Origin: Halopiger aswanensis
GTDB lineage: Archaea; Halobacteriota; Halobacteria; Halobacteriales; Natrialbaceae
Length of the DNA: 64,000 nucleotides
Assembly: GCF_003610195.1 (NCBI RefSeq)
Contig: NZ_RAPO01000002.1
Coordinates: 186,001-250,000 of the forward strand
Direction of reading: 5' to 3'
The notes below the pieces were generated by a model. The model made no database searches, was not told the origin of the DNA, and saw only the letters and a program-made list of their open reading frames with translations. Numbering within the stretch: position 1 is the stretch's first letter; each line of letters starts with the position of its first letter. Positions 1-64,000 of this stretch are shown here, piece after piece. The translations under genes and the position numbers were made by a program.

Positions 1-268
1 CCTCCGGGACGGCCTCGAGACGATGGGCTTCGACGTGCCCGGCGACTCCCAGATCCTCCCCGTGATCGTCGGCGACCGGGAGGATGCGCTCGCGCTCGCC
101 GAGGGACTGCGCGAGCGCGATATCGTCGCGCCGGCGATCCGACCGCCCACGGTGCCAGAGGGGACGAGCCGCATCCGCGTGACGCCGATCGCGACCCACG
201 ATAAGGACGATATCGTCACCTGTCTCGAGGCGTTCCGAACGGTCGGCGACGAGTTAGGACTGCTCTGA
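1..268 (+). CDS. bioF: 8-amino-7-oxononanoate synthase, C-terminal fragment
   Basis: The gene enters from the left edge of the window, so only about the last 89 codons are visible. In the family this PLP enzyme joins pimeloyl-thioester and alanine to make 7-keto-8-aminopelargonate, the first dedicated ring-forming step of biotin synthesis in the cytosol. The fragment shows the family's C-terminal small domain, including the A-I-R-P-P-T-V-P run followed by S-R-I-R-V, which contacts the cofactor side in class II aminotransferase-fold enzymes. It ends 12 bases before bioD on the same strand, which supports both calls. The reading frame begins at base 2. Confidence 0.85.
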   Translation, partial: LRDGLETMGFDVPGDSQILPVIVGDREDALALAEGLRERDIVAPAIRPPTVPEGTSRIRVTPIATHDKDDIVTCLEAFRTVGDELGLL

Positions 269-280
269 GACGGACGGACG

Positions 281-991
281 ATGAACGAATCCGAACCGAT
301 CGACGCGAACGGACCGATCGCCGTCGTCGGCACCGACACCGGCGTCGGCAAAACTGTCGTCACCGCGGCCCTCACGCGTTATTTTCGTAAGTCGGATATC
401 GACGCCCGAGCGATCAAACCCGCTCAAACCGGACACCCGCCAGATGACGACGCCGGCTTCGTGGCCGACGCCTGTGACGACCCCGACGCCGCGACCTGTC
501 TCCGATACCTCGAGCCCGCGCTCGCGCCGCGGGTCGCCGCCGAGGTGGCCGACGAGGACCTCTCGTACGAGTCGATCCTGGCCGCCTGTCGACGCGAATG
601 CGAGGGAACGCCGCTGCCCCTCGTCGAAGGCATCGGCGGCCTGCGCGTCCCGCTGGCCGGCGACCGCGAGGTGATCGACCTCGTCGCCGATCTCGAGGCG
701 ACGGCGGTCGTCGTCGCGCGGTCCGGACTGGGGACGCTCAACCACACGGCGCTCACCGGCGAGGCCCTCGAGCGCCGCGGCGTTCCGGTCGCCGGAATCG
801 TCTGTAACGAGTACGAGGGCGCGTCGCTCGCCGAGCGGACGAACCCCGACGAACTCGAGCGGCTGACCGGCGTCCGCGTCGAGACGGTCCCGCCGCTCGA
901 GGGCGGACCGACGGCGCTGGCAGACGGCGTCGCCGACGCGCTCTCGACGAGGTTGTTCGATCGACTCGAGCGACTGGCGGCGGAGAGATAA
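281..991 (+). CDS. bioD: ATP-dependent dethiobiotin synthetase BioD
   Basis: This 236-residue protein should close the ureido ring of dethiobiotin from 7,8-diaminononanoate, CO2 and ATP. The P-loop G-T-D-T-G-V-G-K-T lies at residues 17-25, the K-P-A-Q-T-G substrate loop follows near residue 47, and a V-E-G-I-G-G-L motif is near residue 115. All three are diagnostic of BioD. Length is normal. The ATG at 281 follows the bioF stop by 12 bases, so the two are very likely co-transcribed. No other biotin gene is seen downstream; a diaminopelargonate transaminase may lie upstream of the window. Confidence 0.9.
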   Translation: MNESEPIDANGPIAVVGTDTGVGKTVVTAALTRYFRKSDIDARAIKPAQTGHPPDDDAGFVADACDDPDAATCLRYLEPALAPRVAAEVADEDLSYESILAACRRECEGTPLPLVEGIGGLRVPLAGDREVIDLVADLEATAVVVARSGLGTLNHTALTGEALERRGVPVAGIVCNEYEGASLAERTNPDELERLTGVRVETVPPLEGGPTALADGVADALSTRLFDRLERLAAER

Positions 992-1067
992 CGAAACCCG
1001 ATACGGACACGAACGCGGCCGCAGCACTGACTCGCCGACCCACAGACCGGTTACGCCCCGCTCCGGC

Positions 1068-1268
1068 TCACGCCTGGGGGGCTCGCGGCTCGCCGTCGAC
1101 CGTCATCGATCCGTCTTCCGCGTCCGCCGTCTCGGATCGGTGGCGCCGGGAGTCGATCAGCTTCGAGACGATTTCGGATTTGCGGTGTTCGACCTCGAGG
1201 TGGATTCGAAGGTTCGTTCGCTCGGCGTAGTGCTCCGCACAGAGTGGACAGCGTTGCTGGTCAGTCAT
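1068..1268 (-). CDS. small C2H2-like zinc finger protein
   Basis: A 66-residue protein with C-P-L-C near the N-terminus, then a helix ending in H-L-E-V-E-H, which is a C2H2-type finger (two Cys, then two His). The rest is polar and acidic and probably disordered. I chose the M-T-D-Q-Q start at 1268. A longer form from 1289 is open, but a TATA-like ACTATTAC at 1308-1315 lies only about 20 bases before 1289, and this places transcription start inside that extension. Small single-finger proteins are common in haloarchaea and mostly uncharacterised. A role in DNA or protein binding is inference. Confidence 0.7.
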   Translation of the reverse strand: MTDQQRCPLCAEHYAERTNLRIHLEVEHRKSEIVSKLIDSRRHRSETADAEDGSMTVDGEPRAPQA

Positions 1269-1367
1269 GGGCCCGTTCACCGTCAGCACGTGACGCGACG
1301 GAACGACGTAATAGTGTCGTTTAGTCTATGTTTCGATATGTCTCTCACGAGAGAGTGACCGATCCGC

Positions 1368-2897
1368 TCAGAGGAAATCGTTCAGTCCCGACTGGTCGTC
1401 GTCCGGTTCCGTCGTCTCCGCTGCGGACTCGTCCGCATCTGTCGCCGTGCTCGAGTCGATCCCACTGTCGGCGTCGGCGTCGGCGCCGGCACCGCTCGAG
1501 GCCGCGAGCGTCGCTTGATCGTTCTCGCTTTCGTCGCCGGTCGTATCGCTCGAGTCGCTCGAGGCGGCCCCGTCGCTCGCGTCCTCGGCCTCGAAGAACG
1601 CGCTGCCGGAGTGCTCGACGGTCTCCTTCTCGCGCATCTCCTCGGCGTCCTCGACGATCGACTGGACCTTGTTGGTGTCTTTCCCGCTGCCGGTGACGAA
1701 GGAAACTTCCTTCTCGTCGAGTTCGTAGGTCGCGGCCATTCGGACGGTCAGGTCGCGGTTCTTGCAGTGGTGGGTCATCGCCGAGAGGTAGGGGAGGATC
1801 TCTCGGCGGGCGGTCCCGACGCTCGTCCCTTCGCGTTCGGCGATGCGTTCGGCGATCGAGTCCCGGGTGTTGCGCGTGCCCTTGCTGCTGCCGAGCTTGC
1901 GCCAGTAGCTCGGCGGGCCGTAGCGGGTCCAGCCGCCCTTGGGTTCGCGCCGCGAGGCGGCGACGCCGGCGGTCATGTTGTCCGTCGCGTAGCGCCAGAA
2001 CGAGTAGTTCTGCGTCGAGCGGACGCGGCCGAGCCAGCGGTCGGCGTTCGCGAGGAACTCGTAGGCGTCGGCCAGTTCGGCCCCTTCGTAGTCCTTCGGG
2101 ACGTTGTCCTCGATCCAGTTCAACATCTCGTCGGGGTTCTCGTCGACGTCGTAGGAGGCCCGCAGCGCGCCCTCGGCGTCCTCCTCCTTGATGAGCGTAT
2201 CGAGGAAGTCGAAGATCCCCTCCGTCGTGTCGCGCTCGCTCGTGACGACGTCGTCGACGGTCAGGCGCTCGGTGTCCTCGGCGACCGCCTGCAGGTCGTT
2301 GACCGCCGAGCGCAGGTCGCCACTGGTCGACTCGGCGATCTTCTCCAAGGCTTCCTCCTCGAACTCGACGCCCTCGCGCCGGCAAATATCGCGGAGGACG
2401 GGGACGATCGAGCGCTTCGAGACGTCGCGGAACTCGATCGTCTCGCAGGCGTTCCGGAGGGAGTTGCTCATGTCGTAGAACTCGTTTGCCACGAGGACGA
2501 TCGGCTGGTTCGCGTTCTTGACGACGCGGGTGACCTCCCTCGAGCCGCCGTAGTCGGCGTTGCCGTGGAAGTTGTCCGCCTCGTCTAAGATGACCAGCCG
2601 GCGGCCGGACTCGCCGCCCGTGAGCGTGCCGCTCTTGGAGGCCTCACCGGCGACGCGCTCGATGACGTCGGCGCCGCGGCTGTCGCTGGCGTTGAGTTCC
2701 ATGACGGGCCAGCCCATGTCCGCGGCCAGCGCGTGGGCGGCGGAGGTCTTCCCGACGCCGGGGCTGCCGTGGACGATCACCGCATCCCGGTGCTCGTCCC
2801 ACGTCTCGGCCCACTCCTGCAACTGGTCGCGGGCCTTGTTGTTCCCGCGTACCTCCGACAGCGTCGTCGGACGGTACTTCTCGGTCCAGTCGGTCAT
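1368..2897 (-). CDS. rfcL: Replication factor C large subunit
   Basis: The clamp-loader large subunit opens the PCNA ring and loads it at primer ends, using ATP together with RfcS subunits. The protein has 509 residues: an AAA+ module (Walker A G-S-P-G-V-G-K-T at 44-51, Walker B L-V-I-L-D-E-A-D near 105), a lid and collar domain to about 400, then an acidic, Ser/Asp/Ala-rich linker. The extreme C-terminus reads Q-S-G-L-N-D-F-L, a PCNA-interacting (PIP) box as known for archaeal RfcL. The N-terminal W-T-E-K-Y-R-P motif is typical of RFC subunits and fixes the start. Confidence 0.95.
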   Translation of the reverse strand: MTDWTEKYRPTTLSEVRGNNKARDQLQEWAETWDEHRDAVIVHGSPGVGKTSAAHALAADMGWPVMELNASDSRGADVIERVAGEASKSGTLTGGESGRRLVILDEADNFHGNADYGGSREVTRVVKNANQPIVLVANEFYDMSNSLRNACETIEFRDVSKRSIVPVLRDICRREGVEFEEEALEKIAESTSGDLRSAVNDLQAVAEDTERLTVDDVVTSERDTTEGIFDFLDTLIKEEDAEGALRASYDVDENPDEMLNWIEDNVPKDYEGAELADAYEFLANADRWLGRVRSTQNYSFWRYATDNMTAGVAASRREPKGGWTRYGPPSYWRKLGSSKGTRNTRDSIAERIAEREGTSVGTARREILPYLSAMTHHCKNRDLTVRMAATYELDEKEVSFVTGSGKDTNKVQSIVEDAEEMREKETVEHSGSAFFEAEDASDGAASSDSSDTTGDESENDQATLAASSGAGADADADSGIDSSTATDADESAAETTEPDDDQSGLNDFL

Positions 2898-3033
2898 TGC
2901 ATCGTGGTAGGGGTGAGTCGCGTTTAGTGGTTGCGGAGCGTCACGCCTCGCCTCTTGGCTTCAGATCTACTCGAGACGTACCGCCTTCGTACGCATCGTC
3001 GCTCGAGTCCGTATCGAGATCGACCGAATAGCT

Positions 3034-3053
3034 ATTGGTATCAGATATCCAAT
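3034..3053. promoter_or_regulatory. imperfect dyad before the GNAT gene
   Basis: ATTGG-TATC-A-GATA-T-CCAAT is a near-perfect inverted repeat with one extra T in the right arm. It ends eight bases before the ATG at 3062 and covers the zone where the promoter and transcription start should lie. It could be an operator. This is inference from symmetry and position only. Confidence 0.35.
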
Positions 3054-3061
3054 CGGTTCGC

Positions 3062-3529
3062 ATGCCCTACGAGACGGTCTACGAACTGACCGACAGCGAT
3101 CTCGCCGACCTCCACGAGCGCTACCGAAACTACGCGTGGTGGGACGACCGCTCCCTCGAGGACGTTCGCACGGCGCTCGAGAACACCGACGTGGTCGCCG
3201 GTCTCCGCGACGAGCGGACAGGGGAGCTCGTTGCCGCCGGCCGCGTGCTGACGGACTTCGTCTACTACGGGAAGATCTACGACGTGATCGTCGCCGAATC
3301 CCACCGCGGCGAGGGACTCGGTCGGGACTTGCTCGAGGCGATCGTCTCGCATCCAGACCTCGAGAATCTCGAGGTGCTGACGCTGGACTGTCGCGAAGGA
3401 TTGGTCCCCTTCTACGAGGACTGCGGCTTCGAACGTCACGAGATGATCGCCGAACTGCCGGACGGCGGCGAGGAGGATCTCGTTCCGATGCGGTACGTCG
3501 GATCCGAGGGCGATTCGGAGTCGGCGTGA
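3062..3529 (+). CDS. GNAT family N-acetyltransferase
   Basis: A 155-residue single-domain acetyltransferase that should transfer an acetyl group from acetyl-CoA to an amine or protein. The acetyl-CoA loop is visible as S-H-R-G-E-G-L-G-R-D (motif A, R/Q-x-x-G-x-G), preceded by the beta4 strand I-Y-D-V-I-V, and motif B appears as V-P-F-Y-E-D-C-G-F-E-R. The substrate cannot be deduced. I used ATG 3062 (M-P-Y-E-T), not the first ATG at 3035, because the domain starts right there and the upstream codons overlap the dyad and promoter zone. It is isolated between minus-strand genes. Confidence 0.8.
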   Translation: MPYETVYELTDSDLADLHERYRNYAWWDDRSLEDVRTALENTDVVAGLRDERTGELVAAGRVLTDFVYYGKIYDVIVAESHRGEGLGRDLLEAIVSHPDLENLEVLTLDCREGLVPFYEDCGFERHEMIAELPDGGEEDLVPMRYVGSEGDSESA

Positions 3530-3566
3530 GCCGGACGACAGATCCCGCCGAATGCGGACGCACCGT

Positions 3567-4442
3567 TCAGCCCTTCGTCTCCGCTTCGGGCGCGTCGGCC
3601 GGATCCACGACCTCGCCCGTCTCGGGGTAGACGCCGACCTGCTCGCAGAGATCGCCCATCGGACACGCCTCCGGATCCTCGAGACAGGCCGGCTTGCGCG
3701 CTGAGCAGTACTCGCGGCCGAACTGGATCGACGCCGTGTGGCCGAACCCGCACTTCTCCGCGGGCACCTCGCGCTCTAAGACCGCCCGAACCTCCTCGTG
3801 GTCGGCGTCGGCCGGCGCGATACCCAGTCGTCGGTAGATCCGGTGGACGTGCGTGTCGACGGGGAAGACGCCGCCGCGGCCGCCCGCGAACAGGAGCACG
3901 CAGTCCGCCGTTTTCGGCCCGACGCCGCGGACCTCGAGCAGCGTCTCGCGAACCTCGGCGGGGTCCTCGTCCTTGACGAACTCGTCGAAGGCCGCCGCGG
4001 AACCGAACGCCTCGAGGACCCACTCGGCCGCGTCGATGATGATCTCCGATTTTTGATTGTAGAGACCGGCAGAACTGATCGTCTCGGCGAGCGTCGATTG
4101 TTCGGTGGTCGCGAGCGACTCCGCGAGGTCAACATCCTCGGCTCGCGGTTGCCCGCTCGCTCCATCTGCGTCGCGTTGCGACGCACCGCCATCATACCGG
4201 TCGATCAGCGCGTCGTGGGCCGGCTGGCTCGCCTTGTCGCTCGTGTTCTGGCTCAGGATCGTCCGGACGAGACAGGTGAAAGCGTCCCGTCCGCCGTACG
4301 TTTTCTGCCAGTACAGTTCGCCGAGTCGGTCGACGATCTCCTCCGCGCGGGTGTCGGCGGCCGCCGGATCGAACTCGGCGACGACGCCGCCCCCCGATTC
4401 TCCGCCGCTGATGTTGACGGACGGCTCCGTGTCCTCGCTCAT
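3567..4442 (-). CDS. nth: Endonuclease III, DNA glycosylase/AP lyase
   Basis: A 291-residue base-excision repair enzyme that removes oxidised pyrimidines and nicks the abasic site. The helix-hairpin-helix is seen as L-L-E-V-R-G-V-G-P-K-T-A, followed by the catalytic Asp in F-P-V-D-T-H-V-H-R. The C-terminal iron-sulfur cluster ligands are C-x6-C-x6-C-x5-C, one loop four residues longer than the C-x2-C of E. coli. A 28-residue low-complexity insertion with Gly/Ser/Asp sits near residue 100. The start at 4442 (M-S-E-D-T) is preferred; 4469 and 4541 are open alternatives that add a basic, low-complexity leader. Confidence 0.92.
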   Translation of the reverse strand: MSEDTEPSVNISGGESGGGVVAEFDPAAADTRAEEIVDRLGELYWQKTYGGRDAFTCLVRTILSQNTSDKASQPAHDALIDRYDGGASQRDADGASGQPRAEDVDLAESLATTEQSTLAETISSAGLYNQKSEIIIDAAEWVLEAFGSAAAFDEFVKDEDPAEVRETLLEVRGVGPKTADCVLLFAGGRGGVFPVDTHVHRIYRRLGIAPADADHEEVRAVLEREVPAEKCGFGHTASIQFGREYCSARKPACLEDPEACPMGDLCEQVGVYPETGEVVDPADAPEAETKG

Positions 4443-4620
4443 ACGACGCAGTCGGGACGCTGCGCTCATTGGTTTTTCTCTCGTGGCACGAGCGCGGTCC
4501 GCTCGAGTGAAAACGACAGTCGCGACGCGAGGGCCCCCCACTGCCGATCGCGGTCGCGTGAACGAATCGATCCCCAGTCATATAGCGCGACGGCCGCGCG
4601 CCGTCGCCGAGCGATCCAGC

Positions 4621-4806
4621 CTAGCGTCGCTGTCGGGACGGGTCGGCGACCTTGCAGGCGAACTTCTCGCCGCACTTCGAGCAGGTGCCCGATCGATCGT
4701 AGCCGTCGTTCAGGGTGCCCACCTCCGTTTTCGTTCGCTGTACCTTTCGATTGATATCGACGAACGTCTTCTCGGAGCAGTGAGGGCAGACGACCCGTTG
4801 TGACAT
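4621..4806 (-). CDS. small two-CxxC zinc ribbon protein
   Basis: This 61-residue protein has C-P-H-C near residue 7 and C-S-K-C near residue 42, the knuckles of a zinc ribbon, with a basic segment between them. It resembles small RNA- or ribosome-associated ribbons in size, but I cannot assign a family. The start at 4806 is supported by a TATA-like AATAAAT (reading on the minus strand) at 4831-4838, which leaves almost no leader; an open extension to 4848 would start upstream of that promoter. Confidence 0.75.
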   Translation of the reverse strand: MSQRVVCPHCSEKTFVDINRKVQRTKTEVGTLNDGYDRSGTCSKCGEKFACKVADPSRQRR

Positions 4807-4830
4807 ACTCTCCGATTGACGACATCCCCC

Positions 4831-4838
4831 ATTTATTG
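4831..4838 (-). promoter_or_regulatory. TATA box of the zinc ribbon gene
   Basis: AATAAAT read on the minus strand, 25 to 32 bases before the ATG at 4806. The spacing implies a leaderless mRNA, the usual form in haloarchaea. Confidence 0.5.
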
Positions 4839-4889
4839 TTTCGGCCACTGGACAAACAACTGAGACGAGCGAGCGTCGAAATCGCCGGA

Positions 4890-5309
4890 CTACTCGACGG
4901 TGATCGTCACCGTCGCCTCGGCCCCGTCGGCCAGCGCCGCGACGAGATCGCGATCGAAGCCCTCGGCGGCGAACTCGGCGCCGTTCATGATCGTTCGATC
5001 GTCGACGTACTCGCTCGTGCGGCCGACCGCGCTGCGCTCGTTGGTGAACTCGAGGTCGGGATCACCCCGCCCGGTCACCGAGTCGCGGTGGCCGTCGGCT
5101 TCGATTTCGAACGTAATCGTGGCCTCGCGGTCCCGGCAGGCCTCAGCGAAATCGGGATCGAAGTCCGCGGGGGCGCGGTCGGCCTCGATCGCGAGGATAC
5201 AGTCGCCCGCGGGGGTGAGATAGTCGTCGGTCGTTACCTCGAACGTGCTCGCGTGCTCGGCGGAGACGTTCTCGTGCCCGCGAGCGTGGATGACTTCCTC
5301 GAGCGGCAT
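4890..5309 (-). CDS. DUF371 family protein
   Basis: A 139-residue soluble, acidic protein. The opening M-P-L-E-E-V-I-H-A-R-G-H-E-N-V, the central T-P-A-G-D-C-I-L-A-I-E-A-D and a later V-G-R-T-S-E-Y match the archaeal DUF371 family, whose function is unknown. The start at 5309 is chosen because the conserved family N-terminus begins there; an upstream in-frame start at 5399 would add 30 non-conserved residues. It lies between a zinc ribbon gene and a phosphodiesterase gene on the same strand, with 80-100 base gaps. Confidence 0.8.
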   Translation of the reverse strand: MPLEEVIHARGHENVSAEHASTFEVTTDDYLTPAGDCILAIEADRAPADFDPDFAEACRDREATITFEIEADGHRDSVTGRGDPDLEFTNERSAVGRTSEYVDDRTIMNGAEFAAEGFDRDLVAALADGAEATVTITVE

Positions 5310-5409
5310 GGTCGTGTTCGGAAACGATGCCGCTGCGGGCGGAAAACGGGATCGAAAGCAACTGAAGCCCGACCGATTCAAACTCGCGTCGAACGCCAAC
5401 CGCCGGACG

Positions 5410-6753
5410 TTACAGCAGGCTCGCGCCGTCGAACTCGCCGCGGCTGTACTCGAGGTCCATCAGGTCGAGGATCGTCGGCGTGATGTCGAACAGGTCGGCG
5501 TCGCCGATGGTCGCGTCGGGGTGGTCGATGTACAGCGACGTGTTGTCGAAGCTGTGCATCCCGTTTCGCGGGCCGGTGTCGAAGATTTCGGCGTCGCCCT
5601 TGAAGCCGGATTTGAGGTCGAAGCCCTTGTTCGGGATCGCGACCAGATCCGGCGCGATGTCGTCGTGATCGCCGCGGAAGGCGTCTTCCTTCTCGACGAC
5701 GCGGTCGACGACCTTGTTCCCGTCGGGGCCCTCGAGTTCCAGCAGTTCGGACTTGAGCTGGTCGCGGACGTCGTCGTACTCGTCCTCGGAGACGGAGCCG
5801 CGCGGTTCGCGGCCCTCGAGGTTGATGTAGAACCGGCCGGGGATGAACGAGTAGGCCTTGGTGTCGTCGGAGATGTCGCCCAGTTCCTCGGGGTCGTCGG
5901 TCTTGAAGGAGAGCCAGCCGTTCTCTCGGAGCCACTCGTTGAAGTGGACCTCGTAGTCTAAGCTGGTAAAGCCGTGGTCGGAGGCGACGATCAGCGTGAC
6001 GTCCTCGGGGAGCGACTCGCGCAGACGGCCGATGTAGTCGTCGACCTTCTGGTAGAACTCGAGGAACTCGTCCTTGTACTCGCCGTCGCGCTCGTAGTCC
6101 TTGAAGAGGAAGTGATTGACTCGGTCGGTCGTCATGAAGACGCCGAAGAAGAGGTCCCAGTCGTCCTCCTCGATGTAGTGGCGGAACGCTTCGAACCGCG
6201 CGTCGACGGTCGCGTGGGCGTCCTCGATGAACTCCGATTTGTCCTCCTGGTGGCCCAGTTTCGGATTGACGTCGATCCGATAGTCGAGTCCCTCGAGGTA
6301 CTCGCGGACCTCGTCGGGGTGGGCGGCCTTCTCGAGGCCGGGCGAGAGGAAGCCCGAGACCATCCGCTGGACGTTGCGCTCGGGCGGGAACGTGACCGGG
6401 ACGTTCATCACGGTGGCCTGGCGGCCCTCCTCCTGGACGCGGTCCCAGACGCGGTCCGCCTGCACGTCCCGACCCATCGGGACGTAGGTGTCGTACGTGC
6501 CGACCTCGCGGTCCTGGAAGCCGTAGACGCCCGTTTCACCGGGGTTGACGCCGGTGGTCAGGGACGGCCAGCAGGCGCTGGATTCGGGCGGGACGATGCT
6601 CGAGATTTCGCCCGCGGTTCCGTCGTCGGCGATCGCCGCGAAGTTGGGGAAGAGATCCTCGTTCTCCGCCAGGAGACTATACGGCACACCGTCAACGCCG
6701 ATAAACGCGACGCGGGGAGCATCATCGCCCCGCAGTCGATCGAACAGACCCAT
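5410..6753 (-). CDS. alkaline-phosphatase-fold phosphodiesterase/nucleotide pyrophosphatase
   Basis: A 447-residue protein of the type I phosphodiesterase/nucleotide pyrophosphatase superfamily. The first metal site is in V-A-F-I-G-V-D-G-V-P-Y near residue 20. The catalytic Ser/Thr region is P-E-S-S-A-C-W-P-S-L-T-T-G near residue 60, and further metal ligands lie in V-A-S-D-H-G-F near residue 260 and in N-G-M-H-S near the end. There is no signal peptide, so it is cytosolic. The substrate is unknown; nucleotides, phospholipid head groups or glycan phosphates are all possible. The start M-G-L-F-D-R-L at 6753 was preferred over 6780 because a TATA-like GTATACG lies about 20-25 bases upstream of it. 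Confidence 0.85.
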   Translation of the reverse strand: MGLFDRLRGDDAPRVAFIGVDGVPYSLLAENEDLFPNFAAIADDGTAGEISSIVPPESSACWPSLTTGVNPGETGVYGFQDREVGTYDTYVPMGRDVQADRVWDRVQEEGRQATVMNVPVTFPPERNVQRMVSGFLSPGLEKAAHPDEVREYLEGLDYRIDVNPKLGHQEDKSEFIEDAHATVDARFEAFRHYIEEDDWDLFFGVFMTTDRVNHFLFKDYERDGEYKDEFLEFYQKVDDYIGRLRESLPEDVTLIVASDHGFTSLDYEVHFNEWLRENGWLSFKTDDPEELGDISDDTKAYSFIPGRFYINLEGREPRGSVSEDEYDDVRDQLKSELLELEGPDGNKVVDRVVEKEDAFRGDHDDIAPDLVAIPNKGFDLKSGFKGDAEIFDTGPRNGMHSFDNTSLYIDHPDATIGDADLFDITPTILDLMDLEYSRGEFDGASLL

Positions 6754-6931
6754 GGGCGGTCGTTGTTCAAGCGTATACAAGAAGGTTCGTTTCGAGACAC
6801 TCTTTTGAGAGGGGCGTGCCAGCGAATAACGTGGCGCCGATGGATTGGGGACGACGGACTGCGTTGGCCACGGGGCGCGGGTCTAGATCGTTGCGGTGAC
6901 CCCGGACTCGAGGCGTCGAGGTAACCCGAGA

Positions 6932-7057
6932 TCAGTCGTCGCGTTCGTCGTCGTCCGCGGGGGGCTCGAAGTTCGCGGGGACGACCGTCAGGTGATCGAT
7001 CCCGACGCCGTCGTCCGATTCGGGCGCGTCGTGAGCGGAGGGCGTGGATGCTGCCAT
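6932..7057 (-). CDS. 41-residue acidic microprotein
   Basis: A very short reading frame coding for 41 residues: a Ser/Ala/Asp-rich start, a core D-G-V-G-I-D-H-L-T-V-V-P-A-N-F-E-P-P, and an acidic tail of Asp/Glu. A TATA-like TTTATTGG (minus strand) lies 27-34 bases before the ATG, the exact spacing for a leaderless gene, and this is the best evidence that it is real. I do not recognise the family. It ends about 180 bases before the phosphodiesterase start, so it could be the first gene of that transcription unit. Confidence 0.5.
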   Translation of the reverse strand: MAASTPSAHDAPESDDGVGIDHLTVVPANFEPPADDDERDD

Positions 7058-7083
7058 AACGGATACACGTACGCCGCGTTCCC

Positions 7084-7091
7084 CAATAAAA
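7084..7091 (-). promoter_or_regulatory. TATA box for the 41-residue microprotein
   Basis: TTTATTGG on the minus strand inside a locally AT-rich stretch. It is 27-34 bases before the ATG at 7057. A second TATA-like TTTTATA on the plus strand at 7165-7171 points the other way, towards the ParA gene, so this is a divergent promoter region. Confidence 0.5.
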
Positions 7092-7238
7092 TTACCCATG
7101 CTCATAATGCATGTGCCCCCGGCGGCGGGATAACTGGCGGGTATCCGATCGCGGGGGCGATCAGTTTTATATCAAACACATGAGTGGGGTTCGGTGTACG
7201 CGTTCGAGCGCAGGAGCGGCGTACGAGGGACACTCGAG

Positions 7239-8081
7239 ATGAACGGACTTACCGTCACGCTGCAGAAGGGCGGCGTCGGCAAGACGACGATCGCGACCAA
7301 TCTGGCCGATCGGCTCGCGGCCCGCGGACACGAAGTGGTGCTCGTCGACGTCGACCCGCAGGGGAGCGCGACGGAGGCGCTCGGCTGCGGCGAGACCTAC
7401 ACCGCGGACACGCACCTGGCGCACGTCCTCGATCCGGACGATCCGACCGCACCGACGGATTTGCTCCGGACGGACACCGAGCCGTGGGGCGTCGATCTCG
7501 TGCCCTCCAACGCGGCGCTCCATCGGGTCAGCGCGACGATCCAGACGGCCGACGACGGCGAGGCGAAACTCTACCGCTCGCTCGTCCGGCCGCTGTCGGA
7601 CCGCTACGACTGGATCGTCTTCGACGCGCCGCCGACGATCGGCCCGCTCGCGGACGCAGCGCTGGTCGCGACGCGGCAGGCGGTGTTGCCGATGCAACTG
7701 TCGAAACCGAGCGCCGACGCCTTAGTGCGGACGGTGACGAACCAGCTGTTTCCGCTCTCCGATCGCCTTCCCGACTCGGAGGCGATCGAGATCCTCGCGA
7801 TCGTCCCCAACCGCGTCAAGGGAGACAACGAAGAACGGCGCGTCCTCGAGGCGCTCGAGGACAGCCAGTTCGCCCGGTACTTGCCGGAATTCGCCGACTC
7901 GAGCCACCTCGATCGGGAGGACTCTCCGGGGCCCGGCATCCGCGAACGGATCGCGTTTCGGCGGGCCTACCGGGACGGGGTGTCGCTGGCGACCCACGAC
8001 GACACCGTCGACATGATCGACCGGTTCGACGCGCTGGCGGCGCTGGCCGACGAGACCGTCAAACCGAACGAAAACGAATAG
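7239..8081 (+). CDS. ParA/MinD/Soj family ATPase
   Basis: A 280-residue deviant-Walker ATPase. Motif A is L-Q-K-G-G-V-G-K-T-T at residues 7-16, with the signature Lys; switch I is V-D-V-D-P-Q-G-S-A-T, and A-prime is F-D-A-P-P-T near residue 130. Family members partition DNA or position protein complexes by binding DNA non-specifically in the ATP state. No ParB-like partner is adjacent, so this is an orphan ParA. The ATG at 7239 matches the family's start. The plus-strand TATA at 7165-7171 would instead give a leaderless GTG start at 7194 and 15 more residues; I consider this less likely but open. Confidence 0.88.
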   Translation: MNGLTVTLQKGGVGKTTIATNLADRLAARGHEVVLVDVDPQGSATEALGCGETYTADTHLAHVLDPDDPTAPTDLLRTDTEPWGVDLVPSNAALHRVSATIQTADDGEAKLYRSLVRPLSDRYDWIVFDAPPTIGPLADAALVATRQAVLPMQLSKPSADALVRTVTNQLFPLSDRLPDSEAIEILAIVPNRVKGDNEERRVLEALEDSQFARYLPEFADSSHLDREDSPGPGIRERIAFRRAYRDGVSLATHDDTVDMIDRFDALAALADETVKPNENE

Positions 8082-8106
8082 TGAGTTCCGGAGGCGATTC
8101 GAGCAG

Positions 8107-8640
8107 TTACTGGAAGTTCTCGTCGTAGAGTTCCTGGGCGTGCTCGATCGCGTCGTAGGCTGCCTGCTTGTCCTCCCAGCCCAGCGTCTCGACTTCCTTG
8201 CCCTCTTCGAGGTTCTTGTAGGTCGCGAAGAACTCGTCGATCTCGTCGAGTTGCTGCTGCGGGATGTCCTCGAGGTCCTCGATGTGGTCGTATCGGGGGT
8301 CCTCGCTGGGGACGGCGATGACCTTGTCGTCTTGCTCGCCGTCGTCGTCCATCTTCATCAGGGCGACGGGGCGTGCTTCGATGACGCAGCCCGGGAACGT
8401 CTGGTCCTCGACGAGAACGAGGACGTCGAAGGGGTCCTCGTCGTCGTAGTACGACTGCGGGATAAAGCCGTAGTCGGAGGGGTAGTGGACGTTGCTGTGG
8501 AGCACGCGGTCCAGCACGACGCCCGGCACGTCCTTGTCGTACTCGTACTTGTTTCGCTCGCCCTTGAGACACTCGACGACGGCGTAGATCTCTTCCGGCG
8601 GATTCGGTCCAGTCTCGAGGTCTTCCCAGAGGTTGACCAT
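8107..8640 (-). CDS. ppa: inorganic pyrophosphatase, family I
   Basis: A 177-residue cytosolic enzyme that hydrolyses pyrophosphate and so drives biosynthetic reactions. Family I signatures are visible: E-I-Y-A-V-V-E-C near residue 19, K-Y-E-Y-D, the Y-P-S-D-Y-G-F-I-P run, and the metal-binding D-x-D-P-x-D as D-D-E-D-P-F-D-V-L-V. The start M-V-N-L-W-E at 8640 fits the family, and a TATA-like element ending in CTTTTTG (minus strand, 8663-8675) lies 23-35 bases upstream. The longer form from 8709 would run through the promoter. Confidence 0.95.
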   Translation of the reverse strand: MVNLWEDLETGPNPPEEIYAVVECLKGERNKYEYDKDVPGVVLDRVLHSNVHYPSDYGFIPQSYYDDEDPFDVLVLVEDQTFPGCVIEARPVALMKMDDDGEQDDKVIAVPSEDPRYDHIEDLEDIPQQQLDEIDEFFATYKNLEEGKEVETLGWEDKQAAYDAIEHAQELYDENFQ

Positions 8641-8662
8641 GTACGTGAGACTCCACGGTCGA

Positions 8663-8675
8663 TCAAAAAGTACTT
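8663..8675 (-). promoter_or_regulatory. promoter of ppa
   Basis: On the minus strand CGAAAG precedes TACTTTTTG, an arrangement typical of a haloarchaeal BRE plus TATA. Its distance of 23-35 bases to the ATG at 8640 indicates a leaderless message. Confidence 0.5.
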
Positions 8676-8727
8676 TCGTAATCGATTCTACCTTACATTT
8701 GACGGCCACCAGACAGCCGAAAGACAG

Positions 8728-8754
8728 GTATTGGACGACGGTAAAGTCCGATAC
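8728..8754. promoter_or_regulatory. upstream dyad in the ppa/padR interval
   Basis: GTATTGGAC (8728-8736) and GTCCGATAC (8746-8754) are inverted repeats with one mismatch and a nine-base spacer. A related dyad follows at 8764-8794. Both lie between the divergent ppa and PadR genes. Binding by the PadR protein is inference. Confidence 0.45.
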
Positions 8755-8763
8755 GACACCGTC

Positions 8764-8794
8764 GTGGTATCGACGGTTTGCTGGTCGATACCAC
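8764..8794. promoter_or_regulatory. perfect 11-bp dyad upstream of padR-like gene
   Basis: GTGGTATCGAC (8764-8774) and GTCGATACCAC (8784-8794) form a perfect inverted repeat with a nine-base spacer. It ends 17 bases before the TATA box of the PadR gene. Position and symmetry suggest an operator for autoregulation, as is common in the PadR family. Confidence 0.6.
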
Positions 8795-8810
8795 CGAATG
8801 GTCGGAAAGT

Positions 8811-8818
8811 CTTAAATA
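8811..8818 (+). promoter_or_regulatory. TATA box of the PadR gene
   Basis: CTTAAATA preceded by a GGAAAG BRE-like run, 23-30 bases before the ATG at 8841. This makes a leaderless transcript likely. Confidence 0.6.
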
Positions 8819-8840
8819 GTCTGGTGACATTTGCACAGGT

Positions 8841-9206
8841 ATGTCAGAGGCACAATCAATCACCGGCGAACAGGGCATCGCACGCGAACTTACCGCATTC
8901 CAGACGAATATCCTCGTCATCCTCGCCAAGGAGCCGATGTACGGCCTGGCGATCAAGCGAGAACTCGAGGAGTACTACGGGACCGAGGTCAACCACGGTC
9001 GTCTCTACCCGAACCTCGACGAGCTCGTCGAGCTCGGCTTGGTCGAGAAGAGCGAACTCGACAAGCGAACGAACCAGTACTCGCTGACCGACGACGGCTA
9101 CGAGGCCGTCCTCGACGGCGTCCGCTGGACGCTCTCGAAGGTCGTCACGGGCGAGGATCGCGCGGACGAGATCCGCGAGATCGTCGACGAGAGTCTCGAG
9201 AACTAA
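8841..9206 (+). CDS. PadR family transcriptional regulator
   Basis: A 121-residue winged-helix protein. The PadR core is clear: L-T-A-F-Q-T-N-I-L-V-I-L, then Y-G-L-A-I-K-R-E-L-E-E-Y-Y, the recognition segment V-N-H-G-R-L-Y-P-N-L-D-E-L, and the wing L-D-K-R-T-N-Q-Y-S-L-T. A C-terminal helix of about 30 residues probably serves dimerisation. PadR proteins usually repress by binding dyads near their own promoter, and two related dyads are upstream. No obvious effector or target gene is next to it except the divergent ppa. Confidence 0.9.
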   Translation: MSEAQSITGEQGIARELTAFQTNILVILAKEPMYGLAIKRELEEYYGTEVNHGRLYPNLDELVELGLVEKSELDKRTNQYSLTDDGYEAVLDGVRWTLSKVVTGEDRADEIREIVDESLEN

Positions 9207-9266
9207 CGATCGACGGCGGCGATTCGACGACCACCAGCGACGAATCGCGAGTGCAACCGAACGCGG

Positions 9267-9908
9267 CTACGGGTCGAATTCGGGCATCGGCTCGCCGGCC
9301 GTTTCGTACACGAGCGCGATCGATTCGTCGATTACCTCCCGCTGTTCTTCTGACGGCCACGCGTTGCGGACGTAGTAGTCGGTCCGAAACTCCCGGAGTT
9401 CCGACCCTGTGAGCGATTCGATCGGCTTCGCGTAGTGATTCCCGACGAAATCGGCCAAAATGTCGGCGTTAGCGCCGTGAGCGTCGCCGTATTCCTCGCG
9501 AACTGCAGCGGCGAGCTCGCGGTTGTGCGCGTCGACGTCGTCCCAGTCGTCCGGATCGCCGGTCCCCTCGAGCGGAATCTCGACGGCCCGCGAGAGGTCG
9601 TCGATCCGGTCGGTTCTGATAACGCCCGCCTCGTCGTCGTGCCACTCCTCGGGGTGGAGCACGAGCGTCGCGTCGTCTTCCTCGCGGATCCGCGAGGTGA
9701 AGTCGTGATCTGCGAGCAGGTCGTCGCGTCGCTCGGCGTACGCTTCGGCCTCGTTGTCGTCGACCGCCGCTCGCTCGAGGTGAGCGAGGCGTTCGGCTTC
9801 GTCGACGACGTCGTCGGGGAGTTCTTCGGACGCCGTCTCGGCGCCGATGCCCGCGTCGGTTTCTACGTCCGTCTCGTCTGCGGCTCCGTTCGAGTCGCTC
9901 GTCGGCAT
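9267..9908 (-). CDS. haloarchaeal 'rnhA operon protein'-like acidic protein
   Basis: A 213-residue, strongly acidic, soluble protein with an Asp/Glu-rich disordered first 25 residues and a conserved-looking body: L-A-H-L-E-R-A-A-V-D-D-N-E, L-V-L-H-P-E-E-W, P-D-D-W-D-D-V-D-A-H-N-R, F-V-G-N-H-Y-A-K-P-I-E-S. I recall this pattern from the haloarchaeal family usually named rnhA operon protein (DUF7108), of unknown function; the family name is from memory. No RNase H gene is visible here. The neighbours are the PadR gene (convergent) and yqeC. Confidence 0.75.
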   Translation of the reverse strand: MPTSDSNGAADETDVETDAGIGAETASEELPDDVVDEAERLAHLERAAVDDNEAEAYAERRDDLLADHDFTSRIREEDDATLVLHPEEWHDDEAGVIRTDRIDDLSRAVEIPLEGTGDPDDWDDVDAHNRELAAAVREEYGDAHGANADILADFVGNHYAKPIESLTGSELREFRTDYYVRNAWPSEEQREVIDESIALVYETAGEPMPEFDP

Positions 9909-9993
9909 AGGTATACGTCGCGATTAGCGCCAGGCCCCTATCACGGCGTCGCCTCGGGCTGTGGCGCAGCCCGACGCTTAGCCGGTGACCACC

Positions 9994-10878
9994 TCAGACG
10001 CGGTCGACGACGACCCCGTCGGCCATCCGCGCGAGGACGACGTACGGAACGGTCGCCCGTCGACCGCTCGAGTCCAGATCGACCGTGACGCCGGTGTCAG
10101 CGTCGATCTCCTCCCCGTCTCCCTCGAGGCCCGCAACCTGCTCGTAGAACTCGCGGGCGATATCGCGAGCGACCGCCTCGTCGTCGGCGTCGTCGACCTT
10201 GTTGACCAGCGGAACGACGGCTGCGCCGTCGGGCACGTCCTTCAGTCCGCCCTCCTCACTGGCGAGGACGGCCGCGACGTGCGCCGGTTCGATGACGTCC
10301 CCGACCTCGAGCGCGAGGCCCGCGTCGCCGGCAACGGCCGCGACTCGTTCCGGACGGTGGACGACCTCATCCGTAAGCCGCTCGCCGACGACGTGGGCGC
10401 TGGCGATCGGGACGACGACGTCCGTGGCCGACGGGAGCTGGGGCTCGCGGTCGTTCGGCGCCTTGAACTCGCGCATGCGGGCTCCGTCGGCCTTGATCAA
10501 CACCGGCCCGTCGTGGGCCTCGATGAGCCGGTCGACGGCCGCGGTGTCGTAACCGAGGTAGCGCGATTCACCCTCCTGCTCGGGCACGAGGCCGAGCGGG
10601 AAGTCCGCCGGTTCGGCCGACCGAAGCGCCTCGAGGGGTGACTCGGTTACGGCGACGCGGCTCACGGACGAGTCGAAGATCGGAATGCGAACCGACGCGG
10701 TGACGACGGCCCGCTCGAGTTGCTCGGCGAGGGTGTACAGCGTGGTCTTCTTGCCGCCGGCGCCGACGACGGCGACTGCGGCGGTCGGATCGGAACGGAT
10801 CCGTCCCTGCTTCCGTCCGTCTTCGTCCTCCCCATCCTCGTCCTCAACGGCGACGCAGAGGGCCTCGGCTGGCGTCAT
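9994..10878 (-). CDS. yqeC: YqeC-like selenium-dependent hydroxylase accessory protein
   Basis: A 294-residue P-loop protein. The nucleotide-binding loop reads V-V-G-A-G-G-K-K-T-T near residue 39, which is the atypical Walker A of the YqeC family. Further matches are I-K-A-D-G-A-R-M-R-E-F-K-A-P and V-V-P-L-V-N-K-V-D-D. In bacteria the family is linked by gene neighbourhood to selenium-dependent molybdenum hydroxylases. No such hydroxylase or selenium gene is near, so the role here is open. An acidic loop of about 12 residues sits before the P-loop. Confidence 0.8.
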   Translation of the reverse strand: MTPAEALCVAVEDEDGEDEDGRKQGRIRSDPTAAVAVVGAGGKKTTLYTLAEQLERAVVTASVRIPIFDSSVSRVAVTESPLEALRSAEPADFPLGLVPEQEGESRYLGYDTAAVDRLIEAHDGPVLIKADGARMREFKAPNDREPQLPSATDVVVPIASAHVVGERLTDEVVHRPERVAAVAGDAGLALEVGDVIEPAHVAAVLASEEGGLKDVPDGAAVVPLVNKVDDADDEAVARDIAREFYEQVAGLEGDGEEIDADTGVTVDLDSSGRRATVPYVVLARMADGVVVDRV

Positions 10879-10934
10879 TACGCCCGCGTTCGCCGCCGAT
10901 GACCGTCAGCCTATCGAACTATCGAACCGTCGAA

Positions 10935-11237
10935 CTACCGGACCGAGAGATCCGAGCCGCCGCTGGCCTCGCTAAACTCGAGTTCCAACTCGAGTTCGCG
11001 CTCGCGCTGGGCCGTGAACTCGATCTCGACCTCGATCGGATCGCGGTACTCGAAGGGGATCTCCCAGTCGTCGCCCGTAATCGTCACCCGGGTGTCGGAC
11101 TCGAGTTGGTCGGCGAGGTCGCGGAGGAAAGCGGCGGTTTCCGTCCGCGAGAGGTACACTTCCCGCTCGAAGAACCCGTCCGTGATCGTGCGCCGGTCGC
11201 GGTCCCGATCCTCGGGGATGTTGACCCGATCAGACAT
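10935..11237 (-). CDS. amphi-Trp domain protein
   Basis: A 100-residue protein. The segment E-V-Y-L-S-R-T-E-T-A-A-F-L-R-D-L-A-D-Q-L followed by V-T-I-T-G-D-D-W-E-I and V-E-I-E-F matches the small amphi-Trp domain, whose function is unknown. The C-terminus is acidic and Glu/Leu alternating, as in the family. The ATG at 11237 is supported by a TATA-like GTTTATG (minus strand, 11262-11268) 25-31 bases upstream. The gene is divergent from an ArsR-type regulator and may be its target. Confidence 0.8.
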   Translation of the reverse strand: MSDRVNIPEDRDRDRRTITDGFFEREVYLSRTETAAFLRDLADQLESDTRVTITGDDWEIPFEYRDPIEVEIEFTAQRERELELELEFSEASGGSDLSVR

Positions 11238-11295
11238 GGTATACGGTATCACGGTCGGCGGCATAAACCTGCACCAACGTACAGGAACTCGTGTA

Positions 11296-11312
11296 GGTAC
11301 GCGGTCCGTACC
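11296..11312. promoter_or_regulatory. dyad in the amphi-Trp/ArsR interval
   Basis: GGTAC and GTACC separated by seven bases, midway between the two divergent start codons. Possible operator half-sites; symmetry is short, so confidence is low. Confidence 0.3.
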
Positions 11313-11324
11313 GGCGAAATCCTT

Positions 11325-11343
11325 CTTTGGGCGGCCCACAAAG
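11325..11343. promoter_or_regulatory. dyad overlapping the ArsR promoter
   Basis: CTTTG and CAAAG flank a nine-base GC-rich centre. The left arm overlaps the TATA-like CCTTCTTT (11321-11328), and the right arm ends eight bases before the ATG at 11352. A bound dimer would block the promoter, so this is a plausible autoregulatory operator. Confidence 0.4.
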
Positions 11344-11351
11344 AGGCCGGC

Positions 11352-11648
11352 ATGTCGCTCACCCTCATCGAGGCGCTGGGCAACGGCACGCGCCTCGAGA
11401 TTCTCCGCGAACTCTCCCGGGAACCGAAGTACGTCACCGAACTCGCGGAGGCGACCGGCATGGACGGGAAGACGGCCGTTCACCACCTCTCGACGCTCGA
11501 GGAGGCCGGGCTGGTCGACCACTACATGCGTGGCAACCGGAAGTACTACGAACTGACCGCGGCCATCGAGTTGCAGATCGCACCGCCGCCCGAGCGGACG
11601 TTCGTCCTGCAGGCCGACGACGTCGATGGGGACGCGACGAATCACTAA
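11352..11648 (+). CDS. ArsR-type winged-helix regulator
   Basis: A 98-residue DNA-binding protein. It shows L-G-N-G-T-R-L-E-I-L-R-E-L at the N-terminus, then Y-V-T-E-L-A-E-A-T-G, recognition helix K-T-A-V-H-H-L-S-T-L-E-E-A-G-L-V, and a wing N-R-K-Y-Y-E-L. No Cys cluster for metal sensing is present, so the inducer is unknown. The ATG at 11352 starts the domain; an open frame continues upstream but crosses the promoter. It is divergent from the amphi-Trp gene, with dyads between them. Confidence 0.85.
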   Translation: MSLTLIEALGNGTRLEILRELSREPKYVTELAEATGMDGKTAVHHLSTLEEAGLVDHYMRGNRKYYELTAAIELQIAPPPERTFVLQADDVDGDATNH

Positions 11649-11773
11649 CTCGAGTCGTCGGTTCGGGGCGTGCTCGAGCGCGTTTCTCGCGGGAGAACTG
11701 TCCCGGCCGGATGACTGTCGGCGCGATCGGACCGAGCATTTAGAGTCGGCCGCGTAGTGAAGACTGATAGCAT

Positions 11774-12910
11774 ATGCCATCGAACGACCGAATTCCCGTC
11801 ACCGTCGTCAGCGGCTACCTCGGCGCGGGGAAGACGACGCTACTCAACCACGTGCTGTCGAATCCGGGGGACCGACGGATCGCGGTGATCGTCAACGACA
11901 TGGGCGAGGTCAACGTCGACGCGGATCTCATCGAACGGGCCAACGACGACGAGGGTGTCATCGACCTCTCGAACGGGTGCATCTGCTGTCGGCTGCAGGA
12001 CGACCTCCTCGCGGAAGCGGCTCGACTCGCGGAGAGCCGCACGTTCGACTACCTGCTGGTCGAGTCCTCGGGGATCAGCGAACCGATCCCCGTCGCGCAG
12101 GTGTTCACCGAGGGGACCGAGGAAAGCGACGTCGACCCGACGCGCCTGTTTCGGCTGGATACGATGGTGACCGTCCTCGATACGTACGGGTTCTGGAAGG
12201 AGTTCGACGCCGGCGCGGAGCTACCCGAGGGCGCGCAGCCGGACGCCGACCGGCCGCTGAGCGACGTCCTCGTCGAGGGGATCGAGTTCTGCGACGTCCT
12301 CCTCCTGAACAAGACCGATATGATCCCCGACGACGTTCTCGAGGAGATCGAAGCGGTCGTCGAGCAACTCCAGCCGCGGGCGAACCGGCTCCGAACGACC
12401 TACTCCGAGGTTGATCCGGACGTCATCCTCGATACCGGCCGATTCGACTTCGAGGCGGCGACGCGCTCGCAGGGGTGGAAACGACACTTGCGCGGCGAGG
12501 GACACGATCACGGCACCGAATCCGGCGAGCACGACGCCGCGCGAGCGGCCGCCGACCGCCACGACGTCTCGTCGTTCGTCTTCCGCGCCGACCGACCGTT
12601 CCATCCCGAGCGGCTCGCCGACTGGCTCGAGGAGTGGGACGGCTCGATCGTCCGCGCCAAGGGCGTCTGTTACGTCGCGAACCGCGAGGAGGTGATCGGC
12701 GTCAGTCAGGCGGGACCGTCCGTCAGCGCCGGTCCGATCGGCGAGTGGCGGCCGGAGGACGACCGCGGGACGCAGTTGGTGTTCATCGGCCGAGAGATGG
12801 ACGAGGAGCGGATTCGCGACGAACTCGAGGCGTGCCTCCTCGAGGATAACGAATCGGCTGCCGCGGACGCAGCCGATGCGGCGGACGCCGCCGATCCGTT
12901 TCCGCTGTAG
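11774..12910 (+). CDS. COG0523 metal-chaperone GTPase (CobW/YeiR/ZNG1-like)
   Basis: A 378-residue GTPase that in the family delivers zinc or another metal to client proteins. Walker A is G-Y-L-G-A-G-K-T-T near residue 15, the metal-binding motif C-I-C-C appears in L-S-N-G-C-I-C-C-R near residue 73, and the guanine-specificity motif is L-N-K-T-D near residue 180. The C-terminal CobW_C domain begins near residue 255 (V-S-S-F-V-F-R-A-D-R-P-F-H-P). A His/Asp-rich loop (H-D-H-G-T-E-S-G-E-H-D) near residue 245 may also bind metal. The tail is a D-A-A-D-A-A-D repeat. A TATA-like CATTTAG at 11738 supports the start. Confidence 0.88.
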   Translation: MPSNDRIPVTVVSGYLGAGKTTLLNHVLSNPGDRRIAVIVNDMGEVNVDADLIERANDDEGVIDLSNGCICCRLQDDLLAEAARLAESRTFDYLLVESSGISEPIPVAQVFTEGTEESDVDPTRLFRLDTMVTVLDTYGFWKEFDAGAELPEGAQPDADRPLSDVLVEGIEFCDVLLLNKTDMIPDDVLEEIEAVVEQLQPRANRLRTTYSEVDPDVILDTGRFDFEAATRSQGWKRHLRGEGHDHGTESGEHDAARAAADRHDVSSFVFRADRPFHPERLADWLEEWDGSIVRAKGVCYVANREEVIGVSQAGPSVSAGPIGEWRPEDDRGTQLVFIGREMDEERIRDELEACLLEDNESAAADAADAADAADPFPL

Positions 12911-12919
12911 CCGTTCGCC

Positions 12920-13078
12920 CTAGGACTCGAGTTGCTCGCTGAGTTCCTCCCACGACTCGTGAAAGCCGTGGGTCGACCGGTCCGCCGTCCGATCCGGGAG
13001 GGCGTTCTGATAGACGTCGTCGTACTCGAGCAGCCCCGTCCAGCCGTCGTGGTGGGTGTAGCTACAGTACTGACACAT
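12920..13078 (-). CDS. 52-residue single-CxxC protein
   Basis: A short frame with M-C-Q-Y-C at the very start, then a Tyr/His-rich stretch and an acidic amphipathic helix at the end (E-S-W-E-E-L-S-E-Q-L-E). One Cys pair plus nearby H-H could bind zinc. A TATA-like GATATC at 13103-13109 is 25-31 bases upstream. It is convergent to the COG0523 gene, with only nine bases between the two stop codons. I do not recognise the family. Confidence 0.5.
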   Translation of the reverse strand: MCQYCSYTHHDGWTGLLEYDDVYQNALPDRTADRSTHGFHESWEELSEQLES

Positions 13079-13266
13079 GGGATCGGCTACGTCGGGCGAC
13101 GGGATATCCGTTTCTCCGGTCGCGGTTTCGGTTGTCCTCCGCAGCGCTCGAGCCTTCCGGTCTCGACTGCAGCGCCGGACAGTCGCGCGACGGCTGGGGA
13201 TCGAACGGGCGGCCCAGACGAGCCGGAGTCGGAAGAGCTATACCCTCGCGGTAGAGCGACGGGCGT

Positions 13267-13428
13267 ATGCATCAACGAGGGGGCTACGTTCAGAGCGCAA
13301 CCGACACGGTCGACCGAGAGTGCGACCACTGCGAGTGGTACGGGGTCGCGAGTTCCTACCCGACGCTGATCAAGCAGTATCAGGATCACCTTCGCGACGA
13401 ACATCCCAAGGTCTGGCTGCGAAGCTGA
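13267..13428 (+). CDS. 53-residue zinc finger microprotein
   Basis: The frame encodes C-D-H-C followed, about 20 residues later, by H-L-R-D-E-H, a C2H2-like finger with a Tyr-rich helix between. A TATA-like GCTATACC at 13238-13245 lies 22-29 bases before the ATG. It resembles the finger protein at 1068-1268 in layout but not in sequence detail. The function is unknown. Confidence 0.6.
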   Translation: MHQRGGYVQSATDTVDRECDHCEWYGVASSYPTLIKQYQDHLRDEHPKVWLRS

Positions 13429-13542
13429 CGCGCGGCTCGCTTGCCGCCCGCACTGCGGATCGCTCCGAGCGGTCGGTTCGACTGTTCTGTGTTCCACATA
13501 TCACTCGAGGAGCAATACGGCCGCTCTCGAGGGGGATATCGT

Positions 13543-13593
13543 CAATTACGTTAGCAGAACGCCGCAATTCTCATGGTGACGGTCACCCCATGA
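13543..13593 (+). promoter_or_regulatory. histidine kinase promoter with leaderless mini-frame and dyad
   Basis: A TATA-like CAATTAC at 13543-13549 sits 24-30 bases before an ATG at 13573. That ATG opens only six codons (M-V-T-V-T-P) before a TGA at 13591, and the kinase frame resumes with GTG at 13600 in the same phase. Inside the mini-frame GGTGAC-G-GTCACC (13575-13587) is a perfect dyad. It could be an operator, a leader peptide, or a nonsense change in an older start. Confidence 0.4.
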
Positions 13594-13599
13594 ACACTC

Positions 13600-15765
13600 G
13601 TGGCTATCTGGAACCGTCTCATCTCCGCCGTCGGCGGGCGGCGACTGATCGTCGCGCTCGGAGCGGTGTATATCGCGCTCGCCGTCGGACGGGCTGTCGT
13701 GCGCACGACAGCGGGGACGCCGCTGGGGAACGTCCTCGTTATCTCGCTGCTCGTCGCCGGTCCCGGATTCGTGCTCCTCTATTTCGGCTATCGCTTGCCC
13801 GCGTTCGATATCCACGCCGAATTTTACGCCGCTATCGCGGCGTGGTGTCTCGCCGGATTCGGGGCGATGGGGACCGTCCTCGTCGTATACAGTCTCCAGC
13901 CCGGCGAAATCGTCGACGATTTCTCGACGATCCTCATCCTGACGGCGCTCGGCAGCGTCGCCGGTCTGGCCGTCGGGCTCCACGACGCGGAGGCCAAAAC
14001 GCGAACCCGCGAACTCGAGCACCGAAACGAGGAACTCCAGGTGACGCAATCGGAACTCGAGGAGACGGTCGACGAACTCGAGACGGCCAACGAGCGGCTG
14101 GCGACCTCGAACGAGCAACTCGAACACTACCGGGAGTACACCGATCACGTGCTAAACGCCATCCACGACATCTTCTACGTCCTCGAAAAAGACGGCACGC
14201 TACAGCGCTGGAACGAGAGCCTCTGCGAAGTGACGGGCTATTCGGACGCGGAAGTCGCGTCGATGAACGCCGTCGAATTCATCGACGGGGACGATCGCGA
14301 TCTGATCGAGGACGCGATCGCGAGCGGGTTCGAAACCGGGAGTACTCAACTCGAAGCGGAACTGCGGACCAAAGACGGCGAGTCGATCCCCTACGAGTTC
14401 GCGGCCTCGACGCTCGAGACGCCCGAGGGCGAGGTGGTGCTGGCGGGGATCGGCCGCGACATCTCGGAACGGACCGAGCGTCAACGGGAACTCGAGCGGC
14501 GGGCGCGACAACAGCAGGTCGTGGCCGACCTCGGGCAGCTCGCCCTCGAGACCGACGATCTCGACGAACTCATGCGCGAAGCGTCCCGGCAGGTGGCGAC
14601 CGTCCTCGACAACGAGTACTGCAAGGTGCTGGACCTCGACGCGAGACGCGACGAACTCCTGCTTCGCCAGGGCGTCGGGTGGACCGACGGGATCGCCGGC
14701 GAGGCGACGGTCTCCGCCGTCGAGGCGGACTCGCAGGCCGCCTACACCCTCGAGAACGATCACCCGATCGTCGTCGAGGATCTCGAGACGGAAGCGCGGT
14801 TCGGCGGCCCCGCGTTGCTCCGAGACCACGACGTTCGCAGCGGTATCAGTACCATCATCGGCCCGTCCGACGAACCGTGGGGAATCCTGGGAACCCACGG
14901 CACGGAGCGCAAAACGTTCACCGACGAAGACGTGAATTTCGTCCAGAGCGTCGCCAACGTTCTCGCCGAAGCGATCGAGCGCCAGCAGTACCAGACGGAA
15001 CTCGAGGCGCTGGTCGCCGATCTCGAGGCGTCGAACGAACGCTTAGAGCAGTTCGCCTACGCAGCCTCCCACGACCTCCAGGAGCCCCTGCGGATGGTCT
15101 CGAGCTACCTGCGACTGATCGAGAACCGGTACGGCGACGAGTTGGACGCGGACGGGGAGGAGTTCCTCGCGTTCGCGGTCGACGGCGCCGACCGCATGCG
15201 CGAGATGATCGACGGCCTGCTCCAGTACTCCCGCGTCGAGACCGGCGGCGACGAGTTCGAACCGGTCGATCTAAACGAGGTACTCGCGGACGTTCGCGAC
15301 AACCTCCGCGTGACGATCGAGGAATCGGACGCCGAGATCACCGCTGAGCGGCTCCCTCGCGTCGAGGGCGACCGAGGACAGCTACAGCAGATCTTCCAGA
15401 ACGTGCTCGCCAACGCGATCCAGTACAGCGGCGACGAACCGCCGCGGGTCCACGTCTCCGCCGAACAGTCCGGCAGTCGGTGGACGGTCTCGATCGCGGA
15501 CGAGGGGATCGGCATCGATCCCGAGGATCAGGATCGCATCTTCGACGTCTTTCAGCGGCTCCACAGCCGCGACACTCACCCCGGAACCGGAATCGGACTC
15601 GCCCTGTGCGAGCGCATCGTCGAACGCCACGGCGGCGAGATCTGGGTCGAGTCCGAACCGGGCGCGGGAACGACCGTCTCGTTTACGCTGCCGACGGTCG
15701 ACGAGCAGGACCCCGAACGCACGTCGGAACTGCGCTCGGGCGGCCCTCCCGTCGATCGTAACTGA
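13600..15765 (+). CDS. membrane PAS-GAF sensor histidine kinase
   Basis: A 721-residue sensor. Four hydrophobic segments fill residues 15-35, 43-65, 72-98 and 107-127, with no large extracellular domain. A coiled coil follows (135-175), then a PAS domain (about 178-295), a GAF domain (about 305-460), a second short coiled coil and the kinase core. The H-box is A-A-S-H-D-L-Q-E-P-L near residue 491, the N-box Q-N-V-L-A-N-A-I-Q-Y, and the G boxes D-E-G-I-G-I and G-T-G-I-G-L. It should autophosphorylate on His in response to a cytosolic or membrane cue. No response regulator gene is adjacent. GTG is the first start after an in-frame stop. Confidence 0.9.
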   Translation: MAIWNRLISAVGGRRLIVALGAVYIALAVGRAVVRTTAGTPLGNVLVISLLVAGPGFVLLYFGYRLPAFDIHAEFYAAIAAWCLAGFGAMGTVLVVYSLQPGEIVDDFSTILILTALGSVAGLAVGLHDAEAKTRTRELEHRNEELQVTQSELEETVDELETANERLATSNEQLEHYREYTDHVLNAIHDIFYVLEKDGTLQRWNESLCEVTGYSDAEVASMNAVEFIDGDDRDLIEDAIASGFETGSTQLEAELRTKDGESIPYEFAASTLETPEGEVVLAGIGRDISERTERQRELERRARQQQVVADLGQLALETDDLDELMREASRQVATVLDNEYCKVLDLDARRDELLLRQGVGWTDGIAGEATVSAVEADSQAAYTLENDHPIVVEDLETEARFGGPALLRDHDVRSGISTIIGPSDEPWGILGTHGTERKTFTDEDVNFVQSVANVLAEAIERQQYQTELEALVADLEASNERLEQFAYAASHDLQEPLRMVSSYLRLIENRYGDELDADGEEFLAFAVDGADRMREMIDGLLQYSRVETGGDEFEPVDLNEVLADVRDNLRVTIEESDAEITAERLPRVEGDRGQLQQIFQNVLANAIQYSGDEPPRVHVSAEQSGSRWTVSIADEGIGIDPEDQDRIFDVFQRLHSRDTHPGTGIGLALCERIVERHGGEIWVESEPGAGTTVSFTLPTVDEQDPERTSELRSGGPPVDRN

Positions 15766-15780
15766 GTCCCAGATTACTGA

Positions 15781-16947
15781 CTACGGCTCGAGCAGGACCT
15801 TGGTGACGCCCTCTTCGCGCTCGTCGAATTTCTCGTACATCTCCGGGGCCTGGTCGAGATCGACGCGATGGGAGACGACCCAACTGGGGTCCGCGCGACC
15901 CTCGATGATCATGTCGCGCAGCTCTCGGTTGTACTCCTTGACGTTACACTGCCCGGTGCCGACCTTCAGCCCCTTCTCGAAGAGTTTCCCGAAGTCGATA
16001 CCGAGTCGGCCCTGGGCCGCCATCTCGTCGGGTGCGCCGGGGTCGGAGGGGACGTACAGCCCCGGAACACCCAACTCGCCGGTCGGACGAACGGTCTGGA
16101 TCAACTGATTCAGCACGATCGCGGGATTCTCCCGCGCCGGATCGTAGGCGTCGTCGCTCGGATCCGTTTCCGGGTCGATCGCCTGATAGCCGACGGCGTC
16201 GACGCCGTTGTCGACCCCGCCGCCGTGTGCGTCTTTGATCTGCTCGACGGGATCGCTGTCTTCGAAGTTGATAGCGTGAGCGTCGCAGTGGTCCTCGGCT
16301 AGCTCGAGGCGACTCGGCACGCGATCGACGACGTAGATCTCCGAGGCGCCCTGCAGCTTGGCGCTGTAGGCGGCCATCAGACCGACGGGGCCGGCCCCGA
16401 AGATCGCGATCGACTCGCCGGGCTGGAGGTTTGCGAGCCGAGTGCCGTGCCACCCCGTCGGGAAGATGTCCGCGAGGAGCACGAAGGAGTCCTCGTGTTC
16501 GTTCCCCTCCGGCAGTTTCAGCGCGTTGAAATCGGCGAACGGAACGCGGAGTTTCTCGGCCTGTCCGCCCTTGTACGGGCCCATCGCGACGTAGCCGTAC
16601 GCGCCGCCGGCGAAGCCGGGATTGACGTTGGTACAGAAGCCGGTATAGCCGTTCTCGCAGTTCCGGCAGAAGCCACAGGCCACGTTAAAGGGCATCACGA
16701 CCCGGTCGCCCTCCTCGAGCGAGGTGACGGCCTCGCCGGTTTCGATGACGGTCCCCATGTTTTCGTGGCCGAAGACGATCCCCGGATCGGCCGAGGTCCG
16801 GCCCTCGTACATGTGCAGATCCGAGCCGCAGATCGCCGTGGTCGTGATATCGACGATGATATCGTTCTCGTGTTCGATTTCGGGTTCGTCGACCTCTTCG
16901 ATCGCTACATCGTGCGGTCCCTGATAAACGACGGCATTCATTGACAT
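15781..16947 (-). CDS. zinc alcohol dehydrogenase, glutathione-independent formaldehyde dehydrogenase type
   Basis: A 388-residue medium-chain dehydrogenase. Catalytic zinc ligands are C-G-S-D-L-H and G-H-E-N-M-G, structural zinc ligands C-G-F-C-R-N-C with a fourth Cys seven residues on, and the NAD fold carries F-G-A-G-P-V-G-L-M. The G-Y-V-A-M-G-P-Y-K-G-G-Q-A-E insertion and the long C-terminal region place it with the glutathione-independent formaldehyde dehydrogenases; other aldehydes or alcohols remain possible. Starts at 16947 and 16941 differ by two residues. It is divergent from the GlcG gene and beside a PQQ dehydrogenase block, so a shared role in alcohol or aldehyde oxidation is plausible. 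Confidence 0.85.
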   Translation of the reverse strand: MSMNAVVYQGPHDVAIEEVDEPEIEHENDIIVDITTTAICGSDLHMYEGRTSADPGIVFGHENMGTVIETGEAVTSLEEGDRVVMPFNVACGFCRNCENGYTGFCTNVNPGFAGGAYGYVAMGPYKGGQAEKLRVPFADFNALKLPEGNEHEDSFVLLADIFPTGWHGTRLANLQPGESIAIFGAGPVGLMAAYSAKLQGASEIYVVDRVPSRLELAEDHCDAHAINFEDSDPVEQIKDAHGGGVDNGVDAVGYQAIDPETDPSDDAYDPARENPAIVLNQLIQTVRPTGELGVPGLYVPSDPGAPDEMAAQGRLGIDFGKLFEKGLKVGTGQCNVKEYNRELRDMIIEGRADPSWVVSHRVDLDQAPEMYEKFDEREEGVTKVLLEP

Positions 16948-16974
16948 GTGGTATCGAACCTCAGTACACGGACC

Positions 16975-17007
16975 ACAACCACCGTTGTAAACCTTCCTGG
17001 TAACAAC
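16975..17007. promoter_or_regulatory. three ACAAC/GTTGT half-sites between the dehydrogenase and GlcG genes
   Basis: ACAAC (16975-16979), GTTGT (16984-16988) and ACAAC (17003-17007) surround a TATA-like TTTACAA on the minus strand, about 40 bases before the dehydrogenase start. The arrangement suggests an operator array at the dehydrogenase promoter. Confidence 0.35.
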
Positions 17008-17137
17008 GTTCACCGCGGAATATCGGCAGTAAATCCTGCTGAACGGGCGTGAATGGAAATTTATCTGTCCGGAACTGACACGGGTAGCATTTTCATAGCC
17101 GGTGTTTATGGCCTGTTGGCCTGTGGGCCCCTTCAAC

Positions 17138-17557
17138 ATGGTCGACTCAGTTCCGCTCGAGACGGCGAAAGACGTGATCGACGCGGCCGAGCAGCGGGCA
17201 GACGAGATCGACAACCCCATGGTCATCACGGTCGCGAACGCCGAGGGGAACCTCGTCGCGCAACACCGGATGGACGGGGCGTGGCTCGCGTCGGTCGATA
17301 TCTCGCGCGACAAGGCCTACACGGCGGCTGCCCTGGATATGCCGACGGACGAACTGGCCGAGCCGACCAAACCGGGCGAATCGCTGTACGGCCTGCAGAA
17401 TACCAACCAGGGGCGGATGGTGATCTTCGGCGGCGGCTACCCCTTAAAGCGGGATGGCGACGTCGTCGGCGCGATCGGCGTCAGCGGCGGGGAAGTCACG
17501 CAGGATATGGACGTCGCGGAGTCGGGCGTCGATAGGTTCGACGACCTCGCCGAGTAA
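17138..17557 (+). CDS. GlcG/HbpS family protein
   Basis: A 139-residue protein of the GlcG/HbpS (DUF336) family. Matches include V-I-T-V-A-N-A-E-G-N-L-V-A, D-K-A-Y-T-A-A-A-L-D-M-P-T, and G-G-Y-P-L-K-R-D-G-D-V-V-G-A-I-G-V-S-G-G. Some members bind haem or corrinoids, and the family often sits beside glycolate or PQQ-dependent alcohol oxidation genes; that context is repeated here. The start M-V-D-S-V at 17138 was used. GTG 17102 is also open and would add 12 hydrophobic residues. No export signal is obvious. Confidence 0.85.
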   Translation: MVDSVPLETAKDVIDAAEQRADEIDNPMVITVANAEGNLVAQHRMDGAWLASVDISRDKAYTAAALDMPTDELAEPTKPGESLYGLQNTNQGRMVIFGGGYPLKRDGDVVGAIGVSGGEVTQDMDVAESGVDRFDDLAE

Positions 17558-17722
17558 TGGCGACGACCTGACTCGAGTCTGCCGTCCATCGATCCGTCGA
17601 TCCGCCACTCTCGGTGGCAGTTACTAGCGGGTTTCCGTACGGATACTCGATGCCGACCATCCCTTCTCTCGAGTACGGCGCGTGAAAAATAATCGCCGAT
17701 CGACGGCGGACGGGAGACGACG

Positions 17723-19153
17723 TCAGTCGCTGGTAGTTTCGTTGCCGTCTACCTCCGCGGTTTCGTTGTCCTCCGATTCCACGGTTTCGTTGCCGTCTAC
17801 CTCCGCCGTCTCGTTGCCGGTCGCTTCTACGGTTTCGTTGCCGTCCCCCGTCGCTGTCTCGTTCCCATCAACTGTCGCCGTCTCGTTGCCGCTCGTCTCC
17901 GCCGTTTCCGTCTCGCTCGACTCCATTCCGCCGGATTGGCCCCCGACGGAGATTTCGCCGACCGCCTCGAGTTGCGACTGATCGAGGTAGATCGCCATGT
18001 TCTCCTCGGCGACGAACTCGACGGTCTGGGTTGCGCCCTCTTCGGCGGTGAAGTCCGATCGGACGTAGGTGTTCCAGTCGGTCGTCTCGCCGTTGCTGGC
18101 GATCGCGAGGTTGTGTCCGGGCAGCGGCTCGTAACTCCGATTCTCCGCTTCCGGCTGGTGGCGCCCGATCGCGTTCTCCCACTCGATCGCGTACGTTTCG
18201 CCCGCCTCGAGGTCGAGCGTCGGGTTCGTCGCGTCGGCGATCGCGTCCGGTTCGACGCCGACCCACTGGCCTTCCTCGAGGCGCATCGAGTAGGTTTCGG
18301 TCGGCTCGCCGGGGTCGACCGCCGACAGCGTGACCGTTACCTCCGCGTCCTCGCCGTCGATCTCGACCGTCTCGGAGACGCGTTCGTAGCCATAGGTCCA
18401 GACCTCGAGATCGTACTCCCCGTCCTCGAGCATGTCGAAGCGGGCGATGGAGGGCGCTTCCTCCTGTTGGCCTTCGCCGTCGCCGTCCCCCCCTTCGCCA
18501 TCACCTGGTTCCGCCTCTTCTGACTCTTCGCCCTGTCCGTCCTCCGTGAACGGGTCCGGCCGGGCTGCGAGGTTGGAAAAGGAGTGCATATCGTCGAGGT
18601 AGACCTCGGCGCCGAGGGGGTCGCCGTTCTCGTCTTCGACGTGGACGACGAGTTCGTTGGTGTCCTCGGGATCGATCAGTTCGATCGGCCCCCGCATCTG
18701 GGCCGGGTGGGGCATGCAGAAGTACTCGTCCATCTCCTCCGTCGCGGTGAACTCGAGGGACGTGAACTCGCCCTGCTCGGTGACGGTTTCCGTAGCCTCG
18801 AGTACCTCGACGTCCTCGGCGACGGCGCTGCCGGCACAGATGTTGAAGTTGTGCATCGAGCCGTCGCCGTTGACCCAGACGACTTCGTGCGTTTCGCCCT
18901 CGACCAGTCGGAGCGGGGGATTGGATTGGCCGTCGATCTCGTGCGGTGTGACGCCGAGCCAGCCGCCGACGATGCCGGTCAGCGTGAACGTTCTGGCGGC
19001 CTCGTCGTTCTGTGCGACGGGCATCCGGAAGTCGAAGGCGTCACGATAGGCGCCGGCTTCGCCGCTGATCGCGGCCGTGCTCGCGAGCGCCGCCGTGCCC
19101 TTCAGCACGCCGCGGCGCGAGAGGTTCTCGCCTGACTGTTGTTCGTTCGTCAT
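17723..19153 (-). CDS. secreted cupredoxin-like protein with sequon-rich tail
   Basis: A 476-residue exported protein. The Tat signal S-R-R-G-V-L-K-G is at residues 12-19. Residues 50-165 form a cupredoxin domain with type 1 copper ligands in M-H-N-F-N and Y-F-C-M-P-H-P-A-Q-M. A linker rich in Glu/Gly (about 205-235) and a small beta domain follow. Residues 305-420 repeat the first domain, but the copper ligands are lost (Cys and His replaced by Asp and Gln). The last 55 residues carry seven N-E-T glycosylation sequons about seven residues apart, without a membrane anchor. It lies 63 bases after the PQQ dehydrogenase and may accept its electrons. Confidence 0.8.
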   Translation of the reverse strand: MTNEQQSGENLSRRGVLKGTAALASTAAISGEAGAYRDAFDFRMPVAQNDEAARTFTLTGIVGGWLGVTPHEIDGQSNPPLRLVEGETHEVVWVNGDGSMHNFNICAGSAVAEDVEVLEATETVTEQGEFTSLEFTATEEMDEYFCMPHPAQMRGPIELIDPEDTNELVVHVEDENGDPLGAEVYLDDMHSFSNLAARPDPFTEDGQGEESEEAEPGDGEGGDGDGEGQQEEAPSIARFDMLEDGEYDLEVWTYGYERVSETVEIDGEDAEVTVTLSAVDPGEPTETYSMRLEEGQWVGVEPDAIADATNPTLDLEAGETYAIEWENAIGRHQPEAENRSYEPLPGHNLAIASNGETTDWNTYVRSDFTAEEGATQTVEFVAEENMAIYLDQSQLEAVGEISVGGQSGGMESSETETAETSGNETATVDGNETATGDGNETVEATGNETAEVDGNETVESEDNETAEVDGNETTSD

Positions 19154-19216
19154 AGATATCGTGTGTCGCGTGTGGTTGGTTCGTGTCAGTTGGTCGTTCG
19201 TGTCGGTCGATCTCGA

Positions 19217-20926
19217 TCAGGCGTCCATCGAGAACACGGCGAGCGTGTCGCCGCGAGTTCCTTGCCGGAGCCAGCCGCTGCCGCCGACCTGCACGGCGAC
19301 GTACTGTTTCTCCTCGCCGGGGTCGTACCAGCTCATGGGGGAGGCGCTGATCGGGACGTCGAACTCGTACTCCCAGAGGCGGTCGCCGGTCTCGCCGTCG
19401 TAGGCGACGAGAACGCCGTTCTGGGTGCCGTTGAACACCAGTCCCGTCGCGGTCGACATCGAGCCGCCCCACATGTAGAACTCGTCTTCGCTCTCGATCC
19501 AGTCGCGCCAGACGCGCTCGCCGGTCGACGGGTCGACCGCCGCGAAGGCGGTAATGTTGCCGTTCCACTCGTCGGGGAACTCGCTGGCCGGATCGTCCAG
19601 GCCGCCGCCCCAGTAGGGGTTGCCCTCGCTGTACTCCTCGTAGCGCCAGTACAGATCCTGCGGGAAGTTCTGGTGGACGACGTAGACGTACCCCGTTTCG
19701 GGGTTGTACGACGGCGGCTGCCAGTCGTTGCCGCCCGGCGCGCCGGGGACGAACGGGATCCGCTCGTCGGAACTGATGTGGGGGATCATCTCCCACATAT
19801 TGATGTGCTGGCAAATCTCCTCGCTGCGCTCGTAGAGCTGGCCCGACTCGGCGTCCATCATGTACACCCAGCCGGTCTTGTCCGAGCCGACGACCATCTC
19901 GGTCTCCTCGCCGTCGACCTCCACGTCCCGCAGCAGCACCCGCGGCGCGACCGCGTCGTAGTCCCAGACGTCGTGGGGACTGGACTGGAAGCCCCACTGG
20001 AACTCGCCGCTCTCTAAGTCGAGCGAGATCGTTCCGCAGGTGGGGAAGTTCGGTCCCGGCCGCACCGTCCCGTCGAAGTCGGGGCCGGGGTTCGCGACCG
20101 CCGTGTAGAGGACGCCGCGCTCCTCGTCGATCGTCGGCGTCATCCAGGTCGTTCCGCAGCCGTGCTCGCGGCTCGCGCCGATCCACTCGTCCTCTAACAG
20201 CGAGTCGGTCTTCCAGAGCATCTCGCCGCTCTCGGCGTCGATCGCCGCGACGAAACCGAGGACGCCGTACTCGCCGCCGGCGCTGCCCGTATAGATCGTG
20301 CCGTCGTGGATCACCGGCGCCCACGTCGCCGAGTAGCCGAGTTCGTGATCGGCGGTGCTCGTGTACCACTCTTCCTCGCCGGTGTAGCGGTTCAAGGCGA
20401 TGACGCCCGAGTCGAGGGTCGTCATGTATACCTTGTCGCCGAGCACGGCGGCGCCGCGGTTGTTGTCGTCACAGCAGAGTTCGACGCCGACCGGCGGCGC
20501 GTAGGTGTAGCTCCAGAGAACCTCCCCCTCGCGGGGGTCGATCGCCTTCATGTGGTTCGGCCCGTTGGTCTGGTACATCACCGGCGGGTCGCCCGGAACC
20601 ACGATCGGCGTCCCCTCCATGCTCGAGCCGGTCCCGACCGACATCTCGTACTCGAGCTCGAGGTCGGAGACGTTGTCGGGCGTGATGACGTCGGCGGTCG
20701 TGACCCGTTGCTGTTCGTAGTTGCCGCCGTACATCAGCCAGGCTTCGGGCGTCTCGCCCGACCCGCTCAGCATCTCCTGGTCGACGTCGACCTCGGGAAT
20801 GCGGTCGGTGTCGTGTTGTTGCGTGATCGATTCCTCCGGTCCGCCAACCAGCGTATAGCCGTCTTCGATCTCCTTCAGTTCGATCTCTCGTGCGGCCTGA
20901 ACGGCCCTGTCGTTGCGGAGTGCCAT
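19217..20926 (-). CDS. PQQ-dependent alcohol dehydrogenase (eight-blade quinoprotein)
   Basis: A 569-residue beta-propeller enzyme. Family marks are the N-terminal W-L-M-Y-G-G-N-Y, the rare adjacent-cysteine disulfide pair (E-L-C-C-D-D-N) that packs on PQQ, several propeller W motifs (G-E-V-L-W, G-E-E-E-W, G-E-M-L-W, G-E-R-V-W), and the catalytic Asp region S-P-H-D-V-W-D-Y-D. In bacteria such enzymes oxidise alcohols in the periplasm. No signal peptide is visible before residue 60, which is odd. The start codon is preceded by GAGGTGAT, a strong ribosome site that overlaps the stop of the upstream gene five bases away, so the two are translationally linked. Confidence 0.85.
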   Translation of the reverse strand: MALRNDRAVQAAREIELKEIEDGYTLVGGPEESITQQHDTDRIPEVDVDQEMLSGSGETPEAWLMYGGNYEQQRVTTADVITPDNVSDLELEYEMSVGTGSSMEGTPIVVPGDPPVMYQTNGPNHMKAIDPREGEVLWSYTYAPPVGVELCCDDNNRGAAVLGDKVYMTTLDSGVIALNRYTGEEEWYTSTADHELGYSATWAPVIHDGTIYTGSAGGEYGVLGFVAAIDAESGEMLWKTDSLLEDEWIGASREHGCGTTWMTPTIDEERGVLYTAVANPGPDFDGTVRPGPNFPTCGTISLDLESGEFQWGFQSSPHDVWDYDAVAPRVLLRDVEVDGEETEMVVGSDKTGWVYMMDAESGQLYERSEEICQHINMWEMIPHISSDERIPFVPGAPGGNDWQPPSYNPETGYVYVVHQNFPQDLYWRYEEYSEGNPYWGGGLDDPASEFPDEWNGNITAFAAVDPSTGERVWRDWIESEDEFYMWGGSMSTATGLVFNGTQNGVLVAYDGETGDRLWEYEFDVPISASPMSWYDPGEEKQYVAVQVGGSGWLRQGTRGDTLAVFSMDA

Positions 20927-20931
20927 GTGGA

Positions 20932-21858
20932 TCACCTCGTCTCCTCTCGCAGTTCGCTCGGTGCGCGCATCTCGTCCGTGATGTAGAAGACGTCGTGTAA
21001 CACGTCCTCCTGCTCGACGATCTGGATCGCGGCGCCGGCGGTGAACGCGGCCACCAGCCCCTCGTCCGTGAACGCGTCCGTCTCGTCGTCCGCGAGATCG
21101 AGAGCGGCCGTCGCCGTGACGTAGATACCGCCCAGCATCCCCTTGACGTGACGGACGGCGTCGTCGAGGATCTCGTCCGTTACCAGCGGCTCGTACTGCC
21201 AGAGGTGGCGGTCGAGCCCGTCGATCCAGAGCAGGGCGCCGCCCATCGCGCGCCGGTGCAGCGGCGGGACGTTCGAGGTGTCGTACTCGACGCCCTCGGG
21301 GATCTGATTCGAGGGGACCCACCGCGAGAGCCGTTCGTCGTTGTTCGCTACCGCCGTCAGCAGTGCGATCTTCTCGTCCTCGTCGAACCCGGCCTCGCCG
21401 AGGGCCGCGCCCAGCGACTCGGTTCGGACCAGTTCCCGCGTCGTTGCGGTGATATACTCCGGCTCGAATCGGAGCGCGTGCTCCTCGAGGCTCTCGAAGA
21501 AGCCGACCTCGAGCAAGTGGTCGTAGAGTCGCCAGCCCGGTTCCGCGATCTCGGTGTACGGGCCGTCCGTCCCGTCCGGAATGCCGACCTCGCGGACGTC
21601 CGGCAAGCGGTCGATCGCCTCGACGAGGCGTTCGCGCTCTCGCTCGATCAGGTCGGGATCGAGTTTGCCGTCGAGGGCTGCCCGGATCGCCTCGCCTCTC
21701 GAGGCGAACGCCGGCTCGGTCGTCGGTTCGATCGCGCCGGCGAGTCGACCCCACGTTAACTCCCCGTCTCCGTCGCCAGTGTCGTCGACACCGAGCGTCT
21801 CCGCGAGATCTCGTCGATCCGCGACGGTCGCGTTCGGTGCCGTGGTTATCTGTGCCAT
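20932..21858 (-). CDS. unknown helical protein in the PQQ dehydrogenase operon
   Basis: A 308-residue, soluble, mostly alpha-helical protein that I do not recognise. Visible features are R-L-A-G-A-I-E-P-T near residue 45, E-P-G-W-R-L-Y-D-H-L-L near residue 110, S-R-W-V-P-S-N-Q-I-P and M-G-G-A-L-L-W-I-D-G-L-D-R-H-L-W-Q near residue 215. The second half has Ala-rich amphipathic helices. There is no signal peptide or metal motif. It is the first gene of the operon, and its stop is five bases before the PQQ dehydrogenase start, so a role as chaperone, cofactor carrier or subunit for that enzyme is a reasonable guess. The start M-A-Q-I-T at 21858 is used. Confidence 0.65.
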   Translation of the reverse strand: MAQITTAPNATVADRRDLAETLGVDDTGDGDGELTWGRLAGAIEPTTEPAFASRGEAIRAALDGKLDPDLIERERERLVEAIDRLPDVREVGIPDGTDGPYTEIAEPGWRLYDHLLEVGFFESLEEHALRFEPEYITATTRELVRTESLGAALGEAGFDEDEKIALLTAVANNDERLSRWVPSNQIPEGVEYDTSNVPPLHRRAMGGALLWIDGLDRHLWQYEPLVTDEILDDAVRHVKGMLGGIYVTATAALDLADDETDAFTDEGLVAAFTAGAAIQIVEQEDVLHDVFYITDEMRAPSELREETR

Positions 21859-22166
21859 GGTGTCACCACACACGCCCCCTCATCATGGTGCCGAATAATC
21901 ATTATTGAAATATTCCAATACGATAGTCGACGTCTAAATTAGTTTCTAACAGGCCTAAACGAGCCGCGATCTGGTTAACATTCGCTGAATTTTCGCGTGT
22001 CTGCGGTAACTGTACTGACTGGTGGCAGTAGCCGTCGGTTAGTCCAGAATTCGACGACCCGACGGCGACGCGTCCGCCTCATAAATCCGAACATACGTCG
22101 CGCGGCGACGGTCCGCCGGCCCGTGAATACGCTTATAGGCTGTCGTGTGGATAGTCACCGCGACCC
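21859..22166. other. AT-rich divergent intergenic region
   Basis: About 308 bases without a gene. It is notably AT-rich at 21890-21960. AATAAT-C-ATTATT (21894-21906) is a perfect short dyad near the start of the PQQ operon. On the plus side, CTTATAGG at 22132-22139 is the TATA box for the next gene. Confidence 0.6.
22131..22139 (+). promoter_or_regulatory. TATA box of the HTH-THI5 regulator
   Basis: GCTTATAGG ends 28 bases before the ATG at 22167, so the mRNA should be leaderless or nearly so. Confidence 0.55.
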
Positions 22167-23525
22167 ATGCACGCGCGCTCGTTCTGGGTGCTCGACGACG
22201 CGGACGAGCGCCTCGTCACGCGGCTCGCGACCGGCCTCGGCCGTACCCCGGCTCGAGTCCTCGCGTACCTGCTGTTGCGGGCCGACCGCGAGTCCGAGCC
22301 GGCAACGACCGTTCACCTTCGGATCGGCACCGGCTGCAACCGCCCGGCGATCAGCGACGCGACCGCGCGCCTCGAGGCGCTGGACCTCCTCGAGCGGTCG
22401 TCCCTTCGGGGTGACGACGCGGCGCCGGGCCGCCCCCAGACGGCCTGGCAGCCGACCGCCGGCGTCGAGTCGACCGTCCGGCGCGTCTACGACCGCCACG
22501 GGCAGGCGCTGCTCGAGCAGGCCGAGGCGTGTCACGCGACTGGCGCGGCGGACGGGGTGAACGGGGACGGTACGGAGAGTCCGGACGGATCGGAACACTC
22601 CGACGCGGACGGCACTGACGCCGACGATCCCACCCCCGTCACGCTCGCCGTCAACTGGCGGCCGAACGCCCTCCACGCGCCGATCTACGCCGCGCTCGAG
22701 GCTGGCTGGTACGAAACCTTCGGCATCGACCTTCGGGTCGACCACTGCGACGGCTCGCGGCGGGCCCTCGAGCGCGTCCGAGCGGGTGCGGCCGACATCG
22801 CTATCGCCGGCGCGGCGACGGTCGTTCGCGCGCGTGCCGCCGCCGAATCGGTCGTCCCGATCGCGGTCTGCTACCAGCGGGCGATGACCGTCCTCTACAC
22901 CCTTCGAGACGTCTTCGGCGAACCGTTCCGGAGCGTCGCCCAACTCGAGGGGAAACGCGTCGGGATGCCGCCCAGTTCCGAGACCCGACTCTTGGGCCGG
23001 CTCTTCCTCTCGCAGACGGCGCTGGGTGAGGGCGTCCAAATCGTCGACACGAACGGCGAGGAACGGGATGCGCTCCGCCGCGGCGACGCGGACGTCGTCA
23101 CCGGCTCGTTTTCAGATCCCCGCGCGCTCGAGCAGCGGGGCGAGCGCGTCGATGTCCTCCCGCTGGCTGATCACTTCCCGCTCTACGGCCCGACGCTCGT
23201 CGTCCGCCGGGAAGCGCTCGCGGAGCAACGGCCGGCGCTCCACGGGATGCTCGCGGGAACTACTGCCGGGTGGGCCACAGCGTGTCGAGATGCGGGACCG
23301 GCGGCCGAGCGAATCGTTGCGCGCCGCGACGAGGGCCGCCCTGACGAGCACCGCGATGACGACGGCGAGTCCGCGGACCGGATCGAGGCCGAGTTCGACG
23401 AAGCCGCCGCGGAGTTCGGCGGCAGCGACGCCGTCACCGAACACGGCTGGGGGTGGCAGCGAGAAGCGATGTGGGACCGGCTCCGAACCGCGCTGACGCA
23501 GGCAGAACTCCTGGCCGACCCATGA
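22167..23525 (+). CDS. winged-helix regulator fused to a THI5/NMT1 ligand-binding domain
   Basis: A 452-residue protein with no signal peptide. Residues 1-115 form a winged helix (R-V-L-A-Y-L-L-L-R, C-N-R-P-A-I-S-D-A-T-A-R-L-E-A-L-D-L-L-E). An acidic linker spans 118-152. Residues 153-452 are a periplasmic-binding-fold domain with the THI5/ThiY motif N-W-R-P-N-A-L-H-A-P-I-Y and a C-terminal E-H-G-W-G-W-Q. The ligand domain closely parallels the binding protein of the adjacent ABC transporter. Inference: a cytosolic one-component sensor of the transported compound, possibly a thiamine pyrimidine precursor. Its stop overlaps the ATG of the ATPase gene (ATGA). Confidence 0.85.
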   Translation: MHARSFWVLDDADERLVTRLATGLGRTPARVLAYLLLRADRESEPATTVHLRIGTGCNRPAISDATARLEALDLLERSSLRGDDAAPGRPQTAWQPTAGVESTVRRVYDRHGQALLEQAEACHATGAADGVNGDGTESPDGSEHSDADGTDADDPTPVTLAVNWRPNALHAPIYAALEAGWYETFGIDLRVDHCDGSRRALERVRAGAADIAIAGAATVVRARAAAESVVPIAVCYQRAMTVLYTLRDVFGEPFRSVAQLEGKRVGMPPSSETRLLGRLFLSQTALGEGVQIVDTNGEERDALRRGDADVVTGSFSDPRALEQRGERVDVLPLADHFPLYGPTLVVRREALAEQRPALHGMLAGTTAGWATACRDAGPAAERIVARRDEGRPDEHRDDDGESADRIEAEFDEAAAEFGGSDAVTEHGWGWQREAMWDRLRTALTQAELLADP

Positions 23526-24289
23526 TCGACCTCGAGAACGTCACCGTCACCTTCGACGAGTTCACCGCCGTCGCGGACGTCGATCTGACGATCGACGAGG
23601 GCGAGTTCGTCACCGTCGTCGGCCCCTCGGGTTGCGGCAAGACGACGCTGCTGCGGACGATCGGCGGCCTGCAGGAGCCGACGACGGGCCGCGTCCGGAT
23701 CGACGGCCGCTCGCCCGCCGCCGCGCAGGCCGGGGCCGACCTCGGGTTCGTCTTCCAGCGCCACACCCTCTTTCCGTGGAAGACGGCCCTCGAGAACGTC
23801 ACCTTCCTGCGAAAACTGGCCGACCAGCCGCCGAACGAAGCCGACGCGCGGGCCTTGCTCCGCTCGATGGGCCTCGAGGGGTTCGAGGACGCGCGGCCGG
23901 CCGAACTCTCCGGCGGGATGCGACAGCGGGTCGCGATCGCGCGGGCGCTGCACCTCGGCGCCGACGTCCTCCTGATGGACGAGCCGTTCGGCGAACTCGA
24001 CGAGATCACGCGCGACGAACTCGGCGTCGAGATTCGGGACCTCTGGCGCCGCGAGCGCAAGACCGTCGTGTTCGTCACCCACAGCGTCCCCGAGGCGGTG
24101 TTTCTGGCCGACCGCTGTCTCGTCATGTGCGACCGTCCCGGCCGACTCGAGGCGGCGTTCGAGATCGACCTCCCGGAACCTCGCGACGCGTCGGTCTTCG
24201 GCACGCAGGCGTTCCAGGAGCAGGTCGCAAAGGTCCGGGAGACGCTCCACGAGAGCTACGACACGGAGGCGAGAGCAAGCGATGACTGA
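23522..24289 (+). CDS. ABC transporter ATPase, SsuB/TauB/ThiZ type
   Basis: A 255-residue nucleotide-binding subunit. Walker A is G-P-S-G-C-G-K-T-T, the Q-loop sits in F-V-F-Q-R-H-T-L-F-P-W-K-T, the signature is L-S-G-G-M-R-Q-R, and Walker B is V-L-L-M-D-E-P-F-G-E-L-D. The F-P-W motif after the Q-loop is typical of the nitrate/sulfonate/taurine/THI5 transporter group. It overlaps the regulator by four bases and the permease by eight, so regulator, ATPase and permease form one tightly coupled operon. Confidence 0.92.
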   Translation: MIDLENVTVTFDEFTAVADVDLTIDEGEFVTVVGPSGCGKTTLLRTIGGLQEPTTGRVRIDGRSPAAAQAGADLGFVFQRHTLFPWKTALENVTFLRKLADQPPNEADARALLRSMGLEGFEDARPAELSGGMRQRVAIARALHLGADVLLMDEPFGELDEITRDELGVEIRDLWRRERKTVVFVTHSVPEAVFLADRCLVMCDRPGRLEAAFEIDLPEPRDASVFGTQAFQEQVAKVRETLHESYDTEARASDD

Positions 24290-25130
24290 GACTGGAAGCG
24301 AGCCCGCGACCGACCGAACGGACCGGCCGGCGTCTCTCGAGCCGGGAGCCGGTACCGGCCAGCGTCACGCGGCGCTCGATGTCCTCGCGCCGACGGCCGC
24401 GCTCGCGGTCGGCATGCTGTGCTGGTGGGCCGTCACCGCCGCCGGGACCGTCCCCTCGTTCATCCTCCCGTCGCCGACCGCAGTTGCAGCCCAGTTGCTC
24501 GGCAACCCCGAACTGTACGCGCAGAACGCGCTCTCGACGCTCGAGAAGGTCGTCTACGGCGGCAGCGTCGGGATCGCGACCGGCTTCCTGCTGGCGGTAC
24601 TGGTCGCGTACCTGCCGTGGGTTCGGACCGCCGTTTACCCCTACCTCGTGGCCGTGCGCGTGCTGCCGAAGATCGCCGTCGCGCCGCTGCTGTTGATCTA
24701 CCTCGGAACGGGGACGCAGACGGCGATCGTCTTCGTCGCGCTCATCGCGTTTTTCCCGTTGGTCCTGAACACGGCGGCGGGCCTCGACCGGGCGCCGACC
24801 GAACACCGCGAACTGCTGCGCTCGGTCGATGCCGGCGCGCTCGAGCGGATCGTCTACGTCGACCTGCCGTACGCGCTGCCGGACGTCTTCGCGGGGCTCA
24901 AGCAGTCGGTGACGCTCGCGGTCGTCGGCGCCGTGGTCGGCGAGTGGGTGATCGCGGACGACGGATTGGGCTTTCTCGTGTTGATGGGGTCGGAGAACGT
25001 CCGGCCCGAGGTCATGCTCGCCGCGCTGTCGGTGCTGCTCGCGCTCGGGCTGGCGCTGTACGGATCGGTCGTGCTCGTCCAGCGCGGTATCCGGCGACGG
25101 CTCGGACTCGAGGCGATGGACCGGCGGTGA
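24282..25130 (+). CDS. ABC transporter permease, SsuC/ThiX type (first)
   Basis: A 282-residue inner-membrane subunit with about six transmembrane segments after a 35-residue polar N-terminus. The L-P-S-P-T-A-V-A-A-Q-L segment and the EAA-like coupling loop (E-H-R-E-L-L-R-S-V-D-A-G, later Y-V-D-L-P-Y-A-L-P-D-V-F-A-G-L) are typical of the family. It begins inside the ATPase gene (ATGACTGA). A second, clearly different permease lies convergent 23 bases beyond its stop, so the pore is probably a heterodimer. Confidence 0.9.
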   Translation: MTETGSEPATDRTDRPASLEPGAGTGQRHAALDVLAPTAALAVGMLCWWAVTAAGTVPSFILPSPTAVAAQLLGNPELYAQNALSTLEKVVYGGSVGIATGFLLAVLVAYLPWVRTAVYPYLVAVRVLPKIAVAPLLLIYLGTGTQTAIVFVALIAFFPLVLNTAAGLDRAPTEHRELLRSVDAGALERIVYVDLPYALPDVFAGLKQSVTLAVVGAVVGEWVIADDGLGFLVLMGSENVRPEVMLAALSVLLALGLALYGSVVLVQRGIRRRLGLEAMDRR

Positions 25131-25153
25131 GTGCCCGCTCGAGTAACCCACGC

Positions 25154-25981
25154 TTACGCCTCCGCCCAGCACAACCGCTCGATCGCCACCGGCACCAGAT
25201 AGAACCCGATCCCGAGTCCCGAGAGGACGACCAGCGCGGCGTAGGTCTCGGCCGTCTCGAGGTAGGTCGCCGTCTCGAAGACGCGGGCGCCGAGGCCGGC
25301 CCGCAGGGTGACGAACTCGGCGACGACGGTTCCGACCACGGAGAGCGCGCTCGCGATCTTGAACCCGGCGACGACGCTCGGGGCCGCTGCGGGGACGCGG
25401 ACGAACAGGAACGTCTCGAGTCGCGACGCGCCCACCGACTCGGCGAGGTCGAGGTAGGCGTCGGGGGTCTCCCGCAGCCCGTCCAGCGCGGCGATCGTCA
25501 CCGGAAACGTCGTCAGCGTGGCGACCAGCGCCGCTCGAGCCGGGATCCCCCGCCCCAGCCAGAGGAACAGCAGCGGCGCGACCGCGATCACCGGCGCGAT
25601 CCGCAGGGCGACGACGTAGGGCAGCAGGGTGCGGGTCGCCGTCCGCGAGTGCGTCATCGCGAAGGCGAGGACGAGGCCGACGAGTCCGCCGGTGGCCAGA
25701 CCGAGCGCGGCGGTCGTCCCCGTCACGATCGCGTCGCCGAGCAGCGTCGGATACGTCTCGAGCAGCGCCAGCGCGACGTCGCGCGGCGACGGCAGGATGA
25801 GCGTCGGAAGCTCGGCGGCGACGACGGCGGCGTGCCACGCGGCGAGTAGAACTGCGAGGACGATCGCCGGCGGCAGGACCCGCCGGCCGACGATGACGAG
25901 TCCGTCGCGAACGACGCCCGATCGCGTCGCTGTCGCCGTCCGAACCTGCTGTCGATGGTGATCGGCCCGTCCGTCGCTCAT
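25154..25981 (-). CDS. ABC transporter permease, SsuC/ThiX type (second)
   Basis: A 275-residue membrane subunit of the same family as the plus-strand permease. It shows L-I-L-P-S-P-R-D-V-A-L-A-L-L, R-I-A-P-V-I-A-V-A-P-L-L-F-L-W, and the coupling loop Y-L-D-L-A-E-S-V-G-A-S with F-V-R-V-P-A-A-A-P-S-V-V-A-G-F. The start at 25981 (M-S-D-G-R-A-D) is 22 bases after the binding-protein stop. It is co-transcribed with the binding protein and should pair with the convergent permease and ATPase. Confidence 0.9.
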   Translation of the reverse strand: MSDGRADHHRQQVRTATATRSGVVRDGLVIVGRRVLPPAIVLAVLLAAWHAAVVAAELPTLILPSPRDVALALLETYPTLLGDAIVTGTTAALGLATGGLVGLVLAFAMTHSRTATRTLLPYVVALRIAPVIAVAPLLFLWLGRGIPARAALVATLTTFPVTIAALDGLRETPDAYLDLAESVGASRLETFLFVRVPAAAPSVVAGFKIASALSVVGTVVAEFVTLRAGLGARVFETATYLETAETYAALVVLSGLGIGFYLVPVAIERLCWAEA

Positions 25982-26003
25982 CGGTTCTGTCGATCTCCCC
26001 TCG

Positions 26004-27161
26004 CTACGAGTCGGTCGATTCGGCGTAGTCCCCGATGGACTCCGCCTCCGCGTCGAGATAGTCGTTCGTCCACACCGTCTCCGGATCGACCTCGCCCTCG
26101 AGCACGTCGCCGTCCGCGAGCGTCTCGTAGGTCGCCTGCCACGGCTCGGACTCGCTCCAGCCCCACCCGTGCTCGGCGACGGCGTCCGAGCGCATGTACT
26201 CGGCGTGCATTCGGTCCCACTTGTCGCGTTGGTTCTCCCTGACTTCCTCGAGTTCCGGCTGGGCCGCGACGAGGTGGTCGATCGCCGCCTCGGGATTCTG
26301 CGTCGCCCAGACGGCACCTCGCGCGGTCGCCCGGAGGAACGCGCGGACGGTGGCTCCGTTGTTCGCTGCGAACCCCTCGTCGGTGGCGATCAGGTGCCCG
26401 TAGGAGGGGATCGCCTCGTGGATCGACAGCACGTCGACCTCGGCGTCCTGGTGCTCGGCGTCGACGACGTCGCCGAACACGCCGCCCGCGGCGTCGATCT
26501 CGCCCGACAGCAGCTGCTGGACCGTGTCGAAGCCCGAATCGACGTACTCGACGGCTTCGAGAACGCCGTGGTGCTCGAGGTAGGCCTGCGTCATCTGCCG
26601 GACCATTCCCGGGCCGCTGCCAACCGTCGCCCCCTCGAGCTGCGCGGGGTCGGTGAGCTCGCCGAACCCGTCGCGGGTGGCGAAGACGACGTTGGGGTTG
26701 CGCTGCATGACGACGCCGACGCACTGGGGCGAGAGGCCGCGGCTGTTGACGTTGAGGAGCTGATCGGGGCTCGAGACGGCGAACTCGACGTTGCCGAGGC
26801 CGGCCTGGTTGGCGGCGAAGTCGGAGCCGTCGCCGCTCTCGATGTCGACGCTCTCGAACCCTTCCTCGTCGTAGAACCCCTCCTCGTGGGCCGCGACGTA
26901 GGGTGCGTGGAGGCCGTTTATCTGCCAGTTGAGCAACAGCGTGACGTCGGTTACCTCGGGCTCGGTGCCGTCGGCGTCGGCGGGTTCGTCTTCGGCCTCG
27001 TCGCTCTCGGTCCCAGCCCCGTCGGCCGACGCGCTGGCGTTTCCGTTTCCGCCCCCGCCTCCGTTCCCCTCACCGTCCGCATCACCCCCGAGACAACCGG
27101 CTACTGCCGCCGCTCCCGTCACCGCGAGGAACCGACGGCGCGTGTGGCGAAATCGTGGCAT
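26004..27161 (-). CDS. THI5/NMT1-type substrate-binding lipoprotein
   Basis: A 385-residue surface lipoprotein. The Tat motif R-R-R-F-L at residues 8-12 and lipobox V-A-G-C (Cys23) are followed by a Gly/Asn/Asp/Glu-rich spacer to about residue 70. The binding domain opens with L-L-L-N-W-Q-I-N-G-L-H-A-P-Y, the N-W-x-x-N-x-x-H motif of ThiY-like proteins, and ends with A-E-H-G-W-G-W-S. The ligand may be a formylated or amino pyrimidine, but riboflavin-like or other heterocycles are not excluded. A TATA-like CTTTATC (minus strand, 27195-27201) lies 34-40 bases upstream. Confidence 0.88.
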   Translation of the reverse strand: MPRFRHTRRRFLAVTGAAAVAGCLGGDADGEGNGGGGGNGNASASADGAGTESDEAEDEPADADGTEPEVTDVTLLLNWQINGLHAPYVAAHEEGFYDEEGFESVDIESGDGSDFAANQAGLGNVEFAVSSPDQLLNVNSRGLSPQCVGVVMQRNPNVVFATRDGFGELTDPAQLEGATVGSGPGMVRQMTQAYLEHHGVLEAVEYVDSGFDTVQQLLSGEIDAAGGVFGDVVDAEHQDAEVDVLSIHEAIPSYGHLIATDEGFAANNGATVRAFLRATARGAVWATQNPEAAIDHLVAAQPELEEVRENQRDKWDRMHAEYMRSDAVAEHGWGWSESEPWQATYETLADGDVLEGEVDPETVWTNDYLDAEAESIGDYAESTDS

Positions 27162-27395
27162 GAGATGTCACACCGAGAGCGTCCACGGAGGTCGGGATAA
27201 AGGATTTGTATTAATGGTTAAGAGGTCGGGTCTGCACCGTATGACGGTCTGCTTCGGTGATATCTCGGGAATCGGGTTCCGCCGCTCGCTGCACGGACAG
27301 GGCGAACGATTTACAAACGCGACCGACCCCCGTGGTGCCCCGTGACGCGGTCGGCACGCTGACGGCACCGCGGGTTCGATTTTTGGGGCGGCACG

Positions 27396-28373
27396 GTGAA
27401 GCAACCGGTAGTGGTGCCCGTGATCGACCGATTCGACGCGCTCGAGCGGCTCCGACAGCCCGAATACACGGGCGAGAACCGCTGTCTGCCCTGTACGGTC
27501 GCGAACGTCGCGATCGCGTTCGCGATCGCCGTGGGGATCGCCGTCGCCTCGCCGCTCGCCGGCGTGCTCGCGTTCGGGTGCTGTCTCGCGATCATCGCCA
27601 TACGAGGGTATTTGATTCCTGGTACGCCCACGCTCACGCAGCGGTACCTGCCCGAGCGCGTCCTTCGGGCGTTCGGGAAGGCGTCCGACGAACGGCCGAC
27701 GGTCGAGACAGCCGACCTCGAGGACGCACTCGAGGCGCTCGTGGCGGCGGACGTCGTCGCGCGCGGCGCGTCCAGCCGGTCGTCGACGGAGGCGATCCGG
27801 CTCACTCCTCAGTTTCGACGGCGGTGGGACGACCGCCTCGAGCGGTTTGGACCCGGAGAATCAGCCAAATCCGCCGGGCAACGCGGGACCGATCCGACCG
27901 CCGAACGGACGCCCGACGCGACGGCCGTCGCGGAGTTTGTCAACCTCGAGCCCGACGCTGTCCGCCAGCGCGGCGAGACCACCTTCGAACTCGAGGGATC
28001 GCGGCGCCGCCGATGGGAGTCCGCTGCGGCGCTGGCGGCCGATATCGCCGCCGACCGCGAACTCCGCAATCGGCTCGAGGGGTGGGCCGATCTCGAAGTG
28101 GACGACCGTCAGGATGTCCTCACCGGGCTCCGACTGCTCCGCGAGCGGTGTCCCGCGCCGCCCTGTGACGGCCGGCTGACCGCGACTCGGGACCGCCTCG
28201 AACACTGCTGTCGGCGGACCCAGATCGGCCTCGAGGTCACCTGTGAGGACTGCGGCCGACCGATCGTCACGGTCGCCGCCCCCGAGGACGACCCGCTGCT
28301 CGAGTGGGTGGCGACGTCGGAGCGGGAGCACCGCGACGCCGCGGACGCTGCTGACGCCGCAGACGCCGACTGA
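27396..28373 (+). CDS. haloarchaeal membrane protein with C-terminal Cys pairs
   Basis: A protein of about 325 residues that I do not recognise. C-L-P-C lies near residue 30, just before two hydrophobic segments (about 35-72). A cytosolic part follows, with R-S-S-T-E-A-I-R-L-T-P-Q-F and several Arg-rich helices. Near the end it has C-P-A-P-P-C, then C-C-R-R-T, and V-T-C-E-D-C-G-R-P-I-V, which looks like a zinc knuckle. The tail is a D-A-A-D-A-A-D-A-A-D repeat. The GTG at 27396 is the longest form. A TATA-like CGATTTTT at 27377-27384 better fits a leaderless GTG at 27411 (V-V-P-V-I-D). It sits between two THI5-type clusters. Confidence 0.65.
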   Translation: MKQPVVVPVIDRFDALERLRQPEYTGENRCLPCTVANVAIAFAIAVGIAVASPLAGVLAFGCCLAIIAIRGYLIPGTPTLTQRYLPERVLRAFGKASDERPTVETADLEDALEALVAADVVARGASSRSSTEAIRLTPQFRRRWDDRLERFGPGESAKSAGQRGTDPTAERTPDATAVAEFVNLEPDAVRQRGETTFELEGSRRRRWESAAALAADIAADRELRNRLEGWADLEVDDRQDVLTGLRLLRERCPAPPCDGRLTATRDRLEHCCRRTQIGLEVTCEDCGRPIVTVAAPEDDPLLEWVATSEREHRDAADAADAADAD

Positions 28374-28385
28374 GGGTCGCGACCG

Positions 28386-28724
28386 TTACTCGCGCCACTC
28401 CGGCTCCGTCCGCGGCGGAGAGAGCACCCCGAGACCGACAGCGGGCTCGTCGCTCCGGTTTTCGGCGCCGTGGCGCTCGTTGCTCGGGAATCGGTAGGCG
28501 TCTCCTTCCTCGAGGACGATCTCGCCGTCATCGACGATCGCCGTCAGCGTCCCCCGGAGCACGTAGCCGATCTGCTCGTGCTCGTGTCGGTGACTGGGTA
28601 GCGTCGCCCCGGGTTCGACCCGCCAGTACTTCATGCTCGCGCGGTCGCCCGTCGAGAGATCGCCGAGGTAGACGCCGTCCGCAACCTCCTCGAGGGTAGC
28701 GTCTACGGTCCGTCTGTGTTCCAT
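28386..28724 (-). CDS. single-domain cupin
   Basis: A 112-residue cupin barrel. Motif 1 is H-R-H-E-H-E-Q-I-G-Y-V-L-R-G, with two His and a Glu for metal binding. Motif 2 is E-G-D-A-Y-R-F-P-S-N-E-R-H, with the fourth His. Such proteins act as small isomerases, dioxygenases or metabolite sensors. It is divergent from the operon of cytosolic binding-fold proteins and shares its upstream region, so a common regulator is likely. The start at 28724 places M-E-H-R-R first; GTG-type extensions to 28748 are open. Confidence 0.82.
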   Translation of the reverse strand: MEHRRTVDATLEEVADGVYLGDLSTGDRASMKYWRVEPGATLPSHRHEHEQIGYVLRGTLTAIVDDGEIVLEEGDAYRFPSNERHGAENRSDEPAVGLGVLSPPRTEPEWRE

Positions 28725-28774
28725 GAAACCACTCACCACGACACGCATTGACGAGAGTTCGCTACGTGAAGCTT

Positions 28775-28789
28775 ATTCCGAACTGGAAT
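28775..28789. promoter_or_regulatory. ATTCC/GGAAT dyad in the cupin/operon interval
   Basis: ATTCC and GGAAT separated by five bases, on the cupin side of the shared promoter region. The left arm overlaps a TATA-like AATAAGC reading towards the cupin gene. Possible operator. Confidence 0.35.
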
Positions 28790-28818
28790 GACTGTATTTT
28801 CTCCACGAAGACTCGTAT

Positions 28819-28839
28819 AAACGTTTCCTAGAAACGTTT
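28819..28839. promoter_or_regulatory. perfect AAACGTTT repeat operator
   Basis: AAACGTTT occurs at 28819-28826 and again at 28832-28839, five bases apart. Each half is itself palindromic, so the site is both a direct and an inverted repeat. The right half runs into the TATA box of the operon that starts at 28870. A protein bound here would block promoter recognition. Confidence 0.6.
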
Positions 28840-28843
28840 TATT
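28837..28843 (+). promoter_or_regulatory. TATA box of the binding-fold operon
   Basis: TTTTATT, 27-33 bases before the ATG at 28870. The preceding GAAACG serves as a BRE-like element and is part of the repeat operator. Confidence 0.6.
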
Positions 28844-28869
28844 GGCCGCCTTCTCGTCACCAGTAGTGC

Positions 28870-29772
28870 ATGTTACACAGTGACACGGTGCGGGTGTTTC
28901 ACCTCCCGTTCTCGTTCATGCTGCCACAGCGGGTCGCGGCCGAACGCGGCTACTTCGCCGATGAGGGGTTGGACGTCGAGTTGCTGGAGCGCGACCGACG
29001 GCAGGTCGACCGGAAGTACATCCCCGCAGAATGGACGCTAACCGGCGACGACGACGTCGATATCTATCCGGTCTGCAAGTGGGAAAGCCTCCGACGCACG
29101 TGGTCGCTCGAGGACGGTCGAATCGTCGCCCACGGTGCGTTCGCCGACCTACCGTACACGCTCCACGTCCGACCGCAATCGGACTTCGAGTCGCCCGCGG
29201 ACCTCGCGAACGTTCCCGTCGCCGTCAACCAGCGGACGGGCCAGGAGTACACCGCGATGCGCGCGCTCGAGGAGCACCTGCCTCCGGGGGACGTCGAACT
29301 CGAGCACTACGGGATGCCGACCGATCGGCTGCGAGCACTTCGGGACGGCGAGGTCGACGCCGCGACGCTGCTCGACCCCCACAGCACGCTGGCCGACCGG
29401 CTGGGGTTCGAGCGCCTCCTCGAGTTTCCGAACCACATCGGCGTCGTCGGCGCCGAAGGACTCGAGGGCGACACTCTCGAGGCGTTCATGCGGGCCTACG
29501 AGCGCGCCGTCGAGACGATCAACGGGAACCCCGACGCGTTCCGCGACCAGTACCTCGAGATGCTCGAGAAGGATGCCACGGTCGCGCCCGACCTTTTCGA
29601 AGACGTCGACCTCGAGGACCTCCGCGAGTCCGTGACGGTGCCGACGTATGAGACGCCGGAAATCGCGGCCGTAGACGACCTCGCGGGTCAACTCGAGTGG
29701 ATGCAGAACCGCGAACTAATCGACGATAGCGCGGAGATCGAGACGATCGTCGCGCCCCCGCCGCTCGACTAA
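28870..29772 (+). CDS. cytosolic periplasmic-binding-fold protein (NMT1 superfamily), first
   Basis: A 300-residue protein with the two-lobed NMT1/SsuA fold. Visible elements are L-P-Q-R-V-A-A-E-R-G-Y-F-A-D-E-G-L-D-V-E-L-L at the start, D-V-D-I-Y-P-V-C-K-W-E-S-L, F-E-S-P-A-D-L-A-N-V-P-V-A-V near residue 115, and L-R-D-G-E-V-D-A-A-T-L-L-D-P near residue 160. There is no signal peptide, no lipobox and no Tat motif, and no permease or ATPase in its operon. It may therefore be an enzyme or cytosolic binding protein, as for yeast Thi5, MqnA/MqnD or dihydroxyphthalate decarboxylase, which use the same fold. The substrate is unknown. Confidence 0.8.
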   Translation: MLHSDTVRVFHLPFSFMLPQRVAAERGYFADEGLDVELLERDRRQVDRKYIPAEWTLTGDDDVDIYPVCKWESLRRTWSLEDGRIVAHGAFADLPYTLHVRPQSDFESPADLANVPVAVNQRTGQEYTAMRALEEHLPPGDVELEHYGMPTDRLRALRDGEVDAATLLDPHSTLADRLGFERLLEFPNHIGVVGAEGLEGDTLEAFMRAYERAVETINGNPDAFRDQYLEMLEKDATVAPDLFEDVDLEDLRESVTVPTYETPEIAAVDDLAGQLEWMQNRELIDDSAEIETIVAPPPLD

Positions 29773-29776
29773 ACCC

Positions 29777-30772
29777 ATGGACATCGACACCCAACAGGCC
29801 GCGCTCGACGAGCACCACGACGACCCCGGCGACCTGCCGGTGATGCGAGCGCGGTTCGAACACAACGGCAGTCCGCGCTACCTGCTGTACACGATCAAGC
29901 GGTTCGGCTTCGACCGCGACCACGACTTCCACCTCGACGTCGAACTCGTCTCGGACGAACTCGAGAACGGCCTCGAGACCGTCGAGGCGAAGCTCCACGA
30001 GGGGGACGCGGACCTGATCGACATCGACTACATCTCGACGGCCCGCGAGCGGGTCGGCGGCGCGCCGATCGTGGCCTTCCACCCCTACGGGCGAACAGTG
30101 GGCGGACTCGTGGTCCCCGAGGACTCCGAGATCGAGGGTCTGACGGACCTCCGCAACTGCCGCGTCGGCGTCGTCCGCCGCCTCGACAAGAACTGGATCC
30201 TCACCCGCGCCGCCTGCCGGGAATACCACGACTTCGATCCCGAGGACGAGGCGACGTCGGTCGAGTCGGGTTCGAAGGTCGAACTCACCCGGATGCTGCG
30301 CGAGGGCGAGGTCGACGCCGCGCTCCAGTTCTGGCAGATCGTCCCCGAGATCGTCGAGACCGGGCCCTACCGCGAGGCGCTGCCGATGTCCGAACTCGTC
30401 CAGCGCCTCTCGGGGGCCGACGAGACGCTGCCGATCTCGACGTTCCTCACGAGCGAGGACTACCTCGCCGAGCGGCCCGACGCCGTCGAGGGGTTCAAAC
30501 GAGCCTACGCGGACGCCGTCGAACGACTGCGGACCGACGATGACTGCTGGGACGAACTCGGCGAACGAATGATGTACGAGGACGACCCCGCCGTCGTCCG
30601 CGGCATCCGCGACGGCTGGCGCGAGATGGTCGTCACCGACTGGGACGAGGAGACGATTGCGGCGATGGAGCAACTGTTCGGCCACCTGCTCGAGGTCGCC
30701 GGCCCCGAGGCGCTCGGCGTCGACCACATTCCCGAGGACGTGTTCCGAACGGAGGTGGCGCCCTCGCAATGA
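29777..30772 (+). CDS. cytosolic periplasmic-binding-fold protein, second
   Basis: A 331-residue protein with no export signal. The frame opens with a polar, His/Asp-rich leader, then F-D-R-D-H-D-F-H-L-D-V-E-L-V, L-H-E-G-D-A-D-L-I-D-I-D-Y, and the lobe-crossing L-T-D-L-R-N-C-R-V-G-V-V-R-R-L. Later L-R-E-G-E-V-D-A-A-L-Q-F-W-Q repeats the G-E-V-D-A motif of its operon partners. It resembles a substrate-binding protein but is probably an intracellular enzyme or binder. It starts four bases after the first gene and overlaps the third by four (ATGA). Confidence 0.78.
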   Translation: MDIDTQQAALDEHHDDPGDLPVMRARFEHNGSPRYLLYTIKRFGFDRDHDFHLDVELVSDELENGLETVEAKLHEGDADLIDIDYISTARERVGGAPIVAFHPYGRTVGGLVVPEDSEIEGLTDLRNCRVGVVRRLDKNWILTRAACREYHDFDPEDEATSVESGSKVELTRMLREGEVDAALQFWQIVPEIVETGPYREALPMSELVQRLSGADETLPISTFLTSEDYLAERPDAVEGFKRAYADAVERLRTDDDCWDELGERMMYEDDPAVVRGIRDGWREMVVTDWDEETIAAMEQLFGHLLEVAGPEALGVDHIPEDVFRTEVAPSQ

Positions 30773-31776
30773 CGTCGAACGCGACGGAACCGGCGGACGC
30801 GACCGAGACGCGAACGACCGTCGACTTCCAACTCAACTGGGAGCCCAACGGTTTCCAGGCGCCGTACTTCCTCGCGCGCGAACGGGGCTTCTACGCGGAC
30901 GAGGGCCTCGAGGTGCGGTTCGTCGAGGGCCACGGCTCGCCGTTCGCCGCCGAACAGGCCGCCAAGGGTCGGGCGGAGTTCGCGCTCGCCGGTGCGAGCG
31001 CCGTCCTCTCCGTACAGAGCCGGGGCCTCGAGCCGCTGGCGGTCGCCGCGGTCACCGGAACGACCCCGGCCGCGGTCTACACGCTGCGGGATACCTTCGG
31101 CGAGCCCCTCGAGGAGCCAGCCCAACTCGCCGGGTGCACGATCGCGCCGTCGGCGACGAAGACGCGCATCCTGGCGGCACAACTGCTCGAGGACGCCGGG
31201 ATCCGCGACGAGATCGAACTGCTCGACGTTGACGACCACACGCACCACCGCGTCCAGCACAAGGTGCTCGAGGGCGAGGTGGACGCGGCGGTCGGCGTCG
31301 TGACCAACGGCTACGAACTCGAGCGCGAGCACGACCGGACTGCCGACGAACTCCCGATCGGCGACGCTCTCGGCGTCTACGGCATGACGATCGTCACCGA
31401 GCCCGCGTTCGCCGAGGCGAACCCCGAGACGGTTCGGTCGTTCCTCCGCGGGACGGCGCGAGGGTGGGAGGCGGCAACCAGCGACCCCGAGGCGGCGATC
31501 GACGTGCTCGTCTCGCGTAATGCGACGCTCGAGCGCACCAGAGACGTCGAGCGCCGGAAGTTCGAGACGGCCGCAACCGAGTTGCAGTTCACCGAGGTCG
31601 TCCGCCGCCGCGGGTGGGGGACCCACGACGGGCAGCGGTGGCGCCGACTCGGGCGAACGCTTTCGGAGACCGACCTGCTCGAGGGGGCGATCGATCCGGA
31701 CGCGGCGTGGACGAACGAGTTCGCCGAAACGGACGAGCCGGTCCTCGCGAACTACGCGGACCGGGTGGACGACTAG
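30769..31776 (+). CDS. cytosolic THI5/NMT1-like protein, third
   Basis: A 335-residue protein with a polar Thr/Ala/Asp leader instead of a signal peptide. The binding domain begins Q-L-N-W-E-P-N-G-F-Q-A-P-Y-F, nearly the same THI5 motif as in the regulator and the transporter lipoprotein, although the His of N-x-x-H is replaced by Gln. It continues with F-A-L-A-G-A-S-A-V-L-S-V and T-I-A-P-S-A-T-K-T-R-I-L, and ends with a G-W-G-T-H-D-G-Q-R-W region like the H-G-W-G-W of the other two. It is translationally coupled to the second gene, and one base separates it from the VOC gene. Confidence 0.82.
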   Translation: MTSNATEPADATETRTTVDFQLNWEPNGFQAPYFLARERGFYADEGLEVRFVEGHGSPFAAEQAAKGRAEFALAGASAVLSVQSRGLEPLAVAAVTGTTPAAVYTLRDTFGEPLEEPAQLAGCTIAPSATKTRILAAQLLEDAGIRDEIELLDVDDHTHHRVQHKVLEGEVDAAVGVVTNGYELEREHDRTADELPIGDALGVYGMTIVTEPAFAEANPETVRSFLRGTARGWEAATSDPEAAIDVLVSRNATLERTRDVERRKFETAATELQFTEVVRRRGWGTHDGQRWRRLGRTLSETDLLEGAIDPDAAWTNEFAETDEPVLANYADRVDD

Positions 31777-31777
31777 T

Positions 31778-32206
31778 ATGCGGGCCGTCGATCACATCAA
31801 CGTCGACGTCGACGACCTCGAGGCCTGCTACGCCTTCTACCGCGACGTGCTGGGGCTCGAGGTTCGCCGGCCGCCGTCCGATTTCGTCGGTGAGCACGCG
31901 ATGTTTCAGGTCGGCGACACCGTCGTCACGCTGGCCGAGACCGGCCGTGCCGAGGGGTGGGACGAACGCGGCCTCGAGCACCCGTTGGACAAGGCCCACC
32001 TCGCGTTCGAGACCGATCGAGCGCAGTACGAGGCGCTGCTGGACGAGCTGGACGGCCAGTTCCCCAAGCAGGGACCCTACGACTGGGACGAGTTCGAGGG
32101 GTTCTACTTCCTGGATCCGGACGGCAACCTGCTCGAGGTCGTCACGTACGATTCGCCGGCAGACGAGCGCGAGCGGCCGCTGCTGACCCACGACGACGTC
32201 GAATAA
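31778..32206 (+). CDS. VOC (glyoxalase/dioxygenase) family protein
   Basis: A 142-residue vicinal-oxygen-chelate protein. The two beta-alpha-beta-beta-beta modules are visible: V-D-H-I-N-V-D-V-D-D-L-E-A-C-Y-A-F-Y-R-D-V-L-G, then K-A-H-L-A-F-E-T-D, and the end L-D-P-D-G-N-L-L-E-V-V. His6, the His of A-H-L and the Glu of L-E-V are likely metal ligands. Members isomerise, cleave rings with oxygen, or bind drugs. As the last gene of the cytosolic binding-fold operon it may do a ring- or carbonyl-chemistry step. ATG 31778 follows the previous stop by one base. Confidence 0.85.
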   Translation: MRAVDHINVDVDDLEACYAFYRDVLGLEVRRPPSDFVGEHAMFQVGDTVVTLAETGRAEGWDERGLEHPLDKAHLAFETDRAQYEALLDELDGQFPKQGPYDWDEFEGFYFLDPDGNLLEVVTYDSPADERERPLLTHDDVE

Positions 32207-32207
32207 A

Positions 32208-32250
32208 CTGGCGACCGGAACGAGCGGCTGGCGACCGGAACGAGCGGCTG
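32208..32250. repeat. 20-bp tandem duplication between convergent genes
   Basis: The unit GCGACCGGAACGAGCGGCTG occurs at 32211-32230 and 32231-32250 without mismatch, preceded by CTG. It lies between the stop codons of the VOC gene and the formate dehydrogenase gene. It is probably a slippage or recombination duplication. Confidence 0.8.
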
Positions 32251-32259
32251 CCGACGGCT

Positions 32260-34395
32260 TCAGTCGTCGGCGACCCCCTCGGCGTCCGCCGCCGGCTCGA
32301 GGCCGACCTCGATCTCCGCGGCCGCGGCCTTGTACTCGGGAATCTTCGATCGCTCGTCGAGCACGTCGTTCGTGAGCCGGTTCGCCGAGGCGGCCGCGAA
32401 GTGCGGCGTCGTCCAGACCACGCCCTCCTTGGTGTCCTCGGTGACCTGCGCTTCGACGGTGATCTCGCCGCGGCGCGACTTGAGGCGGACTTTCTCGCCG
32501 TCTTCGATCCCGTACCGTTCGGCGTCCGCCGGGTGGACGTCGACGAAGTTCTCCGGCGTCTGCCGGTTGAGCGTCGGCGACCGGCGGCTCATCGTCCCGG
32601 TGTTGTAGTGCTCCTCGAGCCGCGCCGTGGTCAAGATCAGCGGGTACTCGTCGTCGGGGGTCTCCCGGGGCGGCTGGTGGCTGACGCCCTCGATGTGGCC
32701 CTTGCCGCTCTCGGTGTCGAACTCGTGCTCGTAGAGGAACGGGTCGCCCTCGTCGCCGGGCTGGTAGCAGGGCCAGTGCAGCCCCTCCTCGCCGAGCAGG
32801 TCGTAGGTCATCCCGTGGTAGATCGGACAGACCTGCCGGAGTTCCTCGAAGACGTCCTCGGGGTCGTCGAAGTCGAACCCCTCGTCGAACAGGCGGGTGC
32901 CGACCTCCGAGAGGATCTCGAGGTCGTGCTTCGTGTTCTCGTGGACCTTTCCGACGCCGCGCATGCGCTGGACGCGGCGGTCGGTGTTGGTGACGGTCCC
33001 GCTGCGCTCAGCCCAGGTCGTCGCCGGGAGGACGACGTCGGCGTACTTCGCGGTTTCGGTCATGAAGATGTCCTGGACCACCATGAACTCGAGATCCTGG
33101 ATCCGCTCGGCGACCTGATTCGCGTCCGGCTCGGACATGATGGGGTTCTCGCCCATCACGTACAGTCCCTTGACCGCCTCGCCGAACTGGTGGGAGATCT
33201 CGACGTTCGTCAGCCCCGGCTCGTCGGGAACCTCGAAGCCCCAGACGTCCTCGACGCGCGTGCGCGCCTCGTCGTCGTCGACCAGTTGGTAGCCCGGGAG
33301 GACGTTCGGCATCGCGCCGACGTCGCAGGTCCCCTGGACGTTGTTCTGGCCGCGCAGCGGGTTGACGCCCGTGCCGGGCCGGCCGAGGTTGCCGGTGATC
33401 AGCGCCAGGTTGATCTCGTTTTGCACGTTGTCGACGCCGCAGGCGTGCTGGCTCATCCCCATGCCGGTGAAGATGGCCGCGTTGTCGGCCTCGGCGTACT
33501 TCTTCGCGGCCAGTTCGATGTCCTCGAGCGGGAGGCCACACTCCTCGGCGGCGGCTTCCTTGTCGAAGTCCTCGAGAGTCTCCTGCAGGTGGTCGAACCC
33601 CTCCGTGCGGGCCTCGACGAACTCCTCGTCGATCCAGCCGTCCTCCGGATGCTCCTCGTGGTGCTCCAGGATCGTCTTGAGGACGATATTGAGTAGGGGG
33701 ATGTCGGTCCCCGGATTCAGTTGCAGGTGCTGGTGGCGGTCGGTGTCGTCGATCTGGAACGAGCGGGTCGTCTTGTTGGCGTGAGGGTCGACCTGGATGA
33801 CGGTCGCGCCGTCCAGCACGGCCTGGCGGAAGTACTGGCTGTTCGCGATGGGGTGTTGTTCGCCCGGATTCGCCCCTTGGATCCAGAACAGGTCGCACTC
33901 CTCACGGAGGTCGCGCATGCTGTTGGTCATCGCGCCCGCGCCGAGGCTGGTCCGCAGCGCCCAGACCGTCGAGGCGTGGCACATTCGGGTGCAGTTGTCG
34001 ACGTTGTTCGTCCCGTACCGGCGGGCGAGTTTCTGGAGGAGGTAGTTCTCCTCGTTCATCGTCTTCGAGGAGCCGAAAAAGCCCGTCGCGTCCGACCCGT
34101 ACGACTCGCGGATGCGCTCGAGTTCGTCGACGATGTACTCGAAACACTCCTCCCAGGTGGCTTCGCGGAACTCGCCGTCTTCCTTGATGAGCGGGTCGGT
34201 CAACCGATCCTCGTGGTCGACGACCTCGGTCGCCGCGCCGCCCTTGATACAGACCCGACCCTCGTTGACCGGGGCCTCGCCCCAGGGCATGAACTGTACG
34301 TCGCCCGGTTCCTCACCCTGCCGTACCTGGATTCCACAGCCGACGCCGCAGTACGGACAGATCGTCTTGACAGTGTCTTGGTTGTCGCTGGACAT
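32260..34395 (-). CDS. fdhA: formate dehydrogenase alpha subunit (molybdopterin, Cys type)
   Basis: A 711-residue molybdenum enzyme subunit that oxidises formate to CO2. The N-terminal cluster motif C-P-Y-C-G-V-G-C plus C-I-K-G-G gives four iron-sulfur ligands. The active-site Cys and His occur in T-R-M-C-H-A-S, in the place of selenocysteine in E. coli FdhF. Molybdopterin loops include W-I-Q-G-A-N-P-G-E-Q-H-P, G-M-G-M-S-Q-H and R-G-Q-N-N-V-Q-G. There is no Tat signal, so it is cytosolic. No beta or gamma subunit, and no fdhD, is adjacent. The start at 34395 is preferred; 34458 and 34473 are open. Confidence 0.92.
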   Translation of the reverse strand: MSSDNQDTVKTICPYCGVGCGIQVRQGEEPGDVQFMPWGEAPVNEGRVCIKGGAATEVVDHEDRLTDPLIKEDGEFREATWEECFEYIVDELERIRESYGSDATGFFGSSKTMNEENYLLQKLARRYGTNNVDNCTRMCHASTVWALRTSLGAGAMTNSMRDLREECDLFWIQGANPGEQHPIANSQYFRQAVLDGATVIQVDPHANKTTRSFQIDDTDRHQHLQLNPGTDIPLLNIVLKTILEHHEEHPEDGWIDEEFVEARTEGFDHLQETLEDFDKEAAAEECGLPLEDIELAAKKYAEADNAAIFTGMGMSQHACGVDNVQNEINLALITGNLGRPGTGVNPLRGQNNVQGTCDVGAMPNVLPGYQLVDDDEARTRVEDVWGFEVPDEPGLTNVEISHQFGEAVKGLYVMGENPIMSEPDANQVAERIQDLEFMVVQDIFMTETAKYADVVLPATTWAERSGTVTNTDRRVQRMRGVGKVHENTKHDLEILSEVGTRLFDEGFDFDDPEDVFEELRQVCPIYHGMTYDLLGEEGLHWPCYQPGDEGDPFLYEHEFDTESGKGHIEGVSHQPPRETPDDEYPLILTTARLEEHYNTGTMSRRSPTLNRQTPENFVDVHPADAERYGIEDGEKVRLKSRRGEITVEAQVTEDTKEGVVWTTPHFAAASANRLTNDVLDERSKIPEYKAAAAEIEVGLEPAADAEGVADD

Positions 34396-34611
34396 TGGTG
34401 TCGCCTCCGCGGTTTGCGGTCGAATCGCGTCACGAACGGTGACTACGTCGACGTCCATGAGTCTTTCTAACACTTATCACGAATATGCGCGGCTGCCGGA
34501 CGGCTGAGTGGTGCTCGAGTCACTCACATCGCCTCTCCTCCCGCCTGCTTCCTCCGACCCGCTCGCGGTCTGGAAAGGTCGCAAACGGTAACGGCTACGG
34601 CGCTGGGTCGC

Positions 34612-34625
34612 GTGGGAAATCCCAC
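34612..34625. promoter_or_regulatory. perfect dyad next to the start codon
   Basis: GTGGGA-AA-TCCCAC is a perfect inverted repeat that ends one base before the ATG at 34627. As RNA it would form a six-pair hairpin at the ribosome site; as DNA it could be an operator. Confidence 0.4.
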
Positions 34626-34626
34626 C

Positions 34627-35217
34627 ATGGAACTCACGCGGTCGCTGATCGAGACGAAAGCGGCCGAGTACCGGGCGCAGGAACCGCTCTATCCGGTCGA
34701 ACGGGAACAGATCGAAACCCTGCCGACGGCGCTCGAGCGCGGCGCGTACGGCCGGCGGGACTGCGAGTGGATCGTCAGGTGGTACTACCGGCGCACGCTC
34801 GGTGCCGTCCCGGACGACGAGCGGCGGCCAGCCGAAGAACGGTTCGAGCGAAACGCGTTCGAGACCGTCCGGAGCGCCATTGATGACGTTCTCGAGCGAC
34901 TGGACTCGGAACGGGACGACGTCGCGACGGTAGTTGATCGCCTCACGGCCCTCGAGGGCGTCGGGGTCGAAGTCGCGTCGGCGTTCTGCTTTTTCCTCGA
35001 TCCCGACCGGTACATCGTCGTCGGTGAGCGCGAGTGGCGGGTCTTACGGGAGGCCGGTGAACTCGACGCGCCGTATCCCGACTCCGAGCCGTCGGTCGAC
35101 GCGTACGAGACCTACCTCGAGCGCTGCCGCGACGTTTGCGACCGTTTCGAGTGCGATATGTGGACGCTGTACCGGGCGCTCTGGCGGTGCTGGAAGGAGC
35201 AGTTCGAGAAGGCGTGA
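34627..35217 (+). CDS. unknown protein with a helix-hairpin-helix-like segment
   Basis: A 196-residue soluble protein, mostly helical. The stretch L-T-A-L-E-G-V-G-V-E-V-A-S-A-F-C-F-F-L-D-P-D looks like the helix-hairpin-helix of DNA glycosylases (G-V-G-x-x-x-A), followed by the pattern Y-I-V-V-G-E-R-E-W. The C-terminus is rich in Trp and Cys (C-D-M-W-T-L-Y-R-A-L-W-R-C-W). This matches an HhH-glycosylase-like fold in outline, but I see neither a catalytic Lys nor a clear Asp motif, so function is not assigned. The ATG at 34627 is taken; GTG at 34612 is inside the dyad. Confidence 0.65.
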   Translation: MELTRSLIETKAAEYRAQEPLYPVEREQIETLPTALERGAYGRRDCEWIVRWYYRRTLGAVPDDERRPAEERFERNAFETVRSAIDDVLERLDSERDDVATVVDRLTALEGVGVEVASAFCFFLDPDRYIVVGEREWRVLREAGELDAPYPDSEPSVDAYETYLERCRDVCDRFECDMWTLYRALWRCWKEQFEKA

Positions 35218-35499
35218 CGCCGCAACTCGGTGCGGCGGAATCGGGCGGGGGCGGGGGCCCGCCCTCATGAGAGACATGAGCGTACTCGAAGCGGGGGCGA
35301 GTCCACTTCCGAGCGATCCGGGCACGAACGCACGCAATCGGCTGGTCAGCGCGTCGTCTGGCCAGGCGCGTACCCGACGGGGCGTGTCACCCCGCAGGCC
35401 GACGTTTGCAAGGGTGACCCTTTGTTATGGAGCCGGTTTGGCGACCGTAGCGTCACCCCAGCAGTAGCAGGGGCCGGATACTGCGGCTATAGGTCGAAA
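35218..35499. other. intergenic region with hairpin and repeated GTCACCC
   Basis: No gene is visible. GGGCGGG (35243-35249) and CCCGCCC (35258-35264) form a strong hairpin just after the upstream stop, without the T-run expected for an archaeal terminator. GTCACCC occurs at 35386 and 35452, with its complement GGGTGAC at 35412, and again at 35521 inside the next gene. Confidence 0.5.
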
Positions 35500-35676
35500 C
35501 TACGCGGTCTGGGACGGCCCGTCACCCAGCAGTCGGAGGGAGTTACTGCCACACGAACAGCCGCGGCGCTGGCCGATCGGACTCGCGGTGCCGTCGTTCG
35601 ATACCCAGACCGCGACCGCCTTCCCGCAGCCCTCACAGACTGCGGCCGTCTTCGAGCCGGTGTGAAGCGTCATCAT
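35500..35676 (-). CDS. 58-residue zinc knuckle microprotein
   Basis: A short frame starting M-M-T-L-H-T with C-E-G-C-G-K near residue 14 and C-S-C-G near residue 40, a four-Cys zinc site. The middle V-A-V-W-V-S-N-D-G-T suggests a small beta sheet. A TATA-like CTTTATCTC (minus strand, 35696-35704) precedes the double ATG by 20-28 bases. I do not recognise the family, although CPxCG-type microproteins of this size are known in haloarchaea. Confidence 0.55.
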   Translation of the reverse strand: MMTLHTGSKTAAVCEGCGKAVAVWVSNDGTASPIGQRRGCSCGSNSLRLLGDGPSQTA

Positions 35677-35889
35677 CGACTCGAGGCCCCGGCCCGAGAT
35701 AAAGCGAGCGCGAGTAACGCCGCAGTGACGGCCCTGCGGTCACGACCGTAACAACACCCGTTCGGCGCCCACCGGCGAGATCGGCCGCGGAGACATCAGA
35801 ACGCGACAGCGAACCGTCGGCCGCATTCCAGAAAGCATACGGTGGCCCTCCGTCGACTCGTCTCGACGAATGACTGCCACGGTGAGCGA

Positions 35890-36198
35890 ATGACCGACCA
35901 CACCGTCCGCCGCGTCGGCTGGACCGTCGCCGGCGTCGGCTACGCCGGCTGGCTCGCGACCACGGCGTATCTCGCCTACCGCGTGCTCGTCGTCGGCCTC
36001 TCGCCGGCGCAGCGACGCGCCGCCGAGCAGTTTCCGGCCCGTCCGATCGAGGCAGCCACCAGCGACCCGCTGGTCGCACTGCTGTTCCTGACGTTGGTCG
36101 CGGGACTGCTCATCGAGGGCGCAGTGCTGTACTACGGCTACGCACAGTGGCGGGCCGCCCGTCGCCGTCGGATCGAACTCGAGCGCCCCGCCGAATAG
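35890..36198 (+). CDS. small two-TM membrane protein
   Basis: A 102-residue protein. Hydrophobic segments lie at about residues 9-33 (V-G-W-T-V-A-G-V-G-Y-A-G-W-L-A) and 63-86 (V-A-L-L-F-L-T-L-V-A-G-L-L). A charged loop joins them and the tail is R-A-A-R-R-R-R, so both ends should face the cytosol. The function is unknown. The ATG at 35890 places a polar leader of eight residues before the first segment. Confidence 0.6.
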   Translation: MTDHTVRRVGWTVAGVGYAGWLATTAYLAYRVLVVGLSPAQRRAAEQFPARPIEAATSDPLVALLFLTLVAGLLIEGAVLYYGYAQWRAARRRRIELERPAE

Positions 36199-36552
36199 CC
36201 ACAGCAGTGAGGCCGCTCACGATCGTGAAACTGCTCTCTCGAGATCGACCCACGCCCGATCCGGATTCGACCGTCGGACCCCTCCGTAAGCAACTGACTA
36301 ACCGCAGTTTACCGCCGGTTATGCTTGTGTTTGCGATGCCTACCGACCCGAAATCAGGCGGCGGATGGCTGCCGGTAACGGTCGAGTAAGAGCGCCTTAC
36401 CGCGTTACGGCCGGTTTTAGAAGTGTGGCAATCATTAACATACATCGTCGATCTTCAGCCACCGGTTTGCCGGCCGGTAATTCGGGCGTAGAACGGGCTG
36501 GCTTTCGGTTACAAGCCGGATAACTACAATTGGTGGACGCGACCGGTCGAAT
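36199..36552. other. gene-free region with repeated CCGGT elements
   Basis: About 350 bases with no credible gene. The motif CCGGTAA or its complement TTACCG recurs (near 36309, 36373, 36397, 36474), and GGTTTTAG near 36413 looks like a TATA box without a gene behind it. GGATAACTA near 36519 is 25-33 bases before the next ATG and probably serves it. A small RNA could start near 36440, but I see no further proof. Confidence 0.4.
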
Positions 36553-36768
36553 ATGATCACCTGCACCAACTGCGAAACCCCACAGTTCCTGCAGATCACG
36601 CAGAGCCGGGTCTACTTCGAGGACGGTGAGGTCATCAACGAGATCTCCGAGACCTACGAGTGCACCCTCTGCGGATCGACCGGCCAGTACGTCTACGACG
36701 ACGACCACGACGAGGAGACCGTCACCGGCGACGTCGAACTCACCAAGGAACGACCGAAGTACGCGTGA
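36553..36768 (+). CDS. 71-residue zinc ribbon protein
   Basis: Two Cys pairs, C-T-N-C near residue 4 and C-T-L-C near residue 37, form a zinc ribbon around a beta segment (F-L-Q-I-T-Q-S-R-V-Y-F-E-D-G). The tail is acidic. It looks like one of the widespread haloarchaeal ribbon microproteins. A TATA-like GGATAACTA lies about 30 bases upstream, so the gene is probably monocistronic and leaderless. Confidence 0.7.
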   Translation: MITCTNCETPQFLQITQSRVYFEDGEVINEISETYECTLCGSTGQYVYDDDHDEETVTGDVELTKERPKYA

Positions 36769-36932
36769 CCGCGACGCACGACTCTACGAGACCACACGAC
36801 TCGTCTCGATTCGGTCCGAGACAACTCGCCACAGTGTACTCGACTGCTCCGGTGATCGATTGCAGTTCGCGGCTAGTTTCGAAGCGATCGACGTAATTCG
36901 AATCCGAACTCGGATGCCGATTCGATTTGCGG

Positions 36933-37277
36933 TCAGTCCGGCCCGCTTCGCTCTTCCGTCTCCTCGCGACTCCCGTCTTCGCTTTGCTCGAGCGGAACCT
37001 GCTCGTCGGTCCCCGTCTCGAGCGGTTTCCGCGCCTTCCGCCGTCCTTTTCCGCGGTGGCGGCGCGTGATCGCCGTCCGCCGGTGCTCGAGGTCCCACTC
37101 CTCGAAGAGGCCGTACTCCTGCATCGTTCGCATCCCCGCGATGGCCGCGGTGAGTTTGATCCCGACCAGCGGAATGTCCGCGACCGAGACGATCACGTCG
37201 GCTCGCAAGATCGCGCCGTCCCGGAGCAGCACGTCGAGGACGTCCACGAGCGCTTCGTCGTCTTTTCGCGGCCTCAT
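36933..37277 (-). CDS. gvpM: gas vesicle protein GvpM (GvpA-like)
   Basis: A 114-residue minor gas vesicle protein. The core L-V-D-V-L-D-V-L-L-R-D-G-A-I-L-R-A-D-V-I-V-S-V-A-D-I-P is the GvpA/J/M fold, and M-Q-E-Y-G-L-F-E-E-W-D is specific to GvpM. About 40 residues beyond the usual end form a basic run (R-H-R-G-K-G-R-R-K-A-R) and then an acidic tail, which is unusual. GvpM helps start vesicle assembly. The ATG overlaps the gvpL stop (ATGA). It is the last gene of the minus-strand gvp operon. Confidence 0.92.
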   Translation of the reverse strand: MRPRKDDEALVDVLDVLLRDGAILRADVIVSVADIPLVGIKLTAAIAGMRTMQEYGLFEEWDLEHRRTAITRRHRGKGRRKARKPLETGTDEQVPLEQSEDGSREETEERSGPD

Positions 37278-38302
37278 GGCTCTCGTCGTTGCTCCCGACC
37301 GCGAGTCTGGCCGTCGCCCGATTCGTCGCCGCCGCCGAGTTCCGGCGCGAACGTGTACGGCGGCCACGGGCCCGTAAACCGAACCTCGAGGCCGTCTTCG
37401 GCCGCGACGTCGTCGAGAATCGAGCCGATCTCGCTCTCGGCGTCCTCGTGGGCGAGCAGGGTGAGTCGACAGAGGGTTTCGCCGTCGTTGACGCCGTTGC
37501 CGCCCGCTCCGCCCTCGCCGCTCTCGTCCGTCACCGCGTCGTCGAGCGACGCCGTCGGCGACCGCTCGAGCGAGTGGACTTCCCGCGCGGCGTCGGCGAG
37601 TCGGTCCTCGAGGTCGGCGGTCAGCGACTCGCGGCGGGCCGCTCGCACTTCCTTGAGTCGCTGGGTGAGTTTCTTCTCGAGCAGGAAGGCCGTTCCCTCC
37701 CCGGAGTCGCCGATCTTCGCGTCGAGTTCGCGCAGTCGCTCGTCGCGCTCGATCAGTGTCGCGTCGTCGATCGGGTCGCGCTCGACGACCTCGACGCGGT
37801 ACTCCCAGTGGTCCGCCAGTCCCGACAGGGCGCGCTCGAGGGTCTCCCGTTCCTCGTGGAGCCACTCGCGGACGCGCTCGTCGTCGCCCCGAAGAATAGT
37901 GTCGAACTGGAACGGGATCGGCGTCCCGAAGGCTTGGCCGGCCTCGTCGACGACCGTCTGGTGGCGCACGAGCCACCGCCGGACCTGCGCGAGGTCCGCG
38001 GAGTCGTAGATGCCGTCGCAGGCGTGAACGACCGCGCCGATGCCGTCCTCGACGATCACCGAGACGGGTTCGCCGTCGACGCCAGTGGTGTCGAGGGCCG
38101 CGGACGGGTCGCCCTCGGAATCGGCATCCTCTGTGTTGCCAGTCTCCACCTGGACGATGCAGTAGAGGTATCGCCCTTCGTCGATCGCCGGCACCTCGCC
38201 GGCGTCGGCGTCGCTCCCCTCGAGTCGCTCGTTCGGGTCGACGCGGTCGGCTCGGTCGGTCCGTTCGGATTCGGCCTCCGAGCCGGGGCCGTTCGTACTC
38301 AC
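37274..38302 (-). CDS. gvpL: gas vesicle protein GvpL (GvpL/GvpF family)
   Basis: A 342-residue accessory protein. After an acidic leader of about 42 residues comes G-R-Y-L-Y-C-I-V-Q, then [19 protein letters not shown], a long central coiled coil, and the closing [10 protein letters not shown], a signature of the family. GvpL interacts with GvpA and the other accessory proteins during nucleation. The start is GTG, overlapping the gvpK stop. It is longer than most GvpL owing to leader and tail. Confidence 0.93.
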
Positions 38303-38643
38303 TGTTCCTCACCTCCGAACACGGAGTAGCCGGGTTCGCGGGTCATCGTCGGTTCGCCGTGGAGTTGCTCGATCGCGTCGTTGACCAACCCGTCCAGATC
38401 GCCGCGCAGATCCTCGACGCCGTCTTCGATCCCCTCGTCTTCTTTGAGTTGCTCGATCTCCGCCTCGATCGTCGCGAGTTGCTCGCCGAGCCGTTCGATC
38501 TCCTCGTCCGCGAGGTTGCCCGACTCCATGCGCCGGACCGCCTCGCGCTCGAGGGCGTCCATCAGGATCTCGACGACGGTGACGACGAGCGTGACGAGTC
38601 CCTGCCGGGCGTCCTCACCGTCGCCGACGTCTATCTTGGTCAC
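38299..38643 (-). CDS. gvpK: gas vesicle protein GvpK
   Basis: A 114-residue helical protein. [25 protein letters not shown] is the conserved GvpK opening, followed by a heptad-rich helix ([14 protein letters not shown]). The start codon is GTG, one base after the gvpJ stop, and its end overlaps gvpL. It is needed in small amounts for vesicle formation. Confidence 0.93.
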
Positions 38644-38644
38644 G

Positions 38645-39265
38645 TTAGTTCCCCTCCGTTGCGTCGGAGTCGGTTTCGTTCTCGGCGTTCTCGCTCTCGC
38701 CGCTCGAATCGCTCGAGTCGCCGTCGGTTCCGCCGTCGTCGCTCGCGTCGTCGCCGCTGATCAGATCGAAGCCGCCGCTGGTCGGCCGGTCGGGATTCGG
38801 GCGCGCACCGACGCGTTCGCTGCCGCGGGCCGGCGGTTCGTAGCTCTCGGTGCCGCCGTCTGCGCTCTCCGATTCGCTTGCGCCGTCGGCGTCGCCCTCG
38901 CTCTCTCCTTCTCCCGCCCCCTCGAGCCGTTCCTCATCGACGTAGCGCTCGTCGGCCGTCGCGTTGACACCGCGGGTCGGATCGATCGGCGGTTTCGGCC
39001 GCTCCATCTCCGCCAGTTCCGGCTCGCCGACGGCTTCGGCGACCCGGCGCATATCCGTTCCCTCGGGGAACTCGAGGCCGTACTTCGCCGCGGTCTCGAA
39101 GGAGGCGATCGCGGCCCGCACCTGGACGCCGAGAAGTTGCGTATCGCCGATCGAGACGGCGATGTCGGCGTTGATGACGATCCCCTTGTCGAGCAGCATC
39201 TCGACGACTTCGGCGAGGTCGGCCTTCTGTCGGCTGGGCTGGAAGTCGTCAACCACGGTGGTCAC
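38645..39265 (-). CDS. gvpJ: gas vesicle protein GvpJ (GvpA-like) with long acidic tail
   Basis: A 206-residue protein. The first 90 residues are the GvpA/J fold ([25 protein letters not shown]) with the GvpJ-type [10 protein letters not shown]. The remaining 115 residues are Glu/Asp/Ser/Gly-rich and probably disordered; GvpJ of Halobacterium is about 114 residues in total, so this tail is extra. The start is GTG, and it lies inside a 39-residue upstream micro-frame. Confidence 0.92.
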
Positions 39266-39368
39266 CTCCTGCGGTCGTCGTCGCCGTCGGCGCTCGTCGG
39301 TCGATTCGCTCGGTCACCTCGTTTACCGCCGTCCGTCGTGCTGGTGTTGGTGCTGGTGGATCGATCAT
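39249..39368 (-). CDS. 39-residue micro-frame between gvpI-like gene and gvpJ
   Basis: A frame of 39 residues rich in Pro, Thr and Arg (M-I-D-P-P-A-P-T-P-A-R-R-T). Its ATG overlaps the stop of the upstream gene (ATGA), and its end overlaps the gvpJ GTG start by 17 bases. It would carry ribosomes across the 100-base gap to gvpJ. Whether the peptide has its own job is unknown; it may be only a coupling frame. Confidence 0.4.
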   Translation of the reverse strand: MIDPPAPTPARRTAVNEVTERIDRRAPTATTTAGGDHRG

Positions 39369-40294
39369 CGTTGAGAGTCCTCCTGATTCCGTCGTCGCTG
39401 TTTCTCGCGTTCGATCTCGAACCGCCGGCCGTAGATCCGCTTCCGCGTGGGCGCCGTCGAGTACTTGACCGACTGCGGAACCGTCGAGTACCGAGCGCCA
39501 CCCCCGAGGTCGCGGCGGTCGACCGGCACCGTCGAGGAGGCCGTCGGATTCCGCGAGTTCGTACTCATGTCCTGCCGCCGCATCCGCTCGCGGTTGAACT
39601 CGTAGAGTTGCTCGAACTTCTCGTGCGTCTCGAGCAGCGCCGAACGGAAGGCGTCGATCCCTTCCATCGCCTGCTGCTGGATCGCCACCTGATAGGCCTC
39701 CGGATCCCGCGCGATGTCGATATCGCCGAGGGCTTGCTTTGCCTCTTCGGCCCCGAACTCGGTCCCGAGGAAGTCCTCGTCGTCGTCCCCGAGCAGCGAC
39801 TCGTCGTCGGTGAGATCCGAGATGGCGTCTTCGACCATCCCGGCGTCCTCGCCGTCGCCGAGTTCGTCGATGGCGTCCTCGAGTTCTTGTTTCTCCTGCC
39901 AGAGGGCGCTCAAATCCGTCGCGTCCCAGGCGTTCAACAGGTTGATCGCCCGGAACAGCTGGGTGAAATTCACGAGATCGCTGGCCCCGGCATCCTCGTC
40001 GGTCAGCACCTCGGGAATCTCGCCGATCTCGATGGCATCGAGGAGTTCGTCGGCGTCGACTGCATCCGGTAGGTCGGTGAAATCGATCGCCTCGATCAGG
40101 TCCCCGGTCTCCGTCGCGACTCGCGCGAGGGTCTCGACGTCGCCGATCAGTTCCTCGAGCGTGTCGTTCTCGAGGTTCTCGAGGTTCTCGACGCCGCCCA
40201 GACAGTCCTCGACGTTCGTGAGACAGTCCTCGGCCTCCGCGAGGAGGGCGTCGAAGTCGAGTTCGTCGGCGTCGGCGGATTCGGTGTCGCTCAT
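39365..40294 (-). CDS. large acidic protein at the gvpI position
   Basis: A 309-residue protein that starts in overlap with the gvpH stop (ATGA), exactly where gvpI sits in other haloarchaea. The first 200 residues are very acidic with Leu/Ile-rich helices (V-E-D-C-L-G-G-V-E-N-L-E-N-L-E-N, E-E-L-I-G-D-V-E-T-L). The last 75 are basic (R-R-D-L-G-G-G-A-R-Y, R-K-R-I-Y-G-R-R-F-E-I-E-R-E-K). GvpI of Halobacterium is, as I recall, a basic protein of about half this size. The tail may correspond to GvpI and the front to an added domain. The assignment to GvpI rests on position. Confidence 0.7.
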   Translation of the reverse strand: MSDTESADADELDFDALLAEAEDCLTNVEDCLGGVENLENLENDTLEELIGDVETLARVATETGDLIEAIDFTDLPDAVDADELLDAIEIGEIPEVLTDEDAGASDLVNFTQLFRAINLLNAWDATDLSALWQEKQELEDAIDELGDGEDAGMVEDAISDLTDDESLLGDDDEDFLGTEFGAEEAKQALGDIDIARDPEAYQVAIQQQAMEGIDAFRSALLETHEKFEQLYEFNRERMRRQDMSTNSRNPTASSTVPVDRRDLGGGARYSTVPQSVKYSTAPTRKRIYGRRFEIEREKQRRRNQEDSQR

Positions 40295-40944
40295 TCGTCC
40301 TCGCCTCCGGTTTCGGATTCGTCGTCTTCGCTTCCGGATTCGGACTCGGACGCTGACTTCGGCACAATCTGTACCGCGAGCACGCCGTTTTTGATCGTCG
40401 CCCGTGCGCGCCGCTCGTCCCAAGGTACGTCGACGCGCTCGAGTTCGTGATCGGAGACGCCGATGACGAGCGTCGATCCGTCGAAGCCGACCGTCACCTC
40501 GTCGGGATCGACGCCGGCGACGTCGGCCGTGACGAGCAGTTCGTCGTCGTAGGCCCGCGTCGTCACGTGGTGGTCGCTCGAGGGGACCGACGAACTGTAC
40601 CGCCGGCCGGTCGGACCCGCTCGACCGTCGTCGCGGCGACTCGGTCGCTCCCGGTTGCGGTCGCGCCCGAACGGCGCCCGCTCACCGCTGCGCCTCGCAT
40701 CGTCCAGCAGGTCCTCTCCGGACCGGATCGAGACGTCGTAGTCGATCACGGAGCGATCGCCGCGGCGCCGACCGCTCGATCTGTACTCGTCGTCGCCATC
40801 ACCCTCGCCCGTCCCCTTCCGGTCGTCCTCGAGCGAGAGCAGGGCGTCGAGCAGGCTCGTGAGCCAGTGGTCGTCGCGCGACGCGTCTCGGTCGGGATCT
40901 CGATCTCGGTCCCGATCCCGGTCGTCCGATGGATTCTCGGTCAT
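40291..40944 (-). CDS. gvpH: gas vesicle protein GvpH (Hsp20-like)
   Basis: A 217-residue protein. It starts with a striking D-R-D-R-D-R-D repeat, then S-L-L-D-A-L-L-S-L, an Arg/Asp-rich linker, and an alpha-crystallin-like domain at about 125-200 (T-R-A-Y-D-D-E-L-L-V-T-A-D-V-A-G-V-D, then I-K-N-G-V-L-A-V-Q-I). GvpH is a small chaperone-like accessory protein. Its ATG shares a base with the gvpG stop (TAATG). Confidence 0.9.
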   Translation of the reverse strand: MTENPSDDRDRDRDRDPDRDASRDDHWLTSLLDALLSLEDDRKGTGEGDGDDEYRSSGRRRGDRSVIDYDVSIRSGEDLLDDARRSGERAPFGRDRNRERPSRRDDGRAGPTGRRYSSSVPSSDHHVTTRAYDDELLVTADVAGVDPDEVTVGFDGSTLVIGVSDHELERVDVPWDERRARATIKNGVLAVQIVPKSASESESGSEDDESETGGEDE

Positions 40945-41198
40945 TACGATTTCACCTCTACGCGGCCGCTCGCGAGTCGTTCGTGGACCTCTTGGGCGAA
41001 CTCGATCTCCGCCTCGAGTTCCTCCTTGCGGCGCCGGTACTCCTCCTCGGAGCGTTCGCCGAGTTCGTACAACAGTTGGTTCTCCTTGAGGTCGGCTTCC
41101 AGCGCCTCGAGGTCGTACATTTCGTCGAGCGCCATCGTGTGGAGCGTGTCGACGATGCCGACGAAGGGCCGGAACAGGAGGTCGTCGAGGATGAACAT
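40944..41198 (-). CDS. gvpG: gas vesicle protein GvpG
   Basis: An 84-residue protein. M-F-I-L-D-D-L-L-F-R-P-F-V-G-I at the start and the coiled-coil segment Y-E-L-G-E-R-S-E-E-E-Y-R-R-R-K-E-E-L-E identify GvpG. It is of normal length. It belongs to the F-to-M set thought to form the nucleation complex. It lies 50 bases after gvpF and overlaps gvpH. Confidence 0.93.
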   Translation of the reverse strand: MFILDDLLFRPFVGIVDTLHTMALDEMYDLEALEADLKENQLLYELGERSEEEYRRRKEELEAEIEFAQEVHERLASGRVEVKS

Positions 41199-41248
41199 GG
41201 GTTGGCTGTGTGTCTTGAGTCGCGTTCGATCGTTCGGTCGGCTGATCG

Positions 41249-41878
41249 TTACTGCTGGGCGCCGATTTTGACGTCGACGAAGCTGTACGGCGCGAACGGG
41301 CCCGTGTACCGGAACGTCAGGTCCTCGCGTTCCTCTTCCAGTCGCGCGACGGCCTCGTCGAACGCCTCGCGCTCGTCGCGGTCGACGAGGTAGGAGCGGT
41401 TGAGCACGAGCCGGTCGCTGAACAGGTCGTTCGGCACCGACTGAGCCGCGATCGGCTCGAGTTCGTCGGCGACGGTCTCTTCGACCGCGTCGGTGTCGAC
41501 GTCGGCGTCCTCGTCGCGGACGACCTTGAGCCCCAGTTCGAACCGGCCCTCGACGTCGTTCATCGCGCGCCGGAACGCGGGCCGTGCGCCCCGGAGGACG
41601 TTCTTCAGCGTGCGGTCGCTCTCGAAGGCCATCCCGAACTGCATCGGCACGACCGATCGGCCGCCGTCGTACTCCATGATCTCTCGGAGAACGTCGTCGT
41701 GGCGCTGTGCGTCCTCGTCCGTCTCCTCGGGATCGGTCGTATCGATGTCGGAGACGACGGCCCCGATGCGGCGATGCGAGATCGTGTAGACGCGGTCGGC
41801 GCCTCCGACGGCGTCGGTCTCGAACTCGATCGGTTCCGCCGTGCCGTCGATGATGCCGTAGACGTATCGGTTACTCAT
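41249..41878 (-). CDS. gvpF: gas vesicle protein GvpF
   Basis: A 209-residue protein of the GvpL/GvpF family. N-terminal Y-V-Y-G-I-I-D-G, central M-Q-F-G-M-A-F, and the final F-T... equivalent [12 protein letters not shown] are the family marks. GvpF binds GvpA and is the lead gene of this minus-strand operon. The start at 41878 (M-S-N-R-Y) is used; the frame is open to 41929. No gvpD or gvpE precedes it. Confidence 0.93.
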
Positions 41879-42374
41879 CGGCGGATCACCCACATCGCGC
41901 TGTCGTCCGCGGTCGTCGGCCGCGACCACGCTGTGGTGCGTGCGCGCGACCGACTGTCCCCGCGGCTGCTACCGCTGTGGCTGCTGTCGGTCGGATCGTC
42001 GGCGTCGAAACGGATCGGTCGAGCGGATATCATGGGATGGCGAGGGAGTCGAATCGGTGTCGGCGCGACTCGAGGTCGCCGCAGCCGTCGAACGCCACCG
42101 CGCAGCACCGACCGGCTCGCGCGGGCGGACCGGCCTGGCGCCACCTGCGGGTAGTCGACCTCGAGCGACCGATCACGGTCGTCGTGTGCGTTTCATCACT
42201 CCGGGGTGTCACCGTGGTGCTTGCAGTCGCCGTGTGGGTCCGGGTAACCGCCACAATCGAGACCGCCGAATGCGCCGGGACGGACGACTCGAGGCTCGAC
42301 GCTCGAGTACGCGGCGTCTAGCTTGCAGACGCAGCGCCAGCCGTGTTACGACCCCGTCGAGAACCATGGGTCGT
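41879..42374. promoter_or_regulatory. divergent gvpF/gvpA control region
   Basis: About 495 bases, GC-rich, with no convincing gene on either strand. This is where the divergent gvp promoters must lie. I see no strong TATA box at the expected distance from either start; GTGTTACG at 42343-42350 is the best weak candidate for gvpA. The region is longer than needed for two promoters. Confidence 0.5.
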
Positions 42375-42662
42375 ATGGCACAACCACAACGAAGGCCCGA
42401 TTCCTCGAGTCTGGCGGAAGTACTGGACCGGATCCTCGACAAGGGCGTCGTCATCGACGTCTGGGCGCGGATCTCCGTCGTCGGGATCGAGCTACTGACG
42501 ATCGAGGCGCGCGTCGTGGTCGCCTCCGTGGACACGTTCCTGCACTACGCGGAGGAGATCGCAAAAATTGAGCAAGCGACCGCGGAGGGCGACCTCGAAG
42601 AACTGGAGGAGCTCGAGGTCGAACCGCGGCCCGAATCATCGCCACAGTCCGCCGCCGAATAA
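42375..42662 (+). CDS. gvpA: major gas vesicle structural protein GvpA
   Basis: A 95-residue hydrophobic protein that builds the ribs of the gas vesicle wall. The core [23 protein letters not shown] and [19 protein letters not shown] matches GvpA. Compared with the usual 76 residues it has Q-R-R inserted at the N-terminus and a 15-20 residue acidic tail. ATG 42366 is also in frame and adds three residues; M-A-Q-P at 42375 matches the family. gvpN follows after five bases, with no gvpC between. Confidence 0.95.
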
Positions 42663-42667
42663 TCCAC

Positions 42668-43699
42668 ATGGCCGACGACTCCGCGCGCAAGCGCAAGGTC
42701 CGCGGTCGGAAGATCAGGGACGACAGGTCCTCGAAGGAGGGACGGCGAGCGAAGAAGGAACTCGCGCGGAAGGCGTCGAACGCTCGGGAGCGCAACGGCG
42801 ACAGTCCCCTCTCGGATCCCAGCGAGGTCGAACCCGACCCGTTCATCGAAACCGACGCCGTGCAGTCGCTGCGCGGTCGTATCACGGGCTGGCTCGAGGC
42901 CGATCAGCCGGTTCACCTGATCGGCCCGACCGGCTGCGGGAAGACGGCGCTCGCGCTGTCGGCCGCCGCCGAGCGCGGCCGACCGGTCGTCTGGATCAAC
43001 GGTGACGAGGCGGTCGACACCGCAGCCCTCGTCGGCGACCACGCCGGCGGCGAGCGCTACAAGGAGGACGACCGCTTCGTCAGCGGCGTCAGCAAGCAGA
43101 CCGAGATCGTCCGCGAGCGGTGGGTCGACAACCCGCTGTCCGTCGCCGTCCAGGAGGGCGCGACGCTCGTCTACAACGAGTTCTCGCGCTCGGACCCCGC
43201 CGCCCACAACGTCCTGCTGTCGGTCTTCGAGGAGGGCGTCTTAGAGCGGCCGGGCAAGCGCGGCGACGACCGGTCGATCGACGTCCACCCCGAGTTCCGG
43301 GCGATCTTCACGTCCAACGACGTGGAGTACGCGGGCGTCCACCAGCAACAGGACGCCTTGCTCGACCGGTTCGTCGGCGTCCACGTCGACTACTACGACG
43401 ACGAGACCGAACGCGAGATCGTCCGGTCACACGTCGACCTCTCCGACGAGGGCGTCGAGGCGGTCGTCGACGCAACGCGTGCGCTGCGGGACGACCTCGA
43501 CATCGTCGTCGGGACCCGCGCGGCGATCACGGCCGCGAAGGGGCTGGCGGTTTTCGACGGCGACGGCAAAGAAAGCGAAAACGGCCAGTTCGACGACGAC
43601 CTGCTCGCGGAGGTCTTCACCGACGTCCTCTCGCCGAAGGTGACCGGCGACCAAACCGACGTCGACGACCTGCGATCGCGGATCCGCGAGGCGATCTGA
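42668..43699 (+). CDS. gvpN: gas vesicle AAA ATPase GvpN
   Basis: A 343-residue MoxR-type AAA+ protein. Walker A is G-P-T-G-C-G-K-T at residues 86-93. The segment N-E-F-S-R-S-D-P-A-A-H-N-V-L-L-S-V-F-E-E corresponds to Walker B and sensor regions, and I-F-T-S-N-D-V-E-Y-A-G-V-H follows. The first 45 residues are very basic (R-K-R-K-V-R-G-R-K) and look disordered. GvpN is needed for vesicles to enlarge beyond small bicones. Confidence 0.95.
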   Translation: MADDSARKRKVRGRKIRDDRSSKEGRRAKKELARKASNARERNGDSPLSDPSEVEPDPFIETDAVQSLRGRITGWLEADQPVHLIGPTGCGKTALALSAAAERGRPVVWINGDEAVDTAALVGDHAGGERYKEDDRFVSGVSKQTEIVRERWVDNPLSVAVQEGATLVYNEFSRSDPAAHNVLLSVFEEGVLERPGKRGDDRSIDVHPEFRAIFTSNDVEYAGVHQQQDALLDRFVGVHVDYYDDETEREIVRSHVDLSDEGVEAVVDATRALRDDLDIVVGTRAAITAAKGLAVFDGDGKESENGQFDDDLLAEVFTDVLSPKVTGDQTDVDDLRSRIREAI

Positions 43700-43799
43700 C
43701 GACGCGACCGGACTCGAGGCGAGGCGCACAGGTGTGCAAACGACAGCGATCGCGAACCGTACGAAACCCGAGGAAACAGCGACCACCAGGCCCGGACCA

Positions 43800-44378
43800 A
43801 TGGCCAACGCCGAAACACAGCAAACGACCGATCAGTGCAAGGCGCTCACCGCGGACGGCGAGCGCTGTTCACGTCCGGCCCAGGACGACGGGTTCTGCTT
43901 CCAACACGACGAGAGTGATCCAACCGTGAGCGACAGTCAAGCAGTCGAAGAGGAACAGGCCGACGAAGACGAACAGAGTGAGCAGGCGGCCGACGCCGAC
44001 CAAGAACAAGAAAGCGGAGAGGAACCCCGAAGCCGCGACCTCGGCGCCGACATGACCGCCGAGGAGAAAACCGACCCCGACGAGGTCGACGCGGACGTCG
44101 ACACCGATCACGAAGAGATCGAGGGCGTCCTCGCCGTTCGCCGCACCGTCCAATCGTCGGCGGGGGAACTCATCGGCCGCGAGTTCGACGCGGTCAGCGA
44201 GATCGCGCCGACCGACGACGGCTGGCGGGCCGTCGTCGAGGTCGTCGAACGCCGTGCCGTCCCCGACACGCAGGACATCATCGGCCGCTACGAGATCGAA
44301 CTCAACGAGAACGCGACCGTCCACGGCTACCGCCGCCTCGACCGCTACCGACGCGGGGATACGGCGGCGTTCGAGTAG
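43800..44378 (+). CDS. gvpO: gas vesicle protein GvpO with N-terminal Cys/His module
   Basis: A 192-residue protein. The C-terminal 85 residues (E-G-V-L-A-V-R-R-T-V-Q-S-S, W-R-A-V-V-E-V-V-E-R-R-A-V-P-D-T, Y-E-I-E-L) are the GvpO domain. The N-terminus carries C-K-A-L-T-A-D-G-E-R-C then F-C-F-Q-H, a likely zinc site of three Cys and one His found in other prokaryotic proteins. A Glu/Asp/Gln-rich linker of about 60 residues joins them. GvpO closes the gvpA operon. The ATG at 43800 is taken because upstream residues are not conserved-looking. Confidence 0.88.
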   Translation: MANAETQQTTDQCKALTADGERCSRPAQDDGFCFQHDESDPTVSDSQAVEEEQADEDEQSEQAADADQEQESGEEPRSRDLGADMTAEEKTDPDEVDADVDTDHEEIEGVLAVRRTVQSSAGELIGREFDAVSEIAPTDDGWRAVVEVVERRAVPDTQDIIGRYEIELNENATVHGYRRLDRYRRGDTAAFE

Positions 44379-44588
44379 TCACCGGCGGCATCGGACGGAA
44401 CCGTTCGGTGCTGACTGGCGCTCTCGACCCTCGTCGTTCTCGTCGTCCCGGTAGCGGTCGCTGTCGGTCTCTCGCTGCCTCGATTTTTGCCTTCCGGCCC
44501 TCGAACCTCGCCATCGCCCTGCCTTCTGGAGCAGACGAGCTGCGACCGCAACGTCGAAGTTCAACGGCAGCATCGATTCGACCCACCC

Positions 44589-44942
44589 GTGACCGATCGG
44601 TCTCGCTCGAGTTCCGACGCTCCGGCCGTTCGCGGCCTCGAGGTCGACGACGACACCCGCTGCGCGCACTACCACACCGACCGCGACGTCGTCGCCTTCC
44701 GGTTCGACTGCTGCGACGGCTACTTCCCCTGTTTTCGCTGCCACGAAGAACTGACCGATCACGAGGCCGTCCCGTGGTCCCGCGAGCGGTTCGACGAGCC
44801 GTCCGTGCTCTGTGGCGTCTGCCGGACCGAACTCACCGTGCCCGAGTATCTCGAGTGCGAGTATCAGTGTCCGTCCTGCGGGACTGCGTTCAACCCCGGC
44901 TGCGCGGCGCACGCCGAACTATACTTCGAGGTCGAGGAGTGA
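44589..44942 (+). CDS. CHY zinc finger protein
   Basis: A 117-residue zinc protein. The CHY signature is C-A-H-Y, then D-C-C, C-F-R-C-H, L-C-G-V-C, and Y-Q-C-P-S-C-G-T-A-F-N-P-G-C, with enough Cys and His for three zinc ions. Members are cytosolic and uncharacterised in archaea. The GTG at 44589 (V-T-D-R-S) is the likely start; the open frame extends upstream in a low-complexity region. It follows gvpO by 210 bases and is not clearly part of the cluster. Confidence 0.85.
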   Translation: MTDRSRSSSDAPAVRGLEVDDDTRCAHYHTDRDVVAFRFDCCDGYFPCFRCHEELTDHEAVPWSRERFDEPSVLCGVCRTELTVPEYLECEYQCPSCGTAFNPGCAAHAELYFEVEE

Positions 44943-44969
44943 CGAACTCACGAAACGCGAACCGGGCGC

Positions 44970-46565
44970 TCAGTCGTCCGCCGGCGACGGCATCGACGGC
45001 CGCGGCCCGTCGCCCTCCTCGAGCGCGCTGGACTCGCCGCGAATCGCCGCCTCGGCGTCCGCCGCGAGGTCGTTGACGACCGCACGGCCGTCGCGCTCGC
45101 GGACCACCAGGCCGTCGTCCTCGAGTGTGGAGAGGTGGTGCGAGACGGTGCTCGGATCGCGCTCGAGTGCCTCGGCGAGTCGGCCGTTGGGGACCGGCCC
45201 GAGGTCGGCCAGTGCCTCGAGCACGTCGCGTTTCGCCGAGTCGGCGAGCGCCGCGTGGAGCGCGGCGTCGGCTTCGTCCTCGGCGGTGAAGTACCGCCGC
45301 TTGCCGTCGATCGTAACCGAGGCGATCAGGCCTTCCTCCTCGAGAATTCGCACGTGGTGGCGCACGGTCGACAGCGAGACGTCCTGCCGGTCGCTCACCT
45401 CGGAGAGGTAGCAGCCGGGTTCCGCTCGGATCAGGTCGTAAATGGACTCACGGCGGTCGTTCTCGAGCGGATCGGAGTCGTCGTACCGGCTGTAGCCGAG
45501 GACGGAGAGGAGTTCGGCGGGCGCCAGCGAGAGGAGACGGCGGAGCCACCGCCTCTGGGTCGAGTGCAGCCAGTTCGTCGCGAGGTTGCTCGCGGTGCCG
45601 CCGAGGCCCGCGCCTGTTCCGGCGCCAGCCCCAGCGCCAGCTCCAGCGCCTGCTCCGGCGCTCGAGGCCCCCGCAGCGGCCGCACTCGAGGCCGTAATCG
45701 TCCCCATGAGTCCGACGAGCACCGCGTCCGCCGCCGTCCCGCCGTTCGACGACGGTGGCGGCGAACCGGCGTCGGACTGCGCGTTCGAATCCGATTCGCC
45801 GGTCGACCCCGCCGCAGTCGACCGCTGTCCGGAGCCGGCGGCCGCCGATCCGCGGCCGTTCGCTCCAGTACCCGGCTCCCCGGACTCGAGTCCGGCCGAC
45901 GCGTTCAGCATCGTGTTCTCGGAACCGATCACGCCGAGCGTCACGCCGACCCGGGCGTCCGTCTCGAGGAGCGCGGTATCGTCGATCGTCGACGTCGTAT
46001 TCTCAACCTCCTCGACGGAGTCCTCGAGTTCGGCCGTCGTTTCGTTCGTGGTATTCTCGAGCGGCTCGGTGACGTCGTCCGTCGCGTTCTCGAGTCCGTC
46101 GGTCGTCTCGTTCGTGGTGGACTCGAAACCTTCGGACGTCTCAGTTGTCGCGTCCTCGAGGCTCTCCGTCGTCTCCTCGAGGTCGTCGAGGTCCGTTTCA
46201 GCATCATCGGACTCGGTGTCGCTGCCGTTCGATGAGCTATCGGTATCCTCGAGCGAATCGTCCGGTTCGCTATCGTTGATCGACCCGTCGGTCTCGTCGC
46301 TCGTCGTGGTATTGTCGATCGAGCCGTCGGTTTCCGTTTCACCGTCGACGAGCGAGTCGTTGGTATCGCCGTCAGACGCCCCCTCGAGCGTCGTCTCGTC
46401 CTCGATCCCATCGGTGAGCGACGCGCTGATCCCGTCGCTCACTGACTCGGTTGACGGTTCACCGTCGGATAACGGAACGCCGGCCGCGGGCGCCGCGAAT
46501 CCGCCGATCAGGGCGAGGGCAGCGACGACGATCGCGATCGCTCGCGTCGACGGCCTCGAGTACAT
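44970..46565 (-). CDS. membrane-anchored regulator with tandem winged helices and repeat ectodomain
   Basis: A 531-residue protein. Residues 9-30 are a signal/anchor helix. Residues 31-275 are extracellular, Asp/Glu/Thr/Ser-rich, with many N-x-T/S sequons. Within them, Leu/Phe recurs exactly every 11 residues at 136, 147, 158, 169 and 180, a hendecad coiled coil. Residues 279-322 are hydrophobic then Ala-Gly repeats, a likely second transmembrane helix. The cytosolic part has two winged helices, at about 370-430 (S-L-S-T-V-R-H-H-V-R-I-L-E-E-E-G-L) and 437-500 (D-P-S-T-V-S-H-H-L-S-T-L-E-D-D-G-L). It should read an external signal and act on DNA. The target is unknown. Confidence 0.82.
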   Translation of the reverse strand: MYSRPSTRAIAIVVAALALIGGFAAPAAGVPLSDGEPSTESVSDGISASLTDGIEDETTLEGASDGDTNDSLVDGETETDGSIDNTTTSDETDGSINDSEPDDSLEDTDSSSNGSDTESDDAETDLDDLEETTESLEDATTETSEGFESTTNETTDGLENATDDVTEPLENTTNETTAELEDSVEEVENTTSTIDDTALLETDARVGVTLGVIGSENTMLNASAGLESGEPGTGANGRGSAAAGSGQRSTAAGSTGESDSNAQSDAGSPPPSSNGGTAADAVLVGLMGTITASSAAAAGASSAGAGAGAGAGAGAGTGAGLGGTASNLATNWLHSTQRRWLRRLLSLAPAELLSVLGYSRYDDSDPLENDRRESIYDLIRAEPGCYLSEVSDRQDVSLSTVRHHVRILEEEGLIASVTIDGKRRYFTAEDEADAALHAALADSAKRDVLEALADLGPVPNGRLAEALERDPSTVSHHLSTLEDDGLVVRERDGRAVVNDLAADAEAAIRGESSALEEGDGPRPSMPSPADD

Positions 46566-46730
46566 GGCGTATCCGTCCCTGCGAGAGCGATCGTAATACG
46601 CTTTTCCGGTTTCGTGACTGTCAGCAGAGCGAGTAGATTCGACGCGAGAGCCGACTGACCGGCTCCGAAACAGGTCGGCGGAGCGGCCGATCCAGCAAGG
46701 TATTTCCGCGTCGGGCGGCGGAATTCGAGT

Positions 46731-49496
46731 ATGGATCCGGCGCTTGGCCCTCCCGAGGAGATGGCCGAGAAACGCGACGAGTTGACGCCGATGATGCGTC
46801 AGTACCACGATCTCTGCGAGCGCTACGACGACGCGATCGTCCTCTTCCAGGTCGGCGATTTCTACGAAACCTTCTGCGGTGCGGCGGAGCGAACGGCGCG
46901 GGTGCTGGAGGTCGCTCTGACCAGCCGCGAGGACTCGACCGGCGAGTACCCGATGGCCGGCATCCCGATCGACAACGCCGAGTCGTACATCGAAGAACTG
47001 CTGGAAGCCGGCTACCGGGTCGCCGTCGCCGACCAGGTCGAAGAGCCCGGCGAGACCTCGGGGGTCGTCGAGCGGGCCGTCACGCGGGTCATCACGCCGG
47101 GCACGCTCACCGAGGACGAACTGCTGGCCAGCGACGACAACAACTTCGTCGCGGCCGTCGCCCGCGGCCCCGACAACGGCGACTCGGGTCCCGACGCCGA
47201 ACTCGCGCTGGCCCTGCTCGACGTCTCGACCGGCGACTTCCTCGCGACGAGTTCGACCTCGAGCGAGTCCATCGCGGACGAAGTGAGCCGATTCGATCCC
47301 GCCGAGGCCGTCGTCGGGCCGGACGCGCCGACGGAACTGTTCCCGGCCGAGTGCATGGTCACGCCGTACGACGAGCGGACGTTCGACCGCGAGCGCGCGG
47401 GCGAGAAGCTCGCGACGTACTTTCGGAACCCCGACGCCTTGCTGGCCAGCGACGCCGAGATTCGGGCCTGCGGGTCGCTGCTGTCCTACGCGGAGTACGT
47501 CCGCGGCGGCGCACACGAGGGCGAGCGCGGCGAGGAGGACGACGCCGAGGAGCGCGACCCGGCTAACGAACCGCAGGACGGCAACCCCCTCGAGTACATC
47601 ACCCACCTCACGCGGTACGACCCCCGCGAGTACCTCCTGCTCGACGCCGTCGCGCTGCGCAGCCTCGAACTGTTCGAACCCCGGACCGTTCACGGGCGCG
47701 ACGACGCGACGCTGGTCGGCGTCCTCGACGAGACCGCAAGCGCCCTGGGCGGGCGAAAGCTGCGCGACTGGCTCCGGCGGCCGCTGCTCGAGCCCGAGCG
47801 GATCGAGGCGCGGCTCGATGCGGTGGAAGAACTGACGAGCGCCGTCCAGACCCGCGAGCAACTCCACGAACTGCTGCGGGAGGTCTACGACTTAGAGCGG
47901 CTGATCGGCCGCATCTCCCGCGAGCGAGCGAACGCGCGGGACCTGCGCTCGCTGCGGGACACGCTGGCGGTCGTCCCCGACATCCGCGCGGAGATCGCCG
48001 ACGCGGACTGCGAGCGGCTCCGGCGGCTCCACGAGAGCCTCGATCCGCTGGCCGACGTACGCGAACTGATCGACGACGCCGTCGTCGAAGATCCGCCGAT
48101 CGAGATCACCGAGGGCGGGATCATCGCCGAAGGGTACGACGACGACCTCGACGAGCTACGGTCGACCGCCCGCGACGGCAAGCAGTGGATCGACAACTTG
48201 GAGGAACGCGAGCGCGAGCGCACCGGGATCGACTCGCTGAAGGTCGGCCACAACTCCGTCCACGGCTACTACATCGAGGTGACGAACCCGAACCTCGATG
48301 CGGTGCCCGACGACTACCAGCGCCGTCAGACCCTGAAGAACTCCGAGCGGTTCGTCACGCCCGAACTCAAGGAGCGCGAGGACGAGATCGTCGGCGCCCA
48401 GCAGCGCGCGGACGACCTCGAGTACGAACTCTTCCGAGAGGTCCGCCGCGGGGTCGCCGAGGAGGTCGAGCGCGTCCAGCACCTCGCCGACGCGCTCGCC
48501 ACCCTCGACGCGCTGGTCTCGCTGGCGACGGCCGCGGCGCAGTACGACTACTGTCGGCCCGACATTCTCGAGCGCGGCGACGGAAGCGACGGCGGTGGTA
48601 CCGGCGTCGACGGACGCGTCCTCGAGATCGAGGGCGGGCGCCACCCCGTCGTCGAGCGCACGCAGGAGTCGTTCGTCCCGAACGATGCGCACTTCACAGA
48701 CGACCGCCGGCTGGCAGTCATCACGGGCCCGAACATGTCGGGCAAGTCGACCTACATGCGCCAGGTCGCCCAGATCGTCCTGCTCGCGCAGGTCGGCAGC
48801 TTCGTCCCAGCCAGATCGGCCCGATTGACGCCCGTCGACCGGATCTTCACCCGCGTCGGCGCCAGCGACGACATCGCCGGCGGCCGCTCGACGTTCATGG
48901 TTGAGATGGACGAACTCGCGACGATCCTGCGCGAGGCCGACGAAAACTCGCTCGTACTGCTGGACGAAGTCGGCCGGGGCACCTCGACCGCCGACGGGAT
49001 GGCCATCGCACAGGCGATCACCGAACACCTCCACGACGCTGTCGGCGCGACGACGCTCTTTGCGACCCACCACCACCCGCTGACCGAACTCGCCGACGAC
49101 CTCGAGGGCGCGTTCACGCTCCACTTCGAAGTCGACCAGGAAGACGGCGAGGTCGTCTTCTACCACGAGATCGCACCCGGTGCAGCGACCGGCTCCTACG
49201 GCGTCGAGGTCGCGACCGCGGCTGGCGTCCCCGAGGATGTGGTCGAGCGCTCGCGGGAACTGGTCGCCGAAGCGGCTGACGAGGACACGCTCGAGGGGGC
49301 GGACGGGACGGCCGACTCGAGTCCGGATGCGCCGATCGAGGCCGGCGACGAAACCGACGCCGCGCCGGCGACCGCCGACGGCGGCGACGTGCCGACCGAC
49401 GTCGCTGCCGAACTCCGCGGGCTCGACCTCGCTCACCTCACGCCCGTCGAAGCGCTGACGGAACTCGATCGGCTGAAGCGACTGCTCGAGGAGTGA
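46731..49496 (+). CDS. mutS: DNA mismatch repair protein MutS
   Basis: A 921-residue MutS1-type protein. The mismatch-reading F-Y-E is at residues 44-46 (G-D-F-Y-E-T-F). Connector, lever and clamp domains follow; a 20-residue acidic insertion occurs near residue 265. The ATPase has Walker [10 protein letters not shown] at 666-674, Walker [13 protein letters not shown], and T-H-H-H. The C-terminus has an Ala/Asp linker, then the helical [17 protein letters not shown] end. No mutL is adjacent here. A TATA-like GGTATTT at 46700 supports the start. Confidence 0.95.
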
Positions 49497-49575
49497 GTCT
49501 CACGGCAGAGTGCGATAGCTTCCACGATCCGCCGGTTTCCGGTGATCGCCGTCCCGAAGTGGCGTCCGTTCCGCT

Positions 49576-49767
49576 CTACTGCTCCGGTCGTAGCCCGGCG
49601 ACCACCCCGTAGAATCCGATGATGACGCCTCCTGCCATCCACGTCGTCATATTACCTATAAGGTCCCACTCGGAGAGGAAATACGTGTCTGATACCGAAT
49701 GGAACCCTCCAAACAGCACTAGTGTAATTCCGACAAGCTCGACGAGTATCGCTTTTTGTGTATTCAT
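49576..49767 (-). CDS. 63-residue two-TM membrane protein
   Basis: Two hydrophobic helices at about residues 7-23 (I-L-V-E-L-V-G-I-T-L-V-L-F-G-G) and 37-58 (G-N-M-T-T-W-M-A-G-G-V-I-I-G-F). Base composition is clearly more AT-rich than its neighbours, with codons such as ATA and TTA, so it may be a recent arrival or under relaxed selection. No family is recognised. It is convergent to mutS. Confidence 0.6.
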   Translation of the reverse strand: MNTQKAILVELVGITLVLFGGFHSVSDTYFLSEWDLIGNMTTWMAGGVIIGFYGVVAGLRPEQ

Positions 49768-49835
49768 CTCTGGAACTAATTCAGTAGGTGTTGGTTATCG
49801 ATCTTCGTACCACGAACCACAGGGGCCGCTCGCAG

Positions 49836-50357
49836 TTATTTTGTCAGCGATTTTCGGTAGACGAGTAGGTCGAAGGGCTCGTCGAACGCCTCGATCCGTT
49901 CTCGGCACCGTTCGTCGAAGCCGTTCGACTCGTAGAGCCCGCGGGCCGCCGTCTGCCTCGCCATCGTATCGAGGACGATCGTCGTATATCCCCGGTCTCG
50001 AGCGCGCGCTTCGAGTTCGTCGTAGATTCGCTGTCCGTAGCCCCGCCGTTGCCGCGCCGGCTCGACCCGCATTCGCGTCAGGATGACCGCCGAGTCCGGG
50101 AGGGCCGCAAGGAACTGCCGAATGTAGTGATCGTCCGGCACCGGGCGAAACGCGCCCATCGCGACGATCCGATCGTCGACCGTTCCGACGAGGAACTCGC
50201 CGCCGCGTTCGAGGTACGTCTCGGTAACGGACTCGAGGTCGTCGTCCGCCGGTTCGTCGGCGTAGGCGCCGACGTCCCGCATGGCGACTTCGTGGAGTTC
50301 GTGGATGCGAGGGCCGTCGCCCGGCCGAAACCGGCGGACGGATAACTCGTCGGTCAT
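49836..50357 (-). CDS. GNAT family N-acetyltransferase
   Basis: A 173-residue acetyltransferase. L-S-V-R-R-F-R-P-G-D-G is the usual N-terminal strand; V-I-L-T-R-M-R-V-E-P-A-R-Q-R-R-G-Y-G gives the acetyl-CoA loop R-R-G-Y-G; and A-R-G-L-Y-E-S-N-G-F is motif B. The substrate is unknown. It stands alone; its stop is 68 bases from the start of the small membrane gene downstream on the same strand. Confidence 0.85.
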   Translation of the reverse strand: MTDELSVRRFRPGDGPRIHELHEVAMRDVGAYADEPADDDLESVTETYLERGGEFLVGTVDDRIVAMGAFRPVPDDHYIRQFLAALPDSAVILTRMRVEPARQRRGYGQRIYDELEARARDRGYTTIVLDTMARQTAARGLYESNGFDERCRERIEAFDEPFDLLVYRKSLTK

Positions 50358-50481
50358 CGTCGGAGACGAGTTCCACGTCTCGACGCTGCACGAAAATAGT
50401 GTCGGTCAGTCATCACGAGGGCGTCGAGCGGCGCCGGGTGGGCACTGACCCGCGACGGGTTCCGTCCTGCTGTGCGGACCG

Positions 50482-51219
50482 TTAGACGTGCTTCTCGATG
50501 AGCGCCGCTAATTCGTCGCGGACCGTTTTTCGATTAGTCGAGCGGATCGTCGTGCGTGTTTTGCGTTCGTCCATGTCGGCCATCTCGCTGAGGAGGCCGC
50601 CCCGGCGGTCGATTTCGACGAACAACTCGAGTTCGTCGGGGCCGGGCTGGGCGACGAGTTCGACTTCGTCGAGGTCGCCGCGGAACCGCCCGTCGATCGC
50701 GTCGAACTCGAACTCCTGAATGAACCGTCGGCCGACGGCGTACCGGCCGTACGGATCGGCCTCGCACTCCGCCGTTCGCAGCGAAAACCCGAGGTCGTCC
50801 ATCGCGTCGAAGACGGTCTGCAGGCGCGGCGTCGGCCGAACCTCGAGATAGTCCTTGTCTTCGGGATCGACGGCGAGGTCGATGTCGAGTTCGGTTTCGA
50901 CCCAGACGTCGATGCCGCCGACCGTGACCGGTGTCTCGTAGGGAATATCGATCGATACCGATCGGGTCTCCTCCTGGTCGGGTTCGATCGTGAGTCCGTC
51001 CGTCAGCGTGAACCGGTCGATGTCGACCTCCCGGTACCCGTCGTCGGTCAGGTACCGCGTCTCGAGTTCGAAGCGGATCGTCCCGATCTCCTGTTGCGCG
51101 TTCCCGCCGGCGATGTGGACGTCCGCATCGATCGTTTCGCCCGGCCGGACGGTCTCGGACGGGAGGACTGTATCTACGGTCGCGTTACCGATACCGATGC
51201 TCGCGAGGACCTTCTTCAT
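50482..51219 (-). CDS. Spo0M/SpoOM family protein
   Basis: A 245-residue protein of the sporulation-control Spo0M family, an arrestin-like beta sandwich. The opening M-K-K-V-L-A-S-I-G-I-G-N-A-T-V-D-T-V-L and R-P-G-E-T-I-D-A-D-V-H-I-A-G-G are characteristic. In Bacillus it modulates development and cytoskeletal dynamics; in archaea the role is unknown. A markedly AT-rich promoter (TTTATAAT around 51254-51262 on the minus strand) lies upstream. Confidence 0.88.
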   Translation of the reverse strand: MKKVLASIGIGNATVDTVLPSETVRPGETIDADVHIAGGNAQQEIGTIRFELETRYLTDDGYREVDIDRFTLTDGLTIEPDQEETRSVSIDIPYETPVTVGGIDVWVETELDIDLAVDPEDKDYLEVRPTPRLQTVFDAMDDLGFSLRTAECEADPYGRYAVGRRFIQEFEFDAIDGRFRGDLDEVELVAQPGPDELELFVEIDRRGGLLSEMADMDERKTRTTIRSTNRKTVRDELAALIEKHV

Positions 51220-51504
51220 GGCTCCAGTCGTACATTTATGAGATAGATTATAAATTTAGTAATATTGATCCGAATTGAACCGGCAGACGCGACGTGCCGA
51301 CGAGGTCGACTCTCATCGCTCATCGCCCGGAACCGAGTCCGCGACGAGCGGACGGCCGCCGACCGGGACCGCTGTAGTCACTGTAAGGTTATTTTGTATC
51401 GCCGTCGAACAGTCGCGTACGACGATTTCGGTCGGTGAACGGCCGATGTATCGGATCCGACGAGTCGCCGTCAACGCACCAAATCACCGCACGGAGGGAT
51501 ACGC

Positions 51505-51966
51505 ATGGCAGATCTCACGCTCACGAGCCCCGAATTCGACGACGGCGAACGGATTCCAGACCGCTACGGTTACGACGCGGATAACGTCAATCCGCCGCTC
51601 GAGATCGAGGACGTGCCGGACGACGCCGAGTCGCTGGCGCTCGTCATCGACGACCCCGACGCGGTCGAGCCGGCGGGCAAGGTCTGGGATCACTGGATCG
51701 TCTGGAATATTTCGCCAGACCGGACGACGATCCCCGAGGACTGGGATCCCAGCGTGGACGGCGCCGCGGAAGGGACCAACGACTACGGCGAGACCGGCTA
51801 CGGCGGGCCGAAGCCGCCGGACCGGGAGCACACCTACCGGTTCAAGCTGTACGCCCTCGAGTCGTCGCCGGCGCTCGATTCGGACGCCGGCGCCGACGAT
51901 CTCGAATCCGCTATCGAGGACGACCTCGTCACGGAGGCGCGCCTCGAGGGGACGTATCCGGCCTAA
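51505..51966 (+). CDS. YbhB/YbcL (PEBP, Raf-kinase-inhibitor-like) protein
   Basis: A 153-residue phosphatidylethanolamine-binding-protein-fold protein. Family marks are L-T-S-P-E-F, D-R-Y-G-Y-D-A-D-N-V-N-P-P-L-E-I, the D-D-P-D-A pair, W-D-H-W-I-V-W-N-I, and G-G-P-K-P-P-D-R-E-H-T-Y-R-F. It has no signal peptide. Ligand and role in archaea are unknown. Upstream, GGAGGG six bases before the ATG looks like a ribosome site, so this mRNA probably has a leader. Confidence 0.92.
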   Translation: MADLTLTSPEFDDGERIPDRYGYDADNVNPPLEIEDVPDDAESLALVIDDPDAVEPAGKVWDHWIVWNISPDRTTIPEDWDPSVDGAAEGTNDYGETGYGGPKPPDREHTYRFKLYALESSPALDSDAGADDLESAIEDDLVTEARLEGTYPA

Positions 51967-52233
51967 AGAGCCCTCGGCTCGAGGCGTCGGATTGCTTCGT
52001 TTTAGGCGGGAAACAGAGCGGTTGAATCCTGAACTCGAGGGGGACTGAAACGAAAGATCCCGTGCCGTATCGTGGCAACGGGGAGCTGCCACGTCCTCCC
52101 CAACCGATTCGCTCGTTGTACTCGTTCATCCCTCGCACAATGGGATCGGCTGTCCTCGCTGTCGCTCGGCCAGCCGTCAGCGCGCGCCACCGCACGATGG
52201 ATTGGTCGGCGGTTCGACGTCGATTGAGCGGAG
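51967..52233. other. convergent intergenic region with pseudoknot-forming repeat
   Basis: No gene is convincing here. At 52072-52101 two six-base stems interlock: GTGGCA (52072) with TGCCAC (52087), and GGGGAG (52080) with CTCCCC (52096). The order A-B-A'-B' with loops of two, one and three bases fits a compact H-type pseudoknot on either strand. The surrounding sequence does not look like local coding DNA. It may be the relic end of a transposable element or a structured RNA. Confidence 0.4.
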
Positions 52234-52989
52234 TCACTCCGCCGGCGGCTCGAGCGAGACGAACTCGAGGCCGTGTTCGACCAGCAGTCGGTCGGCCCGA
52301 TCCGTCACCGACGGCGCGACCAGAATTCCGCGAACGGTCGCGTCGGCGTGCAGATCGCGCTCGAGGGCGTCGACGTACCGGCGAAGCTGGCTCACCGCGT
52401 CCGGTCCGACGCGGCGTCGCTTTAGTTCGACGACGACCGTCCGCTCCGCCGAGTCCTTGCCGTAGATGTCCACGGCGCCCGCGGGCGTCTCGCGCTCGGT
52501 CGCCAGCGGCGTGAAGCCGGGCTCGAGCAGGTCCGGTTCCGTCAGGATGCGCTCGCGGAGGTCTTCCTCGGTGCCGACGAGCGCGAGGTCGTTCTCGTCG
52601 GTGCCGGAGAACGCCGACACCTGCAGGACGGTCCCGAAGCTGACCCGCAGGCGCTCGTCGGGCGTCGAGCGCACGCTCTCTATGACGAGCCGGTCGTCCG
52701 CCTCGTCGCGGTACACGTCGTGCTCGCAGCCAGGCGGCTGCCAGTTGACCGGCTGCTGGCCCTCGTCGGTGTGGACCAGCGCCGCGCCGTCGGGTTTGAG
52801 CATGACGTGTCGATCGCCCGCCTCGAGCCGACTCGAGGCGCGACCCTCGTAATCGACGGTACAGCGGCCGAAGACCGTCACGAGGGCGCCGCGTGCGATG
52901 CCGTCGGCGATCGCTTCGCGCGCCGCCGCGAGGGCGGGTCGCTCGAGCGTTTCGACGCGGGTACCGTCACCGTCCGGGAATTCGCTCAC
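52234..52989 (-). CDS. nucS: mismatch-specific endonuclease NucS/EndoMS
   Basis: A 251-residue nuclease. The N-terminal half (residues 1-120) is the DNA-binding, dimerising beta domain with V-T-V-F-G-R-C-T-V-D-Y-E-G-R-A and V-N-W-Q-P-P-G. The C-terminal half is a RecB-like nuclease with G-A-V-D-I-Y-G-K-D and V-V-V-E-L-K-R-R-R, the D/E-x-K core. NucS cuts both strands at mismatches. It occurs here only 3 kb from mutS, so two mismatch systems share the neighbourhood. Confidence 0.93.
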   Translation of the reverse strand: MSEFPDGDGTRVETLERPALAAAREAIADGIARGALVTVFGRCTVDYEGRASSRLEAGDRHVMLKPDGAALVHTDEGQQPVNWQPPGCEHDVYRDEADDRLVIESVRSTPDERLRVSFGTVLQVSAFSGTDENDLALVGTEEDLRERILTEPDLLEPGFTPLATERETPAGAVDIYGKDSAERTVVVELKRRRVGPDAVSQLRRYVDALERDLHADATVRGILVAPSVTDRADRLLVEHGLEFVSLEPPAE

Positions 52990-53114
52990 CGGATCCAGCT
53001 AACGGGGGCGCGGATAAAAGTGGCGCGACGACGCCCGACGGCGGCGCCCGACTCGAGCACACTTGTCCGGATAACAAGGCTTATTCCCCGTCCCGCCCGC
53101 GTTCCAAAAACACG

Positions 53115-53711
53115 ATGTCGAATCTGCCCTCGCGCCGTCGCTTTCTCGCGCTCACCGGCACCGGAACGACGGCGGCCCTCGCCGGCTGTTCACAGCTCGA
53201 ATCGCTGACCCAATCGGACGACGGGACCAACGGCGAGGCAGGCGGTGCGGTCACCGTCGCCGTCTCACCGCCGCAGGAGGAATTGGAGAGTCTCAACCAA
53301 CAGCTCCAGAGCGGCGAACTCAACCGCACGGAGGCGCTCGACGAACAACAGGCGCTAAACGAAGACGCCACCGCCGCCTTCGAAGACGCCGCAAGCGACC
53401 GCGGGATTTCGGTCGAGGACTCCGCAGCCGAGTTCGGTCTCCTTCAGGTCTCCGGCGACGACAGCGCGATCATGGATGCTCTCCGCAACGGCGATATTCA
53501 GGGTATCTATCCCGGCGACCAGTACGACGCCTTCGTCCAACAGGAACAGCAACGGGCCCAGCAACAGCGGATGATCGCGGAACAACAGCAACAACAGCAG
53601 GACCAGCAGGACCAGCAGACGGACGAAACGAACGACTCCGACGACGACTCCACCGACGACACGTCGGACGCCGACAACACGTCGGAGTCGGGCAACGAGT
53701 CCACCGAATAA
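53115..53711 (+). CDS. Tat lipoprotein with glutamine-rich coil and acidic tail
   Basis: A 198-residue exported lipoprotein. S-R-R-R-F-L-A-L is the Tat motif at residues 6-13, and A-L-A-G-C (Cys25) is the lipobox. The middle shows V-S-P-P-Q-E-E-L-E-S-L-N-Q-Q-L-Q and a putative mixed alpha-beta region. Residues 142-170 are almost pure Gln/Glu/Asp (Q-Q-E-Q-Q-R-A-Q-Q-Q), and the tail is Asp/Ser/Thr-rich. The function is unknown; the Gln coil may bind a partner at the cell surface. Confidence 0.75.
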   Translation: MSNLPSRRRFLALTGTGTTAALAGCSQLESLTQSDDGTNGEAGGAVTVAVSPPQEELESLNQQLQSGELNRTEALDEQQALNEDATAAFEDAASDRGISVEDSAAEFGLLQVSGDDSAIMDALRNGDIQGIYPGDQYDAFVQQEQQRAQQQRMIAEQQQQQQDQQDQQTDETNDSDDDSTDDTSDADNTSESGNESTE

Positions 53712-53747
53712 CTCGCGGTCCTTCTCGTCCGTCGATTCTCGCGGTCG

Positions 53748-54233
53748 TTACCGCTCGACGCTGAACGGACTCTCCCGTTCGGTCCAGTTCCAGCCCGGCA
53801 GTCGCTCCTGAAACCCCGCTGCGAGCGCCGCCTCGAGGTCGTCGACGCCGGCGTTCTCGTCCTCGTGACCGTGAACCTGGAGATCCGCGTAGTGGAAGGT
53901 CGCCTCGCCGAGCGTCCGCAGCGGTTGGGGCCCGGCGATGGTCGCGGCTAGTTCGCGACCGAGGAGTTCGTCCACGACGAAGCCCGGGTAGTCCCCCTCG
54001 ACGTCGAGATCTCGCAGGATCGAGACCATCGCAGCGACGTTGACGGCAAGATCGCCGTCGGCGAAGACGGCGTCGACCTCAGCCCGGTACTGGTCCTCGG
54101 TGACGCGATCGACGTCCGTCTCGAAAATCTCGCCGAGGTCGTCTCGGACGTCGTTGATGATCGGCACGACGCGGTCGGCGCGGTCGCGAACCCACTCCCG
54201 TTCGGCGGCGACGCGGTCCGGTGTCAGACGCAT
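53748..54233 (-). CDS. uncharacterised haloarchaeal protein
   Basis: A 161-residue soluble helical protein. It shows R-A-D-R-V-V-P-I-I-N-D-V-R-D-D-L near residue 20, a D-E-L-L-G-R-E-L-A-A-T-I-A-G-P segment and G-W-N-W-T-E-R near the end. I see no catalytic motif and do not recognise the family with confidence. A TATA-like TATAAAAG (minus strand, about 54272-54279) is 40-46 bases upstream, so a short leader is expected. Confidence 0.65.
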   Translation of the reverse strand: MRLTPDRVAAEREWVRDRADRVVPIINDVRDDLGEIFETDVDRVTEDQYRAEVDAVFADGDLAVNVAAMVSILRDLDVEGDYPGFVVDELLGRELAATIAGPQPLRTLGEATFHYADLQVHGHEDENAGVDDLEAALAAGFQERLPGWNWTERESPFSVER

Positions 54234-54613
54234 ACGGGCCGTCCGTGGTCGACCGCCCTATCGTTTGCGAAGGCTTTTATACCACGCAAAGAATAGCCTC
54301 GAGTAAGCGGGTTCTCCCTGGAATCTTCCCGCACGGACCAGGATAACCGCCCTGGGAGCGTGTTCGTCACGGCACGGGATGACATGATACGGAAACGGAG
54401 ACGGCCGACGGCGTCCTGCGCGGGACGCAGTTCGGCTGGACGATCGGCACAGATACCGATCGAGAGCCGCCACGTCTCGACACCTTCCGTTCGGTTGCGG
54501 TCTCGAGTTTCGTTTCCGGTTCCGTTCTCGGTTCCCGTTTCCCTCGGTTCTCGAAGCCGGCCGGGCGCGATCGCTCCCGGGCGACGAGTTCACGCAAGCC
54601 AATTCGGCGACAT
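54234..54613. other. gene-free region upstream of aCPSF1
   Basis: About 380 bases. It contains the promoter of the minus-strand gene near 54275 and a stretch at 54490-54560 of imperfect GGTTCCGTT/CGTTTCCGTT repeats, which read as poor coding in every frame. No gene is supported. The last 50 bases should hold the aCPSF1 promoter, but no clear TATA box is visible. Confidence 0.5.
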
Positions 54614-56548
54614 ATGAGCACTGTAGAGCAGCAACTCGACGATTTGCAAGCAGAGATCACGAGCGAGTTACCGAGCGATATCTCGGTCTCCTCGGTGAAA
54701 TACGAAGGCCCCGAACTGGTGGTCTACACGCGCGATCCGAAGAAGTTCGCCCAGCAGGGTGACCTCATTCGGCAGCTCGCGAGCAAACTGCGCAAGCGGA
54801 TCACCGTTCGCCCGGACCCGAGCGTCCTCTCCCAACCCGAGGAGGCTCGCGAGGAGATCATGAACGTGATCCCCGAGGAGGCCGGCGTCACGGATCTCGA
54901 TTTCCACGCCGACACCGGCGAGGTCGTCATCGAGGCCGAAAAGCCGGGCATGGTCATCGGCCGCCACGGCTCGACGCTCCGCGAGATAACGAAGAACGTC
55001 GGCTGGACGCCCGAAGTCGTCCGCACGCCGCCCATCGAGTCCTCGACGGTCTCGAACGTCCGCAGCTTCCTCAAGCAGGAGCGCGACGATCGCCGCGACA
55101 TTCTCGAGAAGGTTGGCCGCCAGATCCACCGCGAGGAGATGTCCGACGACGAGTACGTCCGCATCTCCACGCTGGGCTGCTGTCGCGAAGTCGGTCGGGC
55201 TTCCTTCATCCTCTCGACGCCCGAGACGCGCATCCTCATCGACTGCGGTGACAAACCCGGCGCCGAGGGCGAGGTGCCGTACCTCCACGCGCCCGAGGCG
55301 TTCGGCGCGGGCCCCGAAACCATCGACGCGGTCGTGCTCACGCACGCCCACCTCGACCACTCCGCCTTTATCCCGCTGCTGTTCAAGTACGGCTACGACG
55401 GCCCGATCTACTGTACCGAGCCCACGCGGGATCTGATGGGGCTGCTGACGCTCGACTACCTCGACGTCGCCGCCAAGGAAGGTCGCACGCCGCCGTACGA
55501 CTCCGAGCAGGTCCGCGAGGCCATCAAACACACTATCCCGCTCGAGTACGGCGACGTCACCGACATCGCGCCGGACGTCAAGCTGACGCTGCACAACGCC
55601 GGTCACATTCTGGGCTCGGCCGTCTCGCACTTCCACATCGGCGACGGCCTCTACAACGTCTGTTTCTCCGGCGACATCCACTACGAGGACACCCGCCTGT
55701 TCAACGGCGCGGTCAACGACTTCCCGCGGGTCGAAACGCTCGTCCTCGAGTCCACCTACGGTGGGCGCAACGACTACCAGACCGATCAGGAAGACTCCGA
55801 GAAGAAGCTCAAGGAGGTCATCAACGAGACCTACGACCGCGGCGGGAAGGTCCTCATCCCGGCGTTCGCCGTCGGTCGCTCCCAGGAGATCATGCTCGTC
55901 TTAGAGGAGGCGATGCGCAACGGCGACATCCCCTCGATGCCGGTCCACTTAGACGGCATGATCTGGGAGGCGACGGCGATCCACACGACCTACCCCGAGT
56001 ACCTGCGTGACGATCTGCGCGACCGGATCTTCCACGATGACGAGAACCCCTTCCTCGCCGACGAGTTCAACCACATCGACGGCGGCGAGGAGGAGCGACA
56101 GGACGTCGCCGACGGCGAACCCTGCATCATCCTCTCGACCTCCGGTATGGTCACCGGCGGTCCGATCATGTCCTGGCTCTCCCACATCGGTCCCGATCCG
56201 GACTCGACGCTGACCTTCGTCGGTTACCAGGCCCAGGGAACCCTCGGGCGACGCATTCAGAACGGCTGGGACGAGATCCCGACCAGCGAAGTCGGCGCCA
56301 TGGGCGGCGACAACGGCCGCGGCACCCTCTCGCTGAACCTCAACGTCGAGACCGTCGACGGCTTCTCCGGCCACGCCGACCGCGCCGGCCTCGAGAATTT
56401 CGTCAAGACGATGAACCCCCGACCCGAGAAGGTGCTCTGTGTCCACGGCGACGAGCGCTCGACGCAGGACCTCTCTTCCGCCCTCTACCACAACTACGAC
56501 ATGCGTACCTTCGCGCCGAAGAACCTCGAGACCTTCCGCTTCCTGTAA
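54614..56548 (+). CDS. archaeal transcription termination ribonuclease aCPSF1 (KH beta-CASP)
   Basis: A 644-residue RNA endonuclease/exonuclease. Two KH domains fill residues 1-145 (the second with G-M-V-I-G-R-H-G-S-T-L). The metallo-beta-lactamase core has T-H-A-H-L-D-H-S at 243-250, and later motifs G-D-I-H-Y-E-D and S-G-H-A-D. The beta-CASP domain is inserted at about 390-560. In archaea it terminates transcription at U-rich sites and trims 3' ends. Length and domain order are normal. The ATG at 54614 follows a CATATG context. Confidence 0.95.
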   Translation: MSTVEQQLDDLQAEITSELPSDISVSSVKYEGPELVVYTRDPKKFAQQGDLIRQLASKLRKRITVRPDPSVLSQPEEAREEIMNVIPEEAGVTDLDFHADTGEVVIEAEKPGMVIGRHGSTLREITKNVGWTPEVVRTPPIESSTVSNVRSFLKQERDDRRDILEKVGRQIHREEMSDDEYVRISTLGCCREVGRASFILSTPETRILIDCGDKPGAEGEVPYLHAPEAFGAGPETIDAVVLTHAHLDHSAFIPLLFKYGYDGPIYCTEPTRDLMGLLTLDYLDVAAKEGRTPPYDSEQVREAIKHTIPLEYGDVTDIAPDVKLTLHNAGHILGSAVSHFHIGDGLYNVCFSGDIHYEDTRLFNGAVNDFPRVETLVLESTYGGRNDYQTDQEDSEKKLKEVINETYDRGGKVLIPAFAVGRSQEIMLVLEEAMRNGDIPSMPVHLDGMIWEATAIHTTYPEYLRDDLRDRIFHDDENPFLADEFNHIDGGEEERQDVADGEPCIILSTSGMVTGGPIMSWLSHIGPDPDSTLTFVGYQAQGTLGRRIQNGWDEIPTSEVGAMGGDNGRGTLSLNLNVETVDGFSGHADRAGLENFVKTMNPRPEKVLCVHGDERSTQDLSSALYHNYDMRTFAPKNLETFRFL

Positions 56549-56681
56549 AAAGCCCTCACGAGCGCTTGGCAGCGCTCGAGACGGCCGCGCGGCCGATCGG
56601 GCAGCGGACTGCGACGTGCCCGGCGGCGGACTGAACTGGAGACCGACGATTTCTTGAAAGGGCCGCAGAGAGGGTGGGCGT

Positions 56682-57095
56682 ATGGCGAGTGTAGCGATAG
56701 CGTTGGCACTTGCGACCTTACTGTTGTTCGGCGGCTGGGCGGTCGCGGCGGACGTCGCGACGCGGTCGCTGTCGGCCGTGAACGCGGTCCTGCTGTCGTA
56801 CGTGGCGAGTATCGGACTCGTCGGCGGATACGCGGTCCTGTCGCGACGTCCGATCGCCGGAACGAGTACCGACATCGCGTTCGCGTTGGGGTCGGGCGTG
56901 TTTCTCGCGGCCGGGACCCTCGCGTTCTACGCGGCGCTGACGCGGGGGAGTATGGCGGTCGTCTCGGCCATCGCCGGCCTCTACTTCGTCGTCCCCGTCG
57001 TCGTCGGCGTCGTCTACTTCGAAACGGCACTGAGCACCGCGAACGTCGTCGGGTTCGCGCTCGCGGTCGTCGCTGTCGTTCTCATCGCCTCCTGA
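56682..57095 (+). CDS. EamA-type half transporter (four TM)
   Basis: A 137-residue membrane protein with four or five hydrophobic helices, equal to one half of a DMT/EamA permease. L-L-L-F-G-G-W-A-V-A-A-D-V-A-T-R-S opens it, and G-S-M-A-V-V-S-A-I-A-G-L-Y-F-V-V-P-V-V is the conserved core. It probably functions as a dimer. The substrate is unknown. It lies between aCPSF1 and the convergent ABC operon. Confidence 0.8.
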   Translation: MASVAIALALATLLLFGGWAVAADVATRSLSAVNAVLLSYVASIGLVGGYAVLSRRPIAGTSTDIAFALGSGVFLAAGTLAFYAALTRGSMAVVSAIAGLYFVVPVVVGVVYFETALSTANVVGFALAVVAVVLIAS

Positions 57096-57194
57096 TTTCG
57101 GTCGCTCGGCGGTTCGCATCGTCGCGACGGTGTTCTCCGAGTGATGAATCGACGAGCGACGAAAGAACCCGAAAAACAGCGCCGAAGATCGCCG

Positions 57195-58004
57195 TCAGGA
57201 CAGTTGCTTCGCGACCCACTGCAGGTTCGTCGCGATGACGGCGACCAGCAGTGCGATCAGCGAGATGAGGATCAGGAACGTCGAGACGACGCTGACCATC
57301 GGGTCCAGCGAGTCCCGCAGCGTGTTCCAGGCGACGACCGGGATGGTCGCCGTGCTGTCGCCAGAGAGGAACAGCGCCATCACGAACTCCTGTAAGCTGA
57401 TGATGAAGGCCAGCAGTGCGCCGACGAAGATGCCGTGCTTGACGTTCGGCAGGACGACGTGGACGAACGATCGAACCGGCCCGGCGCCGAGGTCTCGAGC
57501 CGCGTCCAACTGCTGCCAGTCGAAGCGGCTGAACACCGATCGCATGACGAAGTACACGAGCGGCGTCGCCCACAGCGTGTGCGCGAGGATGAGGCTCAGG
57601 TAGGTGTCCTGCAGCCCGAGTTCGTTGAAGTAGACCAGCAGCGTGACCCCGAAGATGACCGGCGGGATCAGCAGCGGCAGGAGCACGAGCGGGACCAGCA
57701 CGCGGCCGGCCGCGCCGTCGTCGAGTTCCTGCCCGAACGCCGCCGTCACGCCGAGGCTCGTCGCGACGACCGTCGTGCCGAGGCCCACGATCAGGCTGTT
57801 GTCGAACGCCTCGAGCCACGCGTCGTTTTCGAAGAACGCGAGGTACGACGCCATCGAGTAGCTCTCCGGCGGGAAGACCAGCTGGCTCGAGGCCGAGAAC
57901 GACGTCACGACGACCACGAGCAGCGGGAGCAGCAGGAACGCCACGATGGCCGCGTAGCCGAGTCGGAACGCGGCGGTACCGAGTCGCTCGCGGGCGTTAC
58001 GCAT
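57195..58004 (-). CDS. ABC transporter permease, PotC type
   Basis: A 269-residue permease with six helices. The coupling motif D-A-A-R-D-L-G-A-G-P-V-R-S-F near residue 170 is characteristic of polyamine/iron/thiamine importers. The start is decided by the ribosome site: GGAGGTGA lies eight bases before ATG 58004, whose first codons overlap the stop of the PotB-type gene (ATGCGTAA). A GTG 12 bases upstream is less likely. It is the last gene of the operon. Confidence 0.9.
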   Translation of the reverse strand: MRNARERLGTAAFRLGYAAIVAFLLLPLLVVVVTSFSASSQLVFPPESYSMASYLAFFENDAWLEAFDNSLIVGLGTTVVATSLGVTAAFGQELDDGAAGRVLVPLVLLPLLIPPVIFGVTLLVYFNELGLQDTYLSLILAHTLWATPLVYFVMRSVFSRFDWQQLDAARDLGAGPVRSFVHVVLPNVKHGIFVGALLAFIISLQEFVMALFLSGDSTATIPVVAWNTLRDSLDPMVSVVSTFLILISLIALLVAVIATNLQWVAKQLS

Positions 58005-58938
58005 AGTCGAACTCACCTCCGAAGCGGCTGAGCACGCCGACGATCGCGGCGATGCTCACGAGCATCAGAACGATCATGATGACCGAGAGCGCCGTCGCCT
58101 CGGGCCACTGGAAGTTCTGGAGCAGTTGTTTCTCCACGCGGACGGCGAAGGAGATGTCGCCGCCGGCCAGCAGGAACGGCGCGGCGTAGGCGCCGACGCT
58201 CCAGGCGAAAGAAATCACCGTCGCGACGATGATCCCGGGCATGGCGCGGGGGACGACGACCTCGAGAACGGACCGTGGTCGGCTGGCACCGAGGTCGCGG
58301 GCGGCCTCGACCAGTTGCCAATCCATCGTCGCCATGACGCTGTAGATTGCCAGCACGGCGTAGGGCAGCACGATGTAGACCTGGCCGATGATCGCGCCGG
58401 CCGTTCCGGGGACGATCGAAACGGGTTCCGAGATCACGTGCAGTCCCATCAGCACGTCGTTGAGCGTCCCTTCGGGCGTCAACAGCGGTCGGAACGCGTA
58501 CGTCTTGACGACCAGCGTGGTCAACAGCGGGAGCACGACGGAAAACAGTAGAATCGACTGGACGACACCGTTGGCTCGCCAAATCGCGTACGCGTAACAC
58601 AGGCCGAGCGCGATCGTGATGACCGTCACCGCGGCGCCGATCGCGAACGAATACTGGATGACGTCCCACGCGAGGCCGCTCCCGAGCACGCTCGTGTACG
58701 CCTCGAGCGACCAGGTGCCGGGCTGGTAGGCCGCGGCCGTCGCCCCCTCGGCGAAGCTGATCCGCAACAGCATGAGGAACGGGACGACGAAGATCAGCGC
58801 CTCGAAAACGAGCAGCGGCGCCATCAACAGCAGCGCTCGGCGGGAACTCGGAGCCGCAGCCAGCGGCGCGCGGAGTCGCTCGAGGACGCCGCTACCGGTA
58901 CCGGCATCCGCGGCCGTGGATGTGTGGGTTCCCGACAT
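57997..58938 (-). CDS. ABC transporter permease, PotB type
   Basis: A 313-residue permease with about six transmembrane helices after a 35-residue polar leader. V-E-A-A-R-D-L-G-A-S-R-P-R-S-V is the coupling loop, and S-F-A-W-S-V-G-A-Y-A-A-P-F-L-L-A-G-G follows. The start M-S-G-T-H at 58938 lies two bases after the ATPase stop. It should pair with the PotC-type permease. Confidence 0.9.
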   Translation of the reverse strand: MSGTHTSTAADAGTGSGVLERLRAPLAAAPSSRRALLLMAPLLVFEALIFVVPFLMLLRISFAEGATAAAYQPGTWSLEAYTSVLGSGLAWDVIQYSFAIGAAVTVITIALGLCYAYAIWRANGVVQSILLFSVVLPLLTTLVVKTYAFRPLLTPEGTLNDVLMGLHVISEPVSIVPGTAGAIIGQVYIVLPYAVLAIYSVMATMDWQLVEAARDLGASRPRSVLEVVVPRAMPGIIVATVISFAWSVGAYAAPFLLAGGDISFAVRVEKQLLQNFQWPEATALSVIMIVLMLVSIAAIVGVLSRFGGEFDYA

Positions 58939-58940
58939 CG

Positions 58941-60080
58941 TTATCCGCGGTGTTCGATGCGGCGCCCGTCCTCGCGGAACGCGAGCACGTCGGTTTCGTC
59001 CCACCCGATGCGGATCTCGTCGCCGGCGTCGAACGACCCCGCGTCGGCGACGCTGCGCTCGACGAACAGCGAACTGCCGTCGACGTCGACCGCGTAACGG
59101 ACCGTCGAGCCGCGGTAGATGACGTTCTCGACCGTCCCGACGGTTGCAGTTTGCGACCCGCCGTCGGCGATCGGCTGTGCCTCGTTCGCGACCGGTGTCG
59201 CATCAGCGGCCGCCTCGATCGAGAGCACTTCGGGACGCAGCGACAGCGTTACGCGCTCCCCGCCGGAAAGCGTCTCGTCGCCGGTCGAAATCTCGAGCGT
59301 CTCCTCGAGTTCCGTCGCGATGCGGACGCCGTCGGCGGTCGAGTCCGTGACCTCGCCCGAGACGAAGTTGGTGTCGCCGAGGAACCCCTCGACGAACCGG
59401 TTTTTGGGGTTCTCGTAGACGTCGTGAGGATCGCCGATCTGGACGAGTTCGCCGTCGGCCATGATGCCGATCCGGTCGGCCAGCGTGAACGCCTCGTCCT
59501 GGTCGTGGGTGACGTGGACGAACGTCGTCTCGACGTCCTCGTGGATCTCCCGGAGTTCGATCTGCATGTCCTCGCTGAGCCGCTTGTCGAGGTTCGATAG
59601 CGGCTCGTCGAGCAGCAGAACGTCGGGTTCGACGGCCAGCGAGCGCGCGAGCGCGACGCGCTGTTTCTGCCCGCCGCTCAGATTCGTCGGGTCCTGATCG
59701 CCGTAGTCGCCCATCTCGACGCGCTCGAGCATCGCTCGGGCTCGCTCGCGACGTTCGTCCTTCGGCACGTCGTGCATCTTCAGCCCGAACGCGACGTTCT
59801 CCAGCACCGTCTTGTGGGGGAACAGCGCCCAGTCCTGGAACACCGTTGCGGTGTTTCGGTCGTAGGCGGGCTGGTCGGTCACGTCCTCGTCGCCGATCCG
59901 GATCCCGCCGTCGGTCGGTGTCTCGAGGCCGGCGATCATCCGCAGCGTCGTCGACTTGCCGCTGCCGCTCGGCCCGAGCAGACAGAGCAGTTCGCCGTCC
60001 TCGATGGTCGCCGAGACGTCCTCGACCGCGAGCGTGTCGCCGTAGCGCTTCTCGAGGCTGTTGAGTTCGATTGTAGCCAT
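58941..60080 (-). CDS. ABC transporter ATPase, PotA type with TOBE domain
   Basis: A 379-residue subunit. Walker A is G-P-S-G-S-G-K-S-T-T, the Q-loop F-Q-D-W-A-L-F-P-H-K-T, the signature L-S-G-G-Q-K-Q-R, and Walker B D-V-L-L-L-D-E-P-L-S-N-L-D. From about residue 240 a TOBE-type regulatory domain (F-L-G-D-T-N-F-V-S-G-E-V) is present. It powers the operon's transporter; spermidine, putrescine, iron(III) and thiamine importers share this layout. Confidence 0.93.
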   Translation of the reverse strand: MATIELNSLEKRYGDTLAVEDVSATIEDGELLCLLGPSGSGKSTTLRMIAGLETPTDGGIRIGDEDVTDQPAYDRNTATVFQDWALFPHKTVLENVAFGLKMHDVPKDERRERARAMLERVEMGDYGDQDPTNLSGGQKQRVALARSLAVEPDVLLLDEPLSNLDKRLSEDMQIELREIHEDVETTFVHVTHDQDEAFTLADRIGIMADGELVQIGDPHDVYENPKNRFVEGFLGDTNFVSGEVTDSTADGVRIATELEETLEISTGDETLSGGERVTLSLRPEVLSIEAAADATPVANEAQPIADGGSQTATVGTVENVIYRGSTVRYAVDVDGSSLFVERSVADAGSFDAGDEIRIGWDETDVLAFREDGRRIEHRG

Positions 60081-60103
60081 TGTCGATAGTAGCGTGTAGT
60101 GAA

Positions 60104-61276
60104 CTAGTTGTCCGTCCGAATCGCGCTGTACTCCTCGTCGAACGTCTCGTAGTAGTCCTCGAGGTAGCCCCAGTCGGGGAAGGCGATTTGCTGGGCTTCC
60201 TCGCTCGTCGTCGGCAGTTGCTCGCCCAGGTCGTTGGCGTACTCCATCTCCGCGTTACAGAAGAGGGCGGGGCTGGACTCGGACCACGTCGTCTGCGTCT
60301 CGGCGGCGAGCAGGAAGTCGAGGAACTCCTCGGCCTGATCGCGGCGTTCGGTCCCGTCGACGACGCACCAGTTGTTCAGGTAGCCGGTCGTCTCCTCGGG
60401 GAGCGTGTGGGTGATCCCGTCGTGGTCGTCGATGTCGTAGGCCGTCTGCTCGAAGTACCACTGGGCGACGTCGATGGTGCCGTCGTCGAACGCCTGCCAG
60501 ATGTCCTGGCCCGAACTGGCCCAGCTGTTGATGTTCCAGCTCCGGAGTTCGTCGAAGACCGCATCGTGGAGCGACTCCTCGTAGAGTTCGCCTGCGAGCT
60601 CGCGGTCGTCCATGCCGACCGCGGCGGCGTGGACGGGGAACCACCAGAAGCCGGTGTCGATCCCGATACCCGTGCTGTTATCGACGGGATCGGCGCCGAG
60701 ATCGGCCCACGTTTCGGGCTCGAAGTCCATGTCCTCGCGGTAGATGATGTTGCAGGGCGCGCCGTCGACCGGGACGCCGTACTCCGTCGTTCGGATCTCG
60801 GTGTAGTGGTCGATCGCCGCGTCCAGGTTCGACACGTTGTCCTCGCGGATCGGCTCGAAGAGCCCTTCCTGCCGACCGACGTGGTAGAAGTAGCCGTCCG
60901 CGACGGTCACGTCGTACGGCGGTTCGCCGCTCGACTGGCGGATGTCGACGAGAATGTCGTTCCAGCCGCCGTGTAGTTGGACGTCGACGCCGTACTCGTC
61001 CTCGTACAGCGGCACGACCGATTCCTCGAACCGATCGTAGTAGTTGCCGCTCCAGACGCAGACGTCGAGCACGTCGTCCGAACTCGTCGTGTCGCTACCG
61101 AAGATTTTCGCGCAGCCGGCGAGCGCGGTCATCGATCCGGCGGCAACGCCGGACAGTGCGCGGCGACGTGAGAGAGAGCGAGATGACGATTTAGTACCCG
61201 TTTCGACATCAGTTGAAGACTCGTGATTCGACTCGCAGCCGCTGGTTTCTGCAACCCGTGCTGGGTCGGCAGCCAT
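60104..61276 (-). CDS. ABC substrate-binding lipoprotein, PotD/family 1 type
   Basis: A 390-residue exported protein and first gene of the operon. The Tat motif S-R-R-R-A-L-S-G is at about residues 36-43 and the lipobox L-A-G-C near residue 55, so a 35-residue hydrophilic leader precedes the signal. That long start is supported by TTTTATG (61304-61310, minus strand) at the spacing for a leaderless mRNA beginning at 61276. The mature domain (L-D-V-C-V-W-S-G-N-Y-Y, P-Y-D-V-T-V-A-D, L-N-N-W-C-V-V) is of the polyamine/iron type. The ligand is not certain. Confidence 0.88.
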   Translation of the reverse strand: MAADPARVAETSGCESNHESSTDVETGTKSSSRSLSRRRALSGVAAGSMTALAGCAKIFGSDTTSSDDVLDVCVWSGNYYDRFEESVVPLYEDEYGVDVQLHGGWNDILVDIRQSSGEPPYDVTVADGYFYHVGRQEGLFEPIREDNVSNLDAAIDHYTEIRTTEYGVPVDGAPCNIIYREDMDFEPETWADLGADPVDNSTGIGIDTGFWWFPVHAAAVGMDDRELAGELYEESLHDAVFDELRSWNINSWASSGQDIWQAFDDGTIDVAQWYFEQTAYDIDDHDGITHTLPEETTGYLNNWCVVDGTERRDQAEEFLDFLLAAETQTTWSESSPALFCNAEMEYANDLGEQLPTTSEEAQQIAFPDWGYLEDYYETFDEEYSAIRTDN

Positions 61277-61303
61277 TGGTACCCCGGTTTACTCTGATGC
61301 CTA

Positions 61304-61310
61304 CATAAAA
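61304..61310 (-). promoter_or_regulatory. TATA box of the PotD-type operon
   Basis: TTTTATG read on the minus strand, 28-34 bases before the ATG at 61276. It fixes the long start of the binding protein. Confidence 0.6.
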
Positions 61311-61541
61311 TCGTTGTGAAGTCCTGAAATCCACCTAGTTATACATGTAAGACAGCGTACGAGCCGATTTGATCGAACTATCGTCTCTGAACCGCTATCC
61401 GGACCGCTAAAAGTCTCTCCCTCCTCCGCGCTCGCCGATTTCGTTTCCGGGATCGTTACGACGGTAGTGACCGAGCGCCACAGCAACCGACGAGGCTGCC
61501 GCCGGCGGAGCGGCTAACTGCCTCGAGACCCAACCGCGGCC

Positions 61542-62291
61542 ATGAACGTCGCGATCGTCTCGGTCGGCGACGAACTGCTCGCAGGAACGACGACGAACAC
61601 GAACGCCGCCTGGCTGGCCGGGCGCCTCACCGAGCGCGGCAGCACCGTCGGCCGAATCCTGACGATCCCCGACGACCGCGCCGAAATCGCCGACTACGTC
61701 GGCCGGTGGCGCGACGAGTTCGACGCCGTCATCGTCACCGGCGGCATCGGCGGCACGCCCGACGATATCACCGTCGAAGCCGTCGCCGAGGGGCTAGCTC
61801 GGGACCTCGTCGTCCACGAGCGGATTTACGACGATCTCCGCGAGAAGGCGGCCGCGTTCCGCGAGGAAAACCCCGAAATGGTCGAAGAGTACGACCTCGA
61901 GTTGGATCTCGAGGCCGCCGCCTCCCTCCCTGAAGGCGCGACGCCGATCGTCGTCGACGAGGCGTGGGCGCCGGGGTGTGTCGTCGAGAACGTCTACGTC
62001 TTCGCGGGCATCCCCGAGGAGATGCAGGCGATGTTCCGCGAGGTCGAAGCCGAGTTCCGCGGCGACGCGACCGCGCGAACGATCTACACGCCGGCGCCGG
62101 AGGGATCGCTCCACGGCGTCCTCGAGCGCGCCGGCGACGAGTTCGACGTAACCGTCGGTAGCTACCCGCGCGGCGAGTCGCGGCCGGGCCGGATCCGCGT
62201 TACGGGGACCGACGAGTCGACGGTCGACGCGGCGATCGAGTGGCTGCGCGAGCGCGTCGAGACGACGGCGCCGCCGTCGGAGTCGGACTAG
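61542..62291 (+). CDS. CinA-like molybdopterin-binding-domain protein
   Basis: A 249-residue protein with the MoaB/MogA-like fold of the CinA N-terminal domain. N-V-A-I-V-S-V-G-D-E-L-L-A-G-T-T-T-N-T-N is the classic start, and V-I-V-T-G-G-I-G-G-T-P-D-D is the ligand loop. The C-terminal amidase half of bacterial CinA is absent, as in most archaea. Family members are linked to pyridine-nucleotide or nucleotide repair hydrolysis; the exact reaction here is unknown. Confidence 0.9.
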   Translation: MNVAIVSVGDELLAGTTTNTNAAWLAGRLTERGSTVGRILTIPDDRAEIADYVGRWRDEFDAVIVTGGIGGTPDDITVEAVAEGLARDLVVHERIYDDLREKAAAFREENPEMVEEYDLELDLEAAASLPEGATPIVVDEAWAPGCVVENVYVFAGIPEEMQAMFREVEAEFRGDATARTIYTPAPEGSLHGVLERAGDEFDVTVGSYPRGESRPGRIRVTGTDESTVDAAIEWLRERVETTAPPSESD

Positions 62292-62423
62292 TCCGCTCGC
62301 CGTCCGACAGTGAATTCGGTCGCGAGCACGACGAGAGGGGCGATCGAGAGGCACTTCCAGCGCGGCTCGAGAGCGGGATCGGATATTCGGTAGCTACTTG
62401 GGTCGACCGTCCAACCGACGTGT

Positions 62424-63134
62424 ATGGGCGGACGTGGGCCGAAACGCGAACTCGCGGAGAAGATAGCCGGGGAGATCACGCTGAGCGACGATCCCGGCGC
62501 CACGTTGCGCAAGTGGCGAACCGATTTCGACGTCTCGCAGACAGACCTCGCCGAAGAGTTGGGGGTCTCCTCGTCGGTCATTTCGGACTACGAGAGCGGC
62601 CGCCGGGAGAGTCCGGGTATCGGCGTCGTCGGACGGCTCGTCGAGGGACTGCTCGCGATCGACGAACGGCGCGGCGGCGACCGCATTCGCCAGTACGGCC
62701 GCGTCCTCTCGGCCGGGTTCGACAGCGACGTCGTCCTCGACCTGCGCGAGTACGCGACCTCGATTCCCCTCGCGACGCTCTACGACGATATCGACGCCAC
62801 TGAAATCGCAACCGGCGACACCGACCGCGTCAGCGGCCACACGGTCATCGACAGCATCGAGGCGATCACCCGCCTCTCGAGCGAGGAATTCTTCCGACTG
62901 TACGGCCAGAGTACGAACCGCGTCCTGGTGTTTACGGGCGTCACTCGCGGCGAATCGCCGCTGGTCGCCCTACGGGTCGTCAATCCGACGCCCAACGCGG
63001 TCGTCCTCCACGGCCTCGACGAGGAGGATCTGTGGCCCCACGCGGCCGATCTCGCCCGGATCGACGGCTACTCGCTGGCAGTATCGAACGCGCCGCTCGA
63101 CGACCTGCTCGATCGGCTCGTCTCGCTCGAGTAA
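62424..63134 (+). CDS. XRE-type regulator with archaeal C-terminal domain
   Basis: A 236-residue protein. A Cro/C1 helix-turn-helix spans about residues 28-75 (L-R-K-W-R-T-D-F-D-V-S-Q-T-D-L-A-E-E-L-G-V, S-V-I-S-D-Y-E-S-G-R). The rest (Y-A-T-S-I-P-L-A-T-L-Y-D-D, T-N-R-V-L-V-F-T-G-V-T-R-G-E-S-P) is a domain typical of conserved archaeal regulators of the COG1709 kind. The target is unknown. The start is preceded by a TATA-like CTACTT near 62394. Confidence 0.87.
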   Translation: MGGRGPKRELAEKIAGEITLSDDPGATLRKWRTDFDVSQTDLAEELGVSSSVISDYESGRRESPGIGVVGRLVEGLLAIDERRGGDRIRQYGRVLSAGFDSDVVLDLREYATSIPLATLYDDIDATEIATGDTDRVSGHTVIDSIEAITRLSSEEFFRLYGQSTNRVLVFTGVTRGESPLVALRVVNPTPNAVVLHGLDEEDLWPHAADLARIDGYSLAVSNAPLDDLLDRLVSLE

Positions 63135-63195
63135 TTGCGAGCGACGGACGGCGACCGGGCCGGTTCGTTGCGCCCTCGCCACTCCCTCGACCACT

Positions 63196-63351
63196 ATGGA
63201 TCGCACAGAACGCAGGACAGTCGTACTGCTCGTCGGCGATCTCGGCACGCTCGCAGCGACGGCCGCGATCGACGAGCCCGCCGTCTGGCTCGCATGGGCG
63301 GCCGCAACGGCAGTTGTCGCTGGGGCTGCACTGATCGTATTCAATCGGTAG
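63196..63351 (+). CDS. 51-residue small membrane protein
   Basis: A short frame with two hydrophobic stretches (V-V-L-L-V-G-D-L-G-T-L-A-A-T and W-A-A-A-T-A-V-V-A-G-A-A-L-I-V-F). It follows the XRE gene by 61 bases on the same strand and has no clear promoter of its own. No family is recognised. Confidence 0.4.
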   Translation: MDRTERRTVVLLVGDLGTLAATAAIDEPAVWLAWAAATAVVAGAALIVFNR

Positions 63352-63416
63352 CCGTCGGTAGTTGGTTGTTCTCGAGTCGAAGGACGCGGAGCCGACGTTG
63401 CGTTTCGAGGCGACGG

Positions 63417-64000
63417 TTAGTATCCTGCAAGCAGCCAGAGGAGTCCGAACCCGCTGCCGATCGAAGCGAGTGCCGCGAGCGCACAGCCGAAGAGGGTCAC
63501 GAGATAGTGGCGATCGATCCCGTCCGCACGGACAGGGGAGATGATGAACTCGCTCGAGGACTCACCGGCAGTTATCAGCGGCACGTTGCTGTTGTCGCCG
63601 CTCTCGCCTGCCACCGCTCGGTCCTCGGGTGCGACCGCGACACCGAGCACGGAGACGGTTGCCCCCGGCTCGAGCACCGCCTCGTGGTACACTCGATCCT
63701 GATCGCGTCGCTCGTCACCGTCGTCGACCGCCTCGCGGAGCCGCGTCGCGATCGGCTCCGGTGGCCGTTCATCGGTGGCTACGGGTTGAGACGCGGTCCG
63801 CTCGAGGCGCAGTTCGGCCCCGCCCGGATCGACGAGCACGCGGCCAGTGTCGTCCCGGAGCCAGAACGGCCGGCGGCGGTCCGCGACGCGTTCGGTCCCG
63901 TCGACCAGCGACGAGAGCAGCCCCGTCGTCGCTGCGCCGGCACCCGCGTCGGTCTCGAGCGAGTCCTCGAACGCGACCTGAGTCTGGGACAGCTGGTAAC
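63417..64000 (-). CDS. GIDE-domain (E3 ubiquitin ligase-like) membrane protein, partial
   Basis: The gene enters from the right edge; the last 193 codons are visible. The part P-F-W-L-R-D-D-T-G-R-V-L-V-D-P-G-G-A-E resembles the GIDE domain found in MUL1-like proteins and in many haloarchaeal membrane proteins. It continues with Y-H-E-A-V-L-E-P-G-A-T-V-S-V-L-G-V-A and ends in a transmembrane helix (L-V-T-L-F-G-C-A-L-A-A-L-A-S-I-G). There is no RING domain in view. Its role in archaea is unknown. Confidence 0.8.
   Translation of the reverse strand, partial: YQLSQTQVAFEDSLETDAGAGAATTGLLSSLVDGTERVADRRRPFWLRDDTGRVLVDPGGAELRLERTASQPVATDERPPEPIATRLREAVDDGDERRDQDRVYHEAVLEPGATVSVLGVAVAPEDRAVAGESGDNSNVPLITAGESSSEFIISPVRADGIDRHYLVTLFGCALAALASIGSGFGLLWLLAGY

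Follow-up and report, generated by a model that had tools for sequence, protein, structure and literature searches.

The operon and its neighbourhood

The genes described here lie in a window of 64,000 nucleotides from Halopiger aswanensis (contig NZ_RAPO01000002.1, positions 186,001 to 250,000). The central element is an operon of three coupled genes of 300, 331 and 335 residues (N1, N2 and N3) with a VOC protein gene at its end. These open reading frames are exactly those of the original prediction, with spacings of 4 (N1–N2), −4 (N2–N3) and 1 (N3–VOC) bases.

28386..28748, − strand: cupin protein, 120 aa, divergent to the N1–N3 operon, conserved partner
28818..28841, + strand: inverted repeat TAAANNTTN(6-8)AANNTTTA, some 40 bases before N1, position conserved
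28870..29772, + strand: N1, 300 aa, signal-less protein of the NMT1 fold with invariant block C69-K70-W71-E72
29777..30772, + strand: N2, 331 aa, signal-less relative of PqqT, invariant K138 (PqqT K142) and W186
30769..31776, + strand: N3, 335 aa, lacks a signal, paralogous to the ABC receptor at 26004–27161, inserted invariant T-H-H-R-V stretch
31778..32206 (from its own ATG), + strand: VOC protein, 142 aa, with H6, H74 and E120 invariant and possibly binding a metal

The block of N1, N2, N3 and VOC with the divergent cupin is kept in 33 other loci of about 20 haloarchaeal genera, and therefore this arrangement is not due to chance. The inverted repeat is probably a promoter or operator; it was sought before the other genes of the cluster and was not found there. 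A survey of gene neighbourhoods, as had been proposed, revealed a quinoprotein, an ABC importer and a regulator as genes associated with the block.

19217..20926, − strand: quinoprotein of 569 aa (PQQ-type alcohol dehydrogenase) with CC ring and E/N/D/D lanthanide-type metal site, signal peptide absent
20932..21858, − strand: quinoprotein companion, 308 aa, conserved, without Pfam or NCBIfam match and without signal
22167..23525, + strand: probable regulator, fusion of a winged-helix-like N-terminus with an NMT1 receptor domain
23453..24289, + strand: ABC importer ATPase (listed open reading frame; the start is likely downstream)
24282..25130, + strand: ABC importer permease 1
25154..26000, − strand: ABC importer permease 2 (C-terminal end at 25154; 5' limit approximate)
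26004..27161, − strand: importer receptor, exported lipoprotein-type, TRRRFLAVTGAAAVAGC
32260..34395, − strand: formate dehydrogenase alpha subunit, recurrent neighbour

The operon itself contains neither a permease nor an ATPase gene, as had been noted from the sequence; however, the same conserved gene set includes genes for an exported receptor, an ABC ATPase and two permeases, which are located 1.7–5.4 kb upstream. The original prediction drew no link to these importer genes, to the receptor-type regulator or to the quinoprotein, which is 8 kb away from the operon. In about nine genera an aldehyde oxidoreductase is found inside the cluster, and in Halococcus a xanthine-dehydrogenase-type enzyme takes its place. 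A link between operon and aldehyde oxidoreductase at the level of whole genomes had to be discarded: homologues occur in 105 of 121 Natrialbaceae genomes, so that mere presence is uninformative and only the position inside the cluster counts.

Fold and cellular location of N1–N3

The predicted NMT1/SsuA fold is confirmed for all three proteins by Pfam NMT1 (bit scores 37.5 for N1, 31.4 for N2 and 112.7 for N3 at a cut-off of 20.5) and for N1 and N2 also by AlphaFold models with the binding-protein fold (mean pLDDT about 89). All three score below the cut-off of TIGR01728.

The claimed absence of Sec, Tat and lipobox signals also stands. Among 34–41 orthologues each of N1, N2 and N3 neither an N-terminal hydrophobic segment, as present in most exported controls, nor a lipobox was detected. 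Since the match to the NMT1 family is what would be expected of ordinary ABC receptors, mis-annotated starts might be suspected in all three genes. Against this speak the open frame of N1, which measures 301 aa from stop to stop and leaves no upstream room for a signal, the starts of N2 and N3, each coupled to the gene before it and maintained in 30–40 orthologues, and the lack of hydrophobic segment and lipobox. Hidden signal peptides were thus rejected, and this explanation is hardly credible. Invariable export of the homologues had been named as an argument against an enzymatic role. Export signals are indeed carried by the bacterial relatives of N2, but not by its 41 haloarchaeal orthologues, and the bacterial relatives of N1 are not always exported.

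Relationship of N2 with PqqT

With a profile of N2 the PQQ-binding protein PqqT was retrieved at E 7e-31, every other chain at 0.006 or worse. Superposition of the N2 model on PqqT (9ooz, 9b1u and 9b1v) gave Z 35.5–36.0 and 1.8–1.9 A over 295–296 residues; the next family is SsuA with Z 24.9. The entry 9B1V represents PqqT with PQQ and Gd, the Kd of PqqT for PQQ is 50 nM, and K142 is the residue that was altered for a better metal site (PMC12828617, PMC12124388). The sites of PqqT that were mapped onto N2 are K142 and the Y161W site. As the numbering of 9ooz and 9b1u is offset by 27, PqqT K142 corresponds to the lysine of the LDKNW motif, which is invariant in N2 (K138, 34 sequences). In Sinorhizobium a relative of N2 adjoins a methanol/ethanol-family PQQ dehydrogenase, in Qingshengfaniella a PQQ glucose dehydrogenase, in both cases together with an ABC permease and ATPase. 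Sequence and model together suggest that N2 binds PQQ in the cytosol.

The quinoprotein and its distribution

In the orthologues of the quinoprotein the residues CC, E, N, D, D, K and W are complete (17 of 17), and in 10 of 16 only 0–2 open codons precede the start, which leaves no room for an export signal. The metal ligands suggest a use of lanthanides.

Co-occurrence was surveyed in 292 genomes of Halobacteria, 41 with and 251 without N2, at a quinoprotein threshold of E 1e-60. The quinoprotein is encoded in 39 of the 41 genomes with N2 versus 10 of the 251 others (Fisher 1e-36, with counts that ignore phylogeny). The two N2-containing genomes in which it was not found at this threshold are G047 and G156. 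A strict count yields 33 of 41 versus 8 of 251, and the remaining eight genomes with N2 have a more distant quinoprotein or none. Within a single genus (g9) the split is 16 of 16 versus 0 of 9. Both genes are at most 20 kb apart in 21 of 34 cases.

All ten quinoprotein genomes without N2 carry the exported receptor of the importer. N2 is not strictly needed, because these ten genomes possess the quinoprotein without it. Among the 49 quinoprotein genomes 23 have N2 and receptor, 16 N2 only, 10 the receptor only and none neither (P 0.011 if both were independent; phylogeny is ignored). For the 16 of 49 with N2 and without the importer receptor another entry route of PQQ would be needed.

N1, N3 and the VOC protein

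Neither N1 nor N3 resembles PqqT in particular; the model of N1 matches SsuA with Z 23.8 and PqqT with Z 19.7. N3 has its closest relative within the window in the importer receptor at 26004–27161 (40% identity). N1 is the least understood of the three proteins. The suggested search for conserved His and Cys residues led to an invariant Cys in N1 and an inserted pair of invariant His in N3.

Thi5, MqnA, MqnD and DszB occur in the lists of structure matches of the N1 and N2 models, and the profile of N3 finds ThiY (E 5e-17) and Thi5 (E 3e-15). The shared fold could thus point to a pathway of thiamine or menaquinone of the Thi5 or MqnA/MqnD type. Membership in these families was rejected as the CCCFC motif is absent from the alignments of N1, N2 and N3 and none of them matches Pfam VitK2_biosynth (PF02621). 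Moreover, the presence of the genes follows the quinoprotein and does not extend to all genomes, and such a pathway is very improbable. 4,5-Dihydroxyphthalate decarboxylase (9jp7) matches the N2 model with Z 15.0 (PqqT 36) and is absent among the 50 structure matches listed for N1.

Origin of the cofactor

PqqC was not found in eight genomes, with the Sinorhizobium pSymB positive control being matched, and for PqqE the same genomes gave only radical SAM matches below the cut-off. The presence of the quinoprotein without these enzymes might mean that N1–N3 act with VOC and cupin as enzymes of a cytosolic route, not yet described, by which a PQQ-like cofactor is produced or completed in place of PqqA-E, the importer being a scavenging alternative. 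That every quinoprotein genome has either N2 or the importer receptor, the enzymes known within this fold, the conserved Cys and His residues of N1 and N3 and the H, H, E kept in VOC would fit such a route. Nevertheless, N2 is by a wide margin closest to a protein that only binds, the cluster has neither a peptide precursor nor a radical SAM partner, and the complementarity of N2 and receptor is weak. We regard this route as possible but unlikely, and rather unlikely also the general claim that a PQQ-like cofactor is produced or completed in archaea by three binding-fold enzymes with VOC and cupin, independently of PqqA-E, for a cytosolic lanthanide-type alcohol dehydrogenase.

Instead of the cofactor, importer, N1–N3 and regulator might bind the alcohol that serves as substrate, or products of its oxidation, in a catabolic cluster where N1–N3 trap or process the product. 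The adjoining aldehyde oxidoreductase and formate dehydrogenase, the importer receptor that tracks the quinoprotein (33 of 35) and the resemblance of N3 to this receptor are in line with it. The grouping of N2 with PqqT and the kept cofactor-site lysine are left without explanation, a receptor is not needed for small alcohols, and this alternative appears quite unlikely.

Proposed role in PQQ handling

We favour, with somewhat more confidence than doubt, the operon as part of a cytosolic PQQ system that serves the PQQ alcohol dehydrogenase of lanthanide type, which has no signal peptide. Haloarchaea would scavenge PQQ, a tricyclic heteroaromatic o-quinone, or a close analogue, perhaps as metal complex, and the neighbouring ABC importer, where present, would bring it inside. 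N2 would hold PQQ in the cytosol, in the manner of the periplasmic PqqT of bacteria. This function is probably shared by N1 and N3, companion binders that may keep the cofactor, hand it over or insert it into the apo-dehydrogenase; cupin and VOC are putative accessory metalloproteins. The dehydrogenase would convert an alcohol to the aldehyde, which the neighbouring aldehyde oxidoreductase would oxidise further, joined in some genomes by formate dehydrogenase. It is odd that a single cofactor should have three different binding proteins in the cytosol.

From the original prediction of a cytosolic pathway for an aromatic or heteroaromatic compound the lack of export signals and the conservation as a set persist, and the compound is probably heteroaromatic (PQQ); enzymatic processing is unproven. 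The proposed conversion by three proteins in sequence is unsupported so far: sequence and fold relate N2 to PqqT and N3 to an ABC receptor, and binding and delivery are therefore favoured.

To our knowledge, PQQ enzymes and PQQ-binding proteins have so far been described in the bacterial periplasm, outside the cytoplasm, so that PQQ chemistry in the cytosol would, if true, be a new location. The use of PQQ and lanthanides in archaea has hardly been studied, and a search of the open literature for haloarchaeal dehydrogenases that use PQQ or lanthanides returned irrelevant co-mentions only. With a PqqT relative and a quinoprotein that both lack a signal and occur together across haloarchaea, both questions become directly testable. 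Cytosolic cofactor handling is also a possible role for a fold that is annotated as “ABC transporter substrate-binding protein”.

Comparison with known systems

With ABC receptors of the SsuA/ThiY/TauA type (Pfam NMT1) N1–N3 share the fold, but they lack an export signal and a dedicated permease in the operon. Thi5, MqnA/MqnD, DszB and 4,5-dihydroxyphthalate decarboxylase are cytosolic enzymes of the same fold that match N2 more weakly (Z 15–23) than PqqT. The quinoprotein resembles the lanthanide-dependent XoxF/ExaF in its CC ring, the metal ligands E, N, D with the second Asp and the active-site Trp; in contrast with them it is archaeal, has no signal peptide, stays below the cut-off of TIGR03075 (369.8 versus 480.05 bits) and is accompanied by the conserved 308-aa protein. 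N2 differs from the periplasmic PqqT of Methylorubrum extorquens AM1 in its archaeal origin, the missing signal peptide, an operon with two more signal-less paralogues, VOC and cupin, and hosts in which PqqC and PqqE were not found (eight genomes tested). Common to both are the match of sequence and fold over the full length, the LDKNW lysine followed by an aromatic FW/YW pair, and a gene neighbourhood with PQQ dehydrogenases.

A conserved operon of signal-less binding-fold proteins

The safest statement about the operon listed here, which belongs to a haloarchaeal genome of about 4.9 Mb, is that it represents a cytosolic PQQ-related module. Positions, lengths and spacings of its four genes, as given in the original prediction, were all confirmed on the window sequence, and so was the NMT1/SsuA fold of the three long proteins, each of which scores above the Pfam NMT1 cut-off.

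27396-28373, plus strand, 325-residue protein containing hydrophobic segments, matching no family, recurring near the cluster in eight genera
28386-28748, minus strand, cupin gene, transcribed divergently from N1
28870-29772, plus strand, N1 (300 residues)
29777-30772, plus strand, N2 (331 residues)
30769-31776, plus strand, N3 (335 residues)
31778-32206, plus strand, VOC-protein gene

Between the cupin gene and N1 an inverted repeat, TAAANNTTN(6-8)AANNTTTA, is located, which in many relatives lies about 40 bases 5' of the N1 start; elsewhere in the window no second occurrence was found. A genome scan with N2 as query yielded 33 orthologous loci from about 20 genera, nearly all of which retain N1-N2-N3 with the divergent cupin gene, the VOC gene either adjoining this block or lying just past the cupin gene. 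Orthologues are 58-88% identical to the window proteins with about one third of the columns invariant. Two Haloplanus loci contain N2 as tandem duplicates (L016:6833-7804 and 7986-8975; L028:6807-7796 and 7986-8975), the extra copy being 64-66% identical to window N2. On haloarchaeal plasmids (loci L084, L085, L086 and L087) genes for CDC48-type or other AAA ATPases recur near the cluster, as do sodium:calcium antiporter, ferredoxin, DUF4242 and amphi-Trp genes.

The predicted absence of export signals extends to the orthologues of N1, N2 and N3 alike. None of these has a lipobox, N2 and N3 orthologues show no hydrophobic N-terminal segment whatever, and the best such segment of N1 has a median of 1.3 compared with 1.7-2.7 in exported controls, its reading frame leaving no room upstream for a missed signal.

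Association with a quinoprotein

Some kilobases away a PQQ-type alcohol dehydrogenase (quinoprotein) is encoded.

19217-20926, minus strand, quinoprotein, matching the Pfam PQQ domain (E 1e-52) and the NCBIfam methanol/ethanol family (E 2e-110), yet scoring under the latter's cut-off
20932-21858, minus strand, 308-residue companion protein, a conserved neighbour of the quinoprotein (about nine genera)
22167-23525, plus strand, probable ligand-sensing regulator, NMT1 receptor domain joined to a winged-helix-like N-terminus, adjoining the ABC importer
26004-27161, minus strand, exported receptor of this importer, which is encoded upstream of the operon

Among 121 Natrialbaceae genomes the quinoprotein occurs in 40 of the 41 with N2 versus 10 of the 80 lacking it (E 1e-60; kinship ignored), and within one genus (g9) in 16/16 versus 0/9. 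Across the class (292 genomes) the figures are 39/41 versus 10/251 (Fisher 1e-36; kinship ignored) and, at a strict threshold, 33/41 versus 8/251 (kinship ignored). The two genes are less than 20 kb apart in 21 of the 34 cases checked. The importer receptor is tied to the quinoprotein too (33 of 35 strict matches; kinship ignored): the 49 quinoprotein genomes comprise 23 with N2 and receptor, 16 with N2 only, 10 with receptor only and none with neither (kinship ignored).

When the window quinoprotein and 16 relatives are aligned to Sinorhizobium XoxF, the Cys-Cys ring, the Trp and the metal ligands Glu, Asn, Asp and a second Asp are kept, and Lys stands in place of the active-site Arg. This second Asp is a mark of lanthanide enzymes, and the quinoprotein may use a lanthanide. 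In 10 of the 16 relatives only 0-2 codons are open ahead of the match, which excludes a signal peptide there; judged by sequence, the enzyme is cytosolic. The 308-residue companion, which precedes the quinoprotein gene in most loci and has no Pfam or NCBIfam match, is possibly a redox partner or assembly factor. Being PqqT-like and co-occurring with a cytosolic quinoprotein, N2 would bind and deliver PQQ.

Cofactor source and possible pathway

In the window genome and seven other cluster-bearing genomes neither PqqC nor PqqE was found above cut-off, the control replicon being clearly positive; the cofactor would therefore be scavenged or made by another route. The main alternative to PQQ binding and delivery is that N1-N3 may act in biosynthesis. 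The neighbouring oxidoreductase genes would fit oxidation of a putative alcohol substrate via aldehyde to acid, and possibly of methanol to CO2. About nine genera have, between the VOC and cupin genes or close by, a gene for a tungsten-type aldehyde oxidoreductase, Halococcus dombrowskii (L086:10271-12610) having a xanthine-dehydrogenase-family molybdopterin subunit instead of the cluster's aldehyde ferredoxin oxidoreductase. A formate dehydrogenase alpha subunit, above the curated cut-off, neighbours the cluster in the window and some relatives.

N1 and N3

N3 shares 40% identity with the exported receptor of the importer. Another relative of N3 is the receptor domain of the 22167-23525 protein, which is probably a ligand-sensing regulator with a sensor paralogous to that receptor. 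Unlike the exported paralogue, N3 has four inserted residues, with THHRV as an invariant stretch. By model comparison the nearest fold to N1 is SsuA (Z 23.8, compared with 19.7 for PqqT). Bacterial relatives of N1 (Geminicoccaceae, Mesorhizobium plasmids) start without obvious signal, and a C-x-W block is common to them and N1. N1 relatives on alphaproteobacterial plasmids (L070:9959-10870; L071:9956-10870) are 28-34% identical, lack an obvious signal peptide and have unrelated gene contexts.

N2 and PqqT

PqqT is a periplasmic PQQ binder (Kd 50 nM) from Methylobacterium extorquens (PMC12124388), and its PDB entries are titled as PqqT with PQQ bound or with PQQ and Gd3+. By profile and predicted model N2 is a relative of this protein. 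Against PDB chains the N2 profile (34 sequences) matched 9b1u (E 7e-31) and 9ooz (1e-30), all others having E values of at least 0.006. The AlphaFold model (pLDDT 88.9) superimposes on 9ooz, 9b1u and 9b1v with Z 35.5-36.0 and 1.8-1.9 Å over 295-296 residues at 26-28% identity; the next family is SsuA (Z 24.9).

The K142D variant of PqqT binds La3+ together with PQQ (PMC12828617). An offset of 27 between two PDB numberings identifies K142 as the Lys of LDKNW, and the corresponding K138 is invariant in the 34-sequence N2 alignment, as is W186, the Trp adjoining the Y161 site.

Bacterial relatives of N2 (Sinorhizobium, Qingshengfaniella) have signal-peptide-like N-termini, with an ABC permease and ATPase alongside each. 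On Sinorhizobium meliloti pSymB the relative lies near a methanol/ethanol-family PQQ dehydrogenase (XoxF), and in Qingshengfaniella it adjoins PQQ dehydrogenase genes. N2 itself was not filed as PqqT proper, because the defining export signal was looked for and is absent. It most likely works like PqqT.
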